From NCBI GenBank assembly GCA_028284045.1, contig JANQSN010000058.1, positions 1 to 64,000 of the forward strand: DNA of 64,000 nt. Direction: 5' to 3'. A program made the position numbers and the translations under genes. The notes under the pieces were generated by a model that was not told where the DNA came from, did not search any database, and was given only the letters and a program-made list of their open reading frames with translations. Source of the stretch: Alphaproteobacteria bacterium (GTDB lineage Bacteria > Pseudomonadota > Alphaproteobacteria > DSM-16000 > Inquilinaceae). Shown piece after piece: positions 1 to 64,000 of the stretch (positions are counted from its first letter, which is position 1; the number at the start of each line of letters is the position of its first letter).

Positions 1-89
1 CGCGCACACCGCTCTCTCACCTCGACCAAGACCAACTACAACACGCCATATCGAAACAAATCGCCCCTTTCGCAGAGGAATCCGAAAGC

Positions 90-147
90 GGGAATCTCCA
101 GGGGTCGTGCCGGGTGGTTGGAGATCCCCGCCTTCGCGGGGATGACG
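90..147. repeat. REP-like palindromic element
   Basis: A compact hairpin lies just downstream of the nifA-like gene: arms ATCCCCGC (124-131) and GCGGGGAT (136-143) around CTTC, preceded by GGTTGGAG and the related stretch AATCTCCAGGGG. A diverged relative of the same core (GTCATC...GGAGATCTCC) is seen at 32997-33028, so it is probably a dispersed REP family. It may also act as the 3' end of the regulator transcript, although no T-tract follows on either strand. Confidence 0.5.
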
Positions 148-174
148 ATTGGAGGGCGCTGTTTCAGCAGCCCA

Positions 175-1902
175 CTACAGCCGCTTGATCTCGATGTTGT
201 GCTTGCGCAGCGCATAGCCGATCTGCCGGGGCGTCAGGCCCAGCACGCGGGCCGCCTTGGCCTGCACCCAGCCGGACCGCTCCATGACGCGCAACAATCG
301 CTCCCGCTGCGGCAGATCCGCCAGGGTGTCGGGGTCGTCGCGGCGGTCGGCCGGCGGCGGTGGGGGCGCATCCGGCGGCGGCACCGGATCGACGCCGAAC
401 GCGGTGCCCGGCAGCAAGCTGGCGCAGTGGCAGATCCCGCTCTGGCACGGCAGGTCGAACCGGTCGATCCTGGGCGTGCGGGCCATGGTCGCGACCCGGT
501 AGATGCAGTTCTCCAGCTCGCGCACATTGCCGGGGTAGTTGCAGGCCTGGATCGCCTGCATGGCCCGGTCGGAGAACGAGAGCCGCCGGTCGTTCTCCCG
601 GTTGAAGGCGGACAGAAAGTGGTCGGCCAGTGCGGGGATGTCGTCTCGCCGGTCGCGCAGCGGCGGAATGAAGATCGGCACCACGTTGATGCGATAGTAG
701 AGGTCGGCGCGGAAATCGCCGCGGGCCACCGCCTCCTCCAGGTTTCGGTTGGTGGCGCAGACGATGCGAACGTCGACGCGGATGGTGGCGGTGCCGCCGA
801 TCCGCTCGAACTCCCGCTCCTGCAGGGCCCGCAGCAGCTTGGCCTGGAAGGCGCGGGAGATGTCGCCGATCTCGTCCAGGAACAGCGTGCCGCCATGGGC
901 GAGTTCGAAGCGGCCCTTGCGCTGCTGCGTCGCCCCGGTGAAGGCACCCTTCTCGTGGCCGAACAGCTCCGACTCCAACAGCGTGTCCGGCAGTGCCGCG
1001 CAGTTGACCTTGACGAAGGGCCGGTCCCCACGGCCGCTCAAGACGTGCAACGCCTGGGCGATCATCTCCTTGCCGGTGCCGCTCTCGCCGCGCAGGACGA
1101 CGGTCGAGCGGGTCGGCGCCACCAGATGCACCTGGGAGAACACCTGCTGCATGGCGCGGCTGGCGCCGATCACATTGTCGAGCCGATAGATCGGCTCGCC
1201 GGGCATCGGCACCTCGCGGGGCGGGGGCGCCGGCCGCTCGGTCGACGGCGGACCCTCGGCCCTGGCGCCTCTGGGGCGATCGTCGTAATCGGTTGCGCCG
1301 ATAGCTATCGACTGTTCGTCCAGGCAAACGGTCTGGGCGATCAGATTGGCAACCATGGTGAGGAAGCGTAGATCGTCCCCGACATTGACCTGAGTCTTCA
1401 GCCGCCACACCCGCGCGATGGCCAGGCAGCCGAAGGGGCGGCCGAAGGTCTTGATGGGCACGGCGATGAACGAGACCGTCTCGTCATCGAGCACGCTGGG
1501 GACGCGGACATAGCGTGCCAGCAACGGATCCTCGGCCACGTTCTCGGTGACGAACGGCGCTTGGCCGGCGACGATGCGGGCGGCGATTTCGGCTGGCAGA
1601 TCCGCTCTGCCGTCGTTCACGGCGGCTGACGACAGCCCGGCGGCTGCCACCACCTTGAGCGCCCCCGGCGTACCGGCCCCCGACGCTCCGGCCCCCGACG
1701 CTCCAGGCAGGGCACGACGCCGATCGGCGATAGCAACGATGCCGCGCCGCATCTCCATATACGACGCCAACAGATTGAGCACCGCGCGCAGGCGCGCCTG
1801 CAGATCCGCGGGCGAGGTTAGGATCTTGCTGATTTCATAGACGCTGACGAGGGACAGGGCGGCTCGGTCATCCACCGCCCCCGTGGTCACGGCGACAGCC
1901 AT
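175..1902 (-). CDS. NifA-type sigma-54-dependent activator with oxygen-sensing cysteines
   Basis: This 575-residue protein has an N-terminal GAF domain (about residues 25-190), a central sigma-54-interacting AAA+ domain (about 245-480) with Walker A GESGTGKE near residue 270 and the GAFTGA sigma-54 contact loop near 325, and a C-terminal Fis-type helix-turn-helix ending [17 protein letters not shown], which is closely NifA-like. From about residue 453 the cysteines are spaced C-x11-C-x19-C-x4-C, the pattern tied to oxygen sensitivity in rhizobial and Azospirillum NifA. The ATG at 1902 has a GAGGG element upstream and gives a full family-length protein. No nif gene is visible; the neighbours are alcohol-oxidation genes, so it may drive those under low oxygen. 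The targets are inferred: no convincing TGT-N10-ACA site or -24/-12 promoter was found by eye. Confidence 0.88.
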
Positions 1903-2376
1903 GCCAGCCCTCGCGCCAAGCCTGCGATCCGATCACGTCGGGTGGGTGACAGACCGGTCTGCGCGCCGGGTTCGTTTCTGTAGATCAGCAGCATCTCCAG
2001 GGGTCCACTGCGGTTGAATGCCGTGCGGTCCGCCTTGGGCGCTTGCTTCCTCCCAAAAGTCCGTTCGCCTAACTTTCGGCTCTTATCGTTTCGACAGAGA
2101 CTCTATCTCTGGTGTTTAGCGGTTGTCGGCGGCCTTATTGTCGTCGACGCATCACCGCTCGCCGGCAAGGACCAGCTTTCCCATTGCCTGCGCTTTGGCA
2201 AGCCCCCGATGTATCGGTAGCGTCAGCCCGGACACGGGGTAGATCCAATCATCCGTGTTCCTGGCTTTGGTTGCAAGGGGCCTTGAACGGGCGAGACGCT
2301 GGCTCGACCGGCTGTCCGCAGCGCCGGAGACCTCACTCCCTCCGGCGCCGCCCTATCGGATCGGTCAGGCGCCCGA
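1903..2376. other. Non-coding stretch upstream of the nifA-like gene
   Basis: About 470 bases separate the start of the nifA-like gene from the 3' end of the DUF4242 gene. The short open frames here lack convincing ribosome binding sites or family resemblance. The stretch presumably holds the promoter of the regulator; no clear operator, terminator or sigma-54 promoter was recognised. Confidence 0.5.
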
Positions 2377-2652
2377 TCAAGCGGTGGCCGTCGTGGGATC
2401 GATCGTCTTGGAGATCTCGACGATCCGGCTGGCGGGGAAGCCGCTGATCTCGGCGTGCTTGCGGATCACCTCCTCGTCCCGGGCCAGATAGACGCAGAAC
2501 GTCCGGTCGGCTGCGACAAAAGACTCCACCCATTGCACGTCCGGGGCGAGTGCGGCGAGTGCGGCATTGGACTTGTTGGCGGCCTCCCGCAATTCTGCGC
2601 GTTCCAAGGTCCCGACGGCGGGGATCTCCCGCTCGATGACATAACGGCGCAT
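2377..2652 (-). CDS. DUF4242 family small protein
   Basis: A 91-residue cytosolic protein beginning MRRYVIEREIPAVG and containing the DUF4242 signature region with VQWVESFVAADRTFCVYLA and the HAEISGFPASRI segment. Members have a ferredoxin-like alpha/beta fold; the Streptomyces member SCO4226 binds nickel, but the family function is not settled. The ATG at 2652 follows an A/G-rich leader (AAGAAAAGAAAGG) that can serve as a ribosome binding site. It sits alone between the two regulatory blocks. A role in metal handling for the downstream alcohol dehydrogenase would be a guess based only on the SCO4226 precedent. Confidence 0.75.
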   Translation of the reverse strand: MRRYVIEREIPAVGTLERAELREAANKSNAALAALAPDVQWVESFVAADRTFCVYLARDEEVIRKHAEISGFPASRIVEISKTIDPTTATA

Positions 2653-3169
2653 GAAACATCCTTTCTTTTCTTGTCGTTTGAGAGTGACAGAACAGCAACT
2701 TTTTTCTAGAATATGTGAACGTTAGTTGCGCAAGAGGTCAATTCCCCGCTTGGCTTGGCCGGCTGGGTCGTGGGTATTAGGCCGAAAGGATCAAAACGCC
2801 CGGGGAGCCCGGCACGTCGCCCGCTGCCGCCCAGGAAGGCGGCCGTGTTGCGGATGTGCCGGAGATCAGGCCGCGTAGGGCATGTTGGCGCGAACCACCC
2901 GTCAGAGGTGCAGACCCAAGCGTCAGGCGTCAACGTGTCGTCGTCGTCGCTGTCCGGTGTCGGTTGCGTATCCCGACGGCCGGTGCGGGAACTTTCCCGT
3001 CCTTTCGCGCATCGGGTGTCCGGTCGGTTGCCCGGCATCGTCCGGGGTGGTCGGGCGGATCGCCACCAGCGGGCGGAGGGTCCGGCATTGCCGGGCCCCC
3101 GTCGGTGCGGAGCCGTCGGCCCCAAGGGGCCCGCCCGCGACACCCGGCCGGACGAAGAGGTTGCCGGCG
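2653..3169. other. Long leader region between DUF4242 and FIST genes
   Basis: About 515 bases lie between the divergent DUF4242 and FIST genes. The first 70 bases are AT-richer and probably contain the DUF4242 promoter. The rest is very GC-rich; open frames through it have no family resemblance and are likely chance products of composition. No tidy inverted repeat or terminator was found. Confidence 0.45.
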
Positions 3170-4333
3170 ATGGACGGATACGCAACGTCCGACACGGTGC
3201 GCACGGCTTTCTCCACCGACCCGTCGGAAGACGGTGCGGCGGCGGAGATCCATGCGGCCATCGGCGACGCGGACCTCGCCTGCGTCGTCTTCTTCTGTTC
3301 GGCCGACCGCCATCTGCCCGCCGTCGCCGCGGCCATGAACCGGTGCTTTGGCGATACCCTGGTCGTCGGCTGCAGCACGGCCGGCGAGATCACGCCGGAC
3401 GGCTATCGTCGCGGCAGCATCACGGCGGTTGCTCTGCCCAGCCGCTACTTCGCCGCCGTCGCGGCGCCGATCCACACCGTGTCCACCTTCGACCTGGCGC
3501 AGGGCCATCCGCTGGTCTCCGAGGCGCGATCCCGGCTCGACCGGGCGGCCGGTTTCCCGGTCGACGACAACGTCTTTGCCTTCCTGCTGATCGACGGTCT
3601 GTCGCGCCGCGAAGAGTGGGTGGTCAGCGCCCTGTCACTGGTGCTGGACGACATACCGCTGTTCGGCGGATCGGCCGGCGACCAGCTCCGGTTCAGACAG
3701 ACGCATATCTACGTCGACGGCACCTTCCATACCGACGCGGCGGTCCTGTTGCTGGTGGCGACCCGCTGCCCCTTCACCGTGTTCCGCACGGAGCATTTCG
3801 TCAGCACCAATCGCAAGATGGTGGTCACCGGTGCGACGCCGACCGAACGCGTGGTCACCGAGATCAATGGCGAGCCCGCCGGGCGCGAATACGCCCGCAT
3901 GGTCGGCCTCGATGTCGGCCGGCTGGAGCCGATGATCTTCGCCACCTATCCGGTGGTGGTGCGGGTCGGTGGCGTCTACTACGTCCGCTCGATCCAAAAG
4001 GTGAACCCCGACGAGAGCCTCACCTTCTTCTGCGCCATCGACGAAGGCATCGTGCTGACGGTCGCCCGGGGCACCGACATCGTCGACAACCTGCAGGAGG
4101 CGATGGGGAAGGTCCGCACGCAAATCGGTCCGCCCCAGATCATCATCGGCTGCGACTGTATCCTCCGGCGCCTGGAGACGGAGCGGAAGCGCCTCGTGGC
4201 GCCGATGGCGTCGATTTTGGCGGACAACAATCTGGTCGGCTTCAGCACCTACGGAGAGCAGCACAACGCCATGCATGTCAATCAGACCCTGACCGGGGTG
4301 GCCATCGGCTGGCCGAGCGAGCCGGGGCTCTGA
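3170..4333 (+). CDS. FIST N/C domain sensor protein
   Basis: A 387-residue soluble protein with a FIST N domain (about residues 30-215, including VVGCSTAGEITPDGY and FGGSAGDQLRF) and a FIST C domain (about 230-380, ending in the NLVGFSTYGEQ segment). FIST proteins are predicted small-ligand sensors that accompany signal-transduction genes. The start chosen is the ATG at 3170 (MDGYATSDTVRT); longer frames upstream have no FIST resemblance. The hybrid histidine kinase begins 8 bases after the stop, so this is probably the ligand-binding input for that kinase. The ligand is unknown; by context an alcohol, aldehyde or related metabolite is possible. Confidence 0.88.
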   Translation: MDGYATSDTVRTAFSTDPSEDGAAAEIHAAIGDADLACVVFFCSADRHLPAVAAAMNRCFGDTLVVGCSTAGEITPDGYRRGSITAVALPSRYFAAVAAPIHTVSTFDLAQGHPLVSEARSRLDRAAGFPVDDNVFAFLLIDGLSRREEWVVSALSLVLDDIPLFGGSAGDQLRFRQTHIYVDGTFHTDAAVLLLVATRCPFTVFRTEHFVSTNRKMVVTGATPTERVVTEINGEPAGREYARMVGLDVGRLEPMIFATYPVVVRVGGVYYVRSIQKVNPDESLTFFCAIDEGIVLTVARGTDIVDNLQEAMGKVRTQIGPPQIIIGCDCILRRLETERKRLVAPMASILADNNLVGFSTYGEQHNAMHVNQTLTGVAIGWPSEPGL

Positions 4334-4341
4334 GCCCGGCT

Positions 4342-5811
4342 ATGCCCGACACCTTGGCTTCGCCGCCGGAGCTGGCCATGGCCGATCGCCTGGCCTGGCT
4401 GGAGCGTGAGAACGCACGTCTCCACAAGATCACCGACGTCCTCATGGACCGGGTCGAGCGCAGCATGGATGTGCAGGGGTCCGCCTTCTCGCTGTTCCAG
4501 ACCTCGGTGACCCTGGGCCAGGTGGTGCGCGACCGTACCACTCAGTTGAGCAGCGCGCTCAGCGCGCTGGCCGCGACCAACCAGGAACTGACGGCGCTGA
4601 ACGCTCAGCTGCGTCGGGAGAACGCCGACCGCCGGGCCGCCGAGGTTGCGATGCGGCAGGCCAAGAACGAGGCGGAGCGAGCCAACCTCTCGAAGACCAA
4701 GTTCCTCGCTGCCATCAGTCATGATCTGCTGCAGCCGTTGAACGCCGCCCGGCTGTTCGTCGCCGCACTCCTGGAAGGGCGAACCTCGCCGCGCAACGGT
4801 CGGCTGGCGTCGGGCATCAGCAATGCGCTTGAAGGCGTCGACGGCCTGCTCAATACGCTGCTCGACATGTCGAAGCTGGATGCCGGCGTCATCGAGGCGG
4901 AGATCCGGCCTTTTGACGCCAATGGGCTCTTCCTGGATCTGGTGGAGGAGCATACCGGCGTGGCGCGCGCCCGCGGCCTCGATTTGCGCTTTGTCCCTTG
5001 TTCGCTGACGCTCAGCAGCGATCAGCAGCTGATGACCCGGATCCTCCGCAACTTCCTGAGCAACGCCATCCGCTACACGCCGGCCGGTCGGGTGTTGCTC
5101 GGCTGCCGGCGGCTCGGCGACACGGTGCGGATCGGTGTCTGGGATACCGGTCCGGGCATACCGGAAGACAAGCTCGGGCTGATCTTCGAGGAATTCCAAC
5201 AGGTCGGCCAACCGCCGCTTGACCGCGAGAAGGGACTTGGGCTGGGACTGGCCATCGTCGAGAGGATCGCCGGTATTCTCGACCACCCGGTGCATGTCCG
5301 CTCGCATGTCGGACGCGGCACGGTCTTCGCGGTGGACGTCCCGGTGGCGCGCACGACAAGCGGGCGGATTGCCCCGCCCCAAGGCGCCCAGAGGGTCGCC
5401 GGCGTCGGGCTCGGCGATGTCCGCGTGCTGGCGATCGACGACGACCCGCAGATCACCGCGGCGATGGCCACCCTGCTCGGCGCCTGGGGATGCCGGGTGG
5501 AGACGGCGACCGCCGTTGGCGACGCGATCGCCCGCGCCCGCGCCGTCGGCGGCGCGCTGGACCTGATCATCGCCGACTACCATCTGTCGGACGGCCCGAT
5601 CGGGCTGGATACGGTGGAGACCCTGCAGGGACTGTTACCGGCGCGGGTGCCGGCTCTGATGATCACGGCGGATCGCTGCCCGGCGCTGCGCCATGAAGTG
5701 CAGTTGCGCGGTTACGCGATCCTCGGCAAGCCGGTCAAACCGGCGCCGCTGCGCGCCATGATCACCCATCTTCTTTCGAGGAAGGCGCCTCCGGCTCGCG
5801 TGCCAGCCTGA
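4342..5811 (+). CDS. Hybrid sensor histidine kinase of the NahK/ErcS' type
   Basis: This 489-residue protein has no membrane segment. It has an N-terminal coiled coil (about residues 15-120), a HisKA H-box (SHDLLQPLNAARLF), an N-box (RILRNFLSNAIRYTP), G-boxes (DTGPGIPEDK and GLGLGLAIV) and a C-terminal receiver domain (AIDDDPQ, phosphoacceptor Asp in IIADYHLSDG, conserved Lys in GKPVKP). The DLLQPLNAARLF H-box is typical of cytosolic kinases related to ErcS' and NahK, which control alcohol oxidation or biofilm traits in Pseudomonas. It is read just after the FIST gene, and its last 50 bases overlap the 3' end of the convergent response-regulator gene. It probably phosphorylates that LuxR-type regulator. 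The signal is unknown. Confidence 0.88.
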   Translation: MPDTLASPPELAMADRLAWLERENARLHKITDVLMDRVERSMDVQGSAFSLFQTSVTLGQVVRDRTTQLSSALSALAATNQELTALNAQLRRENADRRAAEVAMRQAKNEAERANLSKTKFLAAISHDLLQPLNAARLFVAALLEGRTSPRNGRLASGISNALEGVDGLLNTLLDMSKLDAGVIEAEIRPFDANGLFLDLVEEHTGVARARGLDLRFVPCSLTLSSDQQLMTRILRNFLSNAIRYTPAGRVLLGCRRLGDTVRIGVWDTGPGIPEDKLGLIFEEFQQVGQPPLDREKGLGLGLAIVERIAGILDHPVHVRSHVGRGTVFAVDVPVARTTSGRIAPPQGAQRVAGVGLGDVRVLAIDDDPQITAAMATLLGAWGCRVETATAVGDAIARARAVGGALDLIIADYHLSDGPIGLDTVETLQGLLPARVPALMITADRCPALRHEVQLRGYAILGKPVKPAPLRAMITHLLSRKAPPARVPA

Positions 5812-6472
5812 GGCTGCGGAACTCGATCCCGCTCGACGCCACGATCGCGCTGGCCCGGCTCTGCACATTCAGCTTGCGCAAGATGGCGGAGACATGCGCC
5901 TTCACCGTCGGCTCGGCCAGCGACAGCGCGCGGGCGATCTGCTTGTTCGACTCGCCTTTCGCCAGACGCTCCAGCACCAGAAGCTGTTTGCGCGTCAACG
6001 TCGTCAGCATGCTGCGGGACACCTTGCCGACCGGCTCGGCACCGGCGGACGGCTCGCTGTCGTACTGCCGCACCACTTCCGCCGGCAGATAGATGCCGCC
6101 TTCGAGAACCTGGACCAACGCCTTGACCATGACGCTGCGCGGCGAGGTCTTGGTGATGAAGCCGATCGCGCCGTGGCTGATCGCCTCCATGACGGTCGCC
6201 CGCTCGGTCTTGGCGGAGACGACGACGATCGGCACCGCCGGCACCTCGTGACGCAACAAGCTGAGGCCGGCGACGCCGTCCATGCCGGGCATCATCAGGT
6301 CGAGCAGGATCAGGTCGAGATCGGGGGCGGCGCGCGCCACGCCGAGCGTCTCCTCCAGGCTCGCCGCCTCCAGGCACCGGCAGTCGCGGCTGATCTGACC
6401 CACCACCTCCGCCAGCGCCTCGCGAAACAGCGGGTGATCGTCGGCGATCAAGACCTCGAGGATTTCAAGCAT
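5762..6472 (-). CDS. LuxR/NarL family response regulator
   Basis: A 236-residue two-domain regulator. The receiver domain (residues 1-125) has the acidic pair DD, phosphoacceptor Asp in [13 protein letters not shown] and a conserved Lys in FITKTSP. The C-terminal LuxR-type HTH (about 155-220) includes [21 protein letters not shown]. It is convergent with, and overlaps by 50 bases, the hybrid kinase gene, and is divergent from the aldehyde dehydrogenase gene 338 bases away. It resembles ErbR/AgmR-type regulators of alcohol oxidation in layout. The inferred target is the divergent aldehyde dehydrogenase promoter and perhaps the large operon beyond. Confidence 0.88.
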
Positions 6473-6810
6473 GGCGAGAGGTCACACCGGCAGCGCGGCA
6501 CCACCACGGCGCCGCCTGCTGCACATCCAGCGTCTTGCCGGTCGCGTGGCGGCGGCCGCAAGACAGGACCGGCCTTCGGCGAACTGGGTCATGCTCTTGT
6601 ATATCACGCCGTCGGAAGCCGCGGCAGCGCTCAATTGGTGGTAACCAGCCGCCCGCCGCCAAGCGATACGCAAGTACCGATTCCAAAGTCTCAATGCGAT
6701 TTTCGTCCCAAACCGCACCCTCGGGGCCGTGGTTATTTTCGAAACCTTTTGTTAGCGTTTCCCGCAAGGATAAGAATTCCCGATTATGGTTCAACTGGAG
6801 GAATCGCGCT
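6473..6810. promoter_or_regulatory. Divergent promoter region, response regulator and aldehyde dehydrogenase
   Basis: This 338-base spacer separates the response regulator and aldehyde dehydrogenase starts. Its right half (about 6650-6800) is AT-richer than its surroundings and ends in the leader CTGGAGGAATCGCG before the ATG. A leader of the same sequence precedes the alcohol dehydrogenase gene near 25465. No NifA-type upstream site or sigma-54 promoter is convincing by eye. Confidence 0.5.
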
Positions 6811-8331
6811 ATGCTCCGCTCAGCTCTGGAAACCATAGGCAGCAAGGTAACGCTTCGGTCCCGCTACGACAATTTCATCGGCGGGGACTGGGTGGCGCCG
6901 AAGAAGGGTCAGTACTTCAGCAATCTGAGCCCGGTGACGGGCAAGCCGCTCTGCGAGATCGCGCGCTCGACCGCCGAGGATATCGACGCCGCGGTCGATG
7001 CGGCGCATGCCGCCGCCGACAGTTGGGGTCGCACCTCGACCACGCAGCGCGCCGCCATCATCAACAAGATCGCCGACCGGATCGAAGAGCATCTCGGGAT
7101 GCTGGCGCTTCTGGAGACGCTCGACAACGGCAAGCCGGTGCGCGAGACCAACGCCGCCGATCTGCCGCTGGCGGTCGACCATTTCCGCTACTTCGCGAGC
7201 TGCATCCGGGCCCAGGAAGGCGGCATCAGCGAGATCGATGAACACACCGTCGCCTATCACATGCACGAGCCGCTGGGCGTCGTCGGGCAGATCATCCCGT
7301 GGAACTTCCCGCTGCTGATGGCGACGTGGAAGCTGGCACCCGCCCTGGCGGCCGGCAACTGCATCGTGCTGAAGCCGGCCGAGCAGACGCCGATGGGCAT
7401 CATGGTGCTGGCCGAGCTGATCGCCGACCTGCTGCCACCGGGCGTTCTGAACATCGTCAACGGGTTCGGCGTCGAGGCCGGCAAGCCACTGGCCTCGCAC
7501 CCGCGCATCGCCAAGGTGGCGTTCACCGGCGAGACGACGACCGGCCGGCTGATCATGCAATACGCCTCTGAGAACCTGATCCCGGTCACCCTGGAGCTGG
7601 GCGGCAAATCGCCGAACATCTTCTTCCCCGACATCTTCGCCAAGGACGACGCCTTCGCCGACAAGGCGATGGAGGGGTTCGCCATGTTCGCCCTCAATCA
7701 GGGCGAGGTCTGCACCTGTCCGTCGCGGGCGCTGGTGCATGAGTCGATCTACGACGAGTTCATGGCGCGCGCCGTGGAACGGGTGAACAAGATCAAGACC
7801 GGCCACCCGCTCGACAGCGAGACCATGATCGGTGCGCAGGCCTCCAACGATCAGCTGGAGAAGATCCTGTCCTACATCGACATCGGCAAGGCCGAGGGCG
7901 CCAATGTCCGGGCCGGCGGCGAGCGGCTGGTGCAGGACGGCGAGCTGGCGGACGGCTACTACGTCAAGCCGACGATCCTGGAAGGCCACAACCGCATGCG
8001 GGTGTTTCAGGAGGAGATCTTCGGACCCGTGGTCGCCGTCACCAAGTTCTCGACCCTGGAGGAGGCGATCGAGATCGCCAACGACACCCTCTACGGTCTC
8101 GGTGCCGGCGTCTGGTCGCGCGACGGCAACACGGCCTACCGCGTCGGCCGCGCGATCAAGGCGGGGCGGGTGTGGACCAACTGCTACCACCTCTACCCGG
8201 CGCATGCGGCATTCGGCGGCTACAAGCAGTCCGGCGTCGGCCGCGAGAATCACAGGATGATGCTGGACCACTATCAGCAGACGAAGAACCTGCTGGTCAG
8301 CTACGATCCCAACCCGATGGGATTCTTCTGA
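6811..8331 (+). CDS. NAD-dependent aldehyde dehydrogenase, ExaC/AcoD-like
   Basis: A 506-residue soluble aldehyde dehydrogenase that oxidises aldehyde to the acid. The motifs are complete: [10 protein letters not shown] for cofactor binding, general-base Glu262 in [11 protein letters not shown], and catalytic Cys301 in [11 protein letters not shown]. Length and C-terminus ([19 protein letters not shown]) match the bacterial acetaldehyde dehydrogenases that are paired with DUF779 proteins. The start is the ATG at 6811, placed 8 bases after GGAGG; upstream in-frame starts have no homology. The DUF779 gene follows. It probably removes the aldehyde formed by the mycofactocin-linked alcohol dehydrogenases encoded on the opposite strand. 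Confidence 0.93.
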
Positions 8332-8355
8332 TCACGGGGCCGGACCGTTCCAGGC

Positions 8356-8386
8356 GCGCTGGGTCGGCTGCCGTCCGGCCCAGCGC
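8356..8386 (+). terminator. Hairpin between aldehyde dehydrogenase and DUF779 genes
   Basis: The arms GCGCTGGGTCGG (8356-8367) and CCGGCCCAGCGC (8375-8386) pair over 12 positions with one G-T wobble around a 7-base loop. No T-run follows, so it could be a stabilising 3' hairpin or a partial terminator that lowers DUF779 expression. Confidence 0.45.
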
Positions 8387-8429
8387 ACCCTCGTGAGGGA
8401 TCGCATTCTGCTGTAGGGGCCGTTGCCGC

Positions 8430-8801
8430 ATGACCGTCGCGCGCGTATCGATCACAGCGGACGCCGAGAGGCTTGTGGAGATGCTGCGCGCGCGCCACGG
8501 GCCGCTGATGTTCCATCAGTCGGGGGGATGCTGCGACGGCTCATCGCCGATGTGCTATCCGCAGTCGGACTTCCGGATCGGCGGCAGCGACGTGCAGCTC
8601 GGCGTCGTCGCCGACTGCCCGGTCTATATCGGCCGCGCACAGTTCGAGTACTGGTCGCACACGCATCTGACCATCGATGTCGTTCCGGGCCGCGGTGCCG
8701 GTTTCTCGCTGGAGGCGCCGGAGGGCTTGCGCTTCCTGACCCGCTCCCGCCTGTTCACCGACCAGGAAACGGCCGCCCTGGCCGCGTTGGCCGCACCCTG
8801 A
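8430..8801 (+). CDS. DUF779 family protein, aldehyde dehydrogenase partner
   Basis: A 123-residue protein with the cysteine-rich DUF779 signature HQSGGCCDGSSPMCY near residues 29-43. DUF779 genes are very often found beside acetaldehyde dehydrogenase genes, as here, but their function is not established. The Cys cluster would suit metal or redox chemistry. The gene starts at the ATG at 8430, 98 bases after the dehydrogenase stop, and converges on mftB with 21 bases between the two stops. Confidence 0.85.
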   Translation: MTVARVSITADAERLVEMLRARHGPLMFHQSGGCCDGSSPMCYPQSDFRIGGSDVQLGVVADCPVYIGRAQFEYWSHTHLTIDVVPGRGAGFSLEAPEGLRFLTRSRLFTDQETAALAALAAP

Positions 8802-8822
8802 CCCGGGGCGCGGCGGTGCCGC

Positions 8823-9122
8823 TCAAGACACGGCAACGGCGCTGACCAGCCCCATCTTCTCAAGCTTCCCCATCGTGCTGAGCAGGGAGGCGCCGGTGGC
8901 GTCGGGCAGGTCGTGGCGGTCGACGAACCGGGCGATCGCCTGATCCAAAGGCTGCGCACCGTCGAGGCCGCCGACGAAGTCCGCGGCCGTGCGCGAGTGG
9001 ATGAAGTACAAGCGGCGATTGTCGTAACGATAGACCAGCGCGCCGAACCGCTCCGGACGGATCGCCACGCCCTCGGCCAGTCGGTAGCGGGCGCCGGTGT
9101 TCATTTCAGCATCCTCGTTCAT
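8823..9122 (-). CDS. mftB: Mycofactocin precursor-binding chaperone MftB
   Basis: A 99-residue PqqD-like RiPP recognition protein that binds the MftA precursor and presents it to the radical SAM enzyme MftC. The body ARYRLAEGVAIRPERFGALV followed by NRRLYFIHS matches MftB. Two starts are equally plausible: the ATG at 9122, which overlaps the stop of the SDR gene as ATGA, and the ATG at 9104. An 18-base tandem duplication copies both the GAGGA element and the ATG. It is the last gene of the long - strand run, separated from mftA by the SDR gene and from mftC by about 10 kb, which is unusual because mftA-mftB-mftC are normally adjacent. Confidence 0.87.
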   Translation of the reverse strand: MNEDAEMNTGARYRLAEGVAIRPERFGALVYRYDNRRLYFIHSRTAADFVGGLDGAQPLDQAIARFVDRHDLPDATGASLLSTMGKLEKMGLVSAVAVS

Positions 9123-9134
9123 CTCAGCATCCTC
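9099..9134 (-). repeat. 18-bp tandem duplication of the mftB ribosome binding site and start
   Basis: On the - strand GAGGATGCTGARATGAAC occurs twice head to tail (9117-9134 and 9099-9116) with one mismatch. Each copy carries a Shine-Dalgarno GAGGA 7 bases before an ATG in the mftB frame, so the gene has two tandem starts that differ by six residues. Confidence 0.85.
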
Positions 9135-9928
9135 CCGGCATCGATCGCCAGCGCTTGTCCGGTAACGTGGCGCGCGTCGTCCGAGGCGAGCCAAAGGGCC
9201 GCTTGCGACACCTCCACGGGGTCGATCAGGGTGACCGGCAGGGCATGGCCGTCGCCGATGGCGCGCAACAGCTCTTCCAGCGGCATCGAGGCCGCCTTGG
9301 CCATGCCCGGGATCAGGTCGGTGTCGACGCCGGTCGGGTGCAGGGTGTTCACGGTGATGCCATGCGCCGCCAACTCCCGCGCAAGGGATTGCGCCAGTCC
9401 GACGACGCCCCATTTCGAGGCGCTGTAATGCGCCATGCCGGCCTGGCCGCGCAGGCCGGCGACCGACGACGTCATGATGATGCGGCCGCCGCGCCCGCCG
9501 GCCAGCATGTGCGGCACGACGAACTTGGTGGCCAGCCAGCAACCCTTCAGGTTGACGTCGATCATGATGTCCCACCAGTCCTCGGTGAGATCCCAGCTCT
9601 GGGCCATGTCGGCGATGCCGGCGTTGCACACCAGGATGTCGATCCGCCCGAAAGCGGCGACGGTCTCGGCGACCGCAGCGGCCATGGCGTCGGCCAGCCG
9701 GACATCGGCTTTCAGTTGGAGGGCGCGGCGGCCCTGCGTGCGGACCTGAGCGGCGGTTTCGCCCAAGTCTTCCGGCCGCGCCAGCGCGTAGCGCGGATAG
9801 GGCAGATCCTCGCAGAGGTCGAGCGCCGCGATGTCGGCCCCTTCGCGCGCCATGGTGACGGCATGCGCCCGCCCTTGGCCGCGCGCGGCCCCGGTAATCA
9901 GGGCGACCTTGCCGTCGAGCTTGCCCAA
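9119..9928 (-). CDS. Mycofactocin-coupled SDR family oxidoreductase
   Basis: A 269-residue short-chain dehydrogenase with the nucleotide motif TGAARGQGRAHA, structural NAG in VCNAGI, and catalytic Ser-Tyr-Lys (TSSV...YSASK). GQGRAHA and the inserted segment after the second strand (LDLCEDLPYPRYALARPEDL) are hallmarks of mycofactocin-associated SDRs, which keep NAD tightly bound and need mycofactocin to be re-oxidised. The start chosen is TTG at 9928 (LGKLDGKVALITG) with AGGAA upstream; a GTG at 10012 adds 28 residues without family match. It lies between mftA and mftB and overlaps mftB by 4 bases. Its substrate is probably an alcohol or other carbinol, not known. Confidence 0.9.
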   Translation of the reverse strand: MGKLDGKVALITGAARGQGRAHAVTMAREGADIAALDLCEDLPYPRYALARPEDLGETAAQVRTQGRRALQLKADVRLADAMAAAVAETVAAFGRIDILVCNAGIADMAQSWDLTEDWWDIMIDVNLKGCWLATKFVVPHMLAGGRGGRIIMTSSVAGLRGQAGMAHYSASKWGVVGLAQSLARELAAHGITVNTLHPTGVDTDLIPGMAKAASMPLEELLRAIGDGHALPVTLIDPVEVSQAALWLASDDARHVTGQALAIDAGRMLR

Positions 9929-10022
9929 GGGCGCGCGTTCCTGGTGATGGCCGCAGTCCGCCGGGCGACCCCGGATCCCGCGCCTGGGCGGGCCGGGGTC
10001 GCCCGGCGCCACGGCGATGGCG

Positions 10023-10199
10023 TCAGTAGACCCCGCACATGGCGTCGATGCCGACCTCCTCGATGACCACGTCTTCCAGGGTCTTCGGCGGCTCGGCGGC
10101 CGGTTCCTTGGCCTTGGCCGTGGCCGGCGGAGCGGCGGGCGCGGGGGCGTCGGTATCGGTGTCGGGTGTCGCCTCGGCCGGCTGAAGGTCTTTGAGCAT
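10023..10199 (-). CDS. mftA: Mycofactocin precursor peptide MftA
   Basis: A 58-residue precursor peptide that ends VIEEVGIDAMCGVY. The terminal Val-Tyr is the part that becomes the cofactor after MftC-catalysed decarboxylation and cross-linking. The usual ending is IDGMCGVY, so the Gly before Met is Ala here. The leader is longer than in mycobacteria because of an Ala/Pro/Thr-rich stretch (residues 9-37). The ATG at 10199 is preceded by AAGGAG. The gene follows mftF by 73 bases, inverted from the usual order in which mftA comes first, so it may have its own promoter in that gap or rely on read-through. Confidence 0.93.
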   Translation of the reverse strand: MLKDLQPAEATPDTDTDAPAPAAPPATAKAKEPAAEPPKTLEDVVIEEVGIDAMCGVY

Positions 10200-10272
10200 C
10201 AGGGGGTCTCCTTTCTGATTGGGGGGAACGGGGACGCGACGCACACGATGTCCCGCTACCTGCCGGCGCCGG

Positions 10273-11787
10273 TTAGCGCCGCCAGCGAAGCCACGGGACC
10301 AGCGGCCGCCAGCAGCGCCGGGCCAGGCAGCCGCGCCAGACGCCGAACTGGTAGGCCGCCATCTCCAGCCAGAACAGGCTGGCATAGACGGGCAGGGAGA
10401 CGGCCGGTCGCAGCCGTCGATGATCGACCACCGGCCCGACCAGCAACAACACCGCAACCGCCGGTGCCAATGGCGGCCACAGCGCCGCCAGCGCCAGCGC
10501 CGGCAGCCCGAGATAGCGGGCGACGTCGCGCCCCAGGTGATAGAGCGCCGCCCCGTGTCCGCGCAGCACCGAGGCGACGAGGCGGCCGAACGGCAGGCCG
10601 ACGCCGACCCGCCGCAGCATGCGGTGCTTGCCGGCCAGTTCCGCCGTCACCAGGCCGAGCGCCAGCACCGCCAGCGCCGCCGCGGCGGGCCAGAAGACCG
10701 GCAGCGCTGTCAACCCGCCCAGCGCGACCAGCGCGGTGCGCGGCAGGTACTGGATGCGCCGGTTGGCCGGATGGCGCGCCTGCAGGTCGGCTTCCGAGGA
10801 GGCGTAGTCGGCGCGCCGGGCCAGCAGCGCCGTCAACCGCACGCGATGGTCATGAAAGACGATGCCAGCCGCCGTGTAGCGCACGCCGGCACCGTGCCTG
10901 AGCGCCCGCCAGACGAAATCGGCATCCTCGCCGACCCGCATCTCCGGCGCGAAGCCGCCCAGCGCCAGCAGCAGGTCGCGCCGCACCACGAGATTGCAGG
11001 CCGGCAGATAGGCGATCGCCTGGCTGGGGCCGACGGGACCGTCGAAGGCACCCATGTCGAGGGGCGAGCGCACCACCTCGAACGCCGCGACCGGCCCGTG
11101 GGCCGACAGGGCAGCGACCCGGCCGCCGACGATGGCGGTTGCCGGATCGTCGAGATGGGCGACCAGCGTGGCGAGCCAGCCGGGGGTCGCCACGCAGTCG
11201 TTGTCGATGAACGCCAAGACTTCCGCCTCGGCCTCCGCCGCCGCCAGGTTGCGTGCCGCGGCGGGACCGCGATTGCGGTCGAGCCGCATCAGCCCGACCG
11301 GCAGCCCGGCCAGCGCGGGCGCCAGCGGCGGGTCGGAGGCATCGTCCACCACGACGATTTCGCGCCGGTCCGCGGGATAGTCGAGCGCCAGCAACGACTG
11401 CACACAGGCCCGCGTTGCCGCCGGCCGGCCATGCGCCGCCACGATGATCAGCACCGAAGGCCAGAGGACCGGCACCGCCGGTTCGCGCGTCACCAGGCGT
11501 CGGTGCCACAGGTCGTCGAGGAACGCCGCCGCCTCGCCCGGCGCCGAAGACGAGTCGGTGAGGTCGGCCGCGCTCAACCCCTGGCGCGCCGCCGCCGTCG
11601 GCAGCCGGGCCAGCAGCGCGCCCGCCGCCGCGTTCAGGCGGATCGCCAATAACGGTCGCTTCGACAAGAGCACGCCGCCGTCGCGGCCCTCGACCACCGT
11701 CAGCCCCGCCGCCAGGCGGTAGCGGGCGTTGCCGCGCCGGTCTTGCGCCGGCAACGGGTGGTGCAGATCGGCGCCGAGGGCGGTCAT
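10273..11787 (-). CDS. mftF: Mycofactocin glycosyltransferase MftF
   Basis: A 504-residue family 2 glycosyltransferase. An N-terminal PqqD-like segment (about residues 15-95) precedes the GT-A domain (IIVAAHGRP, VVVDDASDPPL, DxD-like IDNDC, and catalytic VGEDADFVWRAL), followed by C-terminal hydrophobic helices (about 365-470). MftF adds beta-1,4-glucose units to premycofactocin to give the oligoglycosylated cofactor. The start ATG at 11787 overlaps the end of etfB by 4 bases, so translation is probably coupled. Confidence 0.9.
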   Translation of the reverse strand: MTALGADLHHPLPAQDRRGNARYRLAAGLTVVEGRDGGVLLSKRPLLAIRLNAAAGALLARLPTAAARQGLSAADLTDSSSAPGEAAAFLDDLWHRRLVTREPAVPVLWPSVLIIVAAHGRPAATRACVQSLLALDYPADRREIVVVDDASDPPLAPALAGLPVGLMRLDRNRGPAAARNLAAAEAEAEVLAFIDNDCVATPGWLATLVAHLDDPATAIVGGRVAALSAHGPVAAFEVVRSPLDMGAFDGPVGPSQAIAYLPACNLVVRRDLLLALGGFAPEMRVGEDADFVWRALRHGAGVRYTAAGIVFHDHRVRLTALLARRADYASSEADLQARHPANRRIQYLPRTALVALGGLTALPVFWPAAAALAVLALGLVTAELAGKHRMLRRVGVGLPFGRLVASVLRGHGAALYHLGRDVARYLGLPALALAALWPPLAPAVAVLLLVGPVVDHRRLRPAVSLPVYASLFWLEMAAYQFGVWRGCLARRCWRPLVPWLRWRR

Positions 11788-12653
11788 GCCGGCTCCTCCA
11801 GAAGACCATGCTCGCCGAGAAAGGCGAGGATGGCATCGGCCAATTCCTCCGGCGAGCCGTCGATGATGCGCCCAGCCTTCTGGGCGACGCCGGCCGACAG
11901 GATCTGCGCCACCCGCTCGTGCGGGGCTGACGCGCTGTCGGGGATGAAGATCTCGCGCGGCCGCGGATAGGGCGGCATGGCCGCCTCAGCCGTCGCCGAC
12001 GGGAAGGCAAGATCCATCGGCGCCAAGCCGAGGTCGGGCAGATGGCGCACGGGTATCTCAGCCCGCTTGGCCGCCATCAGACCGGGCAGCCCGGCATAGC
12101 GCAGCGGTGCCGACCCGGCCTCCACGGCCAGGACCGCCGGCAACGTGACCTCGCCTTCCGACCGGGCACCGCGCGCCAGCCGGCGCACGAAGCGGGCACG
12201 GCCGTCGGAGAGTTCGAACGACAGGACATCGGTGACCACCGGCCACCCGAGACGCTCGGCCAACAGCGCCGGCACCTTGCCCGAGCCGCCGGCCAGGCTG
12301 CGCGCGCCGCACAGGATGAGGTCCGGCAGCCCCTCCGTGCTGAGCGCGGCCGCCAGCAGCAGCGAGGTCGCGGCGGGTCGCGTCGCGGTTCGCTGATCCT
12401 CCCAGACGCGCAAGACGGCATCCGCGCCGACCGCCAGCGCGTCGCGCAGCACGGTTTCCGCCTCGTCCGGGCCGATGGTGACGGCGCGCACCGTGCCGTC
12501 GTCTGACCGCAGCCTGAGCGCCAGCTCCAGCGCCGCGGCATCGGCCGGGTTGAGGACGTAGAGCGTGCGCCCGGCATCGATCGCGCCGGTCAGCGGGTCG
12601 ACCTCGACGGTCTCCGGATCGGGCAGGCAGGACAGGCAGACGGCGATGCGCAT
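11784..12653 (-). CDS. etfB: Electron transfer flavoprotein beta subunit
   Basis: A 289-residue ETF beta (FixA-like) subunit starting MRIAVCLSCLPDPETVEVD, with the ETF nucleotide-binding region around DLILCGARSLAGGSGKVP and the VLAVEAGSAPLRY segment where the family signature lies. ETF accepts electrons from flavoprotein dehydrogenases and delivers them to ETF:quinone oxidoreductase. The ATG at 12653 is 16 bases after the fixX-like stop. Having the whole ETF/ETF:QO set inside the mycofactocin operon suggests it is dedicated to this pathway rather than to fatty-acid oxidation. Confidence 0.87.
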   Translation of the reverse strand: MRIAVCLSCLPDPETVEVDPLTGAIDAGRTLYVLNPADAAALELALRLRSDDGTVRAVTIGPDEAETVLRDALAVGADAVLRVWEDQRTATRPAATSLLLAAALSTEGLPDLILCGARSLAGGSGKVPALLAERLGWPVVTDVLSFELSDGRARFVRRLARGARSEGEVTLPAVLAVEAGSAPLRYAGLPGLMAAKRAEIPVRHLPDLGLAPMDLAFPSATAEAAMPPYPRPREIFIPDSASAPHERVAQILSAGVAQKAGRIIDGSPEELADAILAFLGEHGLLEEPA

Positions 12654-12669
12654 CGGGGGCTGCCTCACC

Positions 12670-12954
12670 TCAGGATTCGCGGAAGGTGACGCCGTACCCG
12701 CCCCGCGGATAGGTCCAGTGAATTGCGCCTTCCTCCGCACAGACGAAGTAACAGGCTCCACATTCAAAGCACTGTTCATAGTTGAACAGCACGCTGCCAT
12801 CGTCCAGCGGCACGAACAGATTTGCCGGACACACGGTGACGCAGGATTGCACCGCGCAGCTCCGGCATTTCTCGCCGTCAACGACGATATGTGGCCGATC
12901 ATCGACCTTGAATCGAGCGGTCCGTATCTTCTCGTCGTGGGTGGTTATCACCAT
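12670..12954 (-). CDS. fixX: FixX-like ferredoxin partner of ETF:quinone oxidoreductase
   Basis: A 94-residue iron-sulfur protein with two cysteine groups, CRSCAVQSCVTVC near residues 30-42 and CFECGACYFVC near residues 63-73, followed by the FixX-type tail IHWTYPRGGYGVTFRES. In eukaryotic ETF:QO this module is fused to the flavoprotein; in FixABCX-type bacteria it is separate, as here. The ATG at 12954 overlaps the preceding fixC-like gene by 7 bases. It should pass electrons with the FixC-like subunit to quinone. Confidence 0.9.
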   Translation of the reverse strand: MVITTHDEKIRTARFKVDDRPHIVVDGEKCRSCAVQSCVTVCPANLFVPLDDGSVLFNYEQCFECGACYFVCAEEGAIHWTYPRGGYGVTFRES

Positions 12955-14282
12955 AGATAGGCCCTCGTGACTTGATATAGATCCCTCAATACATGGCTCG
13001 GTTTGCCACCGACCTTGCGAAGGCTGCGCCAATAGAGCGGCAGGAGCTTCTGCTTGCGGTTGCCGTCGACGCGGAACAGCGCCTCCGACGCTAGAGCGGC
13101 GAGTTCCGGATAGAGGTTTTGCAGCCGCTCGCCGTTGACGAAGGACGGCGCGTGCCGATAGGCCTGGAAGTCGGTCAGCACGTTGCGCCGGCGCAAGGCG
13201 TCGAGGTAGAGGCGCAGGACGGAGCGGCTGAAGTCGCGGCGCCGGCAGGCGTCGATGGCGACCTCCGCCGCCGCCAGCCCCGATTGCATGGCGTAGTTGA
13301 TGCCCTCGATATAGATCCCGGTGGACAGGCAGAAGCCGGCGGCATCGCCGGCCACCATCATCCCGTCGGTGTAGAGGTCGGGGATCATCTTCCACCCTGC
13401 CTCCGGGATCAGATGGGCGGAGTACTCCCGCAAGGTGCCGCCGCGCACCAGCGGCGCCACCGCCGGATGGGCCTTGAACGTCTCCAGGAGGTCGTAGGGG
13501 CGCTTCTTGTGCTCGACCAGGGAGGAGAGCTGGGCGATGACGCCCAGCGACAGCGAGGTCTTGTTGGTGTAGAGGAAGGCGCCGCCGTGCACCTCTTCGG
13601 TCACCGCGCCGAGATACTCCAGCGCCATGCCTTCCTCGCCGTTGAGGTGGAAGCGCTGGCGGATCACCGCTTCGTCGAGACCGATCACCTCCTTCACGCC
13701 CAGCGCCAGCTCGTGGGTCTCCAGTTCGCGTTGCAGCCCGGCCTTGCGGGCGAGCCACGAGTTCACGCCGTCGCAGGCGATGACCACGTCGCCGCGCACC
13801 TCGCCCTCGTCGCGGCGCACCTTGACGCCGACGACGCGGCTGCCTTCCCACAGCAGGTCGTCCACCACCGTGGAGGTCAGCAGGAAGGCGCCGGCCGCCT
13901 CGGCTTGCGCGGCGAACCAGCGGTCGAATTTCGGGCGCAGGATGGTGAAGGCGTTGTAGGGCGGCGCGACATAGCCGGGTGCTGCGGACCGGAAGTCGAG
14001 CGAGACGGCCGTGGTCGGCGACATCAAGACGAGGTCGCGGCGGCAGACATGGCGCTCCACCGGGGCCTGTTCCCACCAATTGGGGATCAGGGCATCGACG
14101 ATCGCACTGCCGTAGAAGACCGCGCCGGAAACGTTCTTGGCGCCGGGGTATTCGCCACGCTCGATCAGCAGAACCTTCAGCCCGGCCCGCGCGCACAGCA
14201 GCGCCGCCGCACTGCCGGCGGGGCCGGCGCCGACGATGATGACGTCGAAGCGTTCGCTTCTGCCGTTGGCGTTGGCGCTCAT
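12948..14282 (-). CDS. fixC: ETF:quinone oxidoreductase, FixC-like flavoprotein
   Basis: A 444-residue FAD protein with the dinucleotide motif VIIVGAGPAGSAAALLCARAG at the N-terminus, VIACDGVNSWLARKAG in the middle and the second FAD-contact motif MMVAGDAAGFCLS near residue 315. These fit the FixC/ETF:quinone oxidoreductase family. It acts at the inner membrane face and reduces quinone with electrons from ETF. The ATG at 14282 overlaps the etfA stop as ATGA. The protein could instead be a dedicated FixC of a bifurcating complex, but no nitrogen-fixation genes are near. Confidence 0.88.
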   Translation of the reverse strand: MSANANGRSERFDVIIVGAGPAGSAAALLCARAGLKVLLIERGEYPGAKNVSGAVFYGSAIVDALIPNWWEQAPVERHVCRRDLVLMSPTTAVSLDFRSAAPGYVAPPYNAFTILRPKFDRWFAAQAEAAGAFLLTSTVVDDLLWEGSRVVGVKVRRDEGEVRGDVVIACDGVNSWLARKAGLQRELETHELALGVKEVIGLDEAVIRQRFHLNGEEGMALEYLGAVTEEVHGGAFLYTNKTSLSLGVIAQLSSLVEHKKRPYDLLETFKAHPAVAPLVRGGTLREYSAHLIPEAGWKMIPDLYTDGMMVAGDAAGFCLSTGIYIEGINYAMQSGLAAAEVAIDACRRRDFSRSVLRLYLDALRRRNVLTDFQAYRHAPSFVNGERLQNLYPELAALASEALFRVDGNRKQKLLPLYWRSLRKVGGKPSHVLRDLYQVTRAYLW

Positions 14283-15319
14283 TGGTGCACCATCTGGCGG
14301 GCGGCCTCGGGTTTGGCCGGCGCAGCACCACCGGCGGCGCGCGCCGCCAGCTTGCTGAGCAGGATCGGCACGATCTCGTGCAGATCGCCGACGACGCCGA
14401 GATCGGCCATCTTCAACAGCGGCGCCGTGCGGTCGGTGTTGACGGCGACGATCACCTCGCTGCCCCCGATCCCGGCGACGTGCTGACCCGCGCCGGACAC
14501 GCCGAAGGCCAGGTAGAGCTTCGGCGCCACCACCTTGCCGGTGGTGCCGATGAAGCGGTCGTCGGCCAGCCAGCCGCGATCCGCCGCCACCCGTGTACCG
14601 CCCAGCGTCGCGCCCAGCGCCGCTGCCAGCGTCTGCAACTGCGCCATGCCGTCCGGCCCGCCGACGCCGAGGCCGCCGGAGACGATGCGCTCCGCATCGG
14701 TCAGGTCGACGGTCTCGGGGTCCGGCGGCAGCGTGCTGAGCGTGCGGTCGCGCAAGCGGGCCGGGTCGAGGGCGGGGACGATCCGCTCGACTTCGACCCG
14801 CCGACCGGCGCGGCCTGGTCCGACGCCGCGCACCCCCGGCGTCAGCAGGAAGCCGACCAGCAGGTCGCGCGCCCAGATCAGCCGCTCGTGGCGCCGGTTG
14901 CCGTGGGTCACGCGATACGCCTCCGCACAGCCGTCCGCCATGACCGCAACCCGCGTGCAGCCGGTCACCAGCGGCAGTCGCCACCGGACGGACAGCCGCG
15001 GCAGCCAGGCGCGGGCATCGCCGCTGTCCGGCGCGATGATCGTCGCCGGCCGGGCGTCCCGCAGCACAGGCTCCAGCGCCGCAAGCCAGCCATCGGCACT
15101 GAACCCGTCGAGAGCGGCATGTTCGACCAGCGTCACCCGGTCGGCGCCGTATGGCGCGAGGTCCTCGGCCAGCCCGGCCACCGCAGCGCCCGGCAGGACG
15201 ACGTGCACGTGGCAGCCGCGCTGGTCGGCGATGTCGCGCGCCTCCGCCACGCATTCCAGCGTCGCCGGCGTCAATGCGTCGTGGTCGGTCTCCGCCACCA
15301 CCAGGACCGGGCCGTCCAT
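14279..15319 (-). CDS. etfA: Electron transfer flavoprotein alpha subunit
   Basis: A 346-residue ETF alpha (FixB-like) subunit. The C-terminal FAD-binding domain shows ERIVSGGLGVGG, LGGTRVAADRGWLADD, the FIGTTGKVVAPKLYLAFGVSG segment and IVAVNTDRTAPLLKMADLG, all standard for the family. The start MDGPVLVVAE at 15319 shares one base with the stop of the upstream OYE gene (TGATG), so the genes are translationally coupled. It forms the ETF heterodimer with the beta subunit encoded two genes downstream; the two are split by fixC and fixX. Confidence 0.9.
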   Translation of the reverse strand: MDGPVLVVAETDHDALTPATLECVAEARDIADQRGCHVHVVLPGAAVAGLAEDLAPYGADRVTLVEHAALDGFSADGWLAALEPVLRDARPATIIAPDSGDARAWLPRLSVRWRLPLVTGCTRVAVMADGCAEAYRVTHGNRRHERLIWARDLLVGFLLTPGVRGVGPGRAGRRVEVERIVPALDPARLRDRTLSTLPPDPETVDLTDAERIVSGGLGVGGPDGMAQLQTLAAALGATLGGTRVAADRGWLADDRFIGTTGKVVAPKLYLAFGVSGAGQHVAGIGGSEVIVAVNTDRTAPLLKMADLGVVGDLHEIVPILLSKLAARAAGGAAPAKPEAARQMVHQ

Positions 15320-17277
15320 CAGATCGCCCTCCCGGCACGCTCGCCTTCGACGATGGCGGCATGCGCGCGGCGCGGCGCCACGCAATCGCCGATCCGCTGC
15401 ACCGTCGGGACCTGGCCCTTCAGCGCGAAGTAGAGAGCGTCGTCGGCCTTGCGGTGGATCGCCAGCACCACGGTGTCGACCTTCGGGAAGGTGACGATCT
15501 GGCCGGAATAGTTGTGCAGGGCCGTGACCTCGCCGCCGGCGATGCTGAGCACGGAGTGATTGGGCGTGCAGGTGATGCCAAGGCGCCGCGCCTGGCGGTA
15601 CCAGTTCTCCAGATCCAGCGTGACGCCGAGGTCCTGGCCGACATAGAGGGTCGGCGTCACCACCTCGACCCGGCAGCCCTGCTCGGCCAGGTACTCCGCG
15701 GTGCTGGTGGCCTCGTGGAAGCCGAGGCGGTCGATCACCAGGACCCGTTCGCCGGGGACGACGGCGCCGGAGAGGATGTCGGTGACGTCGGCGACCTCCG
15801 GTCCCTCGCTGCCGGGAATGGCGGTGCGGTCGGGGGCGGAGCCGGTGGCGACGACGATGGCGTCGGGACGTTCCGCCAACACGGTCTGGGCCGTCGCCGC
15901 CGCACCGGTGCGCAGGTCGACGCCGAGCTGGTCGATCTCGTGCAGCAGATTGCGCACGATGTCGCCGAACTCCGCCCGATTGGTCACCCGCGCGGCCCAG
16001 ACGACCTGGCCGCCCAGCCGCGCCTGCTTCTCCATCAGCGTGACGCGGTGGCCGCGCCGCGCGGCGACCGCGGCCGCCTTCAGCCCGGCCGGCCCGCCGC
16101 CGATGACGACCACGCGCTTCGGCTTCTCGGCGCGCGTCAGCGTGCCGGCGCCGAGGGTCTTCTCCTGGCCGGTCGCCGGCGTCTCGATACAGCCGAGCCA
16201 GCGGTTCAGCCCCATCCGGCCGACGCATTCTTGATTGCAGGAGAGACACAAGCGGATGTCGTCGGCCCGGTTCTCCCGCGCCTTGCGGGCGAATTCCGGA
16301 TCGGCGATCTGCGCGCGCACCACGCCGATCAGGTCGGCATGCCCTTCGGCCAGCACGCGTTCCGCCTGGATCGGGTCCTTGACCCGGCCGACGCCGATCA
16401 CCGGCAGGCGCACCGCCTTGCGGATCGCCGAGGCAATGAACATCGCGTAGTTCGGCGGAATCCGCATCGACGCTTCGATCATGTAGAGGGTCGAGGTGGC
16501 GCTGCCGATGGAGGTGTTGATGCAGTCGATCAGCCCGTCGCCTTCCAGGATGCGGGCGAGCGCGACGGTTTCGTCGATGGTGATGCCGTCGCGGATCAGC
16601 TCGTCGCCGCACAGCCGCACGCTCAGCACATAGTCGCGCCCGACCGCCAGACGGATGGCAGCGATGATCTCGCGCAGCAGCCGCGCCCGGTTGTCCAGGC
16701 TGCCGCCATAGGCGTCGTCGCGGCGGTTGGTGCTGCGCGACAGGAACTGCCGGACGATCGAGGAGTGCGAGCACTGCAGCTCGACGCCATCGAAGCCGCC
16801 CTGTTTGGTGTAGCCGGCGACCCTCGCATAGCCCTCGACGATCTCGCGGATGTCCGCCGCCTCGACCGCCTTCGGCACCTCGCGGAACAGCGGATCGGCG
16901 ACGGCCGACGGCGCCCAGGCGGGCAGACGCGTGAACATGCCGCTGCCCTGCCCGCCATTGTGGTTGATCTGGGCGAGGATCGGCACGCCGTGGTCGTGCA
17001 CCATCTCGGTGATCCGCCGATAGCCGGGGATCACCGCCGGATTGAAGGCGTGGATCAGCTTCTCGTACGGGTGGTCCGTCGGATGGGTGGAGTGTTCTTC
17101 GGTGATGATCAGGCCGACGCCGCCGGCTGCCCGCTCGCGGTAGTAATAGCCGTGCCGGTCGGTCGGCATGAAATCTTCGGCGTAGTTGGTCAGATGGGCG
17201 GAGAACACGATGCGGTTGGGCACCGTGATGCTGCCGACCTTGAGCGGCGTGAAGAGAAGCCGGGGCGCGCTGGTCAT
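15319..17277 (-). CDS. Mycofactocin-system FadH/OYE family oxidoreductase (first copy)
   Basis: A 652-residue flavoprotein built like 2,4-dienoyl-CoA reductase: an N-terminal FMN TIM barrel (about residues 5-330, with QINHNGGQGSG and DGVELQCSHSSI), a 4Fe-4S site with C-x2-C-x3-C-x11-C (CLSCNQEC... near residue 352), and FAD/NAD(P) domains with VVIGGGPAGLKAA. This class recurs in mycofactocin clusters. Its substrate is unknown; it could move electrons between NAD(P)H or mycofactocinol and ETF. It is two bases from the second copy and overlaps etfA by one base. Confidence 0.87.
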   Translation of the reverse strand: MTSAPRLLFTPLKVGSITVPNRIVFSAHLTNYAEDFMPTDRHGYYYRERAAGGVGLIITEEHSTHPTDHPYEKLIHAFNPAVIPGYRRITEMVHDHGVPILAQINHNGGQGSGMFTRLPAWAPSAVADPLFREVPKAVEAADIREIVEGYARVAGYTKQGGFDGVELQCSHSSIVRQFLSRSTNRRDDAYGGSLDNRARLLREIIAAIRLAVGRDYVLSVRLCGDELIRDGITIDETVALARILEGDGLIDCINTSIGSATSTLYMIEASMRIPPNYAMFIASAIRKAVRLPVIGVGRVKDPIQAERVLAEGHADLIGVVRAQIADPEFARKARENRADDIRLCLSCNQECVGRMGLNRWLGCIETPATGQEKTLGAGTLTRAEKPKRVVVIGGGPAGLKAAAVAARRGHRVTLMEKQARLGGQVVWAARVTNRAEFGDIVRNLLHEIDQLGVDLRTGAAATAQTVLAERPDAIVVATGSAPDRTAIPGSEGPEVADVTDILSGAVVPGERVLVIDRLGFHEATSTAEYLAEQGCRVEVVTPTLYVGQDLGVTLDLENWYRQARRLGITCTPNHSVLSIAGGEVTALHNYSGQIVTFPKVDTVVLAIHRKADDALYFALKGQVPTVQRIGDCVAPRRAHAAIVEGERAGRAI

Positions 17278-17279
17278 CT

Positions 17280-19256
17280 CTAGACCTCCCGGCCCGCCCG
17301 GTAGCCTTCCAGGATCGCCTGGCCGACCGAGCGCGGCGCGACACAGTCGCCGGCCCGGAAGACGCGCCGGCCCGCCGCCTTCAGCGTGGCATAGAGGTCC
17401 TCCTCCGGCACCTCGTGATCCACGTGTACGACCAGGTCGACATTGTCGATCGCGATCGGACCGCGGTCGAACGGATCGACGCCCGCCACCATGCGGTCGG
17501 CGACCCGTTCCACCTCGATCTGCGGGCGCAGCGCGATCCCCTTGGCGGCGGCGCGCTGGTTCCAGGGGGTCAGTTCCAGGGTGGCGGCAAGGCGCTGGCC
17601 GACGAACATGTCGGCGCTGACCACCGTCACCTGCCAGCCGCGATCGGCGAGCCACTCCGCCACCCCCATCGCCACGTGATCGCCGATGGCGTCGAGCACG
17701 ACGGCGCTGCCCGCCGGCGCGTCCACCTCGCCGCGCAGCACCTGGCGCGCCGTCTTCAACACGATGCCGTCGCCCAAGGCCGACCCGACGGCGCCGCCCG
17801 CGCGGCCGCCGGCGGCGACGATCACGGCGTCCGGGGCCTCGCTGGCGATCAGGTCCGCGGTGACGTCGATCCCGGTGCGGATCGGCACCTGGCGGCCGCG
17901 AACCTCGGCCTCCAGCCAGTCGATCATGCGGCCCAGCCGCTCGCGCCCCGGCGCCGCGGCCGCCACGCGTACCGCACCGCCGGGGCCGTCTTCGCGCTCG
18001 AACACGGTCACGCTATGCCCGCGATCGGCCGCCACGCGTGCCGCCTCCAGCCCGGCGGGACCGGCGCCCACGACGATCACCCGATGGCCGGCCGGGGCGC
18101 GGGTCAGCGGCGCGAACTCCGGCACGCCCTCATAGCCGGCGGCCGGGTTGTTGGCGCAGCTCAAACGCGGGTTCTGGACCTGGGCGACCTGGCAGAACTG
18201 GTTGCACAGCGTGCACGGACGCACGGCGTCGGCCATGCCGGCGCGCAGCTTCGCCGGCAGATCGGGATCGGCGATCAGGGCGCGCGTCATCTCCACCGCG
18301 TCGGCCTGGTCCTCCGCCAGAAGGGCCGCCGCCATGGCTGGGTCGACGATGCTGCCCTGGGCGATCACGGGCACGCGCACGGCGCTCTTGATCAGGGCGG
18401 CCAACGGTGCGGCGAAGCCCGGCGGCGCGAAGAGGCCGGGCCGCGTCTGATGGGTCGTATAGATACTGCCGCTGGTGACGCTGACGAAGTCGATCGCCCC
18501 GTCGCCGGTCAGCCGGCGCGCGATCTCCGCGGCATCGTCCGGCTTGATGCCGGCCCAAGGCGCATGTTCGTCGCCGACCAGGCGAAGGCCGACCACCGCC
18601 TGTCGCCCGACGGCGTCGCGGACGGCGCGGATGACGCCGAGGGCGAAGCGCAGTCGATTGGCGAGATCGCCGCCATAGTCGTCGCCGCGCTGATTGGTCA
18701 ACGGCGACAGAAACTGGCGGATCAGACTGGATTGACCGGCATTGATCTCCACGCCGTCCAGGCCGCCCGCCATCGCCTGGCGCGCCGAGCCGGCGAACCC
18801 ATCGATCACCGTGCGGATCTCGGTGCGCTCCATCGCCTGCGGCATCTCCCGGCTGGCGACGTCCGGCACCGGAGACGGCGCCCACAGCGGAAGCTGGGAG
18901 TAGTGGCTAGAGCCCTGCATGCCGCTATGCGTCAGATGGGCCAGCACCAGGGCACCGTGGCGGTGCACGGCATCGCCGACCATCCGATAGCCGTCGACCA
19001 CCGCATCGTCGTCGCCGCGGATGACATACTCATAGGGCCAGTCGGAGGGATGAACGACGCTGCCTTCCAGCACGATCAGCCCGACGCCCCCGGCGGCCCG
19101 GGCGGCGTAGTAGTCGGCGTGCCGCTTCTCGAAGCGGTGATGCGTCGCGAAGTTGGTCTGATGGGCAGCGAAGACCAGGCGGTTGGGCGCGGTTCGCCCG
19201 CCCAGTGCGAGCGGTTCGAACAGGGCTTGGAATGCGTCCGGCGGGGGCCCGGCCAT
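17280..19256 (-). CDS. Mycofactocin-system FadH/OYE family oxidoreductase (second copy)
   Basis: A 658-residue paralogue of the downstream enzyme with the same order: FMN barrel (HLTHSGMQGSS, LDGVEINAGQSSLIRQFLSP), 4Fe-4S cysteines C-x2-C-x3-C-x11-C (CTLCNQFC..., near residue 346), and FAD motif IVVGAGPAGLEAA. The two copies are clearly distinct in sequence, so they probably form a pair or act on different substrates. The start MAGPPPDAF at 19256 is 18 bases downstream of mftC. The exact reaction is not known. Confidence 0.87.
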   Translation of the reverse strand: MAGPPPDAFQALFEPLALGGRTAPNRLVFAAHQTNFATHHRFEKRHADYYAARAAGGVGLIVLEGSVVHPSDWPYEYVIRGDDDAVVDGYRMVGDAVHRHGALVLAHLTHSGMQGSSHYSQLPLWAPSPVPDVASREMPQAMERTEIRTVIDGFAGSARQAMAGGLDGVEINAGQSSLIRQFLSPLTNQRGDDYGGDLANRLRFALGVIRAVRDAVGRQAVVGLRLVGDEHAPWAGIKPDDAAEIARRLTGDGAIDFVSVTSGSIYTTHQTRPGLFAPPGFAAPLAALIKSAVRVPVIAQGSIVDPAMAAALLAEDQADAVEMTRALIADPDLPAKLRAGMADAVRPCTLCNQFCQVAQVQNPRLSCANNPAAGYEGVPEFAPLTRAPAGHRVIVVGAGPAGLEAARVAADRGHSVTVFEREDGPGGAVRVAAAAPGRERLGRMIDWLEAEVRGRQVPIRTGIDVTADLIASEAPDAVIVAAGGRAGGAVGSALGDGIVLKTARQVLRGEVDAPAGSAVVLDAIGDHVAMGVAEWLADRGWQVTVVSADMFVGQRLAATLELTPWNQRAAAKGIALRPQIEVERVADRMVAGVDPFDRGPIAIDNVDLVVHVDHEVPEEDLYATLKAAGRRVFRAGDCVAPRSVGQAILEGYRAGREV

Positions 19257-19274
19257 GGTTGCGCCGTCCGGGCT

Positions 19275-20306
19275 TCAGGCGTGGACTGCCGGCCGATCGG
19301 CCGTCTCGAAGACGCACTCCGGATCGGGGGCATCGAGCGACCGTCCGGTGAAGTGCTTCACGGCGATGCAGCCGCCGTGGCACTTGCTGTAGGCGCCGCA
19401 ACTCTGGCAGCCGCCCCCCACCTGCCAGTCGCGCAGATGGTTGAACAGCGCGGCCTGACGCCAGATCCCGGCGAAGCCCTCCGGCTGGCGGACGTTGCCG
19501 GCGGCGAACTCCGGCGCCAGCAGGAAGGGGCAGGCATAGACGTCGCCGACCGGATCGACGCAGCAGACGATGCGGCCGGCGCCGCACATATTGAGCCCGT
19601 CGACCGCCTCGCCATAGGCGGACAGGTGGAAGAAGCTATCCCCGGTCAGCACGTCGCGGTGCGCCAGCAGCCAGTCATAGAGCCGGCGGTTCTGCGCGTG
19701 GGTGGGGCGCAGATCGTGCCAGACGTCGCCGCCGCGGCCGGTCGGCCGCAGCCGGGTCAGCCTAAGCTCGGCGCCGTGACCGCGGGCCAGGGCGTAGAGG
19801 TCGTCGATCTCCGCCACATTGTGGCGGGTGACGGTGCTGTTGATCTTGAAGGCGAAGCCGCGCGCCGCCAGGTGATCCATGGCGCGGCGCGCCCGGGCGA
19901 AGGACCCCTCGCCGCGCACCGGGTCGTTGGTTTCGGCCCGCGCGCCGTCCAGGCTGATCTGCACGTCCAGATAGTCGCGCGAGGCGATCCAATCGGCCGC
20001 CGCCCGGTCGATCAGGGTGCCGTTGGTGGAAAACTTGACGCCGATGCCGCGGTCCAGCGTGTAGTCCATCAGTTCGAAGAAATCGCGCCGGCTCATCGGC
20101 TCGCCGCCGCCGACATTGATGTAGAAGACCTTCATGCCCGCCCATTCGTCGATCAGCCGCTTGGCCTCCGCGGTGGTCAACTCGTCGGGCCGGCGCCGGC
20201 CGGAGGACGACAGGCAATGGACGCAGCGCAGATTGCAGCCATAGGTGATCTCCCAGGTCAGGCAGATCGGCGCGTCGAGGCCCTGGCGGAAGATCTCGTA
20301 GCTCAT
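19275..20306 (-). CDS. mftC: Mycofactocin radical SAM maturase MftC
   Basis: A 343-residue radical SAM/SPASM enzyme that oxidatively decarboxylates the C-terminal Tyr of MftA and cross-links it to Val. The radical SAM cluster motif C-x3-C-x2-C is seen in YGCNLRCVHC near residue 25, followed by the SAM-binding GGGEPMSR. The C-terminal SPASM domain has cysteines in CGAGRIVCCVDPVGDVYAC and CQSCGAYSKCHGGC. The start ATG at 20306 has AGAGG upstream. It follows mftM by 29 bases and is followed by the OYE pair. Confidence 0.93.
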   Translation of the reverse strand: MSYEIFRQGLDAPICLTWEITYGCNLRCVHCLSSSGRRRPDELTTAEAKRLIDEWAGMKVFYINVGGGEPMSRRDFFELMDYTLDRGIGVKFSTNGTLIDRAAADWIASRDYLDVQISLDGARAETNDPVRGEGSFARARRAMDHLAARGFAFKINSTVTRHNVAEIDDLYALARGHGAELRLTRLRPTGRGGDVWHDLRPTHAQNRRLYDWLLAHRDVLTGDSFFHLSAYGEAVDGLNMCGAGRIVCCVDPVGDVYACPFLLAPEFAAGNVRQPEGFAGIWRQAALFNHLRDWQVGGGCQSCGAYSKCHGGCIAVKHFTGRSLDAPDPECVFETADRPAVHA

Positions 20307-20335
20307 CCTCTTCTCTCCCTCCCGTTGGACGCCGG

Positions 20336-21319
20336 TCAGGCACCCGGCCGATCGACCACCAGCCAGGCGCCGTGGTCGTCGAAGCACTGCCAGCGACCGC
20401 CTAGCCGATCGCCCAGCGCAGCGAGCCGGGCGCGGTCGAACACCTGGCGATGGCCGAAGCGCGGATCGGGCGTCTCCTCGACCGGCACCGCGATGACCAG
20501 CCGGCGGGCGGTCAGCGACCACAGGGCCGCCATCGCCGGGGCGGTCTCAGCGGGTTCCAGATGCTCCAGAAGATGGATGGCCGTGACCACGTCGAAGGGC
20601 GGCGACAGGGGTGCCAGTTGGCGCGCCAGATGCTGCGCGACCGTGGCGGCGCCGATATCGGCGGCGACGAAGCGGATGTCCGATCGCCCGCGCACGCCGG
20701 CATAGTCTTCGGCCAGCGCGACCAAGGCGGCGTTGCAGTCGCAGCCGATCAGCGCCGGACCGCCGGCATGCCACGTCCGCGCCAGCCCGAGCGGAAAGAA
20801 GCCGAAGCAGGTGGCGACGTCGAGCAGGGTCGCCGGCGCGACCGCTGCGGCGAGGCCGGCAGCCTGGCGATAGATCGCGGCGAAGTCGGCGACGAAATCG
20901 CCGGCGTCCTGCCCGTTCGCCCCATCCGGGCGCTGCGCCGCCTCGTGCAGGCGGTCCAGCGTATTGTCGTAGAAGAGATGCCAGGCGTGCCGCTCGTCGC
21001 CATGCATCGAGCGGACGATCTCGCCGACGAAGCGCTCGAACAGGGCTTGCGGATTTGACCGCCCACCGGCGCCGTGCAGGCTCAGCAACGGAAGCAGCTC
21101 GTCGGCGACGTAGCGGCCGATATTGTTGTCGATCTCGCTCGGGTCGAAATCATGCACCAGGATGACGTCGAACGGGTCGAAGGATCGCGGATCGGCGGCG
21201 CGGCCGGCATCGATGTCGTAGACCGTGAAGCGCCGGCTCCGGGCCCGCGGCGGGGCGCGGTCGGCAAGGCAGTCGGCCAGCATGCCGTGGCGCTGGCGCG
21301 AGAGCGTGATCGGCGTCAT
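20336..21319 (-). CDS. mftM: Mycofactocin oligosaccharide methyltransferase MftM-like
   Basis: A 327-residue SAM-dependent methyltransferase with a Rossmann-type region at about residues 155-290 (ATLLDVATCFGFFPLGLA as motif I, VTAIHLLEHLEP as motif post-III). The N-terminal segment beginning FDVILVHDFDPSEIDNNIGR and ending SNPQALFERFVGEIV resembles MftM, which 2-O-methylates the mycofactocin glucose chain in mycobacteria. It lies directly before mftC and 4 bases after the VWA gene, which supports the assignment. Confidence 0.8.
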   Translation of the reverse strand: MTPITLSRQRHGMLADCLADRAPPRARSRRFTVYDIDAGRAADPRSFDPFDVILVHDFDPSEIDNNIGRYVADELLPLLSLHGAGGRSNPQALFERFVGEIVRSMHGDERHAWHLFYDNTLDRLHEAAQRPDGANGQDAGDFVADFAAIYRQAAGLAAAVAPATLLDVATCFGFFPLGLARTWHAGGPALIGCDCNAALVALAEDYAGVRGRSDIRFVAADIGAATVAQHLARQLAPLSPPFDVVTAIHLLEHLEPAETAPAMAALWSLTARRLVIAVPVEETPDPRFGHRQVFDRARLAALGDRLGGRWQCFDDHGAWLVVDRPGA

Positions 21320-21323
21320 CGCC

Positions 21324-22889
21324 TCACCCGGCCGCCGCCATGCGCTGCGGCGCGCCGGCACCGCGCGCCTGGGCGCGCAACAGGGTTTCGGTGACCCGGC
21401 CAAGCTGCTTCAGGTTCCGCACCACCTCGGTGCGGTGGCACACCGGCTCATAGAGCGCCATGTCGCAACTGCCCAGCGCCCAGCTACCGCGCGGTTCGGG
21501 CGACAGCCAGACGAGCTGGCGGGCGCGCCGGCGGATCTCCTCCAGCGCCCGCACATTGGGCGGGTTGCGGTTGCCGCGGCCGTCGCCGAGCACGATCACC
21601 GTGGTCTGGTTGGTGACCGCCGACAGGTAGCGCTGGCCGAACACGTCGAGCGCCCGGCCGTAATTGCTGTTGGCATCGCAGTCGATCAGCTCGCCGCCGA
21701 ACACCGCGGCGATGGCGTCGTCGATGCCGCGCTGCTCGAAATACTGGGTGGCCTCCGCCAGCTCGCTGACGAAGACGAAGCTGCGCACCTGCTCGAACAG
21801 CGATTGCAGGCTGTAGACCAAGTGCAGCATGAAGCGCGCCGTGGTGCGCACCGACAGGCTGACATCGCAGATGACGACGATGCGCGGCTTCTCGTCCCGC
21901 TGGCAGGTCAGCACCGGGCGGAACGGAATGCCGTCATAGGCCATGCTGTTGCGCATGGTGCGCGTGACGCTGATGCGGCCGCGATGGCTGACCACCCGGC
22001 GCGGCGATCGCGCGCCCTTCATGCGCCGGCCGAGGCGGCGCACGATCTCCGCCATCTCGCGCCGCTCGCTCTCCGAGAAGTGGAAATCGTAGGCCGAGCG
22101 GATGGGCTGGCCGTTCCCTTCCGGCGGCTCGCTGCCGCGCTGCAAGGCGATCTCGCGTTCCAGGTAGCCCTTCAAGAGCGCCGGCAGATTGGCGATGATG
22201 CCGTCGATGCTGCTGGCCAGGTGCTCCAGCAGCGCCTCGTCGATCTCCAGGTCGCGCAGATCGTCGAGCAGCGTCTCCGCCGCGTTGACCATCAGGTCCT
22301 CGTCGATGTGCTGCAGCGCGTCGCCGAAATTCAGCTCGCCGGGTTGGGCGATGTTCTTCACCCGGCGGACATGGAGCTGGTGGGTCACCTTCTTCATGAC
22401 CTCGTCCAAGAGGCCCTTGTTGCGGTTCAAGATCAGCCCCTGGCTCATCGCCGACAGGCTGAGTTGGTTGGGGTCCTGATGCGGGTTGAACCGCGTTACC
22501 ATCCGGTCGGGATCGAAGAAGTCGCGGATCGATACCGGTTCGCCATGGGCATGCTCGCCATCATCGTTGACGACGCCGGTCTCCTCCGACGCGAAGACGA
22601 TCCGCTCCGGCTCGGCCAAATCGCCGTCGTGGTGATGGTCGTGGCCATGCCCGTGCGCCCGCCGGTCGGCGGGGCCGGGCAGGGTGAAGAACAGCGCGAA
22701 CAACTCTTCGAAGACGGGGATGTCGTGCAGGTCCTTGACCAGCGCCGCGCGCAGCACGGTGCGCACCGTCTCGCGGTCGGCCAGGGTGACGCAGGTCAGT
22801 GCCTGCATCGCGTCGATCGACTCCGAGGGCGAGATGCGCACGCCGTTGCGCTTCAGCAGGCAGATGAAGCGATTGATCGGCGCGTCCAT
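21324..22889 (-). CDS. CoxE-like VWA protein with a short His-rich segment
   Basis: A 521-residue cytosolic protein of the CoxE/VWA class. The VWA MIDAS motif is intact (VICDVSLSVR near residue 345) and the C-terminal half matches VWA partners of MoxR ATPases. Residues about 78-90 (AHGHGHDHHHDGD) and a later EHAHGE are His-rich. MoxR-VWA pairs such as CbbQ-CbbO, NorQ-NorD and CoxD-CoxE remodel or metallate a target enzyme. Its start shares one base with the moxR stop. The likely target is the alcohol dehydrogenase encoded just upstream; that is inference. Confidence 0.85.
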   Translation of the reverse strand: MDAPINRFICLLKRNGVRISPSESIDAMQALTCVTLADRETVRTVLRAALVKDLHDIPVFEELFALFFTLPGPADRRAHGHGHDHHHDGDLAEPERIVFASEETGVVNDDGEHAHGEPVSIRDFFDPDRMVTRFNPHQDPNQLSLSAMSQGLILNRNKGLLDEVMKKVTHQLHVRRVKNIAQPGELNFGDALQHIDEDLMVNAAETLLDDLRDLEIDEALLEHLASSIDGIIANLPALLKGYLEREIALQRGSEPPEGNGQPIRSAYDFHFSESERREMAEIVRRLGRRMKGARSPRRVVSHRGRISVTRTMRNSMAYDGIPFRPVLTCQRDEKPRIVVICDVSLSVRTTARFMLHLVYSLQSLFEQVRSFVFVSELAEATQYFEQRGIDDAIAAVFGGELIDCDANSNYGRALDVFGQRYLSAVTNQTTVIVLGDGRGNRNPPNVRALEEIRRRARQLVWLSPEPRGSWALGSCDMALYEPVCHRTEVVRNLKQLGRVTETLLRAQARGAGAPQRMAAAG

Positions 22890-24124
22890 CAGGCGTCTCC
22901 GACCCCACCGCCGACGCGCCCCCTGTAGCCACCGAAATAGCGGGCGCCGTGTTCGCGCTGGCGGGCCTCGGCCTCGCCGCGGTCGGGCTCCGCCGGGCGC
23001 AGCGGCGGACGCAACGGTCCGGCGGGCGGCCCATCGCCCGGGCCGGGATCGGCGTGGCCGTGCCCCGGCCCGTGATCGTGGTCGTGATCGTGGGGATGAT
23101 CGTGATCGTGGTGATGGTGGTGGTCGTGCGGTCCGTGATGGTGGTGGCCGTGCCCGTGCCCGTGGTGATGGTGATGCTGCGCCCGGGCGGCCGCACCCGG
23201 CACGCCTTCCAGCACCCAGGCGATCTGGTCGCGGACCTGCTGGGTGTCGCGCTCGTACTTGACCAGCAGCTCCAGGGTCTCCTCGACCAGGTCATGGGTC
23301 AGGGTCTCGGCGTTCAGCAGCACCAGGGCCTGGGCCCAATCCAGGGTCTCGCTGATGCTCGGCGCCTTGCGCAGGTCGAGCGCCCGCAATCGGCGGATGA
23401 CGTCCACCACCTGGGCGGCCAGCGTCTCGCCGGCGCCGGGCACCTTGCGGCGCAGGATCTCCAGCTCGCGCCCCTCGTCGGGATAGTCGATGAACAGGTG
23501 CAGGCAGCGGCGCTTCAGCGCGTCGCTCAGGTCGCGGGTGTTGTTGGAGGTGATGATCACCGTCGGCGGCGTCTTGGCGGTGACCGTGCCGATCTCCGGC
23601 ACCGTCACCTGGAAGTCGCTGAGCACTTCCAGCAGGAACGCCTCGAACTGCTCTTCGGCGCGGTCGATCTCGTCGATCAGCAGCACCACCGGATCCGGCG
23701 CACTGATCGCCTGCAGGATCGGCCGCCGCACGATGAAGTGCTCGGAGAAGAAGACGTCGTCGTGCCGGCGCAGCGTTTCCACCGCGTCGCGCAGGTCGTC
23801 GACGTCGGCGAACACCTGGCTGATCTTGTCGCGCAAGATCTGGGTGTAAAGGAGCTGTTTGCCGTATTCCCACTCATAGAGCGCTCGCGTCTCGTCGAGC
23901 CCGCCATAGCACTGCAGGCGGATGAGCGGCTGGTCGAGCGCCGCGGCGACGACCTTGGACAATTCGGTCTTGCCGACGCCGGCCGGTCCTTCGATGAGGA
24001 TCGGCTTGCGCATCTGCTGGGCGAGGAAGACGACCGTCGCCACCTTGCGGTCGCAGATGTACTGCTGCGCCGCGAGTTGGTCGATCGTCCGGTCGATGCT
24101 GTCGAACATGGGCCGGCCCACCAT
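22889..24124 (-). CDS. MoxR-family AAA+ ATPase with His-rich C-terminal tail
   Basis: A 411-residue MoxR ATPase: Walker A GPAGVGKTE near residue 48, Walker B VVLLIDEIDRAEE, sensor 1 TSNNTRD. After the AAA+ domain comes a tail (about residues 316-358) with roughly 25 His in 42 residues, interspersed with Gly, Asp and Pro, as in nickel or zinc storage proteins such as HypB and UreE. The gene may start at the ATG at 24124 or at 24109 (MFDSIDRT); neither has a clear Shine-Dalgarno, and a strong hairpin sits directly upstream. With the VWA partner downstream and the metal-dependent dehydrogenase upstream it looks like a metal-loading chaperone. Confidence 0.87.
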   Translation of the reverse strand: MVGRPMFDSIDRTIDQLAAQQYICDRKVATVVFLAQQMRKPILIEGPAGVGKTELSKVVAAALDQPLIRLQCYGGLDETRALYEWEYGKQLLYTQILRDKISQVFADVDDLRDAVETLRRHDDVFFSEHFIVRRPILQAISAPDPVVLLIDEIDRAEEQFEAFLLEVLSDFQVTVPEIGTVTAKTPPTVIITSNNTRDLSDALKRRCLHLFIDYPDEGRELEILRRKVPGAGETLAAQVVDVIRRLRALDLRKAPSISETLDWAQALVLLNAETLTHDLVEETLELLVKYERDTQQVRDQIAWVLEGVPGAAARAQHHHHHGHGHGHHHHGPHDHHHHHDHDHPHDHDHDHGPGHGHADPGPGDGPPAGPLRPPLRPAEPDRGEAEARQREHGARYFGGYRGRVGGGVGDA

Positions 24125-24126
24125 GC

Positions 24127-24156
24127 GGGGCCGCCTCCCGCCGGGAGAGCGGCCCC
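24127..24156 (-). terminator. Strong hairpin between alcohol dehydrogenase and moxR
   Basis: GGGGCCGCCTCCC (24127-24139) pairs with GGGAG (24143-24147) and GCGGCCCC (24149-24156), with a GCC loop and one bulged base. It ends two bases before the moxR ATG. No T-run follows, so it may stabilise the dehydrogenase mRNA 3' end or occlude moxR initiation rather than terminate fully. Confidence 0.5.
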
Positions 24157-24191
24157 GACCTTTCGAGAGTAGCGAAACGGTGCCGGCGGCG

Positions 24192-25457
24192 TCAGTAGTA
24201 AGAGCCCGTCAGCGCATGCGCGACGACCGGTGCCACGGCATCGTAGGTCACCTCGCGCGCGTTGCCCGGCGTCGAGCCGTCGCCCAGCAGGTGCTTGGTG
24301 ATGCGGTCGACGTCGCGGTCGTCGCCAACGATCTTGTTGCCGCCCCACTCGGCATACTTGCCGACCCCCATGCGCGACTTGGTGTAGTCGGGCGTCGAGC
24401 AGAAGTTGGCCGGGACGCCGACATCCCTGCTGAGGCGGATGGCCGCTTCCAAGGCGCGCTCCGCCGCCGACACGTCGGTCAGGCCGTCGACATTCTCGCC
24501 GAGCGCCCGGGCGATGTCGCGGAACCGCTTGTAGTTTGTGGGCATGTTGTATTCCCACACCCGCGTCAGCGCGATCGCGTTGTTCAGCCCGTGATGGGTG
24601 TCGTAGTACGCGCTGATCGCGTGCGACATCGCGTGAATGATGCCGAGGCCGCCGCTGTTGAAGGACTGTGCGGCCATGTACGAGGCGAACATCATGTTGT
24701 AGCGCGCCTCGTAGTTCAGCGGCTCGAACACCGTGCGGCGCAGGTCCTGGCCGACCAGTTCGATCACCTTCAGCGCGTTGCCGAGGCTGGGCAGGAAGTC
24801 GAGGCGCGAGACATAGGGCTCCGAGGCGTGCGCCAGCACGTCGAAGCCACAGAAGGCCGTCAGGTCCTGCGGCATCGAGAAGAACAGCACCGGGTCGTTG
24901 ATGCCCAGCGTGACCGGGCAGTTATCGTCGAAGCCGAGCCATTTGTAGGGCGCCTTGTCCGACGTGGTGTCGGTGATGACGTAGGCCCAACTCGTCTCCG
25001 AGCCGGTGCCGGCGGTGGTGTTGATGGCGATATGCGGCGGGTTGTCGGGGTTCTCCGACTTGTTGAAGCCGTCGAACTCGTTGACGTTGCGGCCGTCGTG
25101 GGCAACCACGATGCGCGCGCCCTTGGTGGCGTCGGTGACGCTGCCGCCGCCCACCGAGATGAAGCTGTCGCACTTCTCCTTCACATAGAGATCGGCGAGC
25201 TCCATGCAGTTGTAGTCCTTGGGGTTCGACTCGATCTTGTCGTAGAGCACGACGTCGATGCCCTGGTACTTCACCTTCCCTTGGATGTCCTCGACGATGT
25301 CGGTGCCGCGCAGTCCCGACGTGGCCAGCAGCGACCGCTTGAAGCCCAGCTTCTTGGCCTCGACGCCGACCATCTCATAGGCACCGGGGCCGAGCAGGCC
25401 GCGGGGCATCCGGTGAAATTCCTTGATCGGGAATTGCCACAGCTTCTCTGCTTGCAT
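24192..25457 (-). CDS. Nicotinoprotein-type methanol/alcohol dehydrogenase, iron-ADH family
   Basis: A 421-residue group III (iron-containing family) alcohol dehydrogenase. It has the GGGSVTDATKG nucleotide loop near residue 105 and metal-ligand histidines in GIIHAMSHAISAYYDTHHGLNNA. Its length and sequence track the NDMA-dependent methanol dehydrogenases and ThcE-type alcohol dehydrogenases of actinobacteria rather than the ~385-residue AdhB class. Those enzymes hold NAD(P) tightly and depend on mycofactocin as external acceptor. The leader CTGGAGGAATCGCG before the ATG at 25457 is the same as that of the aldehyde dehydrogenase. Substrate range (methanol, ethanol, other) cannot be read from sequence. 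Confidence 0.88.
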   Translation of the reverse strand: MQAEKLWQFPIKEFHRMPRGLLGPGAYEMVGVEAKKLGFKRSLLATSGLRGTDIVEDIQGKVKYQGIDVVLYDKIESNPKDYNCMELADLYVKEKCDSFISVGGGSVTDATKGARIVVAHDGRNVNEFDGFNKSENPDNPPHIAINTTAGTGSETSWAYVITDTTSDKAPYKWLGFDDNCPVTLGINDPVLFFSMPQDLTAFCGFDVLAHASEPYVSRLDFLPSLGNALKVIELVGQDLRRTVFEPLNYEARYNMMFASYMAAQSFNSGGLGIIHAMSHAISAYYDTHHGLNNAIALTRVWEYNMPTNYKRFRDIARALGENVDGLTDVSAAERALEAAIRLSRDVGVPANFCSTPDYTKSRMGVGKYAEWGGNKIVGDDRDVDRITKHLLGDGSTPGNAREVTYDAVAPVVAHALTGSYY

Positions 25458-25522
25458 GACGCGATTCCTCCAGGTTTTTCTTTATGGATTCTTTTTGATT
25501 GATCGGCGGCAAGGGTGGCCGC

Positions 25523-25555
25523 TGTCGGTGGCCCCGCTCTGCGGAACCACCGACA
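25523..25555 (-). terminator. Hairpin between hupE and alcohol dehydrogenase genes
   Basis: Perfect 9-base arms TGTCGGTGG (25523-25531) and CCACCGACA (25547-25555) enclose a second short stem CCGC/GCGG. It sits in the 153-base gap between hupE and the dehydrogenase gene. Without a T-run it could be an attenuator or an mRNA processing/stability hairpin separating expression of the two genes. Confidence 0.5.
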
Positions 25556-25610
25556 CGAGCCCGGCGGCAGACCCGACAGTCGGGCCGCTCGGAACCTCGT
25601 CGGTCCGGGC

Positions 25611-26198
25611 CTAGACGCCGACCATCATCAACACGCCGGCCGCAGCGATGGCTCCGCCGGCCCAGCGCACCGCCAGCCCGTCGCTGAGACGACCGGCCAG
25701 GTGCCCGATCGCCAGGCCGAGCCCATGCAGCGCCGCGGTCGCCAAGGCAAAGCCGGCGACGTACAGCAACGCGCCGGCACCGGCCGGCATCTCCGCGCCG
25801 TGGGCATGACCGTGGAACAGGGCGAAGCCGCCGACGACCAGAAGCCCGATCGCCGTCGATACCTGCATCCGGGCGGCCACCAGACCGCCCAGCACGACGA
25901 CCGACGCCAGGATCATCAGCTCCACCGCCGGCAGCCCGACCGCTGCCATGGCGAGACCGCCGCCCAGCACGAGCACCGCGACGAAGGCCAACGGCACCAG
26001 CCAGCGGGCCCGTCCCCCCAGCAGCGCCGCCCAAAGCCCGACGGCAAGCATCGCCAAGAGATGATCGGCGCCGAGAAACGGGTGTGCGAGCCCGGCCAGG
26101 AACCCGCCGGTCGGCCCGGCCCCGACGTGGGCCTGGGCGGCCCCGGCGGCGAGAAGGAGCGGTGCGGCGACGGCGATCGCGCGGATGGGGCACTTCAT
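25611..26198 (-). CDS. HupE/UreJ family nickel/metal transporter
   Basis: A 195-residue membrane protein with a cleavable-looking N-terminal signal (MKCPIRAIAVAAPLLLAAGA, then AQAHV), about six hydrophobic helices, and the family motif HPFLGADHLLAML near residue 38. A second His-rich site FHGHAHGAEM follows. HupE and UreJ proteins take up Ni2+ (or Co2+). The ATG at 26198 is preceded by GGGAGGT. It is the first gene of the - strand run and sits next to the metal-dependent dehydrogenase and the His-rich MoxR, which suggests supply of the catalytic metal; which metal is not shown. Confidence 0.85.
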   Translation of the reverse strand: MKCPIRAIAVAAPLLLAAGAAQAHVGAGPTGGFLAGLAHPFLGADHLLAMLAVGLWAALLGGRARWLVPLAFVAVLVLGGGLAMAAVGLPAVELMILASVVVLGGLVAARMQVSTAIGLLVVGGFALFHGHAHGAEMPAGAGALLYVAGFALATAALHGLGLAIGHLAGRLSDGLAVRWAGGAIAAAGVLMMVGV

Positions 26199-26217
26199 TT
26201 GGCTACCTCCCACATTG

Positions 26218-26269
26218 TTCTTGGTTGAGGTTCTTGGTTGAGGTTCTTGGTTGACGTTCTTGGTTGAGC
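26218..26269. repeat. Four tandem 13-bp repeats upstream of hupE
   Basis: The unit TTCTTGGTTGAGG occurs four times without spacing (26218-26230, 26231-26243, 26244-26256, 26257-26269); the third copy differs at one position and the fourth at its last base. It begins 20 bases upstream of the hupE start codon, so it is in the mRNA leader or overlaps the promoter. It could bind a regulator in helical register or be a simple replication-slippage tract. Confidence 0.85.
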
Positions 26270-26731
26270 GTTCGAACGGACCGGGGACGTCCGCAGCGGC
26301 AACACACAGGTCCATTGGCTGTCGGACCCCTGCGGCTTTCGGATCTTTGCGCCGCAGCATTCCTATCGTTTGTTCCTTTCCAATTCAGTCAAAGACTTGA
26401 ACTAATATTCCAACCTACCAGAAAATGAGGCTGCGAAGCATTAGCCCGAGGGTGCATTTTCGGAGGGGATCTGAAGACCACCCTCGGTGTTGATACTTTT
26501 GTATCAGGCGTCCGACCGCTGCATCGCGGTGCGAGTCGCCGGGCGAGGCCGAACGCCCCGTCGCGTTATCGTGACGCCCGCTGCCCTGTGAATTTCAGTC
26601 CTTGAGGGCGGATTGATCTGGACTCGTTATCAAAAGCAGAGTAACGCTCCAGAATCATCGCTCTAGGGTGGTCGATAAAACGATAATGTCTAGAAATCTC
26701 TTTCAACTGCACAGCAACCGGGACGGAAACA
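26270..26731. promoter_or_regulatory. Divergent regulatory region, hupE operon and tectonin-like gene
   Basis: This AT-richer spacer holds a palindrome TGATAC-TTTT-GTATCA (26491-26506) and just before it an inverted repeat CCGAGGGTG (26447-26455) / CACCCTCGG (26479-26487). Both look like regulator sites or a leader structure. It presumably carries the promoter for the 16-gene mycofactocin operon on the - strand and that of the secreted protein on the + strand. No coding stretch was recognised. Confidence 0.55.
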
Positions 26732-27457
26732 ATGTACAAGACGTGTGTTCAAGCACTTGCGACCGCTTTTGTTTTTGCCGTGTGCTTCATGGTAGGCACG
26801 GCCGGCGCGGCGGACTGGGAGAAGCTGCCGGGTACTGCCAAAGATGTTGGCGAAGGTTGGATAATCACGGCAGATCCCAGCGATCCCGATCGCAACATCA
26901 TTCAGCGCTGGAACGGCGTGGCCTGGGAAAACATGCCAGGTACGACGGTCATGCCGGATGGGGCGCTGCGGATCGGCGGCACATACCTGCAGCCGTGGGT
27001 TGTCGATTCAAATCGCAGTGTCTATCGGTGGACTGGGTCTGATTGGGAATTGATGTTGTCCGGTCCCGTCGCCAACGACGTCGGCGAAGGCTGGATTGTC
27101 AACCTAAGCAACGATGTGCAGCGCTGGAACGGCTTCAGCTGGGACCCCATGGCCGCTCCGGTTTCGGTGGTTGCTATCGGCGGTACATATCTACAGCCGT
27201 GGGTGGTCGATGAAGAGGACAACGTCCATCGCTGGACCGGGTCCGTTTGGGAATCGGTGCCAGGTGCCCCCGCCAGTGACGCCAGCGAAGGCTGGGCCAT
27301 CGGCACGGGCCCGGGTGTCACGGGTGGCAACACGATCTGGCGCTGGACCGGCTCGGAGTGGCAAACGATTGGTGGTGCCGCTGTTCGGGTCGGGGGCACG
27401 GCCCTCGATACATGGGTCGTCAATGCCGTCGACGACATCTACCGACTGCAGTTCTAA
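26732..27457 (+). CDS. Secreted tectonin-like beta-propeller protein
   Basis: A 241-residue protein with a Sec-type signal peptide (MYKTCVQALATAFVFAVCFM..., cleavage after AGA near residue 26) and about five repeats of the type WEKLPG...DVGEGWIIT...IQRWNGVAWENMPG. The regular pairing of GWxI with RWxGxxW is the tectonin/TECPR propeller pattern, known from lectins and innate-immunity-like proteins that bind glycans or lipids. The gene stands alone between the hupE promoter and a repeat element. Its binding target and role are unknown. Confidence 0.75.
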   Translation: MYKTCVQALATAFVFAVCFMVGTAGAADWEKLPGTAKDVGEGWIITADPSDPDRNIIQRWNGVAWENMPGTTVMPDGALRIGGTYLQPWVVDSNRSVYRWTGSDWELMLSGPVANDVGEGWIVNLSNDVQRWNGFSWDPMAAPVSVVAIGGTYLQPWVVDEEDNVHRWTGSVWESVPGAPASDASEGWAIGTGPGVTGGNTIWRWTGSEWQTIGGAAVRVGGTALDTWVVNAVDDIYRLQF

Positions 27458-27616
27458 TCGTCTGCAGCGGACGCCGTGCCCCTGTGATGGACCCGAGCGG
27501 CAACGTCATGTCGCTGGTTGATCCAAACCAGTGGTGCGGCCGCCCGGGTCCGCCGCTCAGGCGGAGGCGATGTGGCTGTGCCCGAAGAAGGTGCGGTACT
27601 GGCACAGATCGCGGAC
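27458..27616. other. Gene-free stretch before the palindromic element
   Basis: About 160 bases after the tectonin-like gene hold no supported gene. A short - strand stretch ending near 27555 could be the decayed tail of an unknown coding sequence, but nothing identifies it. Confidence 0.3.
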
Positions 27617-27738
27617 TAGTGGTTCGAATCTGACAGATGCGTCCCGCATCTGTCAGTGAATTCGAACCACAAGACTATGACTCTAGTGGTGCTTCTGCCG
27701 AAGCGGATGGGAACCATCCGTTTCGGCCGCACCACTAG
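27617..27738. repeat. Double-hairpin palindromic element with CTAGTGGT ends
   Basis: Two adjacent long hairpins make up the element. The first pairs GTGGTTCGAA (27619-27628) with TTCGAACCAC (27661-27670) and CTGACAGATGCG (27630-27641) with its complement (27645-27656). The second pairs CTAGTGGTGC (27683-27692) with GCACCACTAG (27729-27738), plus GCCGAA/TTCGGC and CGGATGG/CCATCCG. The outer ends CTAGTGGT and ACCACTAG are inverted copies, as in a small non-autonomous element or BIME. The right end overlaps the stop codon of the DUF1513 remnant. Confidence 0.8.
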
Positions 27739-27945
27739 CCGGTGACCACGTAGTGGCTGCCGACGGACAGCAGAGATAGACCCGACGGGAAACGCAAAAC
27801 CCATCGACTGCGTGTCAATGGCCTCCAGAATCTCGCCGGAGGCGCCGTCGAAGACGATCAGATGGTGCGTTGTGGGGTAGGTGGCCAGGGCCTGGTCGTG
27901 CCCGTCGTCATAGGCGATCGACAGGCCGTGACGCATCAGCGGCAC
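27735..27945 (-). pseudogene. DUF1513-like gene remnant, truncated and frameshifted
   Basis: The - strand encodes HGLSIAYDDGHDQALATYP, TTHHLIVFDGASGEILEAID and TQSMGFAFPVG, typical of the C-terminal part of DUF1513 proteins. One extra base near 27780 then shifts the frame; the other frame continues SLLSVGSHYVVTG and reaches a TAG at 27737-27735 inside the repeat element. The N-terminal two thirds are missing to the right. It is therefore a decayed fragment rather than a functional gene. Confidence 0.6.
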
Positions 27946-28027
27946 GGGCGGCCGCGCCGGCGTCCTCGTCCACCAAGGCGGCCTGGATGACGACAGATCG
28001 GATGCCCGGGCTTGATACAGCCAAAAA

Positions 28028-28050
28028 TCGCGGATAAACTTTATCCGCGA
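28028..28050. promoter_or_regulatory. Near-perfect palindromic operator upstream of the Rrf2 gene
   Basis: The arms TCGCGGATAAA (28028-28038) and TTTATCCGCGA (28040-28050) are exact complements around a single central C. It lies 17 bases upstream of the GTG start of the Rrf2-type regulator, so it is the probable autoregulatory site controlling the regulator and the AhpD-like gene behind it. Confidence 0.8.
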
Positions 28051-28067
28051 TCGGAGGGAGAGGCCGG

Positions 28068-28574
28068 GTGAAGCTCAGCGATGGGGTCGAGCAGGCGGTC
28101 CATTCGGTCGCCATGCTGGCGAGCCTCGCAGACGGGGAACTGCTGTCGGCGGCGGCGCTGGCGGCGTTTCACGGTGTCTCGCCCAGCTATCTGTTGAAGC
28201 ATCTCCAGGCTTTGTCGCGCGCCGGCTTGCTGGCGACCGTGCCGGGTCCGAACGGCGGCTACCGCACGGCGCGGCGGCCCGAGGACATCACGCTTCTCGA
28301 CATCGTGCTGGCGGTCGAGGGGCCGGAGCCCGCGTTTCGATGCAAGGAGATCCGGCGCAACGGCCCCAATCCACCGCCCGCCGCGTTCTTCAAGACGCCG
28401 TGCGAGATCAATGCCGCGATGCTGCGCGCCGAGCAGGCCTATCGGGCGGAGTTGCGTCGGGTGACCGTCGCCGATCTGCTGACCCAGGTCATGGAGAAGG
28501 ACGACGGCACTCTGGCAGCCCGCGGCGGCGCATTTCTCGAAGTGCATGTCCGCCGTATCCCTTCGAAATCATGA
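28068..28574 (+). CDS. Rrf2 family transcriptional regulator
   Basis: A 168-residue Rrf2-type winged-helix repressor beginning VKLSDGVEQAVHSVAMLASL, with the HTH AAFHGVSPSYLLKHLQALSRAGLL and wing GPNGGYRTARRPEDITLLDI. It has two cysteines (FRC...TPC) rather than the three-Cys cluster set of IscR or NsrR, so an iron-sulfur sensor is less likely. The GTG start at 28068 follows GGAGGGAG. The AhpD-like gene starts 19 bases after the stop, and the palindrome just upstream is its likely operator. Confidence 0.87.
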   Translation: MKLSDGVEQAVHSVAMLASLADGELLSAAALAAFHGVSPSYLLKHLQALSRAGLLATVPGPNGGYRTARRPEDITLLDIVLAVEGPEPAFRCKEIRRNGPNPPPAAFFKTPCEINAAMLRAEQAYRAELRRVTVADLLTQVMEKDDGTLAARGGAFLEVHVRRIPSKS

Positions 28575-28593
28575 TGATCGGAAAGGAAAGATC

Positions 28594-29043
28594 ATGGAAC
28601 CGCGCATGGACTACATGAAGGCGTCGCCCGACGCGCTGAAGGCCGTCTTGGCGCTTGAGCAATTCGTCTCGCACGAGGCGGGGCTGGATCCCAAGCTTCT
28701 GCACTTGGTGAAGATCAGGGCATCGCAGATCAACGGGTGCGCATTCTGCATCGACATGCATGTGAAGGAGGCCCGCAGCCACGGCTTGAGGGAACAGTGG
28801 ATCGCCTTGATCGCCGCCTGGCGTGAGTCGCCGGTCTTCGATGCCCGCGAGCGGGCGGTCCTGGCCTGGACGGACAGCCTCACCAACGTGGCCCAGGCCG
28901 GCGCCTCGGATGCGGACTTCGAAGCGCTAAGGCCGCATTTCTCCGATGACGAGATCGCCAAGCTGACCGTCGCCATCGGGACGATCAACATCTGGAACCG
29001 GGTGGCCATCGCCTTCCGCGCTCAGCATCCCGTTGATGGCTGA
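28594..29043 (+). CDS. Carboxymuconolactone decarboxylase (AhpD-like) family protein
   Basis: A 149-residue all-helical protein with the AhpD-type redox motif NGCAFCIDMH near residue 49 and the downstream helix AVLAWTDSLTNVA. Such proteins act as alkylhydroperoxidase-like thiol redox enzymes. The ATG at 28594 is preceded by AAGGAAAG. The Rrf2 regulator and this gene form a two-gene operon, a very common pairing, so expression is probably induced by an oxidant or electrophile that releases the repressor. Confidence 0.88.
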   Translation: MEPRMDYMKASPDALKAVLALEQFVSHEAGLDPKLLHLVKIRASQINGCAFCIDMHVKEARSHGLREQWIALIAAWRESPVFDARERAVLAWTDSLTNVAQAGASDADFEALRPHFSDDEIAKLTVAIGTINIWNRVAIAFRAQHPVDG

Positions 29044-29152
29044 TCGGCCGCCAGGCGTCGTGCGCCTGTGCGGGAGTCGGGTTCGCTTGCGCCTTGCCAG
29101 CGGATGACGGGCGTCCTATGTTCATTTTTTGTTCCTTGCTTGAGGGCATGGC

Positions 29153-30256
29153 ATGGCCGATCCGCTGCCCGACCGCGCCGTCAAGGGGCGCGGCGCCGTC
29201 GGCAATCCGGCCGGGCGGTTCGAAGCGACCGCCCGGCACGCCGTCGATGACGGCTGGTCGGCCGGCGTCGCCCAGTGGGACGGGGAGGGCGAGGACGCGC
29301 CGGCCGGTCCGCCGACGACGCTGGCGGTCGACCGGGCGCGCCGCATCATCACCCGCAACGACAGCCCGGACGTGCCGTTCGACCGGTCGATCAACCCCTA
29401 TCGGGGGTGCGAGCATGGCTGCATCTACTGCTTCGCCCGGCCGACCCACGCCTATCTCGGGCTATCGCCCGGTCGCGACTTCGAGACCCGGCTGTTCCAC
29501 AAGCCCGACGCCCCGGACCTGTTGGGCGCGGAGCTTCGCCGGCCCGGCTACCGCCCGGCGACGCTGGCCTTCGGGGCCAATACCGATCCCTATCAGCCGG
29601 TGGAGCGGCGCACGCGCCTGACCCGGCGGCTATTGGCGGTGCTGGCGGATTTTCGCCATCCGGTCGGTCTGATCACCAAATCGGACCTGGTGACGCGGGA
29701 CCTCGATATCCTGGGGCCGATGGGCGCGGCGGGGCTCGCCTCGCTATGCGTGTCGCTGACCACGCTCGACTCCGCGCTTGCCCGGCGGATGGAGCCGCGG
29801 GCGGTCACCCCGGCACGCCGGCTGAAGACCATCGAGCGGGCGGCCGGCGCCGGCCTGCCGGTCGCCGTGCTGACCTCGCCGATCATCCCCGGTCTGAACG
29901 ATTGGGAACTGGAACGCCTGCTGGCGGCGGGCGCGGCGGCCGGCGCCACCAGTGCGAACTACATCGTGGTGCGGCTGCCGCACGAGGTCGGCGACCTGTT
30001 CGAGCAGTGGCTCGCCGTCCACTATCCCGACCGGGCGGCGAAGGTGATGAACACGCTCCGCCGCCTGCGCAACGGGCGCCGCTACGACGCCACCTACGGC
30101 CGGCGGATGACCGGGGAGGGGATCGAGGCGCGCCTGCTCGCCGACCGCTTCGCCACCGCCTGCCGCCACCACCGGATGGGCCGCCGCGGCTTCCACCTCG
30201 ACACAAGCCAGTTCCGCGTACCGCCCCGCTCCGGCGACCAGCTCAGCCTGTTGTGA
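29153..30256 (+). CDS. PA0069 family radical SAM protein (SplB-like)
   Basis: A 367-residue radical SAM protein with C-x3-C-x2-C in YRGCEHGCIYCFARPTHAYL near residue 83, a TKSDLVTRDLDIL region and a C-terminal tail GFHLDTSQFRVPP. The family resembles spore photoproduct lyase in sequence but its members' reaction is unknown. An ATG at 29153 opens the family-length frame. It lies alone, with no shared operon, and is followed by the convergent remnant of a Phd antitoxin. Confidence 0.87.
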   Translation: MADPLPDRAVKGRGAVGNPAGRFEATARHAVDDGWSAGVAQWDGEGEDAPAGPPTTLAVDRARRIITRNDSPDVPFDRSINPYRGCEHGCIYCFARPTHAYLGLSPGRDFETRLFHKPDAPDLLGAELRRPGYRPATLAFGANTDPYQPVERRTRLTRRLLAVLADFRHPVGLITKSDLVTRDLDILGPMGAAGLASLCVSLTTLDSALARRMEPRAVTPARRLKTIERAAGAGLPVAVLTSPIIPGLNDWELERLLAAGAAAGATSANYIVVRLPHEVGDLFEQWLAVHYPDRAAKVMNTLRRLRNGRRYDATYGRRMTGEGIEARLLADRFATACRHHRMGRRGFHLDTSQFRVPPRSGDQLSLL

Positions 30257-30283
30257 GGGGGCGGGGTCAGTGGCGCTTGCGGC

Positions 30284-30518
30284 CTACCGACGTCCCTGGT
30301 CGCGCAGGGCCTTCCAGTCGAGGTCACCCAGGGTCGTGTCCCGCCGAAGCGTTCTCAGGCGGTTGATCGCCCGATCTGTCTCTGTCCGGTCGCTGGCCGA
30401 TGCGGGCACGAGCCGGGCAATGGCTTGGCCGTGTCGCGGGATCACGACCTCTTCGCCCTGTGCGACGCGGTCCAGAAGCGACGACAAGACGGGTCTTGGC
30501 CTCGCAGGCACCGACCAT
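30284..30518 (-). pseudogene. Frameshifted Phd/YefM-type antitoxin remnant
   Basis: The N-terminus MVGACEAKTRL (from the ATG at 30518) reads in one frame and the rest, LSSLLDRVAQGEEVVIPRHG then QAIARLVPA, reads in another. One extra base near 30483 separates the two parts of a standard Phd/YefM antitoxin. No toxin gene (PIN, RelE or Doc) is found beside it; the radical SAM gene occupies the downstream side. It is probably a dead orphan antitoxin; a C-terminal fragment from an internal start is possible but less likely. Confidence 0.7.
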
Positions 30519-30633
30519 GAGCGGAGCTGCAGTCATTAGGGCCGCCCAAACCAACCACTTCTCAAGTTCTAGCCCAGAGCCGGCCAACCGACCAAGCCCC
30601 GCATCCGACACCTCTTGCCGGACCGGTCGTGGT

Positions 30634-31728
30634 TCACCCGCCGAACATCGGTGGGACCGGTACGCCGAGCGACACCGAGGCTTCGCTGAGCGCGGCGACC
30701 AAGCCGGCGGGCAGGGGAACGCCCGCCGCGGTGTAGCGTTGGCGGCGCGCGCGCTCCGGGTCGCCGGGGATCATCACCGGCACGGCGGGGTCGCGCGGCG
30801 CCGCGGCGCGCACGAAGGCGATGAACTCGCCGACATCCCGGGCGATCTGGTCAGTGTCGCCGAACCGTTGCGGATCGAGAACGATCCCCAGCATGCCGTT
30901 GCAGAACGGCCGGTCGGCGGCGTTGGTGCCGCTGCCGATCAGCGCGCCGGCCAACAGCTCGCAGGCCAGCGCCAGGCCGGAGCCCTTGTGCTCGCCCATC
31001 GCCTGCAAGGCGCCGGGGCCGCCGCGCGGATCGGGCGTGGCGGTGTCCGCGCTGGCGCCGTAGAGCACCCGGGGATCGGCGGTGTCGCGGCCGGCCTCGT
31101 CGACCAGGGCATCGGCCGGCAGCGCGCCGCCGGTGTTCAAGGCGACCAGCACCTTGCCTTCGGCCACCCGGCTGGTGGCGAAGTCGAGGATGAACGGATC
31201 GGCGCCGTCTGTGCCGTGCGGGACGCCGATGGCGACCGGCGCAGTGGACATGCAGGCCGCCGCGGCGCCGAAGGGGGCGACGATGCGGCTGCCGGCGACG
31301 GTGACGAACAGCACCGACACCAAGCCCGCCGCCGCCAGGCGTTCCGACCAGGCGCCGATGCGGCCGAGATGGCCGGCTTGGCGCAGGCCGATCACGGCCG
31401 CGCCGCTCTCCGCCGCCATGTCGATGGCCAGGTCGACGAAGCGGTGGCCCAAGACCTGGCCGAAGCTGTAGTGGCCGTCCAGCAGGGCGAGGCCGGGACC
31501 GCGGGTCAGCTCCGTCATCCGGGCGACCGGGTTCAGCCGGCCGGTCTCGATCCACTCTAGATAGCGCCGGCAGCGCACGATGCCGTGGCTGGGATGGCCG
31601 GACAGGTCGCTGTCCACGAGATGCTCGGCGATCACCCGGGCTTCGTCAGGCGGGCAGCCGGCGGCGGCGAAGATCGCCGTCAACCAGTCGGCGACGGTGG
31701 CGGGCGGGGCTTGGATATCGGTGGTCAT
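30634..31728 (-). CDS. Ldh/MDH2 family NAD(P) dehydrogenase, ComC-like
   Basis: A 364-residue member of the LDH2/MDH2 oxidoreductase family, which oxidises 2-hydroxy acids with NAD(P). Family features seen are HPSHGIVRCRRYLEWI near residue 44, GHLGRIGAWSERLAAAG, and DFATSRVAEGKV plus MGEHKGSGLAL. ComC, the (R)-sulfolactate dehydrogenase, and the ureidoglycolate/malate dehydrogenases share this fold. Its ATG overlaps by 4 bases the end of the D-2-hydroxyacid dehydrogenase gene, so the two are expressed together. With that partner it could invert the stereochemistry of a 2-hydroxy acid; which acid is inferred from context only. Confidence 0.83.
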   Translation of the reverse strand: MTTDIQAPPATVADWLTAIFAAAGCPPDEARVIAEHLVDSDLSGHPSHGIVRCRRYLEWIETGRLNPVARMTELTRGPGLALLDGHYSFGQVLGHRFVDLAIDMAAESGAAVIGLRQAGHLGRIGAWSERLAAAGLVSVLFVTVAGSRIVAPFGAAAACMSTAPVAIGVPHGTDGADPFILDFATSRVAEGKVLVALNTGGALPADALVDEAGRDTADPRVLYGASADTATPDPRGGPGALQAMGEHKGSGLALACELLAGALIGSGTNAADRPFCNGMLGIVLDPQRFGDTDQIARDVGEFIAFVRAAAPRDPAVPVMIPGDPERARRQRYTAAGVPLPAGLVAALSEASVSLGVPVPPMFGG

Positions 31729-32696
31729 CGTCCCAGGACCTCCGGGTTGACGAGGCGTGCGGGGTCGAGCCGGCCGTCGCGCGCCGCCAGCACGTTTTCC
31801 GCGGTCATCACCGCCATGCGCCGGGCGCTCTCGCGGGTCAGCGCCGCGGCGTGGGGGCACAGCAAGACGTCGTCCCAGGCCAGCAGGGGGTGGTCGGCGG
31901 GCGGCGGCTCCGTCTCGAATACGTCCAGCGCGGCACCGGCCAGCCGGCCGCTCTCCAGCGCGCGCAGCAACGCCGCCTCGTCGACCACGCCGCCGCGGGC
32001 GCAGTTGACCAGCCGCGCGCCGGGCCGCATTGCGGCGAAGGCCGCTTCGTCGAACAGGCCAACCGTCTGGGCCGTGCGCGGCACATGCAGGCTGACATAG
32101 TCGGCCTGGCCCAGGGCTGCGTGCAGGTCGTCGACCAGCGGGTCGTCGGCCCGGGCCCGCGCCGTGGCCGGCAGGGCCGGATCGTAGGCCAGCACCATCA
32201 TGTCGAGCGCGCGGGCCATCCGGGCGACCCGCCGGCCGATGCGCCCGTAGCCGACCACCAGAAGGGTGCGGTCCTCGATGTCCTGGGCCGACGCCTCCAG
32301 CCGGCGGTGCCAGTGGCCATCGCGCACCCAGGCGTCCATCGTCCGGGTTTGCTTGGCCAAGGCCAGGATGAAGGCGATGGTCTGCTCGGCTACCGACCGG
32401 TCGTTGCTGCCCGGGGCGATGGCGACGGGGATGCCGCGCGCGCTCAAGGCGTCGACGGCGATGTTGTCGGTGCCGATGCCGTGCTTGGCGACGAGCTTCA
32501 AGGCCGGCGCGCCGGCGATCAACGCTTCGTCCAGGACGAAGGTGCGCACCGTGACGGCGTCGGCGGTGGCGAGCGCGCTGCGAACGGCGGCCGTGTCGTC
32601 AGGGTCGACGATGGTGACGGCGATCCCCGGATCGTCTCTCAAGAGGCGCAGGCCGGTGGGATCGAAGGCCGCGATGACGGCAACCTGAAAGGGCAA
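31725..32696 (-). CDS. D-isomer specific 2-hydroxyacid dehydrogenase, SlcC-like
   Basis: A 323-residue NAD-dependent dehydrogenase with GYGRIGRRVARMARALDM for nucleotide binding near residue 150, catalytic Arg in NCARGGVVDEAALL, Glu in DVFETEPP and His in CPHAAALT. The proposed start is TTG at 32696 (LPFQVAVIAAF); no strong Shine-Dalgarno is seen. SlcC, the (S)-sulfolactate dehydrogenase, belongs to this family, and the overlap with a ComC-type gene mirrors sulfolactate-racemising operons. A phosphoglycerate- or glyoxylate-type substrate remains possible. A LacI-type palindrome lies 226 bases upstream. Confidence 0.82.
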   Translation of the reverse strand: MPFQVAVIAAFDPTGLRLLRDDPGIAVTIVDPDDTAAVRSALATADAVTVRTFVLDEALIAGAPALKLVAKHGIGTDNIAVDALSARGIPVAIAPGSNDRSVAEQTIAFILALAKQTRTMDAWVRDGHWHRRLEASAQDIEDRTLLVVGYGRIGRRVARMARALDMMVLAYDPALPATARARADDPLVDDLHAALGQADYVSLHVPRTAQTVGLFDEAAFAAMRPGARLVNCARGGVVDEAALLRALESGRLAGAALDVFETEPPPADHPLLAWDDVLLCPHAAALTRESARRMAVMTAENVLAARDGRLDPARLVNPEVLGR

Positions 32697-32921
32697 GGGG
32701 CAAAGTCTCTCGGCAGAAGGGGGATGGCGGCTGTCGCCCGGCGTCGGCGCGGTGTCGTACGCCGCGGGCAGACATAACCGGTGCCGCCGACACCCCCTTG
32801 TCCGCGATCACGGTATTGCCACCGAGTTCCTGGAGGAGGCGGGGTGAACGTCCCGACCGCGCCGATCCGCGCGATTTCGTCGAACGACCACGCGCCAGCC
32901 GGACGCCCAATTCTAGGAGCG

Positions 32922-32937
32922 TTGCACGCCCGTGCAA
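32922..32937. promoter_or_regulatory. LacI-type operator upstream of the dehydrogenase pair
   Basis: TTGCACGCCCGTGCAA is a perfect 7-2-7 inverted repeat. The same core (TTGCAC...GTGCAA) occurs at 39253-39268 before the HisD-family gene, and a weaker version at 38270-38285 before the lacI gene itself. This links the Ldh/D-2-hydroxyacid dehydrogenase operon to the LacI regulator encoded 5 kb away. Confidence 0.75.
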
Positions 32938-32996
32938 GCAGAATTCAGCGCGCGAGCGCGGTCAGGCCGGCAGGCCGGCGAAGACCACCTACCGGA

Positions 32997-33028
32997 CGTC
33001 ATCGCCACGCGGGCGGAGATCTCCGACC
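32997..33028. repeat. Diverged copy of the REP-like element
   Basis: CGTCATC...GGAGATCTCC...ACC over 32 bases matches, with several changes, the complement of the element next to the nifA-like gene (118-150). Its palindrome is eroded. It suggests a dispersed family rather than a functional site. Confidence 0.35.
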
Positions 33029-33101
33029 GATTGCGACGAAGGGCGTTCCGCCGCCGCAGGAATGACGTCAAAGGAGAAATCTTCTATTTTTCAACGAGAT
33101 G

Positions 33102-34040
33102 TCAGTGCGGAGCGCCTGTCAGGCGGTCCCGCGTCTCGGGCGATCCGCCGGCAGCGCCGGTTGTCGGCACCGGTTCGGCGTCAGCCGGTGTCGTCGTCGG
33201 CTCATCGCGCGCCAGCAGCCTGTCCCGCAGGATGGCAAGGGCGCGGGCCATGCGGCCGATCTCATCGCTGCGTGCAGTGCCCGGCACGGTGGCCCGGTCG
33301 TCGCCCTGGGCGAGCCGGGAGACCGCTCCGGTCATCCCGGCCATCGGCACGGTGATGCTGCGCGAGATGACGATGGCGACGACGAAGCCGAGCGCGATGC
33401 TGCCGGCCAGCCAACCCCACATGGTGGTCACGGCGCGTGTGCGGATTGCCTCCGACGTGCCCATGAATTCGGCGGCCTTGCCGCGGGCGAAGGCGTGCAG
33501 TGCGCCCACGGCGTCGTCGATCCGCGCCACCTGTTCGGCACCGATTCCGCGGGTGATGGCGGCGGCCTCCTGATGCGCGCCTTCCGTGGTCAACGTGATC
33601 ACCTGATCGCGGATCGGTCGCCAGTCGGCGATCGCCTGCTCCGCCGCCTGGACCATCGCGCGGTCGCCGAGGAACCGGTCATTGATGATCTCGAAATGGT
33701 TGAAAATGGCCTGCTCGTAGCCGGCGACGATGCCGGCGGCCGCCTCCAGACGGACCAGATCGTTGGAGACGGCGAGGTCCTTCATCGTCCGGTGGATCGC
33801 CAGGATATCGGCGCGCACTTGCAGCACGGCGTTGCTGACGGCGAAGGGGTGGCGATAGAGGTTGACCGTCTGATCGGCCAGACGGGCCATCTGGATCTGC
33901 GCGACGATGCCGAGCCCGGCCATCAGCAGCATCAATACGACGAACCCGGCGGCCAGACGACGCCCGATCGGCCAGCGCCCGAGCGGACCGGCGCCGCGAT
34001 TGCCCGATTTCGGCGCCGCGCCGGATGCGTCTTCAGCCAT
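33102..34040 (-). CDS. Chemoreceptor-like protein lacking the signalling domain
   Basis: A 312-residue membrane protein with one N-terminal helix (about residues 28-50), a four-helix-bundle sensor region (about 55-200), a second membrane helix (about 208-228) and a HAMP domain (to about 282). It then ends in a Pro/Thr/Ala tail instead of the coiled-coil MCP signalling domain. Residues 25-285 are clearly duplicated from the neighbouring full-length receptor (shared [24 protein letters not shown]). It could be a decoy or dimer partner of that receptor or a decaying duplicate; the frame itself is open and clean. Confidence 0.8.
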   Translation of the reverse strand: MAEDASGAAPKSGNRGAGPLGRWPIGRRLAAGFVVLMLLMAGLGIVAQIQMARLADQTVNLYRHPFAVSNAVLQVRADILAIHRTMKDLAVSNDLVRLEAAAGIVAGYEQAIFNHFEIINDRFLGDRAMVQAAEQAIADWRPIRDQVITLTTEGAHQEAAAITRGIGAEQVARIDDAVGALHAFARGKAAEFMGTSEAIRTRAVTTMWGWLAGSIALGFVVAIVISRSITVPMAGMTGAVSRLAQGDDRATVPGTARSDEIGRMARALAILRDRLLARDEPTTTPADAEPVPTTGAAGGSPETRDRLTGAPH

Positions 34041-34177
34041 GAGTGGGCTGTGCCATGCCGAGCCTGCAATAAAGGCGATTGCCTCGGCTCAGATACTAAC
34101 CTGGGACCGGAAATTCAAGAGTCCGATGAATTCGATGGCACGTCGCCGGCGGCGCCGCCGGCCCTTGCGGTCGTCGC

Positions 34178-34213
34178 GGTGTCGGGCCGGATCGAAGGCG
34201 CCGGCCCGACACC
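34178..34213 (-). terminator. Hairpin downstream of the full-length chemoreceptor
   Basis: Perfect 13-base arms GGTGTCGGGCCGG (34178-34190) and CCGGCCCGACACC (34201-34213) surround a 10-base loop, 24 bases after the receptor stop. No T-run follows, but the stem strength and position fit a transcription end between the two receptor genes. Confidence 0.6.
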
Positions 34214-34237
34214 GAGAGCGCGGACCACGCCCGCGCT

Positions 34238-35944
34238 CTAGGCTGTCTTGACGTCGGCCAGGAAGCGCTCCACCCGGGCGGTCAGTGCGTCGGCCTGGGT
34301 GGCCAGCGACTGGCTGGAGTCGAGCACCTGGGTCGAAGCGGAGCCGGTCTCGCCGGCCGCCCGGGTCACGCCGTCGATGCCCCGGGACACGTCGGTCGTG
34401 CCGGTCGCCGCCTGCGACGCGTTGTGGCTGATCTCGCGGGTTGCCGCGTTCTGCTCCTCCACCGCGGAGGCGACGGTGGCGGCGATCTCCGTCATCTCGG
34501 CCAGGCGCGCGCTGACCTGGTCGATCGCCTCCACCGTGCCGTCGGTGCGGTCCTGGATTTCCTTGATCTTCGCCGCGATATCCTCGGTCGCCTTGGCCGT
34601 CTGGGTGGCCAGGCCCTTGACCTCCGAGGCGACGACGGCGAAGCCCTTGCCGGCGTCGCCGGCGCGGGCCGCTTCGATGGTGGCGTTCAGGGCCAGCAGG
34701 TTGGTCTGCTCGGCGATCGAGGTGATCAGCGTGACGATTTCGCCGATCTGCTGCACACCGGTCGCCAGGTCGCGCACGCGCTGGTCGGCGGCGCCCATGC
34801 TCTCGCTCGCCGAGCCGGCGATGTCCGACTGATGGGACACCTGGCGGCTGATCTCCTGGATCGACTGACCCAGCTCTTCGGCGGCCGCGGCGACGGTCTG
34901 CACATTGGCGCTGGCTTGCTGGGCGGCAGTCGCCACCGCGCCGGCCTCGCCATTGGCGTGGTCGGCGGAGCGGTTGAGCGCGTTGGCGGTCGTCTGCATC
35001 TGGTCGACGGCTCCGGTGACGACGCCCAGCATCGCCTGCATGTCGGCCTCGAAGGTGGTCGACGCCTGGTCCAGCGCGCCGGCCCGGCGGTCGCGGGTCT
35101 GCTGCTCCGCCGCGGCGGCGGCCTGCAGCTCCTCGTTCTTGACCAGGCTGTCCTTGAAGACACCGACGGCCTTGGCCATGCGGCCGATCTCGTCGCCGCG
35201 GTCCAGCCCCGGGACATCGGCCGTCTTGTCGCCTTCCGCCAGGCGGGCGACGGCACCGGTCATGCTGCCGATCGGGCGCGTGATACTGCGCGCGATCACG
35301 AAGGCGACCAGCAAGCCGATCAGGATCCCGCCACCGCACAACGCCCACATGGTGACGACCGTGCGCGCGCGGATGGTCTCGGAGTTCACCATGAACTGGT
35401 CGGCCTTGTTCTGGGCGAAGTCGTAGAGCGCGGTGACCGTCTCGTCGATCAGCGCGACTTGATCGGCGCCGACGCCGCGGGTGATCGACGCCGCCTCGTC
35501 GCGGGCGCCTGCCTCCATCAGCGTGATCACCTGGTCGCGGATCGGCCGCCAGTCGACGATCGCGGTCTCGGCAGCCTCGACCATGCGCCGATCGCCGAGG
35601 AAGCGCTCATGGATGATGTCGAACTGCGCCAGGATCGCCTGCTCATGGGTATCGACCAGGGCGGCGGCGGCATCGATGCCGGCGGCATCCCGGGACAGCG
35701 CGACGTCCTTCATGCTGCGGTGGATCGCCAAGACGTCCGCGCGGACATGCAGCACCGCGTTGCTGACGGCGAAGGGATGGCGATAGAGCTTGGTCGTCAG
35801 ATCCGCCAGCGTCGCCATCTGGATCTGCGCCATCACCCCCAGCCCGGCGACCAGTAGCACCAGGACGCCGAACCCGCCGGCGAGACGCTGACCGATCGTG
35901 AGGCGGCCGAAAAAGCCGGTGCTGCCGGGCGTAGAGCGAGGCAT
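34238..35944 (-). CDS. Methyl-accepting chemotaxis protein
   Basis: A 568-residue transmembrane chemoreceptor: membrane helix at about residues 20-42, four-helix-bundle periplasmic sensor, second helix near 195-215, HAMP domain to about 270, and a cytoplasmic signalling domain with the conserved hairpin tip [23 protein letters not shown]. It senses a small periplasmic ligand and signals to CheA. The ligand is not known. It has a near-copy missing the signalling domain immediately downstream on the same strand, so the pair arose by duplication. Confidence 0.92.
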
Positions 35945-36318
35945 CTGAGTCTCCCAGTCATAGAGATCGCGCGTCGGGACGTGAACGTCGGCACGCGAAA
36001 CGCCGTAGCGCGGATTTGCGCAGCGCTAGATCGGTAGTCGGTTTCTTGTCGGAAAAGGTGGTTCAGAGACTCTCAATATCAGGTTAACGAACGAACACAG
36101 GAGAGACAGGGGCTGATTGGTAAGACTCAGTCCCCATGAGACTTTAAGTCGAGATTGGTGAGGCCACGCGGAGACAAAGGAGAGAATTCTCACGCGTTAA
36201 CCCGGATCAGCGTGGAAGATATGCCGCAGCGAGATTTCGTCTCGGATCGAGAATGTTGAGCAGGCGGAGCGATGATTGCGCTTTTTCAGGTCATCGCGGC
36301 CTTGGCGGCGATCGGCGC
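35945..36318. other. Spacer between chemoreceptor and aldolase genes
   Basis: About 370 bases, AT-richer than the surroundings between 36040 and 36200. It must contain the chemoreceptor promoter, read leftwards. No operator, RNA structure or coding remnant was recognised. Confidence 0.45.
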
Positions 36319-37089
36319 CTATCCGACGAAAGCGGCGGCGAGCGCGTTGGCGCCGGCCAGCACGAAGCCCTGGTCGGAACCGAGCAGGAAGAAGCTGGCT
36401 CCCTTGGCTTGCCAGGCGACCGCCTCGTCGACCGTCGGCGTGAACATGCCGACGGTGCGGCCGGCGGCGCGCGCGCGGGCGACGATCCGCTCCACCGCCG
36501 CGACGACCGCCGGGGCGTCCGAGCTGGTCTCGCCCAGCGCCACCGTCAGGTCGATGCGGCCGATGAACAGCGCGTCGATGCCGTCCACGGCGAGGATCTC
36601 GTCGAGCGCGTCCAGCGCCTCCAGATCCTCGATCTGGGCGACCACCACCGTTTCCGCCGCGCTGCGGGCGAGATGCGCGCCGATCGGCCGGCCGGCGAAG
36701 CCGGCGGCGCGGGTCGAGCCGGCATAGCCGCGCCCGCCGGGGCCGAAATGCGCCGCCTTGACCACCGCGGCGGCCTCCGCGGCGCTGGTGACATGCGGCA
36801 CGACGACGCCGACCGCCCCGGCGTCCAGCGCCGTGAGGATGTGTTCCGGCCGGGCGGCGGGGATGCGCACCAGCGCCGGCATGTCCTTCAGCCGCAGCAC
36901 GGCCAGGACCGCATCCAGCGACCCGCGGTCGAAGGCAGCATGCTCGGCATCGACGCAGACCACGTCGAGGCCGCTCTGTCCCAGAACCTCGGCCATCACC
37001 GGCGCCGGCGTCTTGAAGAAGGTGCCGACCAGGCGCTCGCCGCCGGTCAGACGCGACTTGAATCGGGAGACGGCGTTGGTCTCGCTCAT
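36319..37089 (-). CDS. HpcH/HpaI family aldolase
   Basis: A 256-residue class II pyruvate-type aldolase with the family core VVCVDAEHAAFDRGSLDAVL, metal-site residues around VVVAQIEDLEALDALDEILA, and DALFIGRIDLTVALG. These enzymes split 4-hydroxy-2-oxo acids into pyruvate or a related oxoacid and an aldehyde. It starts at the ATG at 37089, 40 bases after the lacI stop, and is the last gene of a LacI-headed unit. The substrate in this pathway is unknown. Confidence 0.87.
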   Translation of the reverse strand: MSETNAVSRFKSRLTGGERLVGTFFKTPAPVMAEVLGQSGLDVVCVDAEHAAFDRGSLDAVLAVLRLKDMPALVRIPAARPEHILTALDAGAVGVVVPHVTSAAEAAAVVKAAHFGPGGRGYAGSTRAAGFAGRPIGAHLARSAAETVVVAQIEDLEALDALDEILAVDGIDALFIGRIDLTVALGETSSDAPAVVAAVERIVARARAAGRTVGMFTPTVDEAVAWQAKGASFFLLGSDQGFVLAGANALAAAFVG

Positions 37090-37129
37090 GGCACAGAAAC
37101 CCTTCGGGGGCTGCGGAAAGGAGCTCTGC

Positions 37130-38191
37130 CTAGCCGGCGGGGGCGAGGCGGGCGGATCGGCGGACGATCAGGCGTCCCGGGATGTCGTGGCGGATCGGCG
37201 GCCGGTCGGGGTCGCGCATCAAGAGGTCGAGGGAGTCCAGCGTCGCCTCGACCATCTGATTGCGGCGCTGGCGCACCGTCGTCAGGTCGAAGCACGGCCA
37301 GGCCGCCATGGGCACGTCGTCGAAGCCGACCAGGCTGACATCGTCCGGCACCCGCAGGCCGAGGTCGTAGCGCAACCCGTCCAGCGCCCCGAAGGCGGAG
37401 ATGTCGTTGGCGCAGAACACCGCCTCCGGCGGGTCGCCGCCCAGCATCAGCCGCTTGATCGCCTCGCGCCCGCCTTCGTAGCTGTACTCGCCGTACTCCA
37501 GCAGCGGCGGCGGCAGGCCGAGTTCGCCCAGGCGCTCCGTGAAGCCGGCCAGCCGGTCGCGGTTGGTCGAGGCGTTCTCCAGGCCGTTGATGTAGGCGAG
37601 GCGGCGATGCCCGCCATGGTTCAACAGGTCGGCGACGGCGCGGCCGCCGCGGCGGTTGTCCGTCTGCACCCGCGACAGCGCGTCGTCCTCGACCGTCCGG
37701 TTGAACAGGATGATCGGCACGCCGACGGCATGCGCCTCGCCAACGGCGGCCGACGTGATGCCGCTGGAGGTGACGATGACCGCGTCGACATTGTAGCGCA
37801 GCAGGCTGCGCACGCTGTCCTCCACGCTCTCGATATCCGGTGCGGTCTGGCACATCACGCGCAGGTCGCGGCGCTGCAGGCGGCTGGTGAAGCCGGTAAG
37901 CACCTCCTGGTAGAACGGGTTCTCCGGATGGCCCATCACCAGGCCGACCGTGTCGGTGCGCCGCGAGATCAGGCTGCGGGCCAGCGGGTTGGGGCTGTAG
38001 CTGAGCTCCCGCGCCGCGGCCATCACGCGTTCCAGCGTCACCGGGGCGATGCTGGCGCCGGGCGTGAAGGCGCGGCTGACGGTGGAGCGCGAGACGCCGG
38101 CGAGCCGGGCCACGGCATCGCTGTTGGGGACGGCGGCGCCGGCCTTGCGGCCGGGCCGGGTGCGTGAAGCGTCGTCGAGTGGAGCGGTCAT
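37130..38191 (-). CDS. LacI family transcriptional regulator
   Basis: A 353-residue regulator with an N-terminal HTH near residues 24-45 (AVARLAGVSRSTVSRAF), the hinge helix YSPNPLARSL and a periplasmic-binding-protein-like ligand domain (VGLVMGHPENPFYQEVL, DAVIVTSSGI, PDDVSLVGFDD). A short extra N-terminal stretch of about 20 residues precedes the HTH. The palindromes TTGCAC...GTGCAA near 32.9, 38.3 and 39.3 kb are its likely operators. It is flanked by the aldolase downstream and the SDR upstream. The inducer is probably a metabolite of the pathway. Confidence 0.9.
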   Translation of the reverse strand: MTAPLDDASRTRPGRKAGAAVPNSDAVARLAGVSRSTVSRAFTPGASIAPVTLERVMAAARELSYSPNPLARSLISRRTDTVGLVMGHPENPFYQEVLTGFTSRLQRRDLRVMCQTAPDIESVEDSVRSLLRYNVDAVIVTSSGITSAAVGEAHAVGVPIILFNRTVEDDALSRVQTDNRRGGRAVADLLNHGGHRRLAYINGLENASTNRDRLAGFTERLGELGLPPPLLEYGEYSYEGGREAIKRLMLGGDPPEAVFCANDISAFGALDGLRYDLGLRVPDDVSLVGFDDVPMAAWPCFDLTTVRQRRNQMVEATLDSLDLLMRDPDRPPIRHDIPGRLIVRRSARLAPAG

Positions 38192-38254
38192 CGGCGGTGG
38201 TCACGGGACGCGGGGGCCGGGGCGGTCCGGTGGCAGGATCGACCCGTCCAGGCT

Positions 38255-38285
38255 GTGCATTGCACGGACTTGCACATCCTTGCAA
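38255..38285. promoter_or_regulatory. Weak LacI-type operators upstream of lacI
   Basis: Two overlapping imperfect sites, GTGCATTGCAC (38255-38265) and TTGCACATCCTTGCAA (38270-38285), share the TTGCA half-site with the strong palindromes elsewhere. Lying 64-94 bases upstream of the lacI start they fit autoregulation. Confidence 0.5.
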
Positions 38286-38320
38286 ACCCGATCCGGCGGC
38301 GCCAGCGGTCGCGCAACCGC

Positions 38321-39112
38321 CTACAGCGCGGTCCACCCGCCGTCGACCATCAGCGGCGTTCCGGTCATCAGCGCGCTGGCGTCGCTGGCGAGGAAGACGA
38401 CGGCGCCCATCAGGTCCTCCGGCTGGCCGACGCGGCCGAACAGGATGGAGCGTTCGACCTGCTCGCGGAACGCCGGATCGGCGAGGAAGGGGCGGGTCAG
38501 CGGCGTTTCGATGAAGGTCGGGCACAGCGTGTTCACCCGGATGCCGTGGGGCGCCCATTCCGCCGCCATCGCCTTGGTGAAGCCCTCCACCGCGTGCTTG
38601 CTGGCGCAGTAGACGGACCGGCGCGGGCCGCCGACATGGCCCATCTGCGACGACATGTTGATGATGCTGCCGGCGATGCCGTCGCGCTGCATGGCGCGCG
38701 CGGCGGCCTGGGCGACGAAGAAGGCGGCGCGCAGGTTGAGGCCCATGATCCGGTCGAAATCGGCGACCTCGACGTCCAGCGCCGGGGTCGGCTGGTTCGT
38801 GCCGGCGTTGTTCACCAGGACATGCAGGCCCGCCAGGCTCCCGATCGTGTCGCGGGCGGCCGCCACATCGGCGACGTCGAGCACCAGCGCCTCCGCGGCG
38901 CCGCCGGCCTCGACGATCTCCGCCACCAGGCTCTCCAGCTCCGCAGCCGTGCGCGAACACGCGATGACATGGGCGCCGGCTTCCGCCAGGCCATGCGCGA
39001 TGGCGCGGCCGAGCCCGCGTCCGGCCCCGGTGACCAGGGCGCGTCGCCCGTCGAGGCGGAAGGACGGGGTGCGGGGACGCGTCGGTGCGGCCTGCCCGGT
39101 GGGATCGGTCAT
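38321..39112 (-). CDS. SDR family oxidoreductase
   Basis: A 263-residue classical short-chain dehydrogenase with [12 protein letters not shown], the NNAG motif (LVNNAGTNQ), catalytic Ser and YxxxK (NMSSQMGH...YCASK), and the C-terminal [10 protein letters not shown]. It should oxidise an alcohol with NAD(P). The ATG at 39112 is 137 bases from the strong LacI-type operator. In dihydroxypropanesulfonate pathways two SDRs (HpsO, HpsP) act with HpsN; this one could play such a role, but its sequence alone does not show substrate. Confidence 0.82.
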
Positions 39113-39353
39113 CGGTGGTGTCCTCCGGCACGGATTTCTTGGGCGCCTCGTGAGGGCGACGCCCAGCTTCCGACGCATGGACAGGCCTGGTCAATCGTGC
39201 AAATGCCCGCGGCGCTGTCGACAACAGGGGCTTGTGCAAGCCGTTTCAGATCTTGCACGCGTGTGCAAGATCGGCCAAAGTGAGGATCAGGCCGCCGCGA
39301 CAGGCAAGGACGGCGGCCGACAATCCGAAGGGTGCCTGAGGGGAGCGAACGCC
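39113..39353. promoter_or_regulatory. Divergent promoter region, SDR and HisD-family genes, with LacI operator
   Basis: The strong operator spans 39249-39272: ten-base arms GATCTTGCAC and GTGCAAGATC around GCGT. A half-site CTTGTGCAAG lies at 39231-39240. It separates the SDR gene (- strand) from the HisD-family gene (+ strand) and probably represses both. Confidence 0.78.
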
Positions 39354-40655
39354 ATGGCCCGCTGGCTGAAGACCGCCCGTTCCGCTGCGGAACGGACCGC
39401 CGAGCACGCCAAGGTGCGCGACATCGTCGAAGCCGCGCTGGCCGACATCGCCGATCGCGGCGATGCCGCAGTGCGCGAGATGTCGATCAAGTTCGACGGC
39501 TGGGACCGCGACGACTACCGGCTGAGCCCGGCGGAAATCGACGCCTGCCTCGACCGGCTCAGCCCCCAGGACATCGAAGATATCCGCTTCGCCCAGGCCC
39601 AGGTGCGCGGCTTCGCCGAACACCAGCGCGGTGCCCTGCAGGACATCGAGGTGGAGACGCGGCCCGGCATCGTGCTGGGCCACAAGAACATCCCGGTCAA
39701 CGCCGTCGGCTGCTACGTGCCGGGCGGCAAGTACCCGCTGCTCGCCTCGGCGCACATGTCGGTGGTCACCGCCAAGGTCGCCGGCGTGCCGCGCATCGCC
39801 ACCTGCGCCCCGCCGTTCGAGGGCCGGCCCGCCCCGGCGATCGTCGCCGCCCAGGCGCTGGCCGGGGCCGACGAGATCTATGTGCTGGGTGGCATCCAGG
39901 CAGTCGGCGCGATGGCGCTGGGCACCCCGTCGATCGCGCCGGTCGACATGCTGGTCGGTCCCGGCAACGCCTTCGTGGCGGAGGCCAAGCGCCAGCTCTT
40001 CGGCCGCGTCGGCATCGACCTGTTCGCCGGCCCCACCGAGACGCTGGTGATCGCCGACGAGACGGTGGACGGCGAGATCTGCGCCACCGACCTGCTGGGC
40101 CAGGCGGAGCACGGACCCGACAGCCCCGCCGTGCTGTTGACCGACAGCGAGGCGCTGGCGCGCGATACCCTGGATTGGGTCGAGCGCATCCTGGTCTGGC
40201 TACCGACCGGCGAGGTGGCACGCCGGGCCTGGCAGGACTATGGCGAGGTGATCGTCGCGGAGGACAAGGCCGAGATGGTCAAGATCGCCGACGACATCGC
40301 CTCGGAACACGTCCAGGTGATGACCCGCGACGACGACCACTTCCTCGCCAGTATGCGCAACTACGGCGCCTTGTTCCTCGGTCCCCGCACCAATGTCGCC
40401 TATGGCGACAAGGTCATCGGCACCAACCATACGCTGCCGACGATGAAGGCCGCCCGCTATACCGGCGGGCTGTGGGTCGGCAAGTTCCTGAAGACCTGCA
40501 CCTATCAGAAGGTGCTGACGGACGCGGCGAGCGCGGAGATGGGCGAGGTCTGCTCGCGCCTGTGCGCGCTGGAGGGCTTCGCCGGCCACAAGGAACAGGC
40601 CGACATCCGGGTGCGGCGCTACGGCGCCAACGCGCCGCGGCGGGCCGGCGCCTAG
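39354..40655 (+). CDS. HisD-family dehydrogenase, HpsN-like
   Basis: A 433-residue protein of the histidinol dehydrogenase superfamily. It keeps the family features [18 protein letters not shown], Zn-ligand Gln/His in [11 protein letters not shown], catalytic Glu-His in [10 protein letters not shown], and GTNHTLPT. The sequence ([37 protein letters not shown]) agrees better with HpsN, the (R)-dihydroxypropanesulfonate 3-dehydrogenase, than with HisD, and no his genes are near. It follows the LacI operator and leads a TRAP transporter operon. It would make (R)-sulfolactate if HpsN-like in activity. Confidence 0.75.
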
Positions 40656-40698
40656 GCGCCAGCGCCCCGCCGGCCCATCGTCGCCGACGCCCGATCCG

Positions 40699-42675
40699 AT
40701 GCCCGATCCGATGCCGCGCCTCGACCGCTCCATCGCGTTTCTGGTCACCGTTCTGTCGGTGGCGATGGCGGCGTTCCACTTCCATGTCGTGCTGTTCGGC
40801 GCGCCGCAGGTGTTCACCTTCCGTGGCACGCATCTGTTGTTCGCGCTGGTCCTGGTCTTCCTGATCTTCCCGGCTTGGAAGTCCCAGGACGGCACGGTGC
40901 CGGTGACGGCGCGGCTGGTCGACATCGCGCTGGCGGCGCTGACCGTCGTCGCCATCGGTTATCTCTTGTCCAACCAGGACTACATCTTCACCCGCTTCCA
41001 GGGGATCGACCCGCTGCGGCCGGCCGACATGGCGCTCGGCATCTGCCTGATCGCGCTGGTGCTGGAGGCGACGCGGCGGACGACCGGCCTGGCGCTGCCG
41101 ATCACCGCGCTCTTGTTCCTCGCCTACGCGCTGTTCGTCGCCGGGCTCTCGCCGGGCTATCTGGTCGACGTCATGTATCTGACGACGGAGGGGATCTTCG
41201 GCATCCCGCTCGCCGTCTCCGCCACCTTCATGGTGCTGTTCATCGTCTTCGGCGCGTTCGTCCAGGTCTCCGGCACCGGCACGCTGTTCCGCGACTTCTC
41301 GCTGGGGGTGGCCGGCTGGTCGGCCGGCGGTCCGGCCAAGGTCGCGTGCCTGACCAGCGCGATGTTCGGCACCATCTCCGGCAGCTCCACCGCCAATGTC
41401 ATGACCACCGGGACCTTCACCATCCCGATGATGCGGCGGCTCGGCTACCGGCCGCCCTTCGCCGGCGCGGTGGAGGCGGTGGCGTCGACCGGCGGGCAGA
41501 TCATGCCACCGATCATGGGGGCGGCGGCCTTCGTGATGGCGGAGTTCATGGGCGTCTCCTACCTGCATGTCGTGCAGATCGCCATCGTTCCGGCCATTCT
41601 GTTCTTCGTCTGCCTGTTCTTCGCCATCCATTTCGAGGCCAAGCGCCTCGACCTGAGGGGGCTGCCGCGGGCGGAGCTGCCCTCGGTGCGCCGCGCGCTG
41701 ATCGACCGCGGCCACCAGATTATCCCGATCTTCGTCATCCTGGCCGTGCTGCTGTCCGGCTACAGCGCGCCCTATGCGGCGCTGTGCGGCTGCCTTGCGG
41801 TGTTTCCGGTGGCGCTGCTGCGGCGCACGACGCGGCGCGAGATCGGGGCGCGGGTGGTCCTGGACGGCGTCACGCTGGGCATCCGCAACTGCCTGCAGGT
41901 GGCGATGGCCTGCGCCTCGGCCGGCATCGTCATCGGCGTCATCGGCTTCAGCGGGCTGGGGCTGGAGTTCACCGGCCTGGTCCGCGGCCTCAGCCAGGAC
42001 ACGCTGGTGATCGCGCTGGTGATGACGGCCATCGCCGGCATCGTGCTGGGCATGGGGCTGCCGACGACGCCCGCCTATATCGTTCAGACCGCCCTGTTGG
42101 TGCCGGCGCTGATCAATCTCGGCGTCGTCATGGAGGCGGCGCATCTCTTCGTCTTCTACTTCGCCATCCTGTCGGTGATTACGCCGCCGGTGGCGATCAG
42201 CCTCTATGCCGCCAACAGCCTGTCCGGCGCCACGCTGTGGCCGTCCGGCCTGGCGGCGCTGAAGCTGGCGGCGACCGGCTACATCGTGCCGTTCATGTTC
42301 GTCTACGGCCCGGCGCTGTTGCTGCTGGGCGCACCCGGCGAGACGGCGGTGGCGCTGGTCAGCGCGCTGATCGGCGTGGTCGCGCTGGCAGCCGGGCTGC
42401 ACGGTTTTCTGCTCGTGCGGCTCTACGCCGTGGAGCGGCTGGCCCTGGTGGCGGCGGCGTTGGCACTGATCCAACCGGGCCTGTCCTCCGATCTGGCCGG
42501 CGGCGTGCTGATGGCCGCGGTCGTGCTGCGCCAAGTCGTGCGGCCGGGGCCGGCCGGCCATTCGAACCCCGACGGCGGTCTCGCCGCGGCGTCCGGCCCG
42601 CGCGCGGGGGCGTCGGCCCCGGCCGGGCCTTCCCTCGACAAACACCAAGCCGACAGGAAGAGGAAACACCCATGA
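40699..42675 (+). CDS. TRAP-TAXI transporter fused permease
   Basis: A 658-residue membrane protein with about 16-18 hydrophobic helices; the DctQ- and DctM-like parts are fused as in TAXI-type TRAP systems. Family stretches are GTISGSSTANVMTTGTF, GGQIMPPIMGAAAFVMAEF and GMGLPTTPAYI. The start lies in a 12-base tandem duplication (CGATCCGATGCC twice), so the ATG at 40699 and that at 40711 are equally possible. It begins 43 bases after the HisD-family gene. Its stop overlaps the ATG of the solute-binding gene. It imports an organic acid or sulfonate driven by ion gradients. Confidence 0.9.
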   Translation: MPDPMPRLDRSIAFLVTVLSVAMAAFHFHVVLFGAPQVFTFRGTHLLFALVLVFLIFPAWKSQDGTVPVTARLVDIALAALTVVAIGYLLSNQDYIFTRFQGIDPLRPADMALGICLIALVLEATRRTTGLALPITALLFLAYALFVAGLSPGYLVDVMYLTTEGIFGIPLAVSATFMVLFIVFGAFVQVSGTGTLFRDFSLGVAGWSAGGPAKVACLTSAMFGTISGSSTANVMTTGTFTIPMMRRLGYRPPFAGAVEAVASTGGQIMPPIMGAAAFVMAEFMGVSYLHVVQIAIVPAILFFVCLFFAIHFEAKRLDLRGLPRAELPSVRRALIDRGHQIIPIFVILAVLLSGYSAPYAALCGCLAVFPVALLRRTTRREIGARVVLDGVTLGIRNCLQVAMACASAGIVIGVIGFSGLGLEFTGLVRGLSQDTLVIALVMTAIAGIVLGMGLPTTPAYIVQTALLVPALINLGVVMEAAHLFVFYFAILSVITPPVAISLYAANSLSGATLWPSGLAALKLAATGYIVPFMFVYGPALLLLGAPGETAVALVSALIGVVALAAGLHGFLLVRLYAVERLALVAAALALIQPGLSSDLAGGVLMAAVVLRQVVRPGPAGHSNPDGGLAAASGPRAGASAPAGPSLDKHQADRKRKHP

Positions 42676-43634
42676 CCCGCTCGATGACCCGTAGGGCCAC
42701 CCGTTGGACCGCCGGCACCGCACTTGCCGCGGGCGTGCTCGCCACGGCGGTGCCGGCCGCCGCCACCGACCTGATCATGGTCTCCGGCAGCCAGGGCGGC
42801 ACCTGGTTCCCGATGGCCGGCGCCATCGCCAATGTCGCGGAGCAGGCGCTGGACGACGTGTCGATCCAGGTGCGCCCGGGCGGCGGCCTCGCCAATCTGC
42901 GCGCCATCGAGGTCGGCCAGGCGCATCTTGCCGTCGGCAACACGATTTCCACCGTGGATGCCCGCGCCGGCCACGACCCGTTCGAGGCGGCGATCGAGAA
43001 TGTCTGCCATATCAGCTACATGTACCCGCAATACATCCAGGCGGTGACGGTCAACCTGGATGTCGCGGCGATGGAGGACCTGGCCGGCCACCGTCTGGCG
43101 GTGACGCCGCGCGGCAATACGGCGGAGCTGGTGGCGCGCCAGACGCTGGAAGCGTACGGGCTCAGCTACGACGACCTCGACGGCGTCGACTTCGCCGCCA
43201 TGTCCGACCAGGTCAACATGATGAAGGACGGCCAGGTCGACGCCTTCTTCCAGGCGACCAGCATTCCGGCCGGCGTGGTGATGGACGTCGCCGCGTCGAC
43301 GGATATCCGCGTGCTGGGCATCAGCGACGACGCCTTCGCCGGCCTGCAGGCGATCAACCCGGGCTTCGGCCGGCTGACCATTCCCGCCGATACCTATCCC
43401 GGCCAGGACGCCGATGTCATGACCGCGGGCTGGGGCACCCACATCATCGCCGATTGCGGCCTGGACGAGGAGATCGCCTACGGCATCACACGCGCGATGG
43501 TGGAGGGCCTGGAGGAGCTGGGCACCGCGATCGCGCCCTTGCGCGCCCTGGATCCCGCCACCATGGCCCAGGATGTCGGCGTGCCCTTCCATCCGGGCGC
43601 CGAGCGCTACTACCGCGAGATCGGCGCCCTCTAA
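42672..43634 (+). CDS. TAXI family TRAP solute-binding protein
   Basis: A 320-residue periplasmic protein with a Sec signal (MTRSMTRRATRWTAGTALAA, cleavage after AAA near residue 32) and the TAXI signature MVSGSQGGTWFPMAGAIANV, followed by the HLAVGNTIS and AFFQATSIPAGVV segments. It captures the substrate for the permease encoded just upstream, with which it overlaps by 4 bases (ATGA). A strong hairpin terminator follows. Confidence 0.9.
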   Translation: MTRSMTRRATRWTAGTALAAGVLATAVPAAATDLIMVSGSQGGTWFPMAGAIANVAEQALDDVSIQVRPGGGLANLRAIEVGQAHLAVGNTISTVDARAGHDPFEAAIENVCHISYMYPQYIQAVTVNLDVAAMEDLAGHRLAVTPRGNTAELVARQTLEAYGLSYDDLDGVDFAAMSDQVNMMKDGQVDAFFQATSIPAGVVMDVAASTDIRVLGISDDAFAGLQAINPGFGRLTIPADTYPGQDADVMTAGWGTHIIADCGLDEEIAYGITRAMVEGLEELGTAIAPLRALDPATMAQDVGVPFHPGAERYYREIGAL

Positions 43635-43654
43635 GACGCCGCATGCGGCCATGC

Positions 43655-43692
43655 GAAGGCCGGTGCGGCTGTGTCATGCCGCACCGGCCTTC
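43655..43692. terminator. Bidirectional terminator between TRAP and solute-binding genes
   Basis: Perfect 15-base arms GAAGGCCGGTGCGGC (43655-43669) and GCCGCACCGGCCTTC (43678-43692) flank an 8-base loop and are followed by TTCG. It lies between two convergent genes and probably ends transcription from both. Confidence 0.8.
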
Positions 43693-43724
43693 TTCGATCT
43701 GGCCCTCGGACGACTGGCCGGCGG

Positions 43725-44477
43725 TCAGTTCATCGCGGGTTCAAGGCCGTAGCGGCTGAGGATCTCCGCATAGGTGCCGTCGGCCTGCATCTCCGCGAAG
43801 GCGGCTTCCCAGGCGCTGAAATCGGCGTCGACCAGGTTGCGCGACCCGGTGATGTAGACGTGGGAGCTGAACACCTCATCCCCGCCCACCAGTTGCGACG
43901 GATCCAGCCCTTCCTGCACGGCGGAGAAGATCGCCAGGGACTCCAGGTTGACCATGGCGTCGACGCGGCCCGCGGCGAGCAGCCGGGCCAGGGTGTAGGG
44001 ATCGCTGGCCACTTCCAGATTGGTCCAGCCCTGGGCCTCCGCCCAGTTATGCATCGGCGTGTCGAGCTGAACCCCGACGCGCCCGACGTCGGCCGCATCG
44101 TCGACGCTCAGCGCATCGCCGTTCCAGGTCCAGATGACCATGCGCTCCGGCAGCACCGGCAGGACCCAATGGAACAGGTCTTCCCGCGGCGGGGAGCGCA
44201 CCATCATCACGATGATGTGGTCGTCCTCCTGCTGCATGGTGTTGTAGGCGCGCGCCCACGGCATCACCTCGACCTCGAACGGGTGGCCGACGCGGCTGGT
44301 GATCTCCTGCAGCGTGTCGTACAGCACGCCGCCGGTCATCACGCCGTCCTCGACGATGCCGTAGGGCGGGATCGGGGCGGCGATGAGGGTGTACTCCTCG
44401 GCCATCGCCGGCGCGGCGGCGGACAGGGCCGAGGCCGCGAAGGCAGCGCTCAGGACCACGGGTTTCAGGCTCCGCAT
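43725..44477 (-). CDS. Periplasmic amino-acid-type substrate-binding protein
   Basis: A 250-residue protein with a signal peptide (MRSLKPVVLSAAFAASALSA, cleavage after AMA near residue 26) and the solute-binding family 3 fold: IAAPIPPYGIVEDGVMTGG, PWARAYNTMQQ, and LLAAGRVDAMV. Length matches the family (about 250). No transporter permease is beside it; the only close gene, 59 bases upstream on the same strand, is a chemoreceptor. It therefore may serve as the ligand-binding partner for chemotaxis rather than import. Confidence 0.85.
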   Translation of the reverse strand: MRSLKPVVLSAAFAASALSAAAPAMAEEYTLIAAPIPPYGIVEDGVMTGGVLYDTLQEITSRVGHPFEVEVMPWARAYNTMQQEDDHIIVMMVRSPPREDLFHWVLPVLPERMVIWTWNGDALSVDDAADVGRVGVQLDTPMHNWAEAQGWTNLEVASDPYTLARLLAAGRVDAMVNLESLAIFSAVQEGLDPSQLVGGDEVFSSHVYITGSRNLVDADFSAWEAAFAEMQADGTYAEILSRYGLEPAMN

Positions 44478-44536
44478 CGGGGCAACTCCATCTTGTTCGT
44501 TTTCGGTGATCTTGGGGGCTTGTTGCCTGCCGGCGC

Positions 44537-46081
44537 TCAGGCCGACCGGACCTGGTCGAGGAAGCGGTCGACCTCGGCATTGAGCGTCGTGAATTCGTCC
44601 GACACCGCCGCAATGCCGGTGGAGATCGTCTCGGCGCGACCGGCATTGCCGGCCGACTGGGTCTCGACCTCCGTCAGGTCGCCGGCCATCTGCACCGTCT
44701 GATCGGAGGCCACGCGCACGCTGCGGGCGATCTCGCCGGTCGAGCTGTCCTGCTCCGCAACCGCGCTGGCGATGGTGGTCGCGATCTCGCTCAACTGGCC
44801 GATCACCTCGACGATCTGGGCGATGTCGTCCACCGTGGTCGTGGTCGCCGCCTGGATGCCGTCGACCAGTGTCTCGATCTCCTGGGTGGCGCGCTGGGTC
44901 TGGGCGGCCAGGTTCTTGACCTCGTTGGCCACGACGGCGAACCCGCGCCCGGCCTCGCCGGCTCGTGCCGCTTCGATGGTCGCGTTCAGGGCCAGCAGGT
45001 TGGTCTGCTCGGCGATCGATGAGATCAGCGTCACCACCTCGCCGATCTTGCGGGAGCTGTTGTTCAGGTCGCCGACGCTTGCCTGGGTCTGGTCGGCGCG
45101 CGTCCGCGCGACGCCGGTGATCTCCGAACTCCGGTCGATATGCTCGGCGATCTCGCGCACCGACGACGAAAGCTGCTCGGTCGCGGACGCCACGGACTGG
45201 AAACTGTCGCTGATCGACGACGCCGAGGCGGCAGCGCGGCTGCAGGTCCCGGCATTGTCGTCGGTGGCGGATTTCAGGCTGGTGGACAAGGTGCGGGCTT
45301 CGCCGACCTTCTCCGCCATATTGGCGACCAGGTGCTTGACGGAGGCCTGGAACTGGTCGGCCAGACCCTCGCGGGTGCGCTGCACTTCCTCCACCGAGCG
45401 CCGGTCGGCCTCTTCCCGCTCGCCGCGCAGCTTGTCCATCTGCGCGAGGTTGTCGCGGAAGACGGCGATGGCTCGTGCCATGTCGCCGATCTCGTTCTGC
45501 CGGTCCAGATGGTCGATCGGTGTCGATCCGTCACCGGCGGCGAGCTGCTTCATGGTTCCGGTCAGTTGGATCACCGGCCGCAGGACCGTCCTGAGGACGA
45601 CCGTCACCAGGACCAGCATGATCACCAGAGTGACCAGCGCCCCGATGGCGTCATTGGTCAGGGAGGTGGCGGCCGCTTCCTCGATGCCGGCGCGGGAGTA
45701 CTGCAGCTCGAAGATGGCGAGTTCTTCGCCGTTGCGCACGATCGGTTGGCTGGCCTCGATCACGCGGTCGTCGGCGTGGGCGGTGCCGACTTCGGCCATG
45801 ACGTCGCCATTGGCTTCGACAACCCGCGCCCAGATGAAGTCATCGACCTCGGACAAGCCGCCGATGATCTGCTCGGCCTCGCCGCCGTTCATGTTCCAAA
45901 CCGCCGTGACCAGCGCCCGCGCCTGGGACTCCGCCACCCAGTGCGCCTGGCTCTGCAGGTCGGCCTCCAGGCGCTCGGTCGTCGAGCGGGCATTCCACAA
46001 GGCTTGCGCGCCGGAAACCGCCGTGATGACGACGGCGAAGACGAGGCCAGCTTTCTGAGAGAGACTGAGTCGAAGGGACAT
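44537..46081 (-). CDS. Methyl-accepting chemotaxis protein
   Basis: A 514-residue chemoreceptor with an N-terminal membrane helix (about residues 10-28), a periplasmic sensor region (about 30-145), a second membrane helix (about 148-168), HAMP, and the signalling domain with tip [20 protein letters not shown]. The linker contains an unusual single cysteine ([10 protein letters not shown]). Different in sensor sequence from the pair at 33-36 kb. It lies directly upstream of the solute-binding protein gene, which suggests a binding-protein-mediated receptor. Confidence 0.9.
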
Positions 46082-46688
46082 CGGCGCCGGATCTCCCGGA
46101 GGTTTGGGAAGGCCCGAGGAGGCTATCGGCGAAACCTTAACAAGCGATTGAGGATTTGGATCCTATCTCTCAAGAGAATTGCCAGAAATTGACTTAATAA
46201 TTCAACGATAGAGCAAATATCATCGTGATGAGTTGGGTATAGAAAACGTTAACGGCGAAGTGGATTTTTCTCATTGGATGTATGGAAGATGCACTGGCTC
46301 GACGGATACTGGATCGGCGACCCCTGAGTCCGATGCCGCTGGTCGGCTTCCAGGCGCGCGGGCGTCGACTGGGCGCTCATAGGGCTTGGCCGCCGCGATC
46401 CGCCTGATGGCGACGGCGTGCCGCGGGGGCTTCGGCGCGCCCCCGGGGTGAGGGCGGCTCGGTTGGGGATACCCAGACCTCTGCGATAGTCTCGTGGTTC
46501 CAACGGCCCGGGAAACGGTGGCATTTGCGCCGTTTTTGTTTGATAACGATTCTCATTATCAATATCGTGCGGGCCGCCGAGCTGGCCGATGACGGTGTCC
46601 GGCTCGAAGCGTGCCGGCCAACCGGACCAGGATCCGGTGGGCCGCATCCGCACCGTCGCATCACATCCTCTCGCAATGGACCGGACCG
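46082..46688. other. Regulatory region with Fur box between receptor and RTX genes
   Basis: About 600 bases, AT-rich near 46140-46260 where the chemoreceptor promoter must lie. A GC-rich inverted repeat CGGGGGC/GCCCCCG is near 46420-46450. The Fur-type site is at 46542-46560. No convincing gene was found; a short - strand open frame through 46250-46650 has no family resemblance. Confidence 0.5.
46542..46560. promoter_or_regulatory. Fur-type box upstream of the RTX protein
   Basis: GATAACGATTCTCATTATC matches the classical 19-base Fur consensus GATAATGATAATCATTATC at 16 positions. It is 128 bases upstream of the start of the large secreted protein and sits after a T-rich stretch (TTTTTGTTT). 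It predicts derepression under iron limitation. Confidence 0.7.
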
Positions 46689-49600
46689 ATGACGAATGTG
46701 AAGACCGCGATCCTGGTTGGGGATCGGCGTGCCGATGCGCTGTTCCTGCCGATGGAAGACAGCGACGAAGCCATCATGGCCTCTGACGCGCCGTCACCGT
46801 CCGTCGCCGGCGCTGTCCCGCCGCGCGAGATCCCGCCGATTCCGTCCGGCGTGCTTGTCGGCGATCAGGGGGATGACAAGGTTCACCTGTTCGTCGACAA
46901 GAACGGTGACGGCGATTCCGCCGATGCCGGCGAGCGGCTGGTCTTCTTCGATGCGACCAACGCCAACGGCATCGCCGCGCCGACCACCAGTGTCTTCGCC
47001 ATCGCCCAGGCGGCCGACGGTTCCGTCTTTGTCGGCGACGGCACCACCGACACGGTGTATCGCCTGATCGACCTCAATCGCGACGGCGACGCCAACGATG
47101 TCGGCGAGTCCGGCATCTGGTTCTCCGGCGCCGGCAATGCCGACGGCTTCACCCTGCCGACACCGAACGGCATCGCCGAGGGACCGGACGGCGCGATCTA
47201 CATCGTGAACGCCGGGACCGGCAGCCAGCCCCAGGACGCGATCTATCGCACCGTGGATCTGAACGGTGACGGCGACGCCAACGACGCGGGCGAGGCGACG
47301 CTCTTCGTCGACCTCAGCGCCCTGGTGCCCTCGTCCTCCGCGTTCGAGCTCTCCTTCATCGGCGACCGCGGATACGTCGCCGACACAGCGGGACGCGAGA
47401 CCGACGCGATCTACACCTTCCGGGACGACGACGGCTCCGGCGTCATCGAGGCGGACGAACTCTCCGTCTTCGCCGCCGATGGTCCGGATGGCGGGCCCAT
47501 CGATTTCGCCCAGGCCGCCGACGGCGAGTCCATCGTCGTCTGGGAACTCCTTGGCGACTTCGACACCGGCATCTCCCGGGTCTTGCGCCTGACCGATCTC
47601 GACGGCTCGGGGGCGATCGACCAGCCGGACGAGACGGTCGAGATCTGGAATACCCTGCAGCTCCCGTCCGTCTTCGAGACTGGCGCGGGATTCTCCATCG
47701 CCTCGGACGGCGAGGGGCGCCTGGCCCTGACATCGAACGATTTCGATCGGTTCGGCGACAATATCTACATTCTCGACGACCTGAATGGCGACGGCGATTA
47801 CTTCGATCTGGGCGAGACCAACGTCCTGGCGTCCCGTGCCTTCGATGACAGCGCACTCGACCGCCCGCGCGCCGTGGCGTTCTACGAGGGGCCGCCGAAC
47901 CGGGCGCCATCGGCCGAAGACGACGGTTTCGCGATTGCCGCCGGAACCGTCGAGGTCACCGGCAATGTGCTGGACGACAACGGCAACGGGCCGGATACGG
48001 ACGTCAATCCGGACGATGTCGACTTTCTGACGGTCGTCGCCGTGAACGGCGACGAGGCCGCCGTCGGCGAGACCATCGCGCTGGCGTCGGGCGCCTTCGT
48101 CACCGTGCAGGAGGACGGCAGCTTCACCTACGACGCGAACGGGATCTTCGACGGTCTCGCGTTCGGCCAGACTGCCACCGACAGCTTCACCTACACCATC
48201 ACCGACGGCGTCTTCGACCTGGTCGATCCGTTCCCGGCCAGCCTCTCCGTGACGGCGCTGGACGGCACCAACGGCACGCGCTTCATCGCGGCGGAGTCCT
48301 TCGCCAATACCGGGATCGTGGTGTCGAACGCCGGCGACGTGAACGATGACGGCATCGACGACGTCATCATCGGCGCCAATCGCGTCAACTCCGGCGGCCG
48401 GGAGCTCGCCGGCGCGAGCTATGTGGTGTTCGGCACCGAGGAGGGGCTGGGTGCCGAGTTCGATCTGTCGACGCTCAACGGCGACAACGGCTTCGCGATC
48501 GCCGGCGCGAACCCGGGCGACTGGACCGGCTCAGCCGTCTCCGGCGACATCGACGTCAACGGCGATGGCATCGCCGACCTGATCATCAGCGCCGTCCAGG
48601 CGAGCCCGGACGGCAAGACGAACGCCGGGTCCGTTTATGTGGTGTTCGGCGCCGCGGCCGGTTTCGCGGCGGATATCTCCCTGTCGGACATCGACGGCAC
48701 CAACGGGTTCCGCCTGGACGGCATCGACGAGGCGGACTTCGCCGGCATCTGGGTTTCCGAAGCGGGGGACATCAACGACGACGGCATCGGCGATATTCTG
48801 GTCGGATCGCAGAACGCCAACGGCGGGGCCGGCGAGACCTATGTGGTCTTCGGCAGCGACGAGGATTTCCCGGCCGACCTCGACCTCGACGACCTCGACG
48901 GGGAGAACGGCTTCCGGCTCGATGGCATCAATGCCGGTGACAGCAGCGGGGTGAGCGTCTCCGGCGCCGGCGACGTCAACGGCGACGGCGTCGACGACCT
49001 CATTATCGGCGCGTCCAAGGCCAGCCCGGATGGCCGGGCGGGTGCCGGCGAGAGCTATGTGGTGTTCGGCACGAAGGACGGTTTCGAGGAGTCGTTCGAC
49101 CTCTCCACGCTGGATGGCAGCAATGGCTTGCGCGTCATCGGCGCCGTCGCCGGCGGCGACAGCGGGGTCTCCGTCTCCCGGGCCGGCGACGTCAACGCCG
49201 ACGGCATCGACGATTTCCTGATCGGTGCGCGGACGGCCGACGTGTCGGTGGGCGGCGATGTCCGGTTCGCCGCGGGCGAAGCCTATGTCGTCTTCGGCAC
49301 CCCCGAGCCGTCCGACGGTATTCTGGACCTCGCCGACATCGACGGCACCAACGGGGTTCGGATCCTCGGCGCCGAGTCGGGCGACAACACCGGCGTCTCC
49401 GTCGCCGCCGCCGGCGACGTCAACGGCGACGGCATCGACGACGTCATCATCGGCGCGTCTGCGGCCACGGCCGGCTTCGACTTCTTTGCCGGGGCGGCCT
49501 ATGTGGTCTTCGGCTCGGCGGACGGGTTCGATCGGGAGATCGACCTGGCCGCACTCGACGGCACCGACGGCTTCCGTCTGCAGGGCAGCGGCAGCAGCGC

Positions 49601-51857
49601 CCAGACCGGCCTGTCGGTGTCGGCGGCGGGCGACCTCAACAACGATGGCTTCGACGACATCATCGTCGGCGGGCCGTTCGCCAACGGCTTCGACGGCGGC
49701 GCCTACGTCGTCTATGGCCGTCCGACCTTCGCGCCGAATACCGATGTGGCGACAGTGACGGTCACCGCGACGGGCGTGGCCGAGGCCACCACCCTGGCGG
49801 CTGGCAACCATTTCTCCCTGTTCCTCGACACCGATGCCAACACGGTCTACGCCACGGGCGAGAACGTGCTGGCCCAGCTCGGCAACGGGGTCACCGGCTA
49901 CGACATCAAGACGCCGCTGCCGGTGGCGCTGCCGGAGGGCTTCGACGCGAAGATCGTGTCGGTCGCCGCCGGGCAGATCCACGGCTCGTTCCTGACCGAA
50001 GACGGCGACGTCTATGTCTGGGGCTTCGGCAACTTCGGCAGCCTCGGACTGGGCGACGAGGATAACCGGGTCGTCGCCACCAGGATCGAGGGTCCGCTCG
50101 ACGACCAGAAAGTGGTCGCCATCAACCACGGCAACGGCGTTTCCTACGCCATCACCGAGGATGGCGATCTCTATGGCTGGGGAAAGAACAATCAGGGGCA
50201 GCTCGGCCTCGGCGACACGGATGATCGCCTGACGCCGACCAAGCTCGACGTCGACGGCAAGGCCGTGGCGGCGGTGTCGTCGGGAACCGGCCATACGCTG
50301 GTCCTGGCCGCCGATGGCACGGTCTACGGCTTCGGCGGCAACCGGGACGGTCAGGCGGCGCCGGACCAGCTCGAAGGGCCGGGCGATCCGGTCAATCGCG
50401 TGCTGACGCCGTCCCTGATTCCGGGGCTGCCGGACAACGTCATCGGCGTGACCGCCGACACCCAGACCTCCTTCGCAGTCACCGCCGACGGCAAGCTGTT
50501 CGGCTGGGGCGAGAACTCCTTCGGTCAGCTTCTGATCGGCACCGATAACGGCGATGGAACCTTCGTGCCGACGGACGACAAGGTGTTGTTGCCGGTAGAG
50601 CTCGACGTGCCCGGCACTGTCGTCGACGTGAAGGGCGGGGCGCGCTGGGTCGCGGCGCTCACCGACGATGGCGACGTATATCTTTGGGGGCCGAACGACG
50701 AAGGGCCGAGCGGCGGGCTGGACGGCGATCCGGCGCGGGAGACCGACGCCTCGTTCTTCCCGACCAAGCTGGCGGGCCTCGACGATCCGACGATCGTCGA
50801 GATCCAGACCGGGCCGAACCATCTGCTCGCCCGGGCCGAAGACGGCAAGATCTACGCCCTCGGATCGAACAGCGACGGTCGTCTCGGCTTCGTGTCGGAC
50901 GGCCCGGTGTACGAGCCGGCGTTGGTGGAGATTGCCGACGATCCCGCCCCGTTCCTCTTGGCGACGACGCCGGCGGACAATGCGCGGGATATCGATGCCG
51001 ATGCCAGCCTGGTCTTCACCTTCACCGAGGAGATCTTCGCCGGTGACGGGGCCATCCGGCTGGTCAATCGCGACGACCCCGGCGATGTGCGGGAATTGGA
51101 TGTCGGCGACGACCGGTTCGTCGTCTTCGACGGCGATACTGTGACCGTCACGCCGTCGGCCTTCTTCCGCCCGGACGCCCGATATGCCGTGGAGTTCGAC
51201 ACCGGCGCCTTCGTCGACGCCGACGGCAATCCGGTGATCGGCTTCGAGAGCGGCGACACCAGCTCGTACAACTTCACGGTCTCCGATGCGCCGATCGACG
51301 GCGCCATCACCGAGATCGGCACGCGCGAGTCGGACCTGCTGCGCGGCGGCGACGGCGGCGACACGCTGCGCGGCAAGCAGGGCGACGACTTCCTGTTCGG
51401 CAACGACGGGGACGACCGGCTGCTCGGCAATCGCGGGGATGACGCGCTGTGGGGCGGCGCGGGCAATGATCGCCTGTTCGGCAACCGGGGCGACGACACG
51501 CTGTCGGGCGGCGCCGGCAACGATCGCCTATCGGGCGGCTGGGGCGACGACCGGCTGGAGGGCGGTGCCGGCAACGACCGTCTGTGGGGCAGTGCCGGGG
51601 AAGATACCTTCGTCTTCGGGGAGGGCGACGGCCACGATGTCATCGAAGACTTCGAGACCAGCAGCTTCTTCTTCTGGCGAAGTGATGAAGACCGGTTGCT
51701 GCTGAACATCGATGGCGTCGACAGCAAGTGGGATATGGTCCGCTTCCTCGACCGGGACGGCCGCGATCTGGTCTTCGAGTTCGACGACGAGACCAGCCTC
51801 CGGTTCGAGGACACGTCGTTCTGGGACTTCGTCAGGATGGATATCGACTTCGTCTGA
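46689..51857 (+). CDS. Large secreted RTX protein with FG-GAP and RCC1 propellers
   Basis: A 1722-residue protein without a Sec signal, as expected for type I secretion. Domains in order: N-terminal Asp-rich repeats resembling NHL/VCBS blades (residues about 50-400), a cadherin-like Ig domain (about 405-515), seven FG-GAP repeats of the type SGAGDVNGDGVDDLIIGA (about 520-1015) forming one propeller, RCC1-type repeats (GWGKNNQGQLGLGD; about 1034-1415) forming a second, an SbsA-like Ig domain (about 1420-1535), RTX nonapeptides (GGAGNDRLFG; about 1545-1645), and an acidic C-terminal tail. The ATG at 46689 (MTNVKTAILVGDRR) was chosen because longer N-termini look non-coding. The Fur box upstream suggests iron-responsive expression. 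No type I exporter is in the window. Confidence 0.87.
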   Translation: MTNVKTAILVGDRRADALFLPMEDSDEAIMASDAPSPSVAGAVPPREIPPIPSGVLVGDQGDDKVHLFVDKNGDGDSADAGERLVFFDATNANGIAAPTTSVFAIAQAADGSVFVGDGTTDTVYRLIDLNRDGDANDVGESGIWFSGAGNADGFTLPTPNGIAEGPDGAIYIVNAGTGSQPQDAIYRTVDLNGDGDANDAGEATLFVDLSALVPSSSAFELSFIGDRGYVADTAGRETDAIYTFRDDDGSGVIEADELSVFAADGPDGGPIDFAQAADGESIVVWELLGDFDTGISRVLRLTDLDGSGAIDQPDETVEIWNTLQLPSVFETGAGFSIASDGEGRLALTSNDFDRFGDNIYILDDLNGDGDYFDLGETNVLASRAFDDSALDRPRAVAFYEGPPNRAPSAEDDGFAIAAGTVEVTGNVLDDNGNGPDTDVNPDDVDFLTVVAVNGDEAAVGETIALASGAFVTVQEDGSFTYDANGIFDGLAFGQTATDSFTYTITDGVFDLVDPFPASLSVTALDGTNGTRFIAAESFANTGIVVSNAGDVNDDGIDDVIIGANRVNSGGRELAGASYVVFGTEEGLGAEFDLSTLNGDNGFAIAGANPGDWTGSAVSGDIDVNGDGIADLIISAVQASPDGKTNAGSVYVVFGAAAGFAADISLSDIDGTNGFRLDGIDEADFAGIWVSEAGDINDDGIGDILVGSQNANGGAGETYVVFGSDEDFPADLDLDDLDGENGFRLDGINAGDSSGVSVSGAGDVNGDGVDDLIIGASKASPDGRAGAGESYVVFGTKDGFEESFDLSTLDGSNGLRVIGAVAGGDSGVSVSRAGDVNADGIDDFLIGARTADVSVGGDVRFAAGEAYVVFGTPEPSDGILDLADIDGTNGVRILGAESGDNTGVSVAAAGDVNGDGIDDVIIGASAATAGFDFFAGAAYVVFGSADGFDREIDLAALDGTDGFRLQGSGSSAQTGLSVSAAGDLNNDGFDDIIVGGPFANGFDGGAYVVYGRPTFAPNTDVATVTVTATGVAEATTLAAGNHFSLFLDTDANTVYATGENVLAQLGNGVTGYDIKTPLPVALPEGFDAKIVSVAAGQIHGSFLTEDGDVYVWGFGNFGSLGLGDEDNRVVATRIEGPLDDQKVVAINHGNGVSYAITEDGDLYGWGKNNQGQLGLGDTDDRLTPTKLDVDGKAVAAVSSGTGHTLVLAADGTVYGFGGNRDGQAAPDQLEGPGDPVNRVLTPSLIPGLPDNVIGVTADTQTSFAVTADGKLFGWGENSFGQLLIGTDNGDGTFVPTDDKVLLPVELDVPGTVVDVKGGARWVAALTDDGDVYLWGPNDEGPSGGLDGDPARETDASFFPTKLAGLDDPTIVEIQTGPNHLLARAEDGKIYALGSNSDGRLGFVSDGPVYEPALVEIADDPAPFLLATTPADNARDIDADASLVFTFTEEIFAGDGAIRLVNRDDPGDVRELDVGDDRFVVFDGDTVTVTPSAFFRPDARYAVEFDTGAFVDADGNPVIGFESGDTSSYNFTVSDAPIDGAITEIGTRESDLLRGGDGGDTLRGKQGDDFLFGNDGDDRLLGNRGDDALWGGAGNDRLFGNRGDDTLSGGAGNDRLSGGWGDDRLEGGAGNDRLWGSAGEDTFVFGEGDGHDVIEDFETSSFFFWRSDEDRLLLNIDGVDSKWDMVRFLDRDGRDLVFEFDDETSLRFEDTSFWDFVRMDIDFV

Positions 51858-51934
51858 GCGGCGAGGGGCGCGGTGGCGACGACCCGCGGGTCTTCTCTGC
51901 CGCGCCCATGCTCAGGATCGGATAAATGTCTCGG

Positions 51935-52011
51935 TGGTAGCGGAGGAGGGACTCGAACCCCCGACACGCGGATTATGATTCCGCTGCTCTAACCGACTGA
52001 GCTACTCCGCC
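51935..52011 (-). tRNA. tRNA-Met (anticodon CAT)
   Basis: A full cloverleaf on the - strand: acceptor GGCGGAG/CTCCGCT, D-loop AGCTCAGTCGGTTAGAGC, anticodon stem GCGGA/TCCGC with loop ATCATAA (anticodon CAT), T-arm GGGGGTTCGAGTCCCTC, and encoded CCA at 51937-51935. The form fits an elongator tRNA-Met; a CAT-anticodon tRNA-Ile is the alternative. Confidence 0.93.
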
Positions 52012-52289
52012 ATACTTTGGTTCTAAAGGCTGACTATCTGATCTATCCGGTGTCGACCGACGGTCACCATATCGGCGCCCCGGAAGGTTCCAAGACGCAT
52101 ATTCAGCCTCTCGACGACATCAGACCGGAAGGCGCAGAACCTATCCTTCCGCGGTCGCTTGTCAAGTATGGCCGTCCGCTGGCAACCAGATCCGTGGCGG
52201 CACATCACATCAACCTTGCGCGGCATCATTTGCGATGATGGGGCGCAGTATCGGCCGTTCGTGTGATGCGATGGGGGGGACACCGGGCG
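52012..52289. other. Spacer between tRNA and the MoxR-VWA operon
   Basis: About 280 bases holding the tRNA promoter side on one strand and the putative promoter of the operon on the other. No gene, attachment-site duplication or integrase was found. Confidence 0.4.
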
Positions 52290-54416
52290 ATGATGGCGTC
52301 GCCTTCGGAGGGCCGGCCGGAGGCCCTGATCGGCTGGGCTGCATCGACACTGGCCCGTTGGCGCCGCCGTGGGGCGGGGCGGTCGGTGGCCGGCCTGATC
52401 GCGGTTGTAGCACCGCTTTGGCTGGCGGGTGTCGTGCTCGCCTATGCGCTGGCGGCCGGCCCGACCCTGGCGGCGTGGCTGACGGTCCTCGGCGGGGGGC
52501 TGTTCCTGCTGGCCGGAATCCTCTACGGCGTTGCGGCGTGGCGCCGCCGCCGCACCACCCGGCCGACCGCGATGTTCGCCCATAGCCGGCGCCGGCGGCT
52601 CGCCGACGCGGCCGGGTGGATCGGTACGCGCTTCGCCGCGGACGGCTCGCTGAACGGCGCGGCTTTGCTGATGCTGGGGGCGGTGCCGATGCTGCTCGTC
52701 GGTCCGCAGCCGCCGGCGGTGGCCCTGTCTGCGGCAACGGGTGTCGCCGCCGGCGTCGCCATTCTGGCCTTTGCGGCGATGGCGTGGAGGCCCCCGCACG
52801 CCCTGCTGATCGCCCATCTCGCGCCCGACACCCGGATCGACGGCCGGGTGCGGGCCTTCCTGCCCGTCATGGTCTTCGCGCGACGGCTGGCGGCCTGCTT
52901 GGCGGCGGACAGGCGGGCCGAGGCGCTGGCGCTGATCGGCGCCGTTTCCGCGGTGCTGCAGAGCGCGCAAGATGACCCTGTGCCGCGCCTGCCGCCGCTC
53001 GATCGCAGCCCAGCCTTGGCCTGGCGGCCGGAGTTGGCGCGTCGAGGACGGGCCTCGGGTCTGCTCGTCGGCCTGGTGATCGCACCGCTTCTGCTGCTGG
53101 CGGCCCTCGGCTTTCCCGGAACCGGCCTGTTGTCCGACCGGTTCGCCGACCTGCCAGGGCCCGACGATCTCTGGGCGGAGGCGCCGAATCCGGCGCAGCG
53201 CGTGTCGGCTGACGCGCCGCCGGATCACCAGGAGCCGGAGCCAGAACCGCAGGTCCGGGACGACGGTCCCGAGCGCGCCGATGGCGAGGGATCGGATGCC
53301 GATATGGGGGACGCTGGCAGCGGGCCGGCGCCAGGGGAGACGACCGAAGACAACCCGGGACGCGACGACGGTTCAGGCTCGGGTATCGCCGCGCCCCAGG
53401 ATGGCGGCGACAATGGCGACGGCGCGTCGTCGCCTGAAACCGCCGATGGATCGGGCGCGGCCGACGCCGAGGGCGGTTCGGGTGCGGGCACGCCGTCGGG
53501 CGGCGACACCGACGGCCGGGCGGCGCTGCCCGACGCCGTGCGCGGCGACGATGCCGGCACCGTGCCTCACGAGAGCGGGGGCGAGGGGGCGCCGTCGCCG
53601 CAGACCGCCGATGGCGCCGGTGCGACCGACGCCGCGGGTGATGCGGGTGCGGGGGTGCCGGCGGGGCGTGCCGGGTCCGGCGACCAGGTGCCGCCGCCGG
53701 ATGCCCCATCCGGCGACCAGCCGCCGCCGGACGCGCCATCCAGCGACGATGCCGGCAGCGCTCCTCCGCCGGCGCGTGGCGAGACGGCAGCGGCCCCCGA
53801 GGCGCCGTCGGGTGCAGACGCCGGCGCGGCCGGTGACGGCCCGACCGGTGATGGCACGGCCGGCGACGGCGGATCGCCGGCCGACGGGCCGGGCGCCGTC
53901 CCCTCCGCCGCGTCCGACGCCGGACCGCAAGACGGCGCACAGGCCGATGGCGGGTCGGCCGCCCATGCTCAGCCCGGCGGGTCGTCGTCGGGAACCGATG
54001 GGGATCTGGCGCCGGACACCGGGGCCGCGGAGCCCGGCGCGCCGACGGCCGGAGGCACCCCGTCGGGTATCGACCGAACGGACGGCCCGGCGATGGCCGA
54101 CGCCGCGGGCGCACAGGATGATGGCGCGAGCGGTCTCGGCGACTCCGCCGGGCGGGAGGCCGGCGCGCCGTCAAGCCCGACGACGGCCGGCGCCGGCGGC
54201 TTGCCGGTGATCGACATCGCAGCGCCGCCGCCGGTCGGCGATGGCGCCATCCGGCTCTATGGGCAGGGCGTTCTGTTGGCCGCGCCGGGTGAACCTGGCG
54301 TCGTGTTGCAACCGGCGCTAGAATTCGACGATCCGGATGCGGGCGCTGTGGCACCCCGGCCCTTCGAGCCGCGGCAAGTCAGACCGGCTTGGATCGACCG
54401 CTTGCTGGCGCGGTGA
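52290..54416 (+). CDS. Membrane protein with long disordered Asp/Gly/Pro/Ala region
   Basis: A 708-residue protein that is not recognised as a known family. The N-terminal ~290 residues contain four hydrophobic segments (about residues 30-55, 60-82, 115-160, 245-270). They are followed by a low-complexity, acidic Gly/Ala/Asp/Pro stretch of ~330 residues (about 300-640), and a conserved-looking tail ending PFEPRQVRPAWIDRLLAR. A start at GTG 52263 would add nine residues; the ATG at 52290 is preferred after GGGGGGA. First gene of the MoxR-VWA operon; the tail may bind a partner across the membrane. Confidence 0.7.
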   Translation: MMASPSEGRPEALIGWAASTLARWRRRGAGRSVAGLIAVVAPLWLAGVVLAYALAAGPTLAAWLTVLGGGLFLLAGILYGVAAWRRRRTTRPTAMFAHSRRRRLADAAGWIGTRFAADGSLNGAALLMLGAVPMLLVGPQPPAVALSAATGVAAGVAILAFAAMAWRPPHALLIAHLAPDTRIDGRVRAFLPVMVFARRLAACLAADRRAEALALIGAVSAVLQSAQDDPVPRLPPLDRSPALAWRPELARRGRASGLLVGLVIAPLLLLAALGFPGTGLLSDRFADLPGPDDLWAEAPNPAQRVSADAPPDHQEPEPEPQVRDDGPERADGEGSDADMGDAGSGPAPGETTEDNPGRDDGSGSGIAAPQDGGDNGDGASSPETADGSGAADAEGGSGAGTPSGGDTDGRAALPDAVRGDDAGTVPHESGGEGAPSPQTADGAGATDAAGDAGAGVPAGRAGSGDQVPPPDAPSGDQPPPDAPSSDDAGSAPPPARGETAAAPEAPSGADAGAAGDGPTGDGTAGDGGSPADGPGAVPSAASDAGPQDGAQADGGSAAHAQPGGSSSGTDGDLAPDTGAAEPGAPTAGGTPSGIDRTDGPAMADAAGAQDDGASGLGDSAGREAGAPSSPTTAGAGGLPVIDIAAPPPVGDGAIRLYGQGVLLAAPGEPGVVLQPALEFDDPDAGAVAPRPFEPRQVRPAWIDRLLAR

Positions 54417-54476
54417 CGGAACGCGGCCGGCACATTGGCTGATCGATTTGGGCTCCGAGCGGCATAGACCAGAGAC

Positions 54477-55718
54477 ATGGGCACTGAAGACGACGTCGCG
54501 TTCCTCCGCACCGCCCGCACGGCGGTCGCCGAAACTATGCATGGGCTTGAGCACGTCACGGACCTCGTGCTGACGGCGCTGATCAGCGAAGGCCATGTCT
54601 TGTTGGAAGGCAATCCCGGTCTCGGCAAGACGGCACTGGTGCGCACCCTGACGGCCGCCCTGGGTTTGAGCGACGGCCGAATGGGACGGATACAGTTCAC
54701 GCCGGACCTGATGCCCGCCGACATCACTGGTACGGAGGTTCCGGACCCGGATAACCCCAACAGGCTGACGTTTCGCGACGGGCCGGTCTTCTGCTGGCTG
54801 CTGCTCGCCGACGAGATCAACCGGGCCACGCCCAAGACCCAGGCGGCCATGCTGGAAGCGATGGCCGAACGGCAAGTCACCGTGCTCGGCGACACCAAGC
54901 CGATCCGCCGGCCCGAGACGGTGAGCGGCGGCGCGGTCTTGCCGCCCTTCATGGTGCTGGCCACCCAGAACCCGATCGAGCAGCAGGGCACCTTCGACTT
55001 GCCGGAGGCCCAGCTCGACCGCTTCATGTTCAAGGTGACCATGCCGTTTCCCGACCAGATGGCTCTGGCCCGGATTCTGGACAAGGAAACCCGCCCGGAC
55101 GGTGCCGCCCCGCCCGGCGGGGGCGACCCTGCCGAGGGGCTGGCCTGGGCGCGGCTGGCGAAGCGGGCGGATCCGCGCGCGGAGACGGAGCCGGCGGGGC
55201 TTCTCCACCTCCACCGCCTGCGTGGCGCCGTCCGCACGCTCGACGTCCTGCCGCTGGTCACGACCCATGCGATCAACATGATCCAGGCCAGCAACGGCCA
55301 TTTCGACGCGGATCGCGTGCGGGATGTCCGCGACAGGGCGGCCTTGCGCACGCTGGTCGAGGATTTCATGGAGTATCCGCTGGGGCCGCGGGCCGGCACG
55401 GCGTTGCTGATGGGGGCCAAGGCGATGACCCTCGTCGCGCTCAGCGATCCGGCGCGCCCAAGCCCGCCCAAGGACCTCACGGCCGAGGGGCTTGCCCGGG
55501 TTGCGCTGGCCTCGCTGCGCCATCGCATCAAGCTGGTGCGGCGCTGGCAGGACAGCTATCGCAAGCGCTACGACCCGCCGGACGATACCGGCAGCGATGC
55601 GGACCTGCTCGACGATCTGATCGGGCGCTTTGCGCGTCTGGCCGCGCCGGTGGGCGAAAGCTACCGGGATGCCTTCGAAGCCGGGCTGCCGGCGGGTCTG
55701 GGCCGGCCCCGGCGATGA
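54477..55718 (+). CDS. MoxR-family AAA+ ATPase (first of operon)
   Basis: A 413-residue MoxR ATPase with Walker [12 protein letters not shown] near residue 43, Walker [11 protein letters not shown] and the polar loop [16 protein letters not shown], then sensor 1 [20 protein letters not shown]. These are standard for MoxR-type chaperones that pair with DUF58 and VWA proteins. Its stop overlaps the next gene's ATG by 4 bases, so it is co-translated with the DUF58 protein. The target of the chaperone activity is not known. Confidence 0.92.
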
Positions 55719-56710
55719 GGGCACCGCTTGCCGGGGCTCGGGCGCTGCCCGCTTTTCCGCTCGACGATCGGGCGCTGGAACGGGTGCGAGTCCGGGCCCA
55801 TCGCCGCGCCCGTACCGGTGGCACCGGCGCCCATCTCCGCCGTCAGGCCGGGCAGTCTCAGGAGTTCCGCGAGTATCGCGGCTACAGTCCGGGCGACGAT
55901 ATCCGTTTCGTCGACTGGCGGGCGACTTTCCGCCTGGGCGCCCGGCGTCCGGCGGATTGGGTGGTCAAGACCTTCGATGCGGAGGAGGCGCTGACCATCG
56001 TGCTGGCGGTCGACCTGCGCCCCAGCATGATGTTGCCGGCGGCGGCGGCCAAGCTGCTGCCGGCCCTGTGGACGGTGCAGGCGATCGGCCGCCTGGTCGG
56101 CCGCAGCCAGGATCGCATCGTCCTGTTGCCGCTGGCCGGCCCGGTCGCGCTGATGGATCAGGCGGCCGGGCGCCATGCCCTCGCGGCGGCCGACCAGTTC
56201 GCCGAGCGTTGCTGGCAGCACGCCAAGCGGTCGGACTGGGAGACGACGCCGCCGCTCAATGCCCAGGCCCTGCTCGACATGCTGTCGCCGGCGGCCCTGG
56301 TCGTGGTGATCAGCGATCTCTACCTGTCCGACGAAGATACCGATGCCCTGTCGGACCTGCTGCATCGCTGCCAGCAGTCCTACCGGGAAGTCGTCGTCGT
56401 CGTGCCGGACTCCTGGCCCTATGAAGAGGCGCTGCTGCGCCGGGGCCCCGTCAAGATGCGGGCGTTGGAGGGGATCTCCTTTCCCGACGAAACCATCGCC
56501 TTCGCACCGCAGGCGCTGGTCGAGGTCGGGCGGTCGATCGCCGCGCATCACCATCGCTGTCTGGCCCGGGCCGAGGCCGGCGGTCTCTCCTCGGAGGCGT
56601 GGCCCTATCCGGCCGAGCCCCGGCTCGACGGCCGCGCGCTGGCAGACGCGTTCCGCGGCTGGTTCGACGGTGCCGAGGCGCTGTTCGATGCGCTGGGCGG
56701 GGCGCTGTGA
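55715..56710 (+). CDS. DUF58 family protein
   Basis: A 331-residue protein with the DUF58 core [20 protein letters not shown] (about residues 50-70) and a VWA-like region whose MIDAS is altered: AVDLRPSM carries D-x-R-x-S where D-x-S-x-S is usual. DUF58 proteins accompany MoxR ATPases and act as adaptors. The start at 55715 overlaps the moxR stop and the end overlaps the next gene as GTGA, so the genes are tightly coupled. Confidence 0.88.
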
Positions 56711-58371
56711 CGGCGGGGGTGCTGACCGCTGCGACGCTCGCCGCCGCGGCCGGCTGGTTGGTCATCCTGTATCTGCGACGTCCCCCGTTCGAGGCGTTTC
56801 GGCCATCGGCGGCGCGGTTCCTCAGCCGGTTCGCCGCCGTCAGCCCACCGCCCAGCCGTTTCGACCCGCGGGTCCTGATCCGCCGGTGGCGGCTCTGGCT
56901 GCGCCTGGCGGCGCTGGGGCTGATGGCCCTGGCGCTGCTGGACCTGCTGGGGCCGGGGCTGCTGGCGGGCGATCGTCGTCTCGGCGTGCTGGTGGTGGTC
57001 GATACGTCCTACAGCATGACGACGCGCAGCGGGCCGATGGACGGTTTGGCCGCGGCCGACACGGCTACCCGCGCCGATGCGGCCCGCGCTCTGCTGGACG
57101 CCGTGATCGAGCAGCTCGGCACGGTGGCGGATGGCGTCGCCGTGTGCAGCCAGGTTCTTCTGGTCGACGACCAGGTGCGCGTCGGCGGTCCCCTGACCGC
57201 CGCAACCCTGGACCCGGCGCCGCGCCCCCGCGGCGGCGCGGCGGCCGCGCTCAACGCCGCCGCCGGCCACAGCCCGGAGACCTGCCCGCCGACCCATGTG
57301 CTGGTAATCACCGATCTGCCCGCGTCTTCGGCGCTGTCCGCACCGGGCGACGGCCGCCGGGTGAGCTGGTTGACGGTCGGTGCGGCGGCGCCCAATGCCG
57401 GGGTGACGGACGCCCGCATGGTCGGCGGCGGTCTCTATGGGGCGCGGCGGGTCGAGGTGATGGTGACGACCGACAGTGCCGCCGCGCGTCCGGTCCTGGA
57501 GGTCATCGGCCCCGACGGGCAGGCGTTGGCGACGATGCGTCTCGACGACGAGGACGGCTCGGGCGATGGTGATGCCGGTGGCGACGGCGACGTCCAGCGG
57601 ATTGGCTTCGAGCCGGCCGCGCGCGGCCTGCATCAGGTGCGGCTGCGCGATGGCGGTGCCTATGCCGGCGACGATCTGCTGCAGATCGATGTGCCGATGG
57701 CCGCGGCGTTGACGGTCAACTGGCGCGCGTCGGCGCCGTATCCGCCGGTGACGGCGTGGCGGCGGGTGACCGGTGCCGACGCGCAGCTCGATGTCGGCCC
57801 CGAGGCCGGGGCAGCGGCCGGCGCCGTCCTCACCTTGCGTACCTATGCGCGGACGATCGCGCCGGGATCGCCGATCATCGGGTATTTCGACGAGGATCAC
57901 CCGATCCTCGACGGGGTCTCCCTGGATGTCTTCGAGGCGACGGCCCCGGCGCCGCCGGGACCGCTGCCGGACGGATTCGTGCCGGTGCTGACGGATCCCG
58001 CCGGGCGTCCGTGGATCGCGGTGGCCGCCGATCCGCGGACCGTCCTCGTGCCTGAATTCGAGGCGTCGGCCGATCCGGACCGGGCCAATCTCGCCGCAAC
58101 GGTCTTCTACAACGCGCTGCGCTGGCTGTTGGCGGAGTGGCGGCCCCGCCTGGCGACGACGTGGCTGACGCCGGCGGGCGAGCCGATCCGCGGCGGCGGT
58201 GGGGAGGGCAGCCCAGGGCTCGGCGGGTCCGCGCTGCCCGCGCTGCCGCCGCTGGATCCGGTCGCCGACGCCGCTCCGCAGGCGCCGCTGTGGCCGCTGG
58301 CGGTGCTGGTCGCGGCGCTGCTCACGCTGGTCGACCGAGGGGTCTCGCTGCCTTGGCGGAGGCCGGCATGA
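56707..58371 (+). CDS. BatA-like membrane protein with VWA domain
   Basis: A 554-residue protein beginning at GTG 56707 (overlap with DUF58). The N-terminal region (about residues 1-75) has two hydrophobic helices and resembles the BatA N-terminal membrane domain ([16 protein letters not shown]). The VWA domain carries an intact MIDAS in VVVDTSYSM near residue 100. A C-terminal hydrophobic helix ([18 protein letters not shown]) anchors it again. It probably sits in the inner membrane as the effector of the MoxR/DUF58 pair. Its stop overlaps the next ATG (ATGA). Confidence 0.8.
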
Positions 58372-61004
58372 CGGCATGCGTCTGGCCGCTGGGCGGCATC
58401 GCTGCGGTCTTGGAACCGCTGCTCGGCCCCGCGGAGGTCACCTGTGCGGCCGGCCCGACCCAGGCCCGGATCGCGCTGGTCATCATGGCGGTCGCCGCGG
58501 TGATGGCCGGGCTCCACCTGATCTGGGATGCGGTGCTCGTGCGGCGGCCGGGCATCGGCCGGCGTCAGTTGGCCAATCTGTTGCTGCTGGTGGCCACAAT
58601 GCTGCTCGGGACGGCGGCGCTTCGCCCGGAGCTGGCCGGCCGCGCCGAGGCGCCGCCGGGCCAGGTGATTGCGTTGGTCGATCTGTCGGAGAGCGTGACG
58701 CGCGACCCGGCGGCCTTGACGCGCGGCCTGGACGAGGCTGCCGATGCCGTCGAAGCGGGTTTGTCCGAGCCGTCGCCCGGCGATCGGTCGCCGCCCGGCA
58801 GCGGCCGGGTGATCGTCTTCGGCCGCACGGCGGCCACGGTGGCGGTGGCCGACCGGCCGGCGGAGATGGTGTCGCTGCTGCGGAGCGCGGCGGCAACCGC
58901 GGTCGCCGATGACGCCAGCGCGGGGACCGCGGCGCTGCAGGCGGCGCTGGACGCGGCTGACGACGACGAGGGCGCGGCGACAGTGCTGCTGATCACCGAC
59001 GGGCACTGGTCGGATATCGACGGGGCCGGGCGCGTGGTCGCCCGGCTGCAGCGCCGCGGCATTCCCGTGCATGTCTGGCCCACCGGCAGCGATCGTGCCG
59101 CCCTCGGGTTGGTCGGTGCTGATATGGCGCCGGTGGTGCAGATCGGCGCAGAGGTGCCGCTGCGCCTGGTCTATGTCGGTGACGGCGCGGTGGGCGCCCG
59201 GCTGACGGTTGGCCGCGACGGTCAGCCGTCTTCGGGCGGGCCGTTGACCATCGCCCCATCGGATGGCTGGGTCCCGGTGCGCGCTGCCATGCGCATGGTC
59301 GATCGCGGCATGCGCTTCGTCCGGCTGGACGTGGAGCGGGCGGACGGTATCCGCCAGAGCCGCCGCCTCTACACCCTAGTCGTCGCGCCACCGCGGATTC
59401 TCGTGGTCGGGCGGGGGGGCTGGGCCGATGCCCTGCCGGCCGACGCCTACGAGGTGACGCGCGCCCAGCCGGGCGCGGCCCTGCAGCCGGCGCGGTTCGA
59501 CGTGGTCGTGCTCGACGGGGTGCCGGCGGACCAGCTCGGCGCGGGCGAGATCGACAAGCTGATCGGCGCCCTGGCAGTCGGCACGGGTCTTTTGGTCGTC
59601 AACGGTCCCGGCGGTCCGCCGGACGAAGAGGCGCTGCTGGCCCGCTATGAGGAGGGACCGCTCGGCCCCTACCTGCCGGTCTCGACGGACCCGCGGTTGG
59701 CGTTGCTGGAGCCGCCGCCGCGTGACGTCACCCTGCTGATCGACATATCCGGGTCGATGGGTGGTTGGATGCCGGCGGTCCGGGCCATTGGCGGCCAGAT
59801 CATCGACCAATTGCGCGACCAGGACAGGCTGCAGATCCTGTGGTTCAACAACCGCTCCGGCGATCTGATGCGCTCCGCGCCAGCGACGCCGGCCGTGCGG
59901 GCCGCGGCGCACCGGGCGCTGGCCTCGCTCACCACCTTCGGGGGCACGTCGGCGCCCACCGCGGCGCTGCAGCGGATCGCTGAGAGGCAGAGCAACTCCT
60001 GCGGCCTGTTCTTCATCAGCGACGGCGTGTTCGACGGTCGCCTCCACAACCCCGGCTGCGTGACCACCGTCTTCGAGATGACGGGGCGATCCAGCGTGCG
60101 CCGCCGGGACTTCGAGCAGTTTGGTCAAGTCGTGCCGGTGGCGCGCGCCGACCGGGTCGGCGAGATCCGGATGGTGTTCTTCGAGCCCGAGCCGCGGCCG
60201 GAGCATTTCCGGGCCGGCGCGTTCGTGCCCGCGCATGTGTCCGGCGACCCGGTGCTGACGCCGCGGCTCGCCGTCGATGGCGTGGCCATCACCTATGTCC
60301 GCCCGGAAGCCGAGTGGATCTCCAGCCATGACACCTATCCGTTCGATCCGGTTCTGGCGTACCGGGAGGCCGACGGCGGCACCGTGGGTGCCTTCACCGG
60401 CGCGATCCCGGATGCCTGGGCGCGGGTTCCGGACGGCCAGGCAGCGATTGCGGCGATGATCGATCGGCTGCTGGCCTGGCGGGACCGGGATCGCTATCTG
60501 CTGTCGTTCGACGACCGCGGCACGGCCGTCGGGTTGGCCGTCACCGTCGTCGACGCGCAGCTCGACCCGGTATCGGTCGGCGCCCTGGATATCGCGGTGA
60601 CGACCGAGGAGGGCGAGACCCTGCCGCTGCGCGATGTCGAGACGGACCCTGCGCTCGGCCATCTCGCCGGCGAGTTCGATCTGCCCCGGCGCGGCGACGG
60701 AACCGTGCGGGCGCAACTGGTCTTGAGCGAGGCCGGCAGACGCCCCCAGAGGATCCCGGCCGTGCTGCCGGTGGCCGCCGCGGATGGGCCGGTCGCCGCG
60801 GCGGGCGAACGGTGGGTCGGCGACATCGACCGGCGATTCCTGAGGGATCTCGCGCGGCAGACGGGCGGGCAGGTGCGCCCGCAGCAGATCTCCTTCGCCG
60901 CCCCGACGGCGATCGGTCGGGCACAGCCGCTGCATTTGCCGCTGATCGCCGCGGCTGCGGTGGCGCTGGTGGCCGGGGTGGCCAGCCGGGGGCTGCGGTT
61001 GTGA
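58368..61004 (+). CDS. Membrane protein with two VWA domains
   Basis: An 878-residue protein with N-terminal helices (about residues 30-55 and 62-85), a first VWA domain with MIDAS LVDLSESV (near 103), a second with LIDISGSMGGW (near 462), and a C-terminal helix (LPLIAAAAVALVAGVASRG). Both MIDAS motifs keep D-x-S-x-S. The regions between carry beta-rich segments. BatA/BatB-type proteins have one VWA; two intact copies in one chain is unusual. It overlaps its neighbours by 4 bases at the start and 4 at the end. Confidence 0.8.
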   Translation: MTACVWPLGGIAAVLEPLLGPAEVTCAAGPTQARIALVIMAVAAVMAGLHLIWDAVLVRRPGIGRRQLANLLLLVATMLLGTAALRPELAGRAEAPPGQVIALVDLSESVTRDPAALTRGLDEAADAVEAGLSEPSPGDRSPPGSGRVIVFGRTAATVAVADRPAEMVSLLRSAAATAVADDASAGTAALQAALDAADDDEGAATVLLITDGHWSDIDGAGRVVARLQRRGIPVHVWPTGSDRAALGLVGADMAPVVQIGAEVPLRLVYVGDGAVGARLTVGRDGQPSSGGPLTIAPSDGWVPVRAAMRMVDRGMRFVRLDVERADGIRQSRRLYTLVVAPPRILVVGRGGWADALPADAYEVTRAQPGAALQPARFDVVVLDGVPADQLGAGEIDKLIGALAVGTGLLVVNGPGGPPDEEALLARYEEGPLGPYLPVSTDPRLALLEPPPRDVTLLIDISGSMGGWMPAVRAIGGQIIDQLRDQDRLQILWFNNRSGDLMRSAPATPAVRAAAHRALASLTTFGGTSAPTAALQRIAERQSNSCGLFFISDGVFDGRLHNPGCVTTVFEMTGRSSVRRRDFEQFGQVVPVARADRVGEIRMVFFEPEPRPEHFRAGAFVPAHVSGDPVLTPRLAVDGVAITYVRPEAEWISSHDTYPFDPVLAYREADGGTVGAFTGAIPDAWARVPDGQAAIAAMIDRLLAWRDRDRYLLSFDDRGTAVGLAVTVVDAQLDPVSVGALDIAVTTEEGETLPLRDVETDPALGHLAGEFDLPRRGDGTVRAQLVLSEAGRRPQRIPAVLPVAAADGPVAAAGERWVGDIDRRFLRDLARQTGGQVRPQQISFAAPTAIGRAQPLHLPLIAAAAVALVAGVASRGLRL

Positions 61005-61918
61005 AGGCGCGACCGGAACATCGGGCGGGGCTGCGGATTGCCGATTTGGCCACCGGCCGGGCGATCGACGACCGGGCAATCCCGCGGTTGTTGCGGGACC
61101 TGGCGCATTGCGGGTTGGAGGCGGCCTTGCGGCGCCAGCCGGTGCGGGCGCCCATAGCGGCGCTTGATGGTCTCGACCGGTTCGCCGACCGGACCGAGAT
61201 CGCGGGCTCCCGGCGTCGTCGGGCGGACGCCTATCTCCGCCGGTCGGTGCTGCTGAGCGCGCCCGATCTCGCGCCGACGCCGATAGAGGTCCTGATCGCC
61301 GATCGGCTGCGGCCGCGCTCGATCCTCGCACGGGTACTGGCGCGCCTCGGGCTGGACCGGGACGAGGCGTCGAGCGCCTTGCTGTCGGGTCCGACGATGC
61401 TTGCCGCGCTTGCCCGAGTCGGGTGGAGCGATGTCCGCTTCCAGGCCAGCTGCCTGACGCTCCTGCAATCCGTGATGGCGCGATCCGTGGTGTTCTATCC
61501 CGACTCACCCGCGCTGGAGATGGTGTCGCCGGGCCCGCTGTGGATCGCCGCGGCCCATGCGACGCTCGGTGCCGCGGCGGTGCGGGAGGACGCTCGGGCG
61601 GCTGCGCGTCGTGAGTCGCTGGGGGCGGTGTTCATCGCCTGTGCGGGGCGGGAACCGGCCCCCACCGCAATGGATCGCTGGGTGCTGGAAGAGCTGCGGC
61701 GCGCCACGGCCGACTGGCCCCAAGCGGCGAGCCGGGCCTTGGCGCGCTATCTGGACTCTGTCGGGCCTGATGATCCGGCGATGCCCGACGGCCCGGCCGA
61801 GGGCGGAACCTCCGGCTCAGCGCAGCAAGAGCCGTCGGTGCCCAGAGGTCGCGCCTTTGTTTCGACAAGCACACGCTTTAAGGATATTGTTCCGCGTCTT
61901 CTCGCAAGACGCGACTGA
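61001..61918 (+). CDS. Unrecognised protein of the MoxR-VWA operon
   Basis: A 305-residue soluble protein starting at GTG 61001, overlapping the preceding gene by 4 bases. It is rich in Arg, Ala and Leu and mainly helical by appearance; no membrane segment, signal or recognised motif was found. It is 32 bases from the second MoxR gene. Its position makes it a likely adaptor or substrate of the MoxR-VWA machinery, but its function is unknown. Confidence 0.7.
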   Translation: MKARPEHRAGLRIADLATGRAIDDRAIPRLLRDLAHCGLEAALRRQPVRAPIAALDGLDRFADRTEIAGSRRRRADAYLRRSVLLSAPDLAPTPIEVLIADRLRPRSILARVLARLGLDRDEASSALLSGPTMLAALARVGWSDVRFQASCLTLLQSVMARSVVFYPDSPALEMVSPGPLWIAAAHATLGAAAVREDARAAARRESLGAVFIACAGREPAPTAMDRWVLEELRRATADWPQAASRALARYLDSVGPDDPAMPDGPAEGGTSGSAQQEPSVPRGRAFVSTSTRFKDIVPRLLARRD

Positions 61919-61950
61919 TCCTCTTCGCCTGTGTCAGCCGATGGGCGCGA

Positions 61951-62967
61951 ATGTTCGATCCGAAAATAACGGCAAAGCTGCAACAACGCCATCGATCGAC
62001 GCTGAGCGACCTCCGCGAAGTCGAGGATCATCTGAACAGCCGGTTTGCCGACATGGCGCCGCAGATCCGCGCGTTGATCCTCGCCATGGCGAGCGGCGAG
62101 GCGCTGCTTCTCGTCGGTCCGCCGGGAACCGCGAAGTCGCGCCTGGTGCGGGCGCTCTGCCAATGTCTGGGTTTCTTGAACGAGAAGATGCAGCCGGCCT
62201 CAAGTGGCCAAGGCTATTTCGAGTATCTGTTGACTCCCTTTACCGAACCAAGCGAGCTGTTCGGGTATTTTAATTTGAAAGAAGCAATGATTGAGGGGAA
62301 TTTCTCTAGAATTGAGGAGGGGATGATGCAGAACGCTAAGGTCGTCTTCCTCGATGAGATATTCAATGCAAGCAGTGCGATCTTGAATTCGCTGTTGAGC
62401 TTCATGAACGAGCGGAAGTTCCATGACCGCGGGGTGACCCGCGACGTGGCGCTTAAGTGTCTGTTTTCGGCGACCAATCAGATTCCCAGCGCGTCGGAGC
62501 TGCGGGCGGTGTTCGACCGTTTCCTGTTGCGTGTCTGGGTCGACAACGAGCCCGAAGAGCCGAACCGCATCGAGGACCTGATTGCCGCCGGATGGCGCGA
62601 GACCCATGGCCATTCGGAGGTGCCCGTCAAGCCGACCCTGCTCGGCGGTCTGGAGCGCCTGCGCAGCGATATCGAAGCCCGGTCCGGCGCCGGCGAGCTG
62701 GTGCCGGTGCGCGGCTCGGAAGACTATGTGAAGCTGTCCGGCCTGATCCGCCAGATGCGGCGGAGCGGTTTGTCGGAGGTCTCCAACCGGCGGTTGATCA
62801 AGTTCATTCGGGTCATGCTGATCAACATGCTGTACCGCCAATCCAAAGGTGATACGCGCCCAGGTCTGCAGCCGGAAGATCGCCTGTGCCTGCTGCGGTA
62901 CGGCGCGGACCAGGACACCCAAGCCCAGGTCAGCGAGATCGAGAACCGCGATCTCACCAAGTACTGA
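61951..62967 (+). CDS. RavA-like MoxR AAA+ ATPase (second of operon)
   Basis: A 338-residue AAA+ protein with Walker A VGPPGTAKSRLVR near residue 55, Walker B VVFLDEIFNASSAILNSLLS, sensor 1 FSATNQIP and arginine-finger region VFDRFLLRVWV. The arrangement follows RavA-type MoxR proteins more than the first ATPase. Between about 62200 and 62400 the codon choice is markedly AT-rich (FNLKEAMIEGNFSRIEEG region) unlike the rest. It is followed 32 bases later by the gene cut by the window edge. Confidence 0.9.
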   Translation: MFDPKITAKLQQRHRSTLSDLREVEDHLNSRFADMAPQIRALILAMASGEALLLVGPPGTAKSRLVRALCQCLGFLNEKMQPASSGQGYFEYLLTPFTEPSELFGYFNLKEAMIEGNFSRIEEGMMQNAKVVFLDEIFNASSAILNSLLSFMNERKFHDRGVTRDVALKCLFSATNQIPSASELRAVFDRFLLRVWVDNEPEEPNRIEDLIAAGWRETHGHSEVPVKPTLLGGLERLRSDIEARSGAGELVPVRGSEDYVKLSGLIRQMRRSGLSEVSNRRLIKFIRVMLINMLYRQSKGDTRPGLQPEDRLCLLRYGADQDTQAQVSEIENRDLTKY

Positions 62968-62999
62968 ACAGCCCGAACCGTCAACGATTCTGCCCGCCG

Positions 63000-64000
63000 A
63001 TGCATCTGGATATCGTGGCGCCAACCGTGTGGCAGGGGGTGGCGGAGCCTGTGTTCGCCGGCCATCCTCCCGAAGTGCGCCGCAGCGCGTGGATCGCGTT
63101 GCGCGCCGCCCATGATCACCATATCGGCCTGACGCCGACGGTGGCGCGGGACTTCGCCGTCTTGATGCCGGTGCCCAGCCTTGCCGGTCCCGTGTCGACC
63201 CGCAACGCGCTGGCGGCCTATCTGGTGGAGGCGCTCGCACTGGCGCGCGGCGCGTCGGGGGACCGGTCCCTCGCCGCCCCGGACAGCGATCGCAGCCGCC
63301 GGCTATGGCGCCTGATCCCGCACGCGCTGGTCCTGCAGATGATCGTGCTGCCCGCCGCCCGGATGGTCAATCAGGCCATGGGCCGGGTCGTGCTGTTCGG
63401 GGATGCTCAATCCCCGCTGTCCCACCGCGACGACGCGGTCTGGCGTGGCTATGCCGGCGCCTTCGATCGGCGTTTCCCCGGTGTGCTGGAGCGGTGGCGG
63501 CAAGACGGCGACGGGGTGACCCGGTTGCTGCACGGTTTTGCGCTGCAGGGCGTCGTGCAGCGGCGGCTGGGCCAGGTGGTCCTGCCGGGACCTCCGACCT
63601 GCGAGCGGACGGATGCGACGGCCTTGCCGCTGCCGTCGCCCGACCCGGCGCTGGTCGCGTTGCTGGCCACCGCCCGGCCGCGGGTGGCGACCTCGGTGCG
63701 CCGGATGCAGCCCCCGAGGCCGGTTCGCCGCTCGCGCCAGCAGGACCATCAGGCGGAGCGGCCCCGCGAAGAAGGGGTGGTCGGCATTCGCGTGGCACGC
63801 TCGATCGAAGAGGTCGACGGCATGCTGCTGAGCGAGCATCTGAACCCCCCGCCGATCAAGCTCGACCGGCTGCTGAACAACGAGTTCCTGGTCTACCACC
63901 GCCCGCCGCGCCGGGTACCGCGGCGCACCGTCTTGCTCGTCGGGATCGTGCCGCAGGTCTTGGCGCTTCGGCAGGCCGCCCTGGCCAAGGTCGCGTGGAT
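63000..64000 (+). CDS. Partial unrecognised protein downstream of the RavA-like ATPase
   Basis: From the ATG at 63000 (MHLDIVAPTVWQGVAEP) the frame is open for 333 codons to the end of the window. It follows the RavA-like MoxR gene by 32 bases. Its last visible part (RRTVLLVGIVPQVLALRQ) is in the place where a CoxE/ViaA-like VWA domain would begin, but the expected D-x-S-x-S is absent. The position after a RavA-like ATPase parallels ravA-viaA, so a degenerate VWA partner is possible. The identity cannot be fixed without the 3' half. Confidence 0.6.
   Translation, partial: MHLDIVAPTVWQGVAEPVFAGHPPEVRRSAWIALRAAHDHHIGLTPTVARDFAVLMPVPSLAGPVSTRNALAAYLVEALALARGASGDRSLAAPDSDRSRRLWRLIPHALVLQMIVLPAARMVNQAMGRVVLFGDAQSPLSHRDDAVWRGYAGAFDRRFPGVLERWRQDGDGVTRLLHGFALQGVVQRRLGQVVLPGPPTCERTDATALPLPSPDPALVALLATARPRVATSVRRMQPPRPVRRSRQQDHQAERPREEGVVGIRVARSIEEVDGMLLSEHLNPPPIKLDRLLNNEFLVYHRPPRRVPRRTVLLVGIVPQVLALRQAALAKVAW

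Follow-up and report, generated by a model that had tools for sequence, protein, structure and literature searches.

A MoxR/VWA gene pair linked to a mycofactocin-associated alcohol dehydrogenase: a putative maturation machine with optional His-rich segments

The alcohol dehydrogenase MadA of Rhodococcus jostii RHA1 is described as mycofactocin-dependent (PMC13210347). Among relatives of the MoxR/VWA pairs, NorQD is described as inserting non-haem iron into nitric oxide reductase (cNOR) in a process driven by twisting (PMC13036017), whereas CbbQO is described as remodelling Rubisco, with no metal insertion (PMC12657314). For the delivery of metal by such pairs, the work on NorQD supplies the motor but no metal donor. 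Here we analyse a pair with unusually His-rich segments, encoded next to an iron-family alcohol dehydrogenase (ADH) in a 64,000-nucleotide stretch of an alphaproteobacterial contig (hereafter the window). Its features are as follows.

25611..26198, minus strand: HupE/UreJ-type permease (Ni/Co importer family), 195 aa; PF04955 HupE_UreJ, 188 bits (cut-off 23)
24192..25457, minus strand: NDMA-type mycofactocin-associated iron-family alcohol dehydrogenase (ADH), 421 aa; TIGR04266, 645.9 bits
22889..24124, minus strand: MoxR-type AAA+ ATPase (MadB-like) with a core at residues ~6-300, a His-rich tail and a conserved C-terminal motif; NF047784, 362.8 bits
23046..23180 (approximate bounds), minus strand: His-rich part of the MoxR tail, AQHHHHHGHGHGHHHHGPHDHHHHHDHDHPHDHDHDHGPGHGHA, with 25 His among 44 residues
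22895..22965 (approximate bounds), minus strand: conserved C-terminal motif of MoxR, EHGARYFGGYRGRV, preceded by a predicted helix
21324..22889, minus strand: CoxE-type VWA protein (MadC-like), 521 aa; PF05762 VWA_CoxE, 120 bits; NF047783, 240.3 bits
Within the VWA protein, minus strand: N-domain made of helices, then a His-bearing linker predicted to be disordered (residues ~71-194), a putative finger, and VWA domain with MIDAS (from alignment, model and fold search)
22540..22660 (approximate bounds), minus strand: His cluster HGHGHDHHHD and HAHG motif of the VWA protein (from alignment)
20336..21322, minus strand: MftM-like methyltransferase; NF041255, 160 bits, below the cut-off of 200
19275..20306, minus strand: MftC, mycofactocin radical SAM maturase; TIGR03962, 607 bits
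17280-19256 and 15319 to ~17280, minus strand: two FadH/OYE-family mycofactocin-system oxidoreductases; TIGR03997, 768 and 974 bits (cut-off 793)
11784..15322, minus strand: ETF alpha, FixC-like ETF-quinone oxidoreductase, ferredoxin-like protein and ETF beta of the mycofactocin system; NF038209, TIGR04503 and FixC-family matches
10273-11787, minus strand: MftF; profile matches for the group at 8823..11787 are TIGR03965, TIGR03971 and TIGR03967
Stop at ~10023, minus strand: MftA precursor ending ...EEVGIDAMCGVY; MftA pattern
Within 8823..11787, minus strand: mycofactocin-coupled SDR and MftB; same group of profile matches

Read from 26198 down to 21324, the gene order is HupE, ADH, MoxR and VWA. 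The sequence-only reading of this stretch had placed these four genes correctly on the minus strand, and its statement that HupE leads the operon holds in this window, where HupE lies 153 bases ahead of ADH. The genes for the MftM-like protein, MftC, the two OYE reductases, ETF alpha, ETF-quinone oxidoreductase, the ferredoxin-like protein, ETF beta, MftF, MftA, SDR and MftB follow VWA without large gaps, and the stretch from HupE to MftB reads as a single mycofactocin alcohol-oxidation operon with the full mycofactocin set. A promoter scan recognised no sigma-70 promoter. No Ni/Co or cobalamin riboswitch was found before HupE, the only Rfam match in the window being a single tRNA. Past the far end of the operon, on the plus strand, lies a gene for an ExaC-type acetaldehyde dehydrogenase (6826-8331), a neighbour that suggests ethanol as an ADH substrate.

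The ADH passes the model for NDMA-dependent methanol dehydrogenase (TIGR04266) at 645.9 bits against a cut-off of 625. Its metal ligands D206, H210, H275 and H289, the Asp/His/His/His set of the Fe-ADH fold, are invariant in 86 of 86 homologues. They form a divalent-metal site, although the sequence does not tell which metal it takes. In Gram-positive methylotrophs, enzymes of the NDMA type contain zinc and magnesium. Fe-ADHs related to this one, FucO for instance, are as a rule produced without helpers of the kind encoded here, a point against a dedicated maturation machine.

The MoxR protein has the expected ATPase motifs (Walker A GPAGVGKT, Walker B LLIDEIDR and SNN as sensor 1). Its closest family is NF047784 (MadB_ATPase), for which it scores 362.8 bits where 475 are needed, so we refer to it as MadB-like and not as MadB. 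Between the ATPase core and the conserved C-terminus lies the His-rich tail, in which 25 of 44 residues are His; the densest part has 25 in 42, exactly the figure that the sequence-only reading had estimated. At a His content of 3%, the chance of such density in one stretch of this size is ~1e-27. The His codons are mixed (20 CAC, 5 CAT), with GAT/GAC and GGN in between, and four relatives carry tails of the same composition and different exact sequence, which rules out simple-repeat slippage as the origin of the tail. In the structure model, most of the core has pLDDT above 90, the His tail falls below 50, as expected of a disordered segment, and a helix follows. Among relatives, the His segment is of variable sequence and length or lacking altogether, whereas the C-terminal aromatic motif (YFG/YFT/AFR-like) is kept in many proteins without it; by a loose pattern, this motif is found in 35 of 54 complete ADH-linked MoxRs and in 0 of 60 others.

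Likewise, the VWA protein is called MadC-like and not MadC, as it scores 240.3 bits against NF047783, where 600 are needed. Its MIDAS residues D342-S344-S346 and D436 are invariant in the alignment, and the features that define the partners of a MoxR/VWA pair are all present. The second His cluster, which had also been picked out from the sequence alone, is indeed there: HGHGHDHHHD and HAHG lie in the N-terminal third of the protein and are shorter than the MoxR tail. The structure model, of moderate quality, comprises a helical N-domain, a linker and the VWA domain, and places this cluster in the predicted disordered linker between the two domains; both His segments of the pair thus fall in predicted disordered regions. 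Searching the PDB with the VWA sequence returned nothing useful. The best PDB match of the model, whose quality is middling (pTM 0.49), is NorD in NorQD (9qhe_G, E 2.7e-6), followed in the fold search by the Midasin MIDAS domain.

The pair proved to be tightly linked to the ADH. A scan of the genome collection with the MoxR core yielded 67 loci, and wherever the core was at least 74% identical, in alphaproteobacteria, Competibacteraceae and Chloroflexales, ADH was directly upstream, except in L091, whose contig starts inside MoxR. A search that began from ADH, and so avoided the bias of starting from MoxR, covered the order of the window together with sampled genomes of Pseudomonadota, Actinomycetota, Chloroflexota and the class to which Competibacteraceae belong. 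It found a same-strand MoxR within 459 bases in 28 of 30 ADH loci, the other two reaching a contig edge within 351 bases, so that MoxR lies directly downstream of ADH in all 28 informative loci (Alphaproteobacteria, Competibacteraceae, Chloroflexota, Actinomycetota). The order ADH-MoxR-VWA is conserved and often continues with MftM and MftC, which are adjacent in several phyla. Six plasmid records carried ADH, and in five of them a full-length mdo is followed by MoxR and VWA. In a tree of 117 distinct MoxR cores, a single clade of 55 rows (SH-aLRT 99) holds 54 of the 56 ADH-linked MoxRs and one contig-edge case; of the two ADH-linked MoxRs outside it, one is haloarchaeal and the other an actinobacterial sequence on a long branch. 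These data support a fixed link between the MoxR/VWA pair and this ADH family, which the pair accompanies in several bacterial phyla.

The same cannot be said without qualification of the His tail, defined here as at least 6 His in 20 tail residues. Such tails are enriched in ADH-linked MoxRs (19 of 55, compared with 1 of 60 other MoxRs; Fisher p 1.8e-6, a value not corrected for kinship), but many ADH-linked pairs are tail-less. The sole His-tailed MoxR among the 60 is that of the haloarchaeal locus L088, in a record with gaps, and none of eight CO-dehydrogenase-type pairs from plasmids carries a His tail. The tail is absent from the pairs of Competibacteraceae and Defluviicoccus, from several of those in Chloroflexi and from some in Actinomycetota, so it is not essential. 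A minimum of 7 changes on the MoxR tree is needed to explain its distribution, 5 of them forced by well-supported branches; to judge from this tree, the His tail has been gained or lost several times. The His density of the MoxR tail co-varies with that of the VWA N-terminal part (Spearman 0.82, n=47), although after correction for kinship the underpowered comparison of ~5 independent contrasts, 3.5 for and 0.5 against, is not significant.

We lean towards a reading in which MoxR and VWA together are an AAA+/VWA maturation machine dedicated to metal entry into the ADH, with the His-rich segments as an optional metal-buffering accessory and HupE as a local add-on. By analogy with NorQD, the MoxR hexamer would grip the finger of the VWA protein and, using ATP, twist it; the VWA protein would in turn hold the ADH and open it, allowing the catalytic divalent metal to enter. 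The flexible His-rich segments of the MoxR tail and the VWA linker may buffer metal at the insertion site in this lineage, and HupE may raise the local supply of a Ni/Co-type metal. ATP-driven opening of ADH for its metal is favoured by the combination of NorD as the best fold match, iron insertion by NorQD and the invariant metal site of the ADH. The sequence-only reading had gone further, proposing a complete route of uptake, storage and insertion. A helper in metallation remains plausible and is better supported by the ADH linkage, the NorD match and the metal site, but completeness was overstated, as both HupE and the His store are optional. A bolder version, in which the MoxR tail catches the metal and passes it to the VWA linker, from which it is pushed into the ADH as the machine turns, would make the two His segments a single relay that brings along a store of metal, that both partners gained or lost jointly, and that might carry Ni or Co in the presence of HupE; we consider it improbable.

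The main rival of the maturation reading is that the pair is an activase that remodels or assembles the ADH oligomer, for example by seating or renewing a tightly bound nicotinamide cofactor, the His tails being a side feature. Linkage to ADH and independence from mycofactocin fit such a role equally well, pairs without His tails exist, and CbbQO, which reactivates Rubisco, is a precedent; it leaves unexplained, however, the recurrence of His-rich segments in both partners within the clade and their near absence from other related MoxRs, and we regard it as rather unlikely. That the pair instead serves mycofactocin, in its biosynthesis or its hand-over to the ADH, is suggested by the whole mycofactocin set in this operon and by the proximity of MftM and MftC in other phyla. 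Against this, of 32 tested pair-bearing genomes 20 have MftC, whereas 10 of the Rubrobacter type and 2 haloarchaeal ones lack it. In the former, MoxR and VWA, of the same clade, again lie behind an ADH of this family; one haloarchaeal locus (L083) has an ADH 42% identical, while in the other (L088) no ADH was found in reach of the pair. The genomes are mostly drafts, although G638, with a 4.4 Mb contig, looks near complete. Since the pair persists without MftC, with ADH beside it in all but L088, it goes with the ADH rather than with the cofactor, and that it serves mycofactocin is very improbable. A membrane protein with a His-rich loop beside the haloarchaeal pairs resembles a Ni/Co transporter by eye, but it has only sub-threshold Pfam matches and was set aside.

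HupE may transport Ni or Co, as members of its family do, although its sequence does not tell the metal. It is the only HupE in the genome of the window (a single match), and in each of the four genomes of this family that carry ADH, from three genera, it lies directly upstream of it. Yet 20 of 31 genomes with the pair, two His-tailed alphaproteobacteria among them, have no counterpart anywhere, so HupE is a lineage-specific add-on and not a general uptake arm. A HupE gene near the Competibacteraceae pair L036 lies ~7.5 kb upstream and does not adjoin the ADH, and was therefore not counted. There is an appreciable possibility, in our view just short of an even one, that HupE lies outside the module altogether, as a neighbour serving another need such as cobalt for B12: its conservation with the pair ends at the family of the window, while its constant position before the ADH within that family speaks the other way. 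His-rich tails, like HupE, are common features of Ni/Co handling, and with a single-copy importer the tails might be thought to store or detoxify Ni, Co or Zn for the whole cell, with a purely positional link to ADH. We think this highly unlikely, given that the tails go with ADH-linked MoxRs across phyla and that His-tailed genomes are among those lacking HupE.

If the relay were real, the pair would be a metallochaperone carrying its own metal store. Closely related ADHs go with pairs that have matching His segments and with pairs that lack them, a natural comparison for asking whether the motor can itself include the metal donor. For mycofactocin-type oxidation of ethanol, methanol or ethylene glycol, a likely maturation step should be considered in heterologous expression.

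The pair can finally be set against the described systems. With CbbQ-CbbO, the Rubisco activase, it has the MoxR/VWA architecture in common; that system remodels rather than metallates, a distinction drawn from its description and not from sequence. Like CoxD-CoxE, which matures CO dehydrogenase, it consists of a related MoxR and a CoxE-type VWA protein adjoining a metalloenzyme, but the two fall on separate branches of the MoxR tree and the eight pairs of that type lack His tails. The genome of the window also encodes a second MoxR, of the CoxD kind (G000:C24). NorQ-NorD is similar in combining an AAA+ MoxR with a MIDAS-bearing VWA protein, NorD being the best structural match; its target, however, is a membrane haem-copper oxidase and not a soluble Fe-ADH, and the available part of PMC13036017 mentions no His-rich segments, which the pair of the window has. 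The closest systems are MadA-MadB-MadC (NF047784, NF047783) and the actinobacterial mdo-MoxR-VWA operons, which have the same gene order, ADH-MoxR-VWA, and belong to the same MoxR clade, several actinobacterial members also having His-rich MoxR tails. In contrast to these, the proteins of the window score below both equivalog cut-offs, the His tail is much longer, and the pair lies inside one operon with the whole mycofactocin set, ETF and HupE. Families for MadB and MadC already exist in NCBIfam.

The mycofactocin operon in the window has its own ETF alpha and beta, ETF-quinone oxidoreductase and ferredoxin, which suggests that its electrons pass to quinone via ETF. These genes and their neighbours are arranged as follows:

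11784-15322, minus strand: ETF alpha/beta, ETF-quinone oxidoreductase and ferredoxin, part of the operon itself
15319-19256, minus strand: two tandem OYE reductases of the mycofactocin system (TIGR03997)
22895-22965, minus strand: aromatic C-terminal motif of the MoxR ATPase
26732-27457, plus strand: protein that has a Tectonin domain and what appears to be a signal peptide, immediately upstream of the operon

One OYE reductase scores above the TIGR03997 cut-off (974 bits) and the other slightly below it (768). The aromatic motif, RYFGGYRGR and variants, recurs among ADH-linked MoxRs, was found in none of 60 other MoxRs, and may serve in docking.

The ADH-MoxR-VWA module also occurs at the Rubrobacter-type loci L056, L060, L063, L066 and L082 and in the Rubrobacter-type genomes G638, G711, G750 and G509, in each case with no mycofactocin maturase encoded in the genome. 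Either the ADH type there uses a different electron acceptor, or mycofactocin maturation goes unrecognised in them. Locus L030, entitled Anaerolineae bacterium, carries an operon closely resembling that of alphaproteobacterial L029 and probably represents a misnamed or mixed bin.

Two haloarchaeal loci encode a His-tailed MoxR and a His-bearing VWA protein:

L083:1025-7832, with Fe-ADH also present
L088:7254-10590

At both, the neighbour of the pair is a polytopic membrane protein that carries a His-rich loop and is encoded in the opposite orientation; its matches, all sub-threshold, are NicO/ZIP-like.
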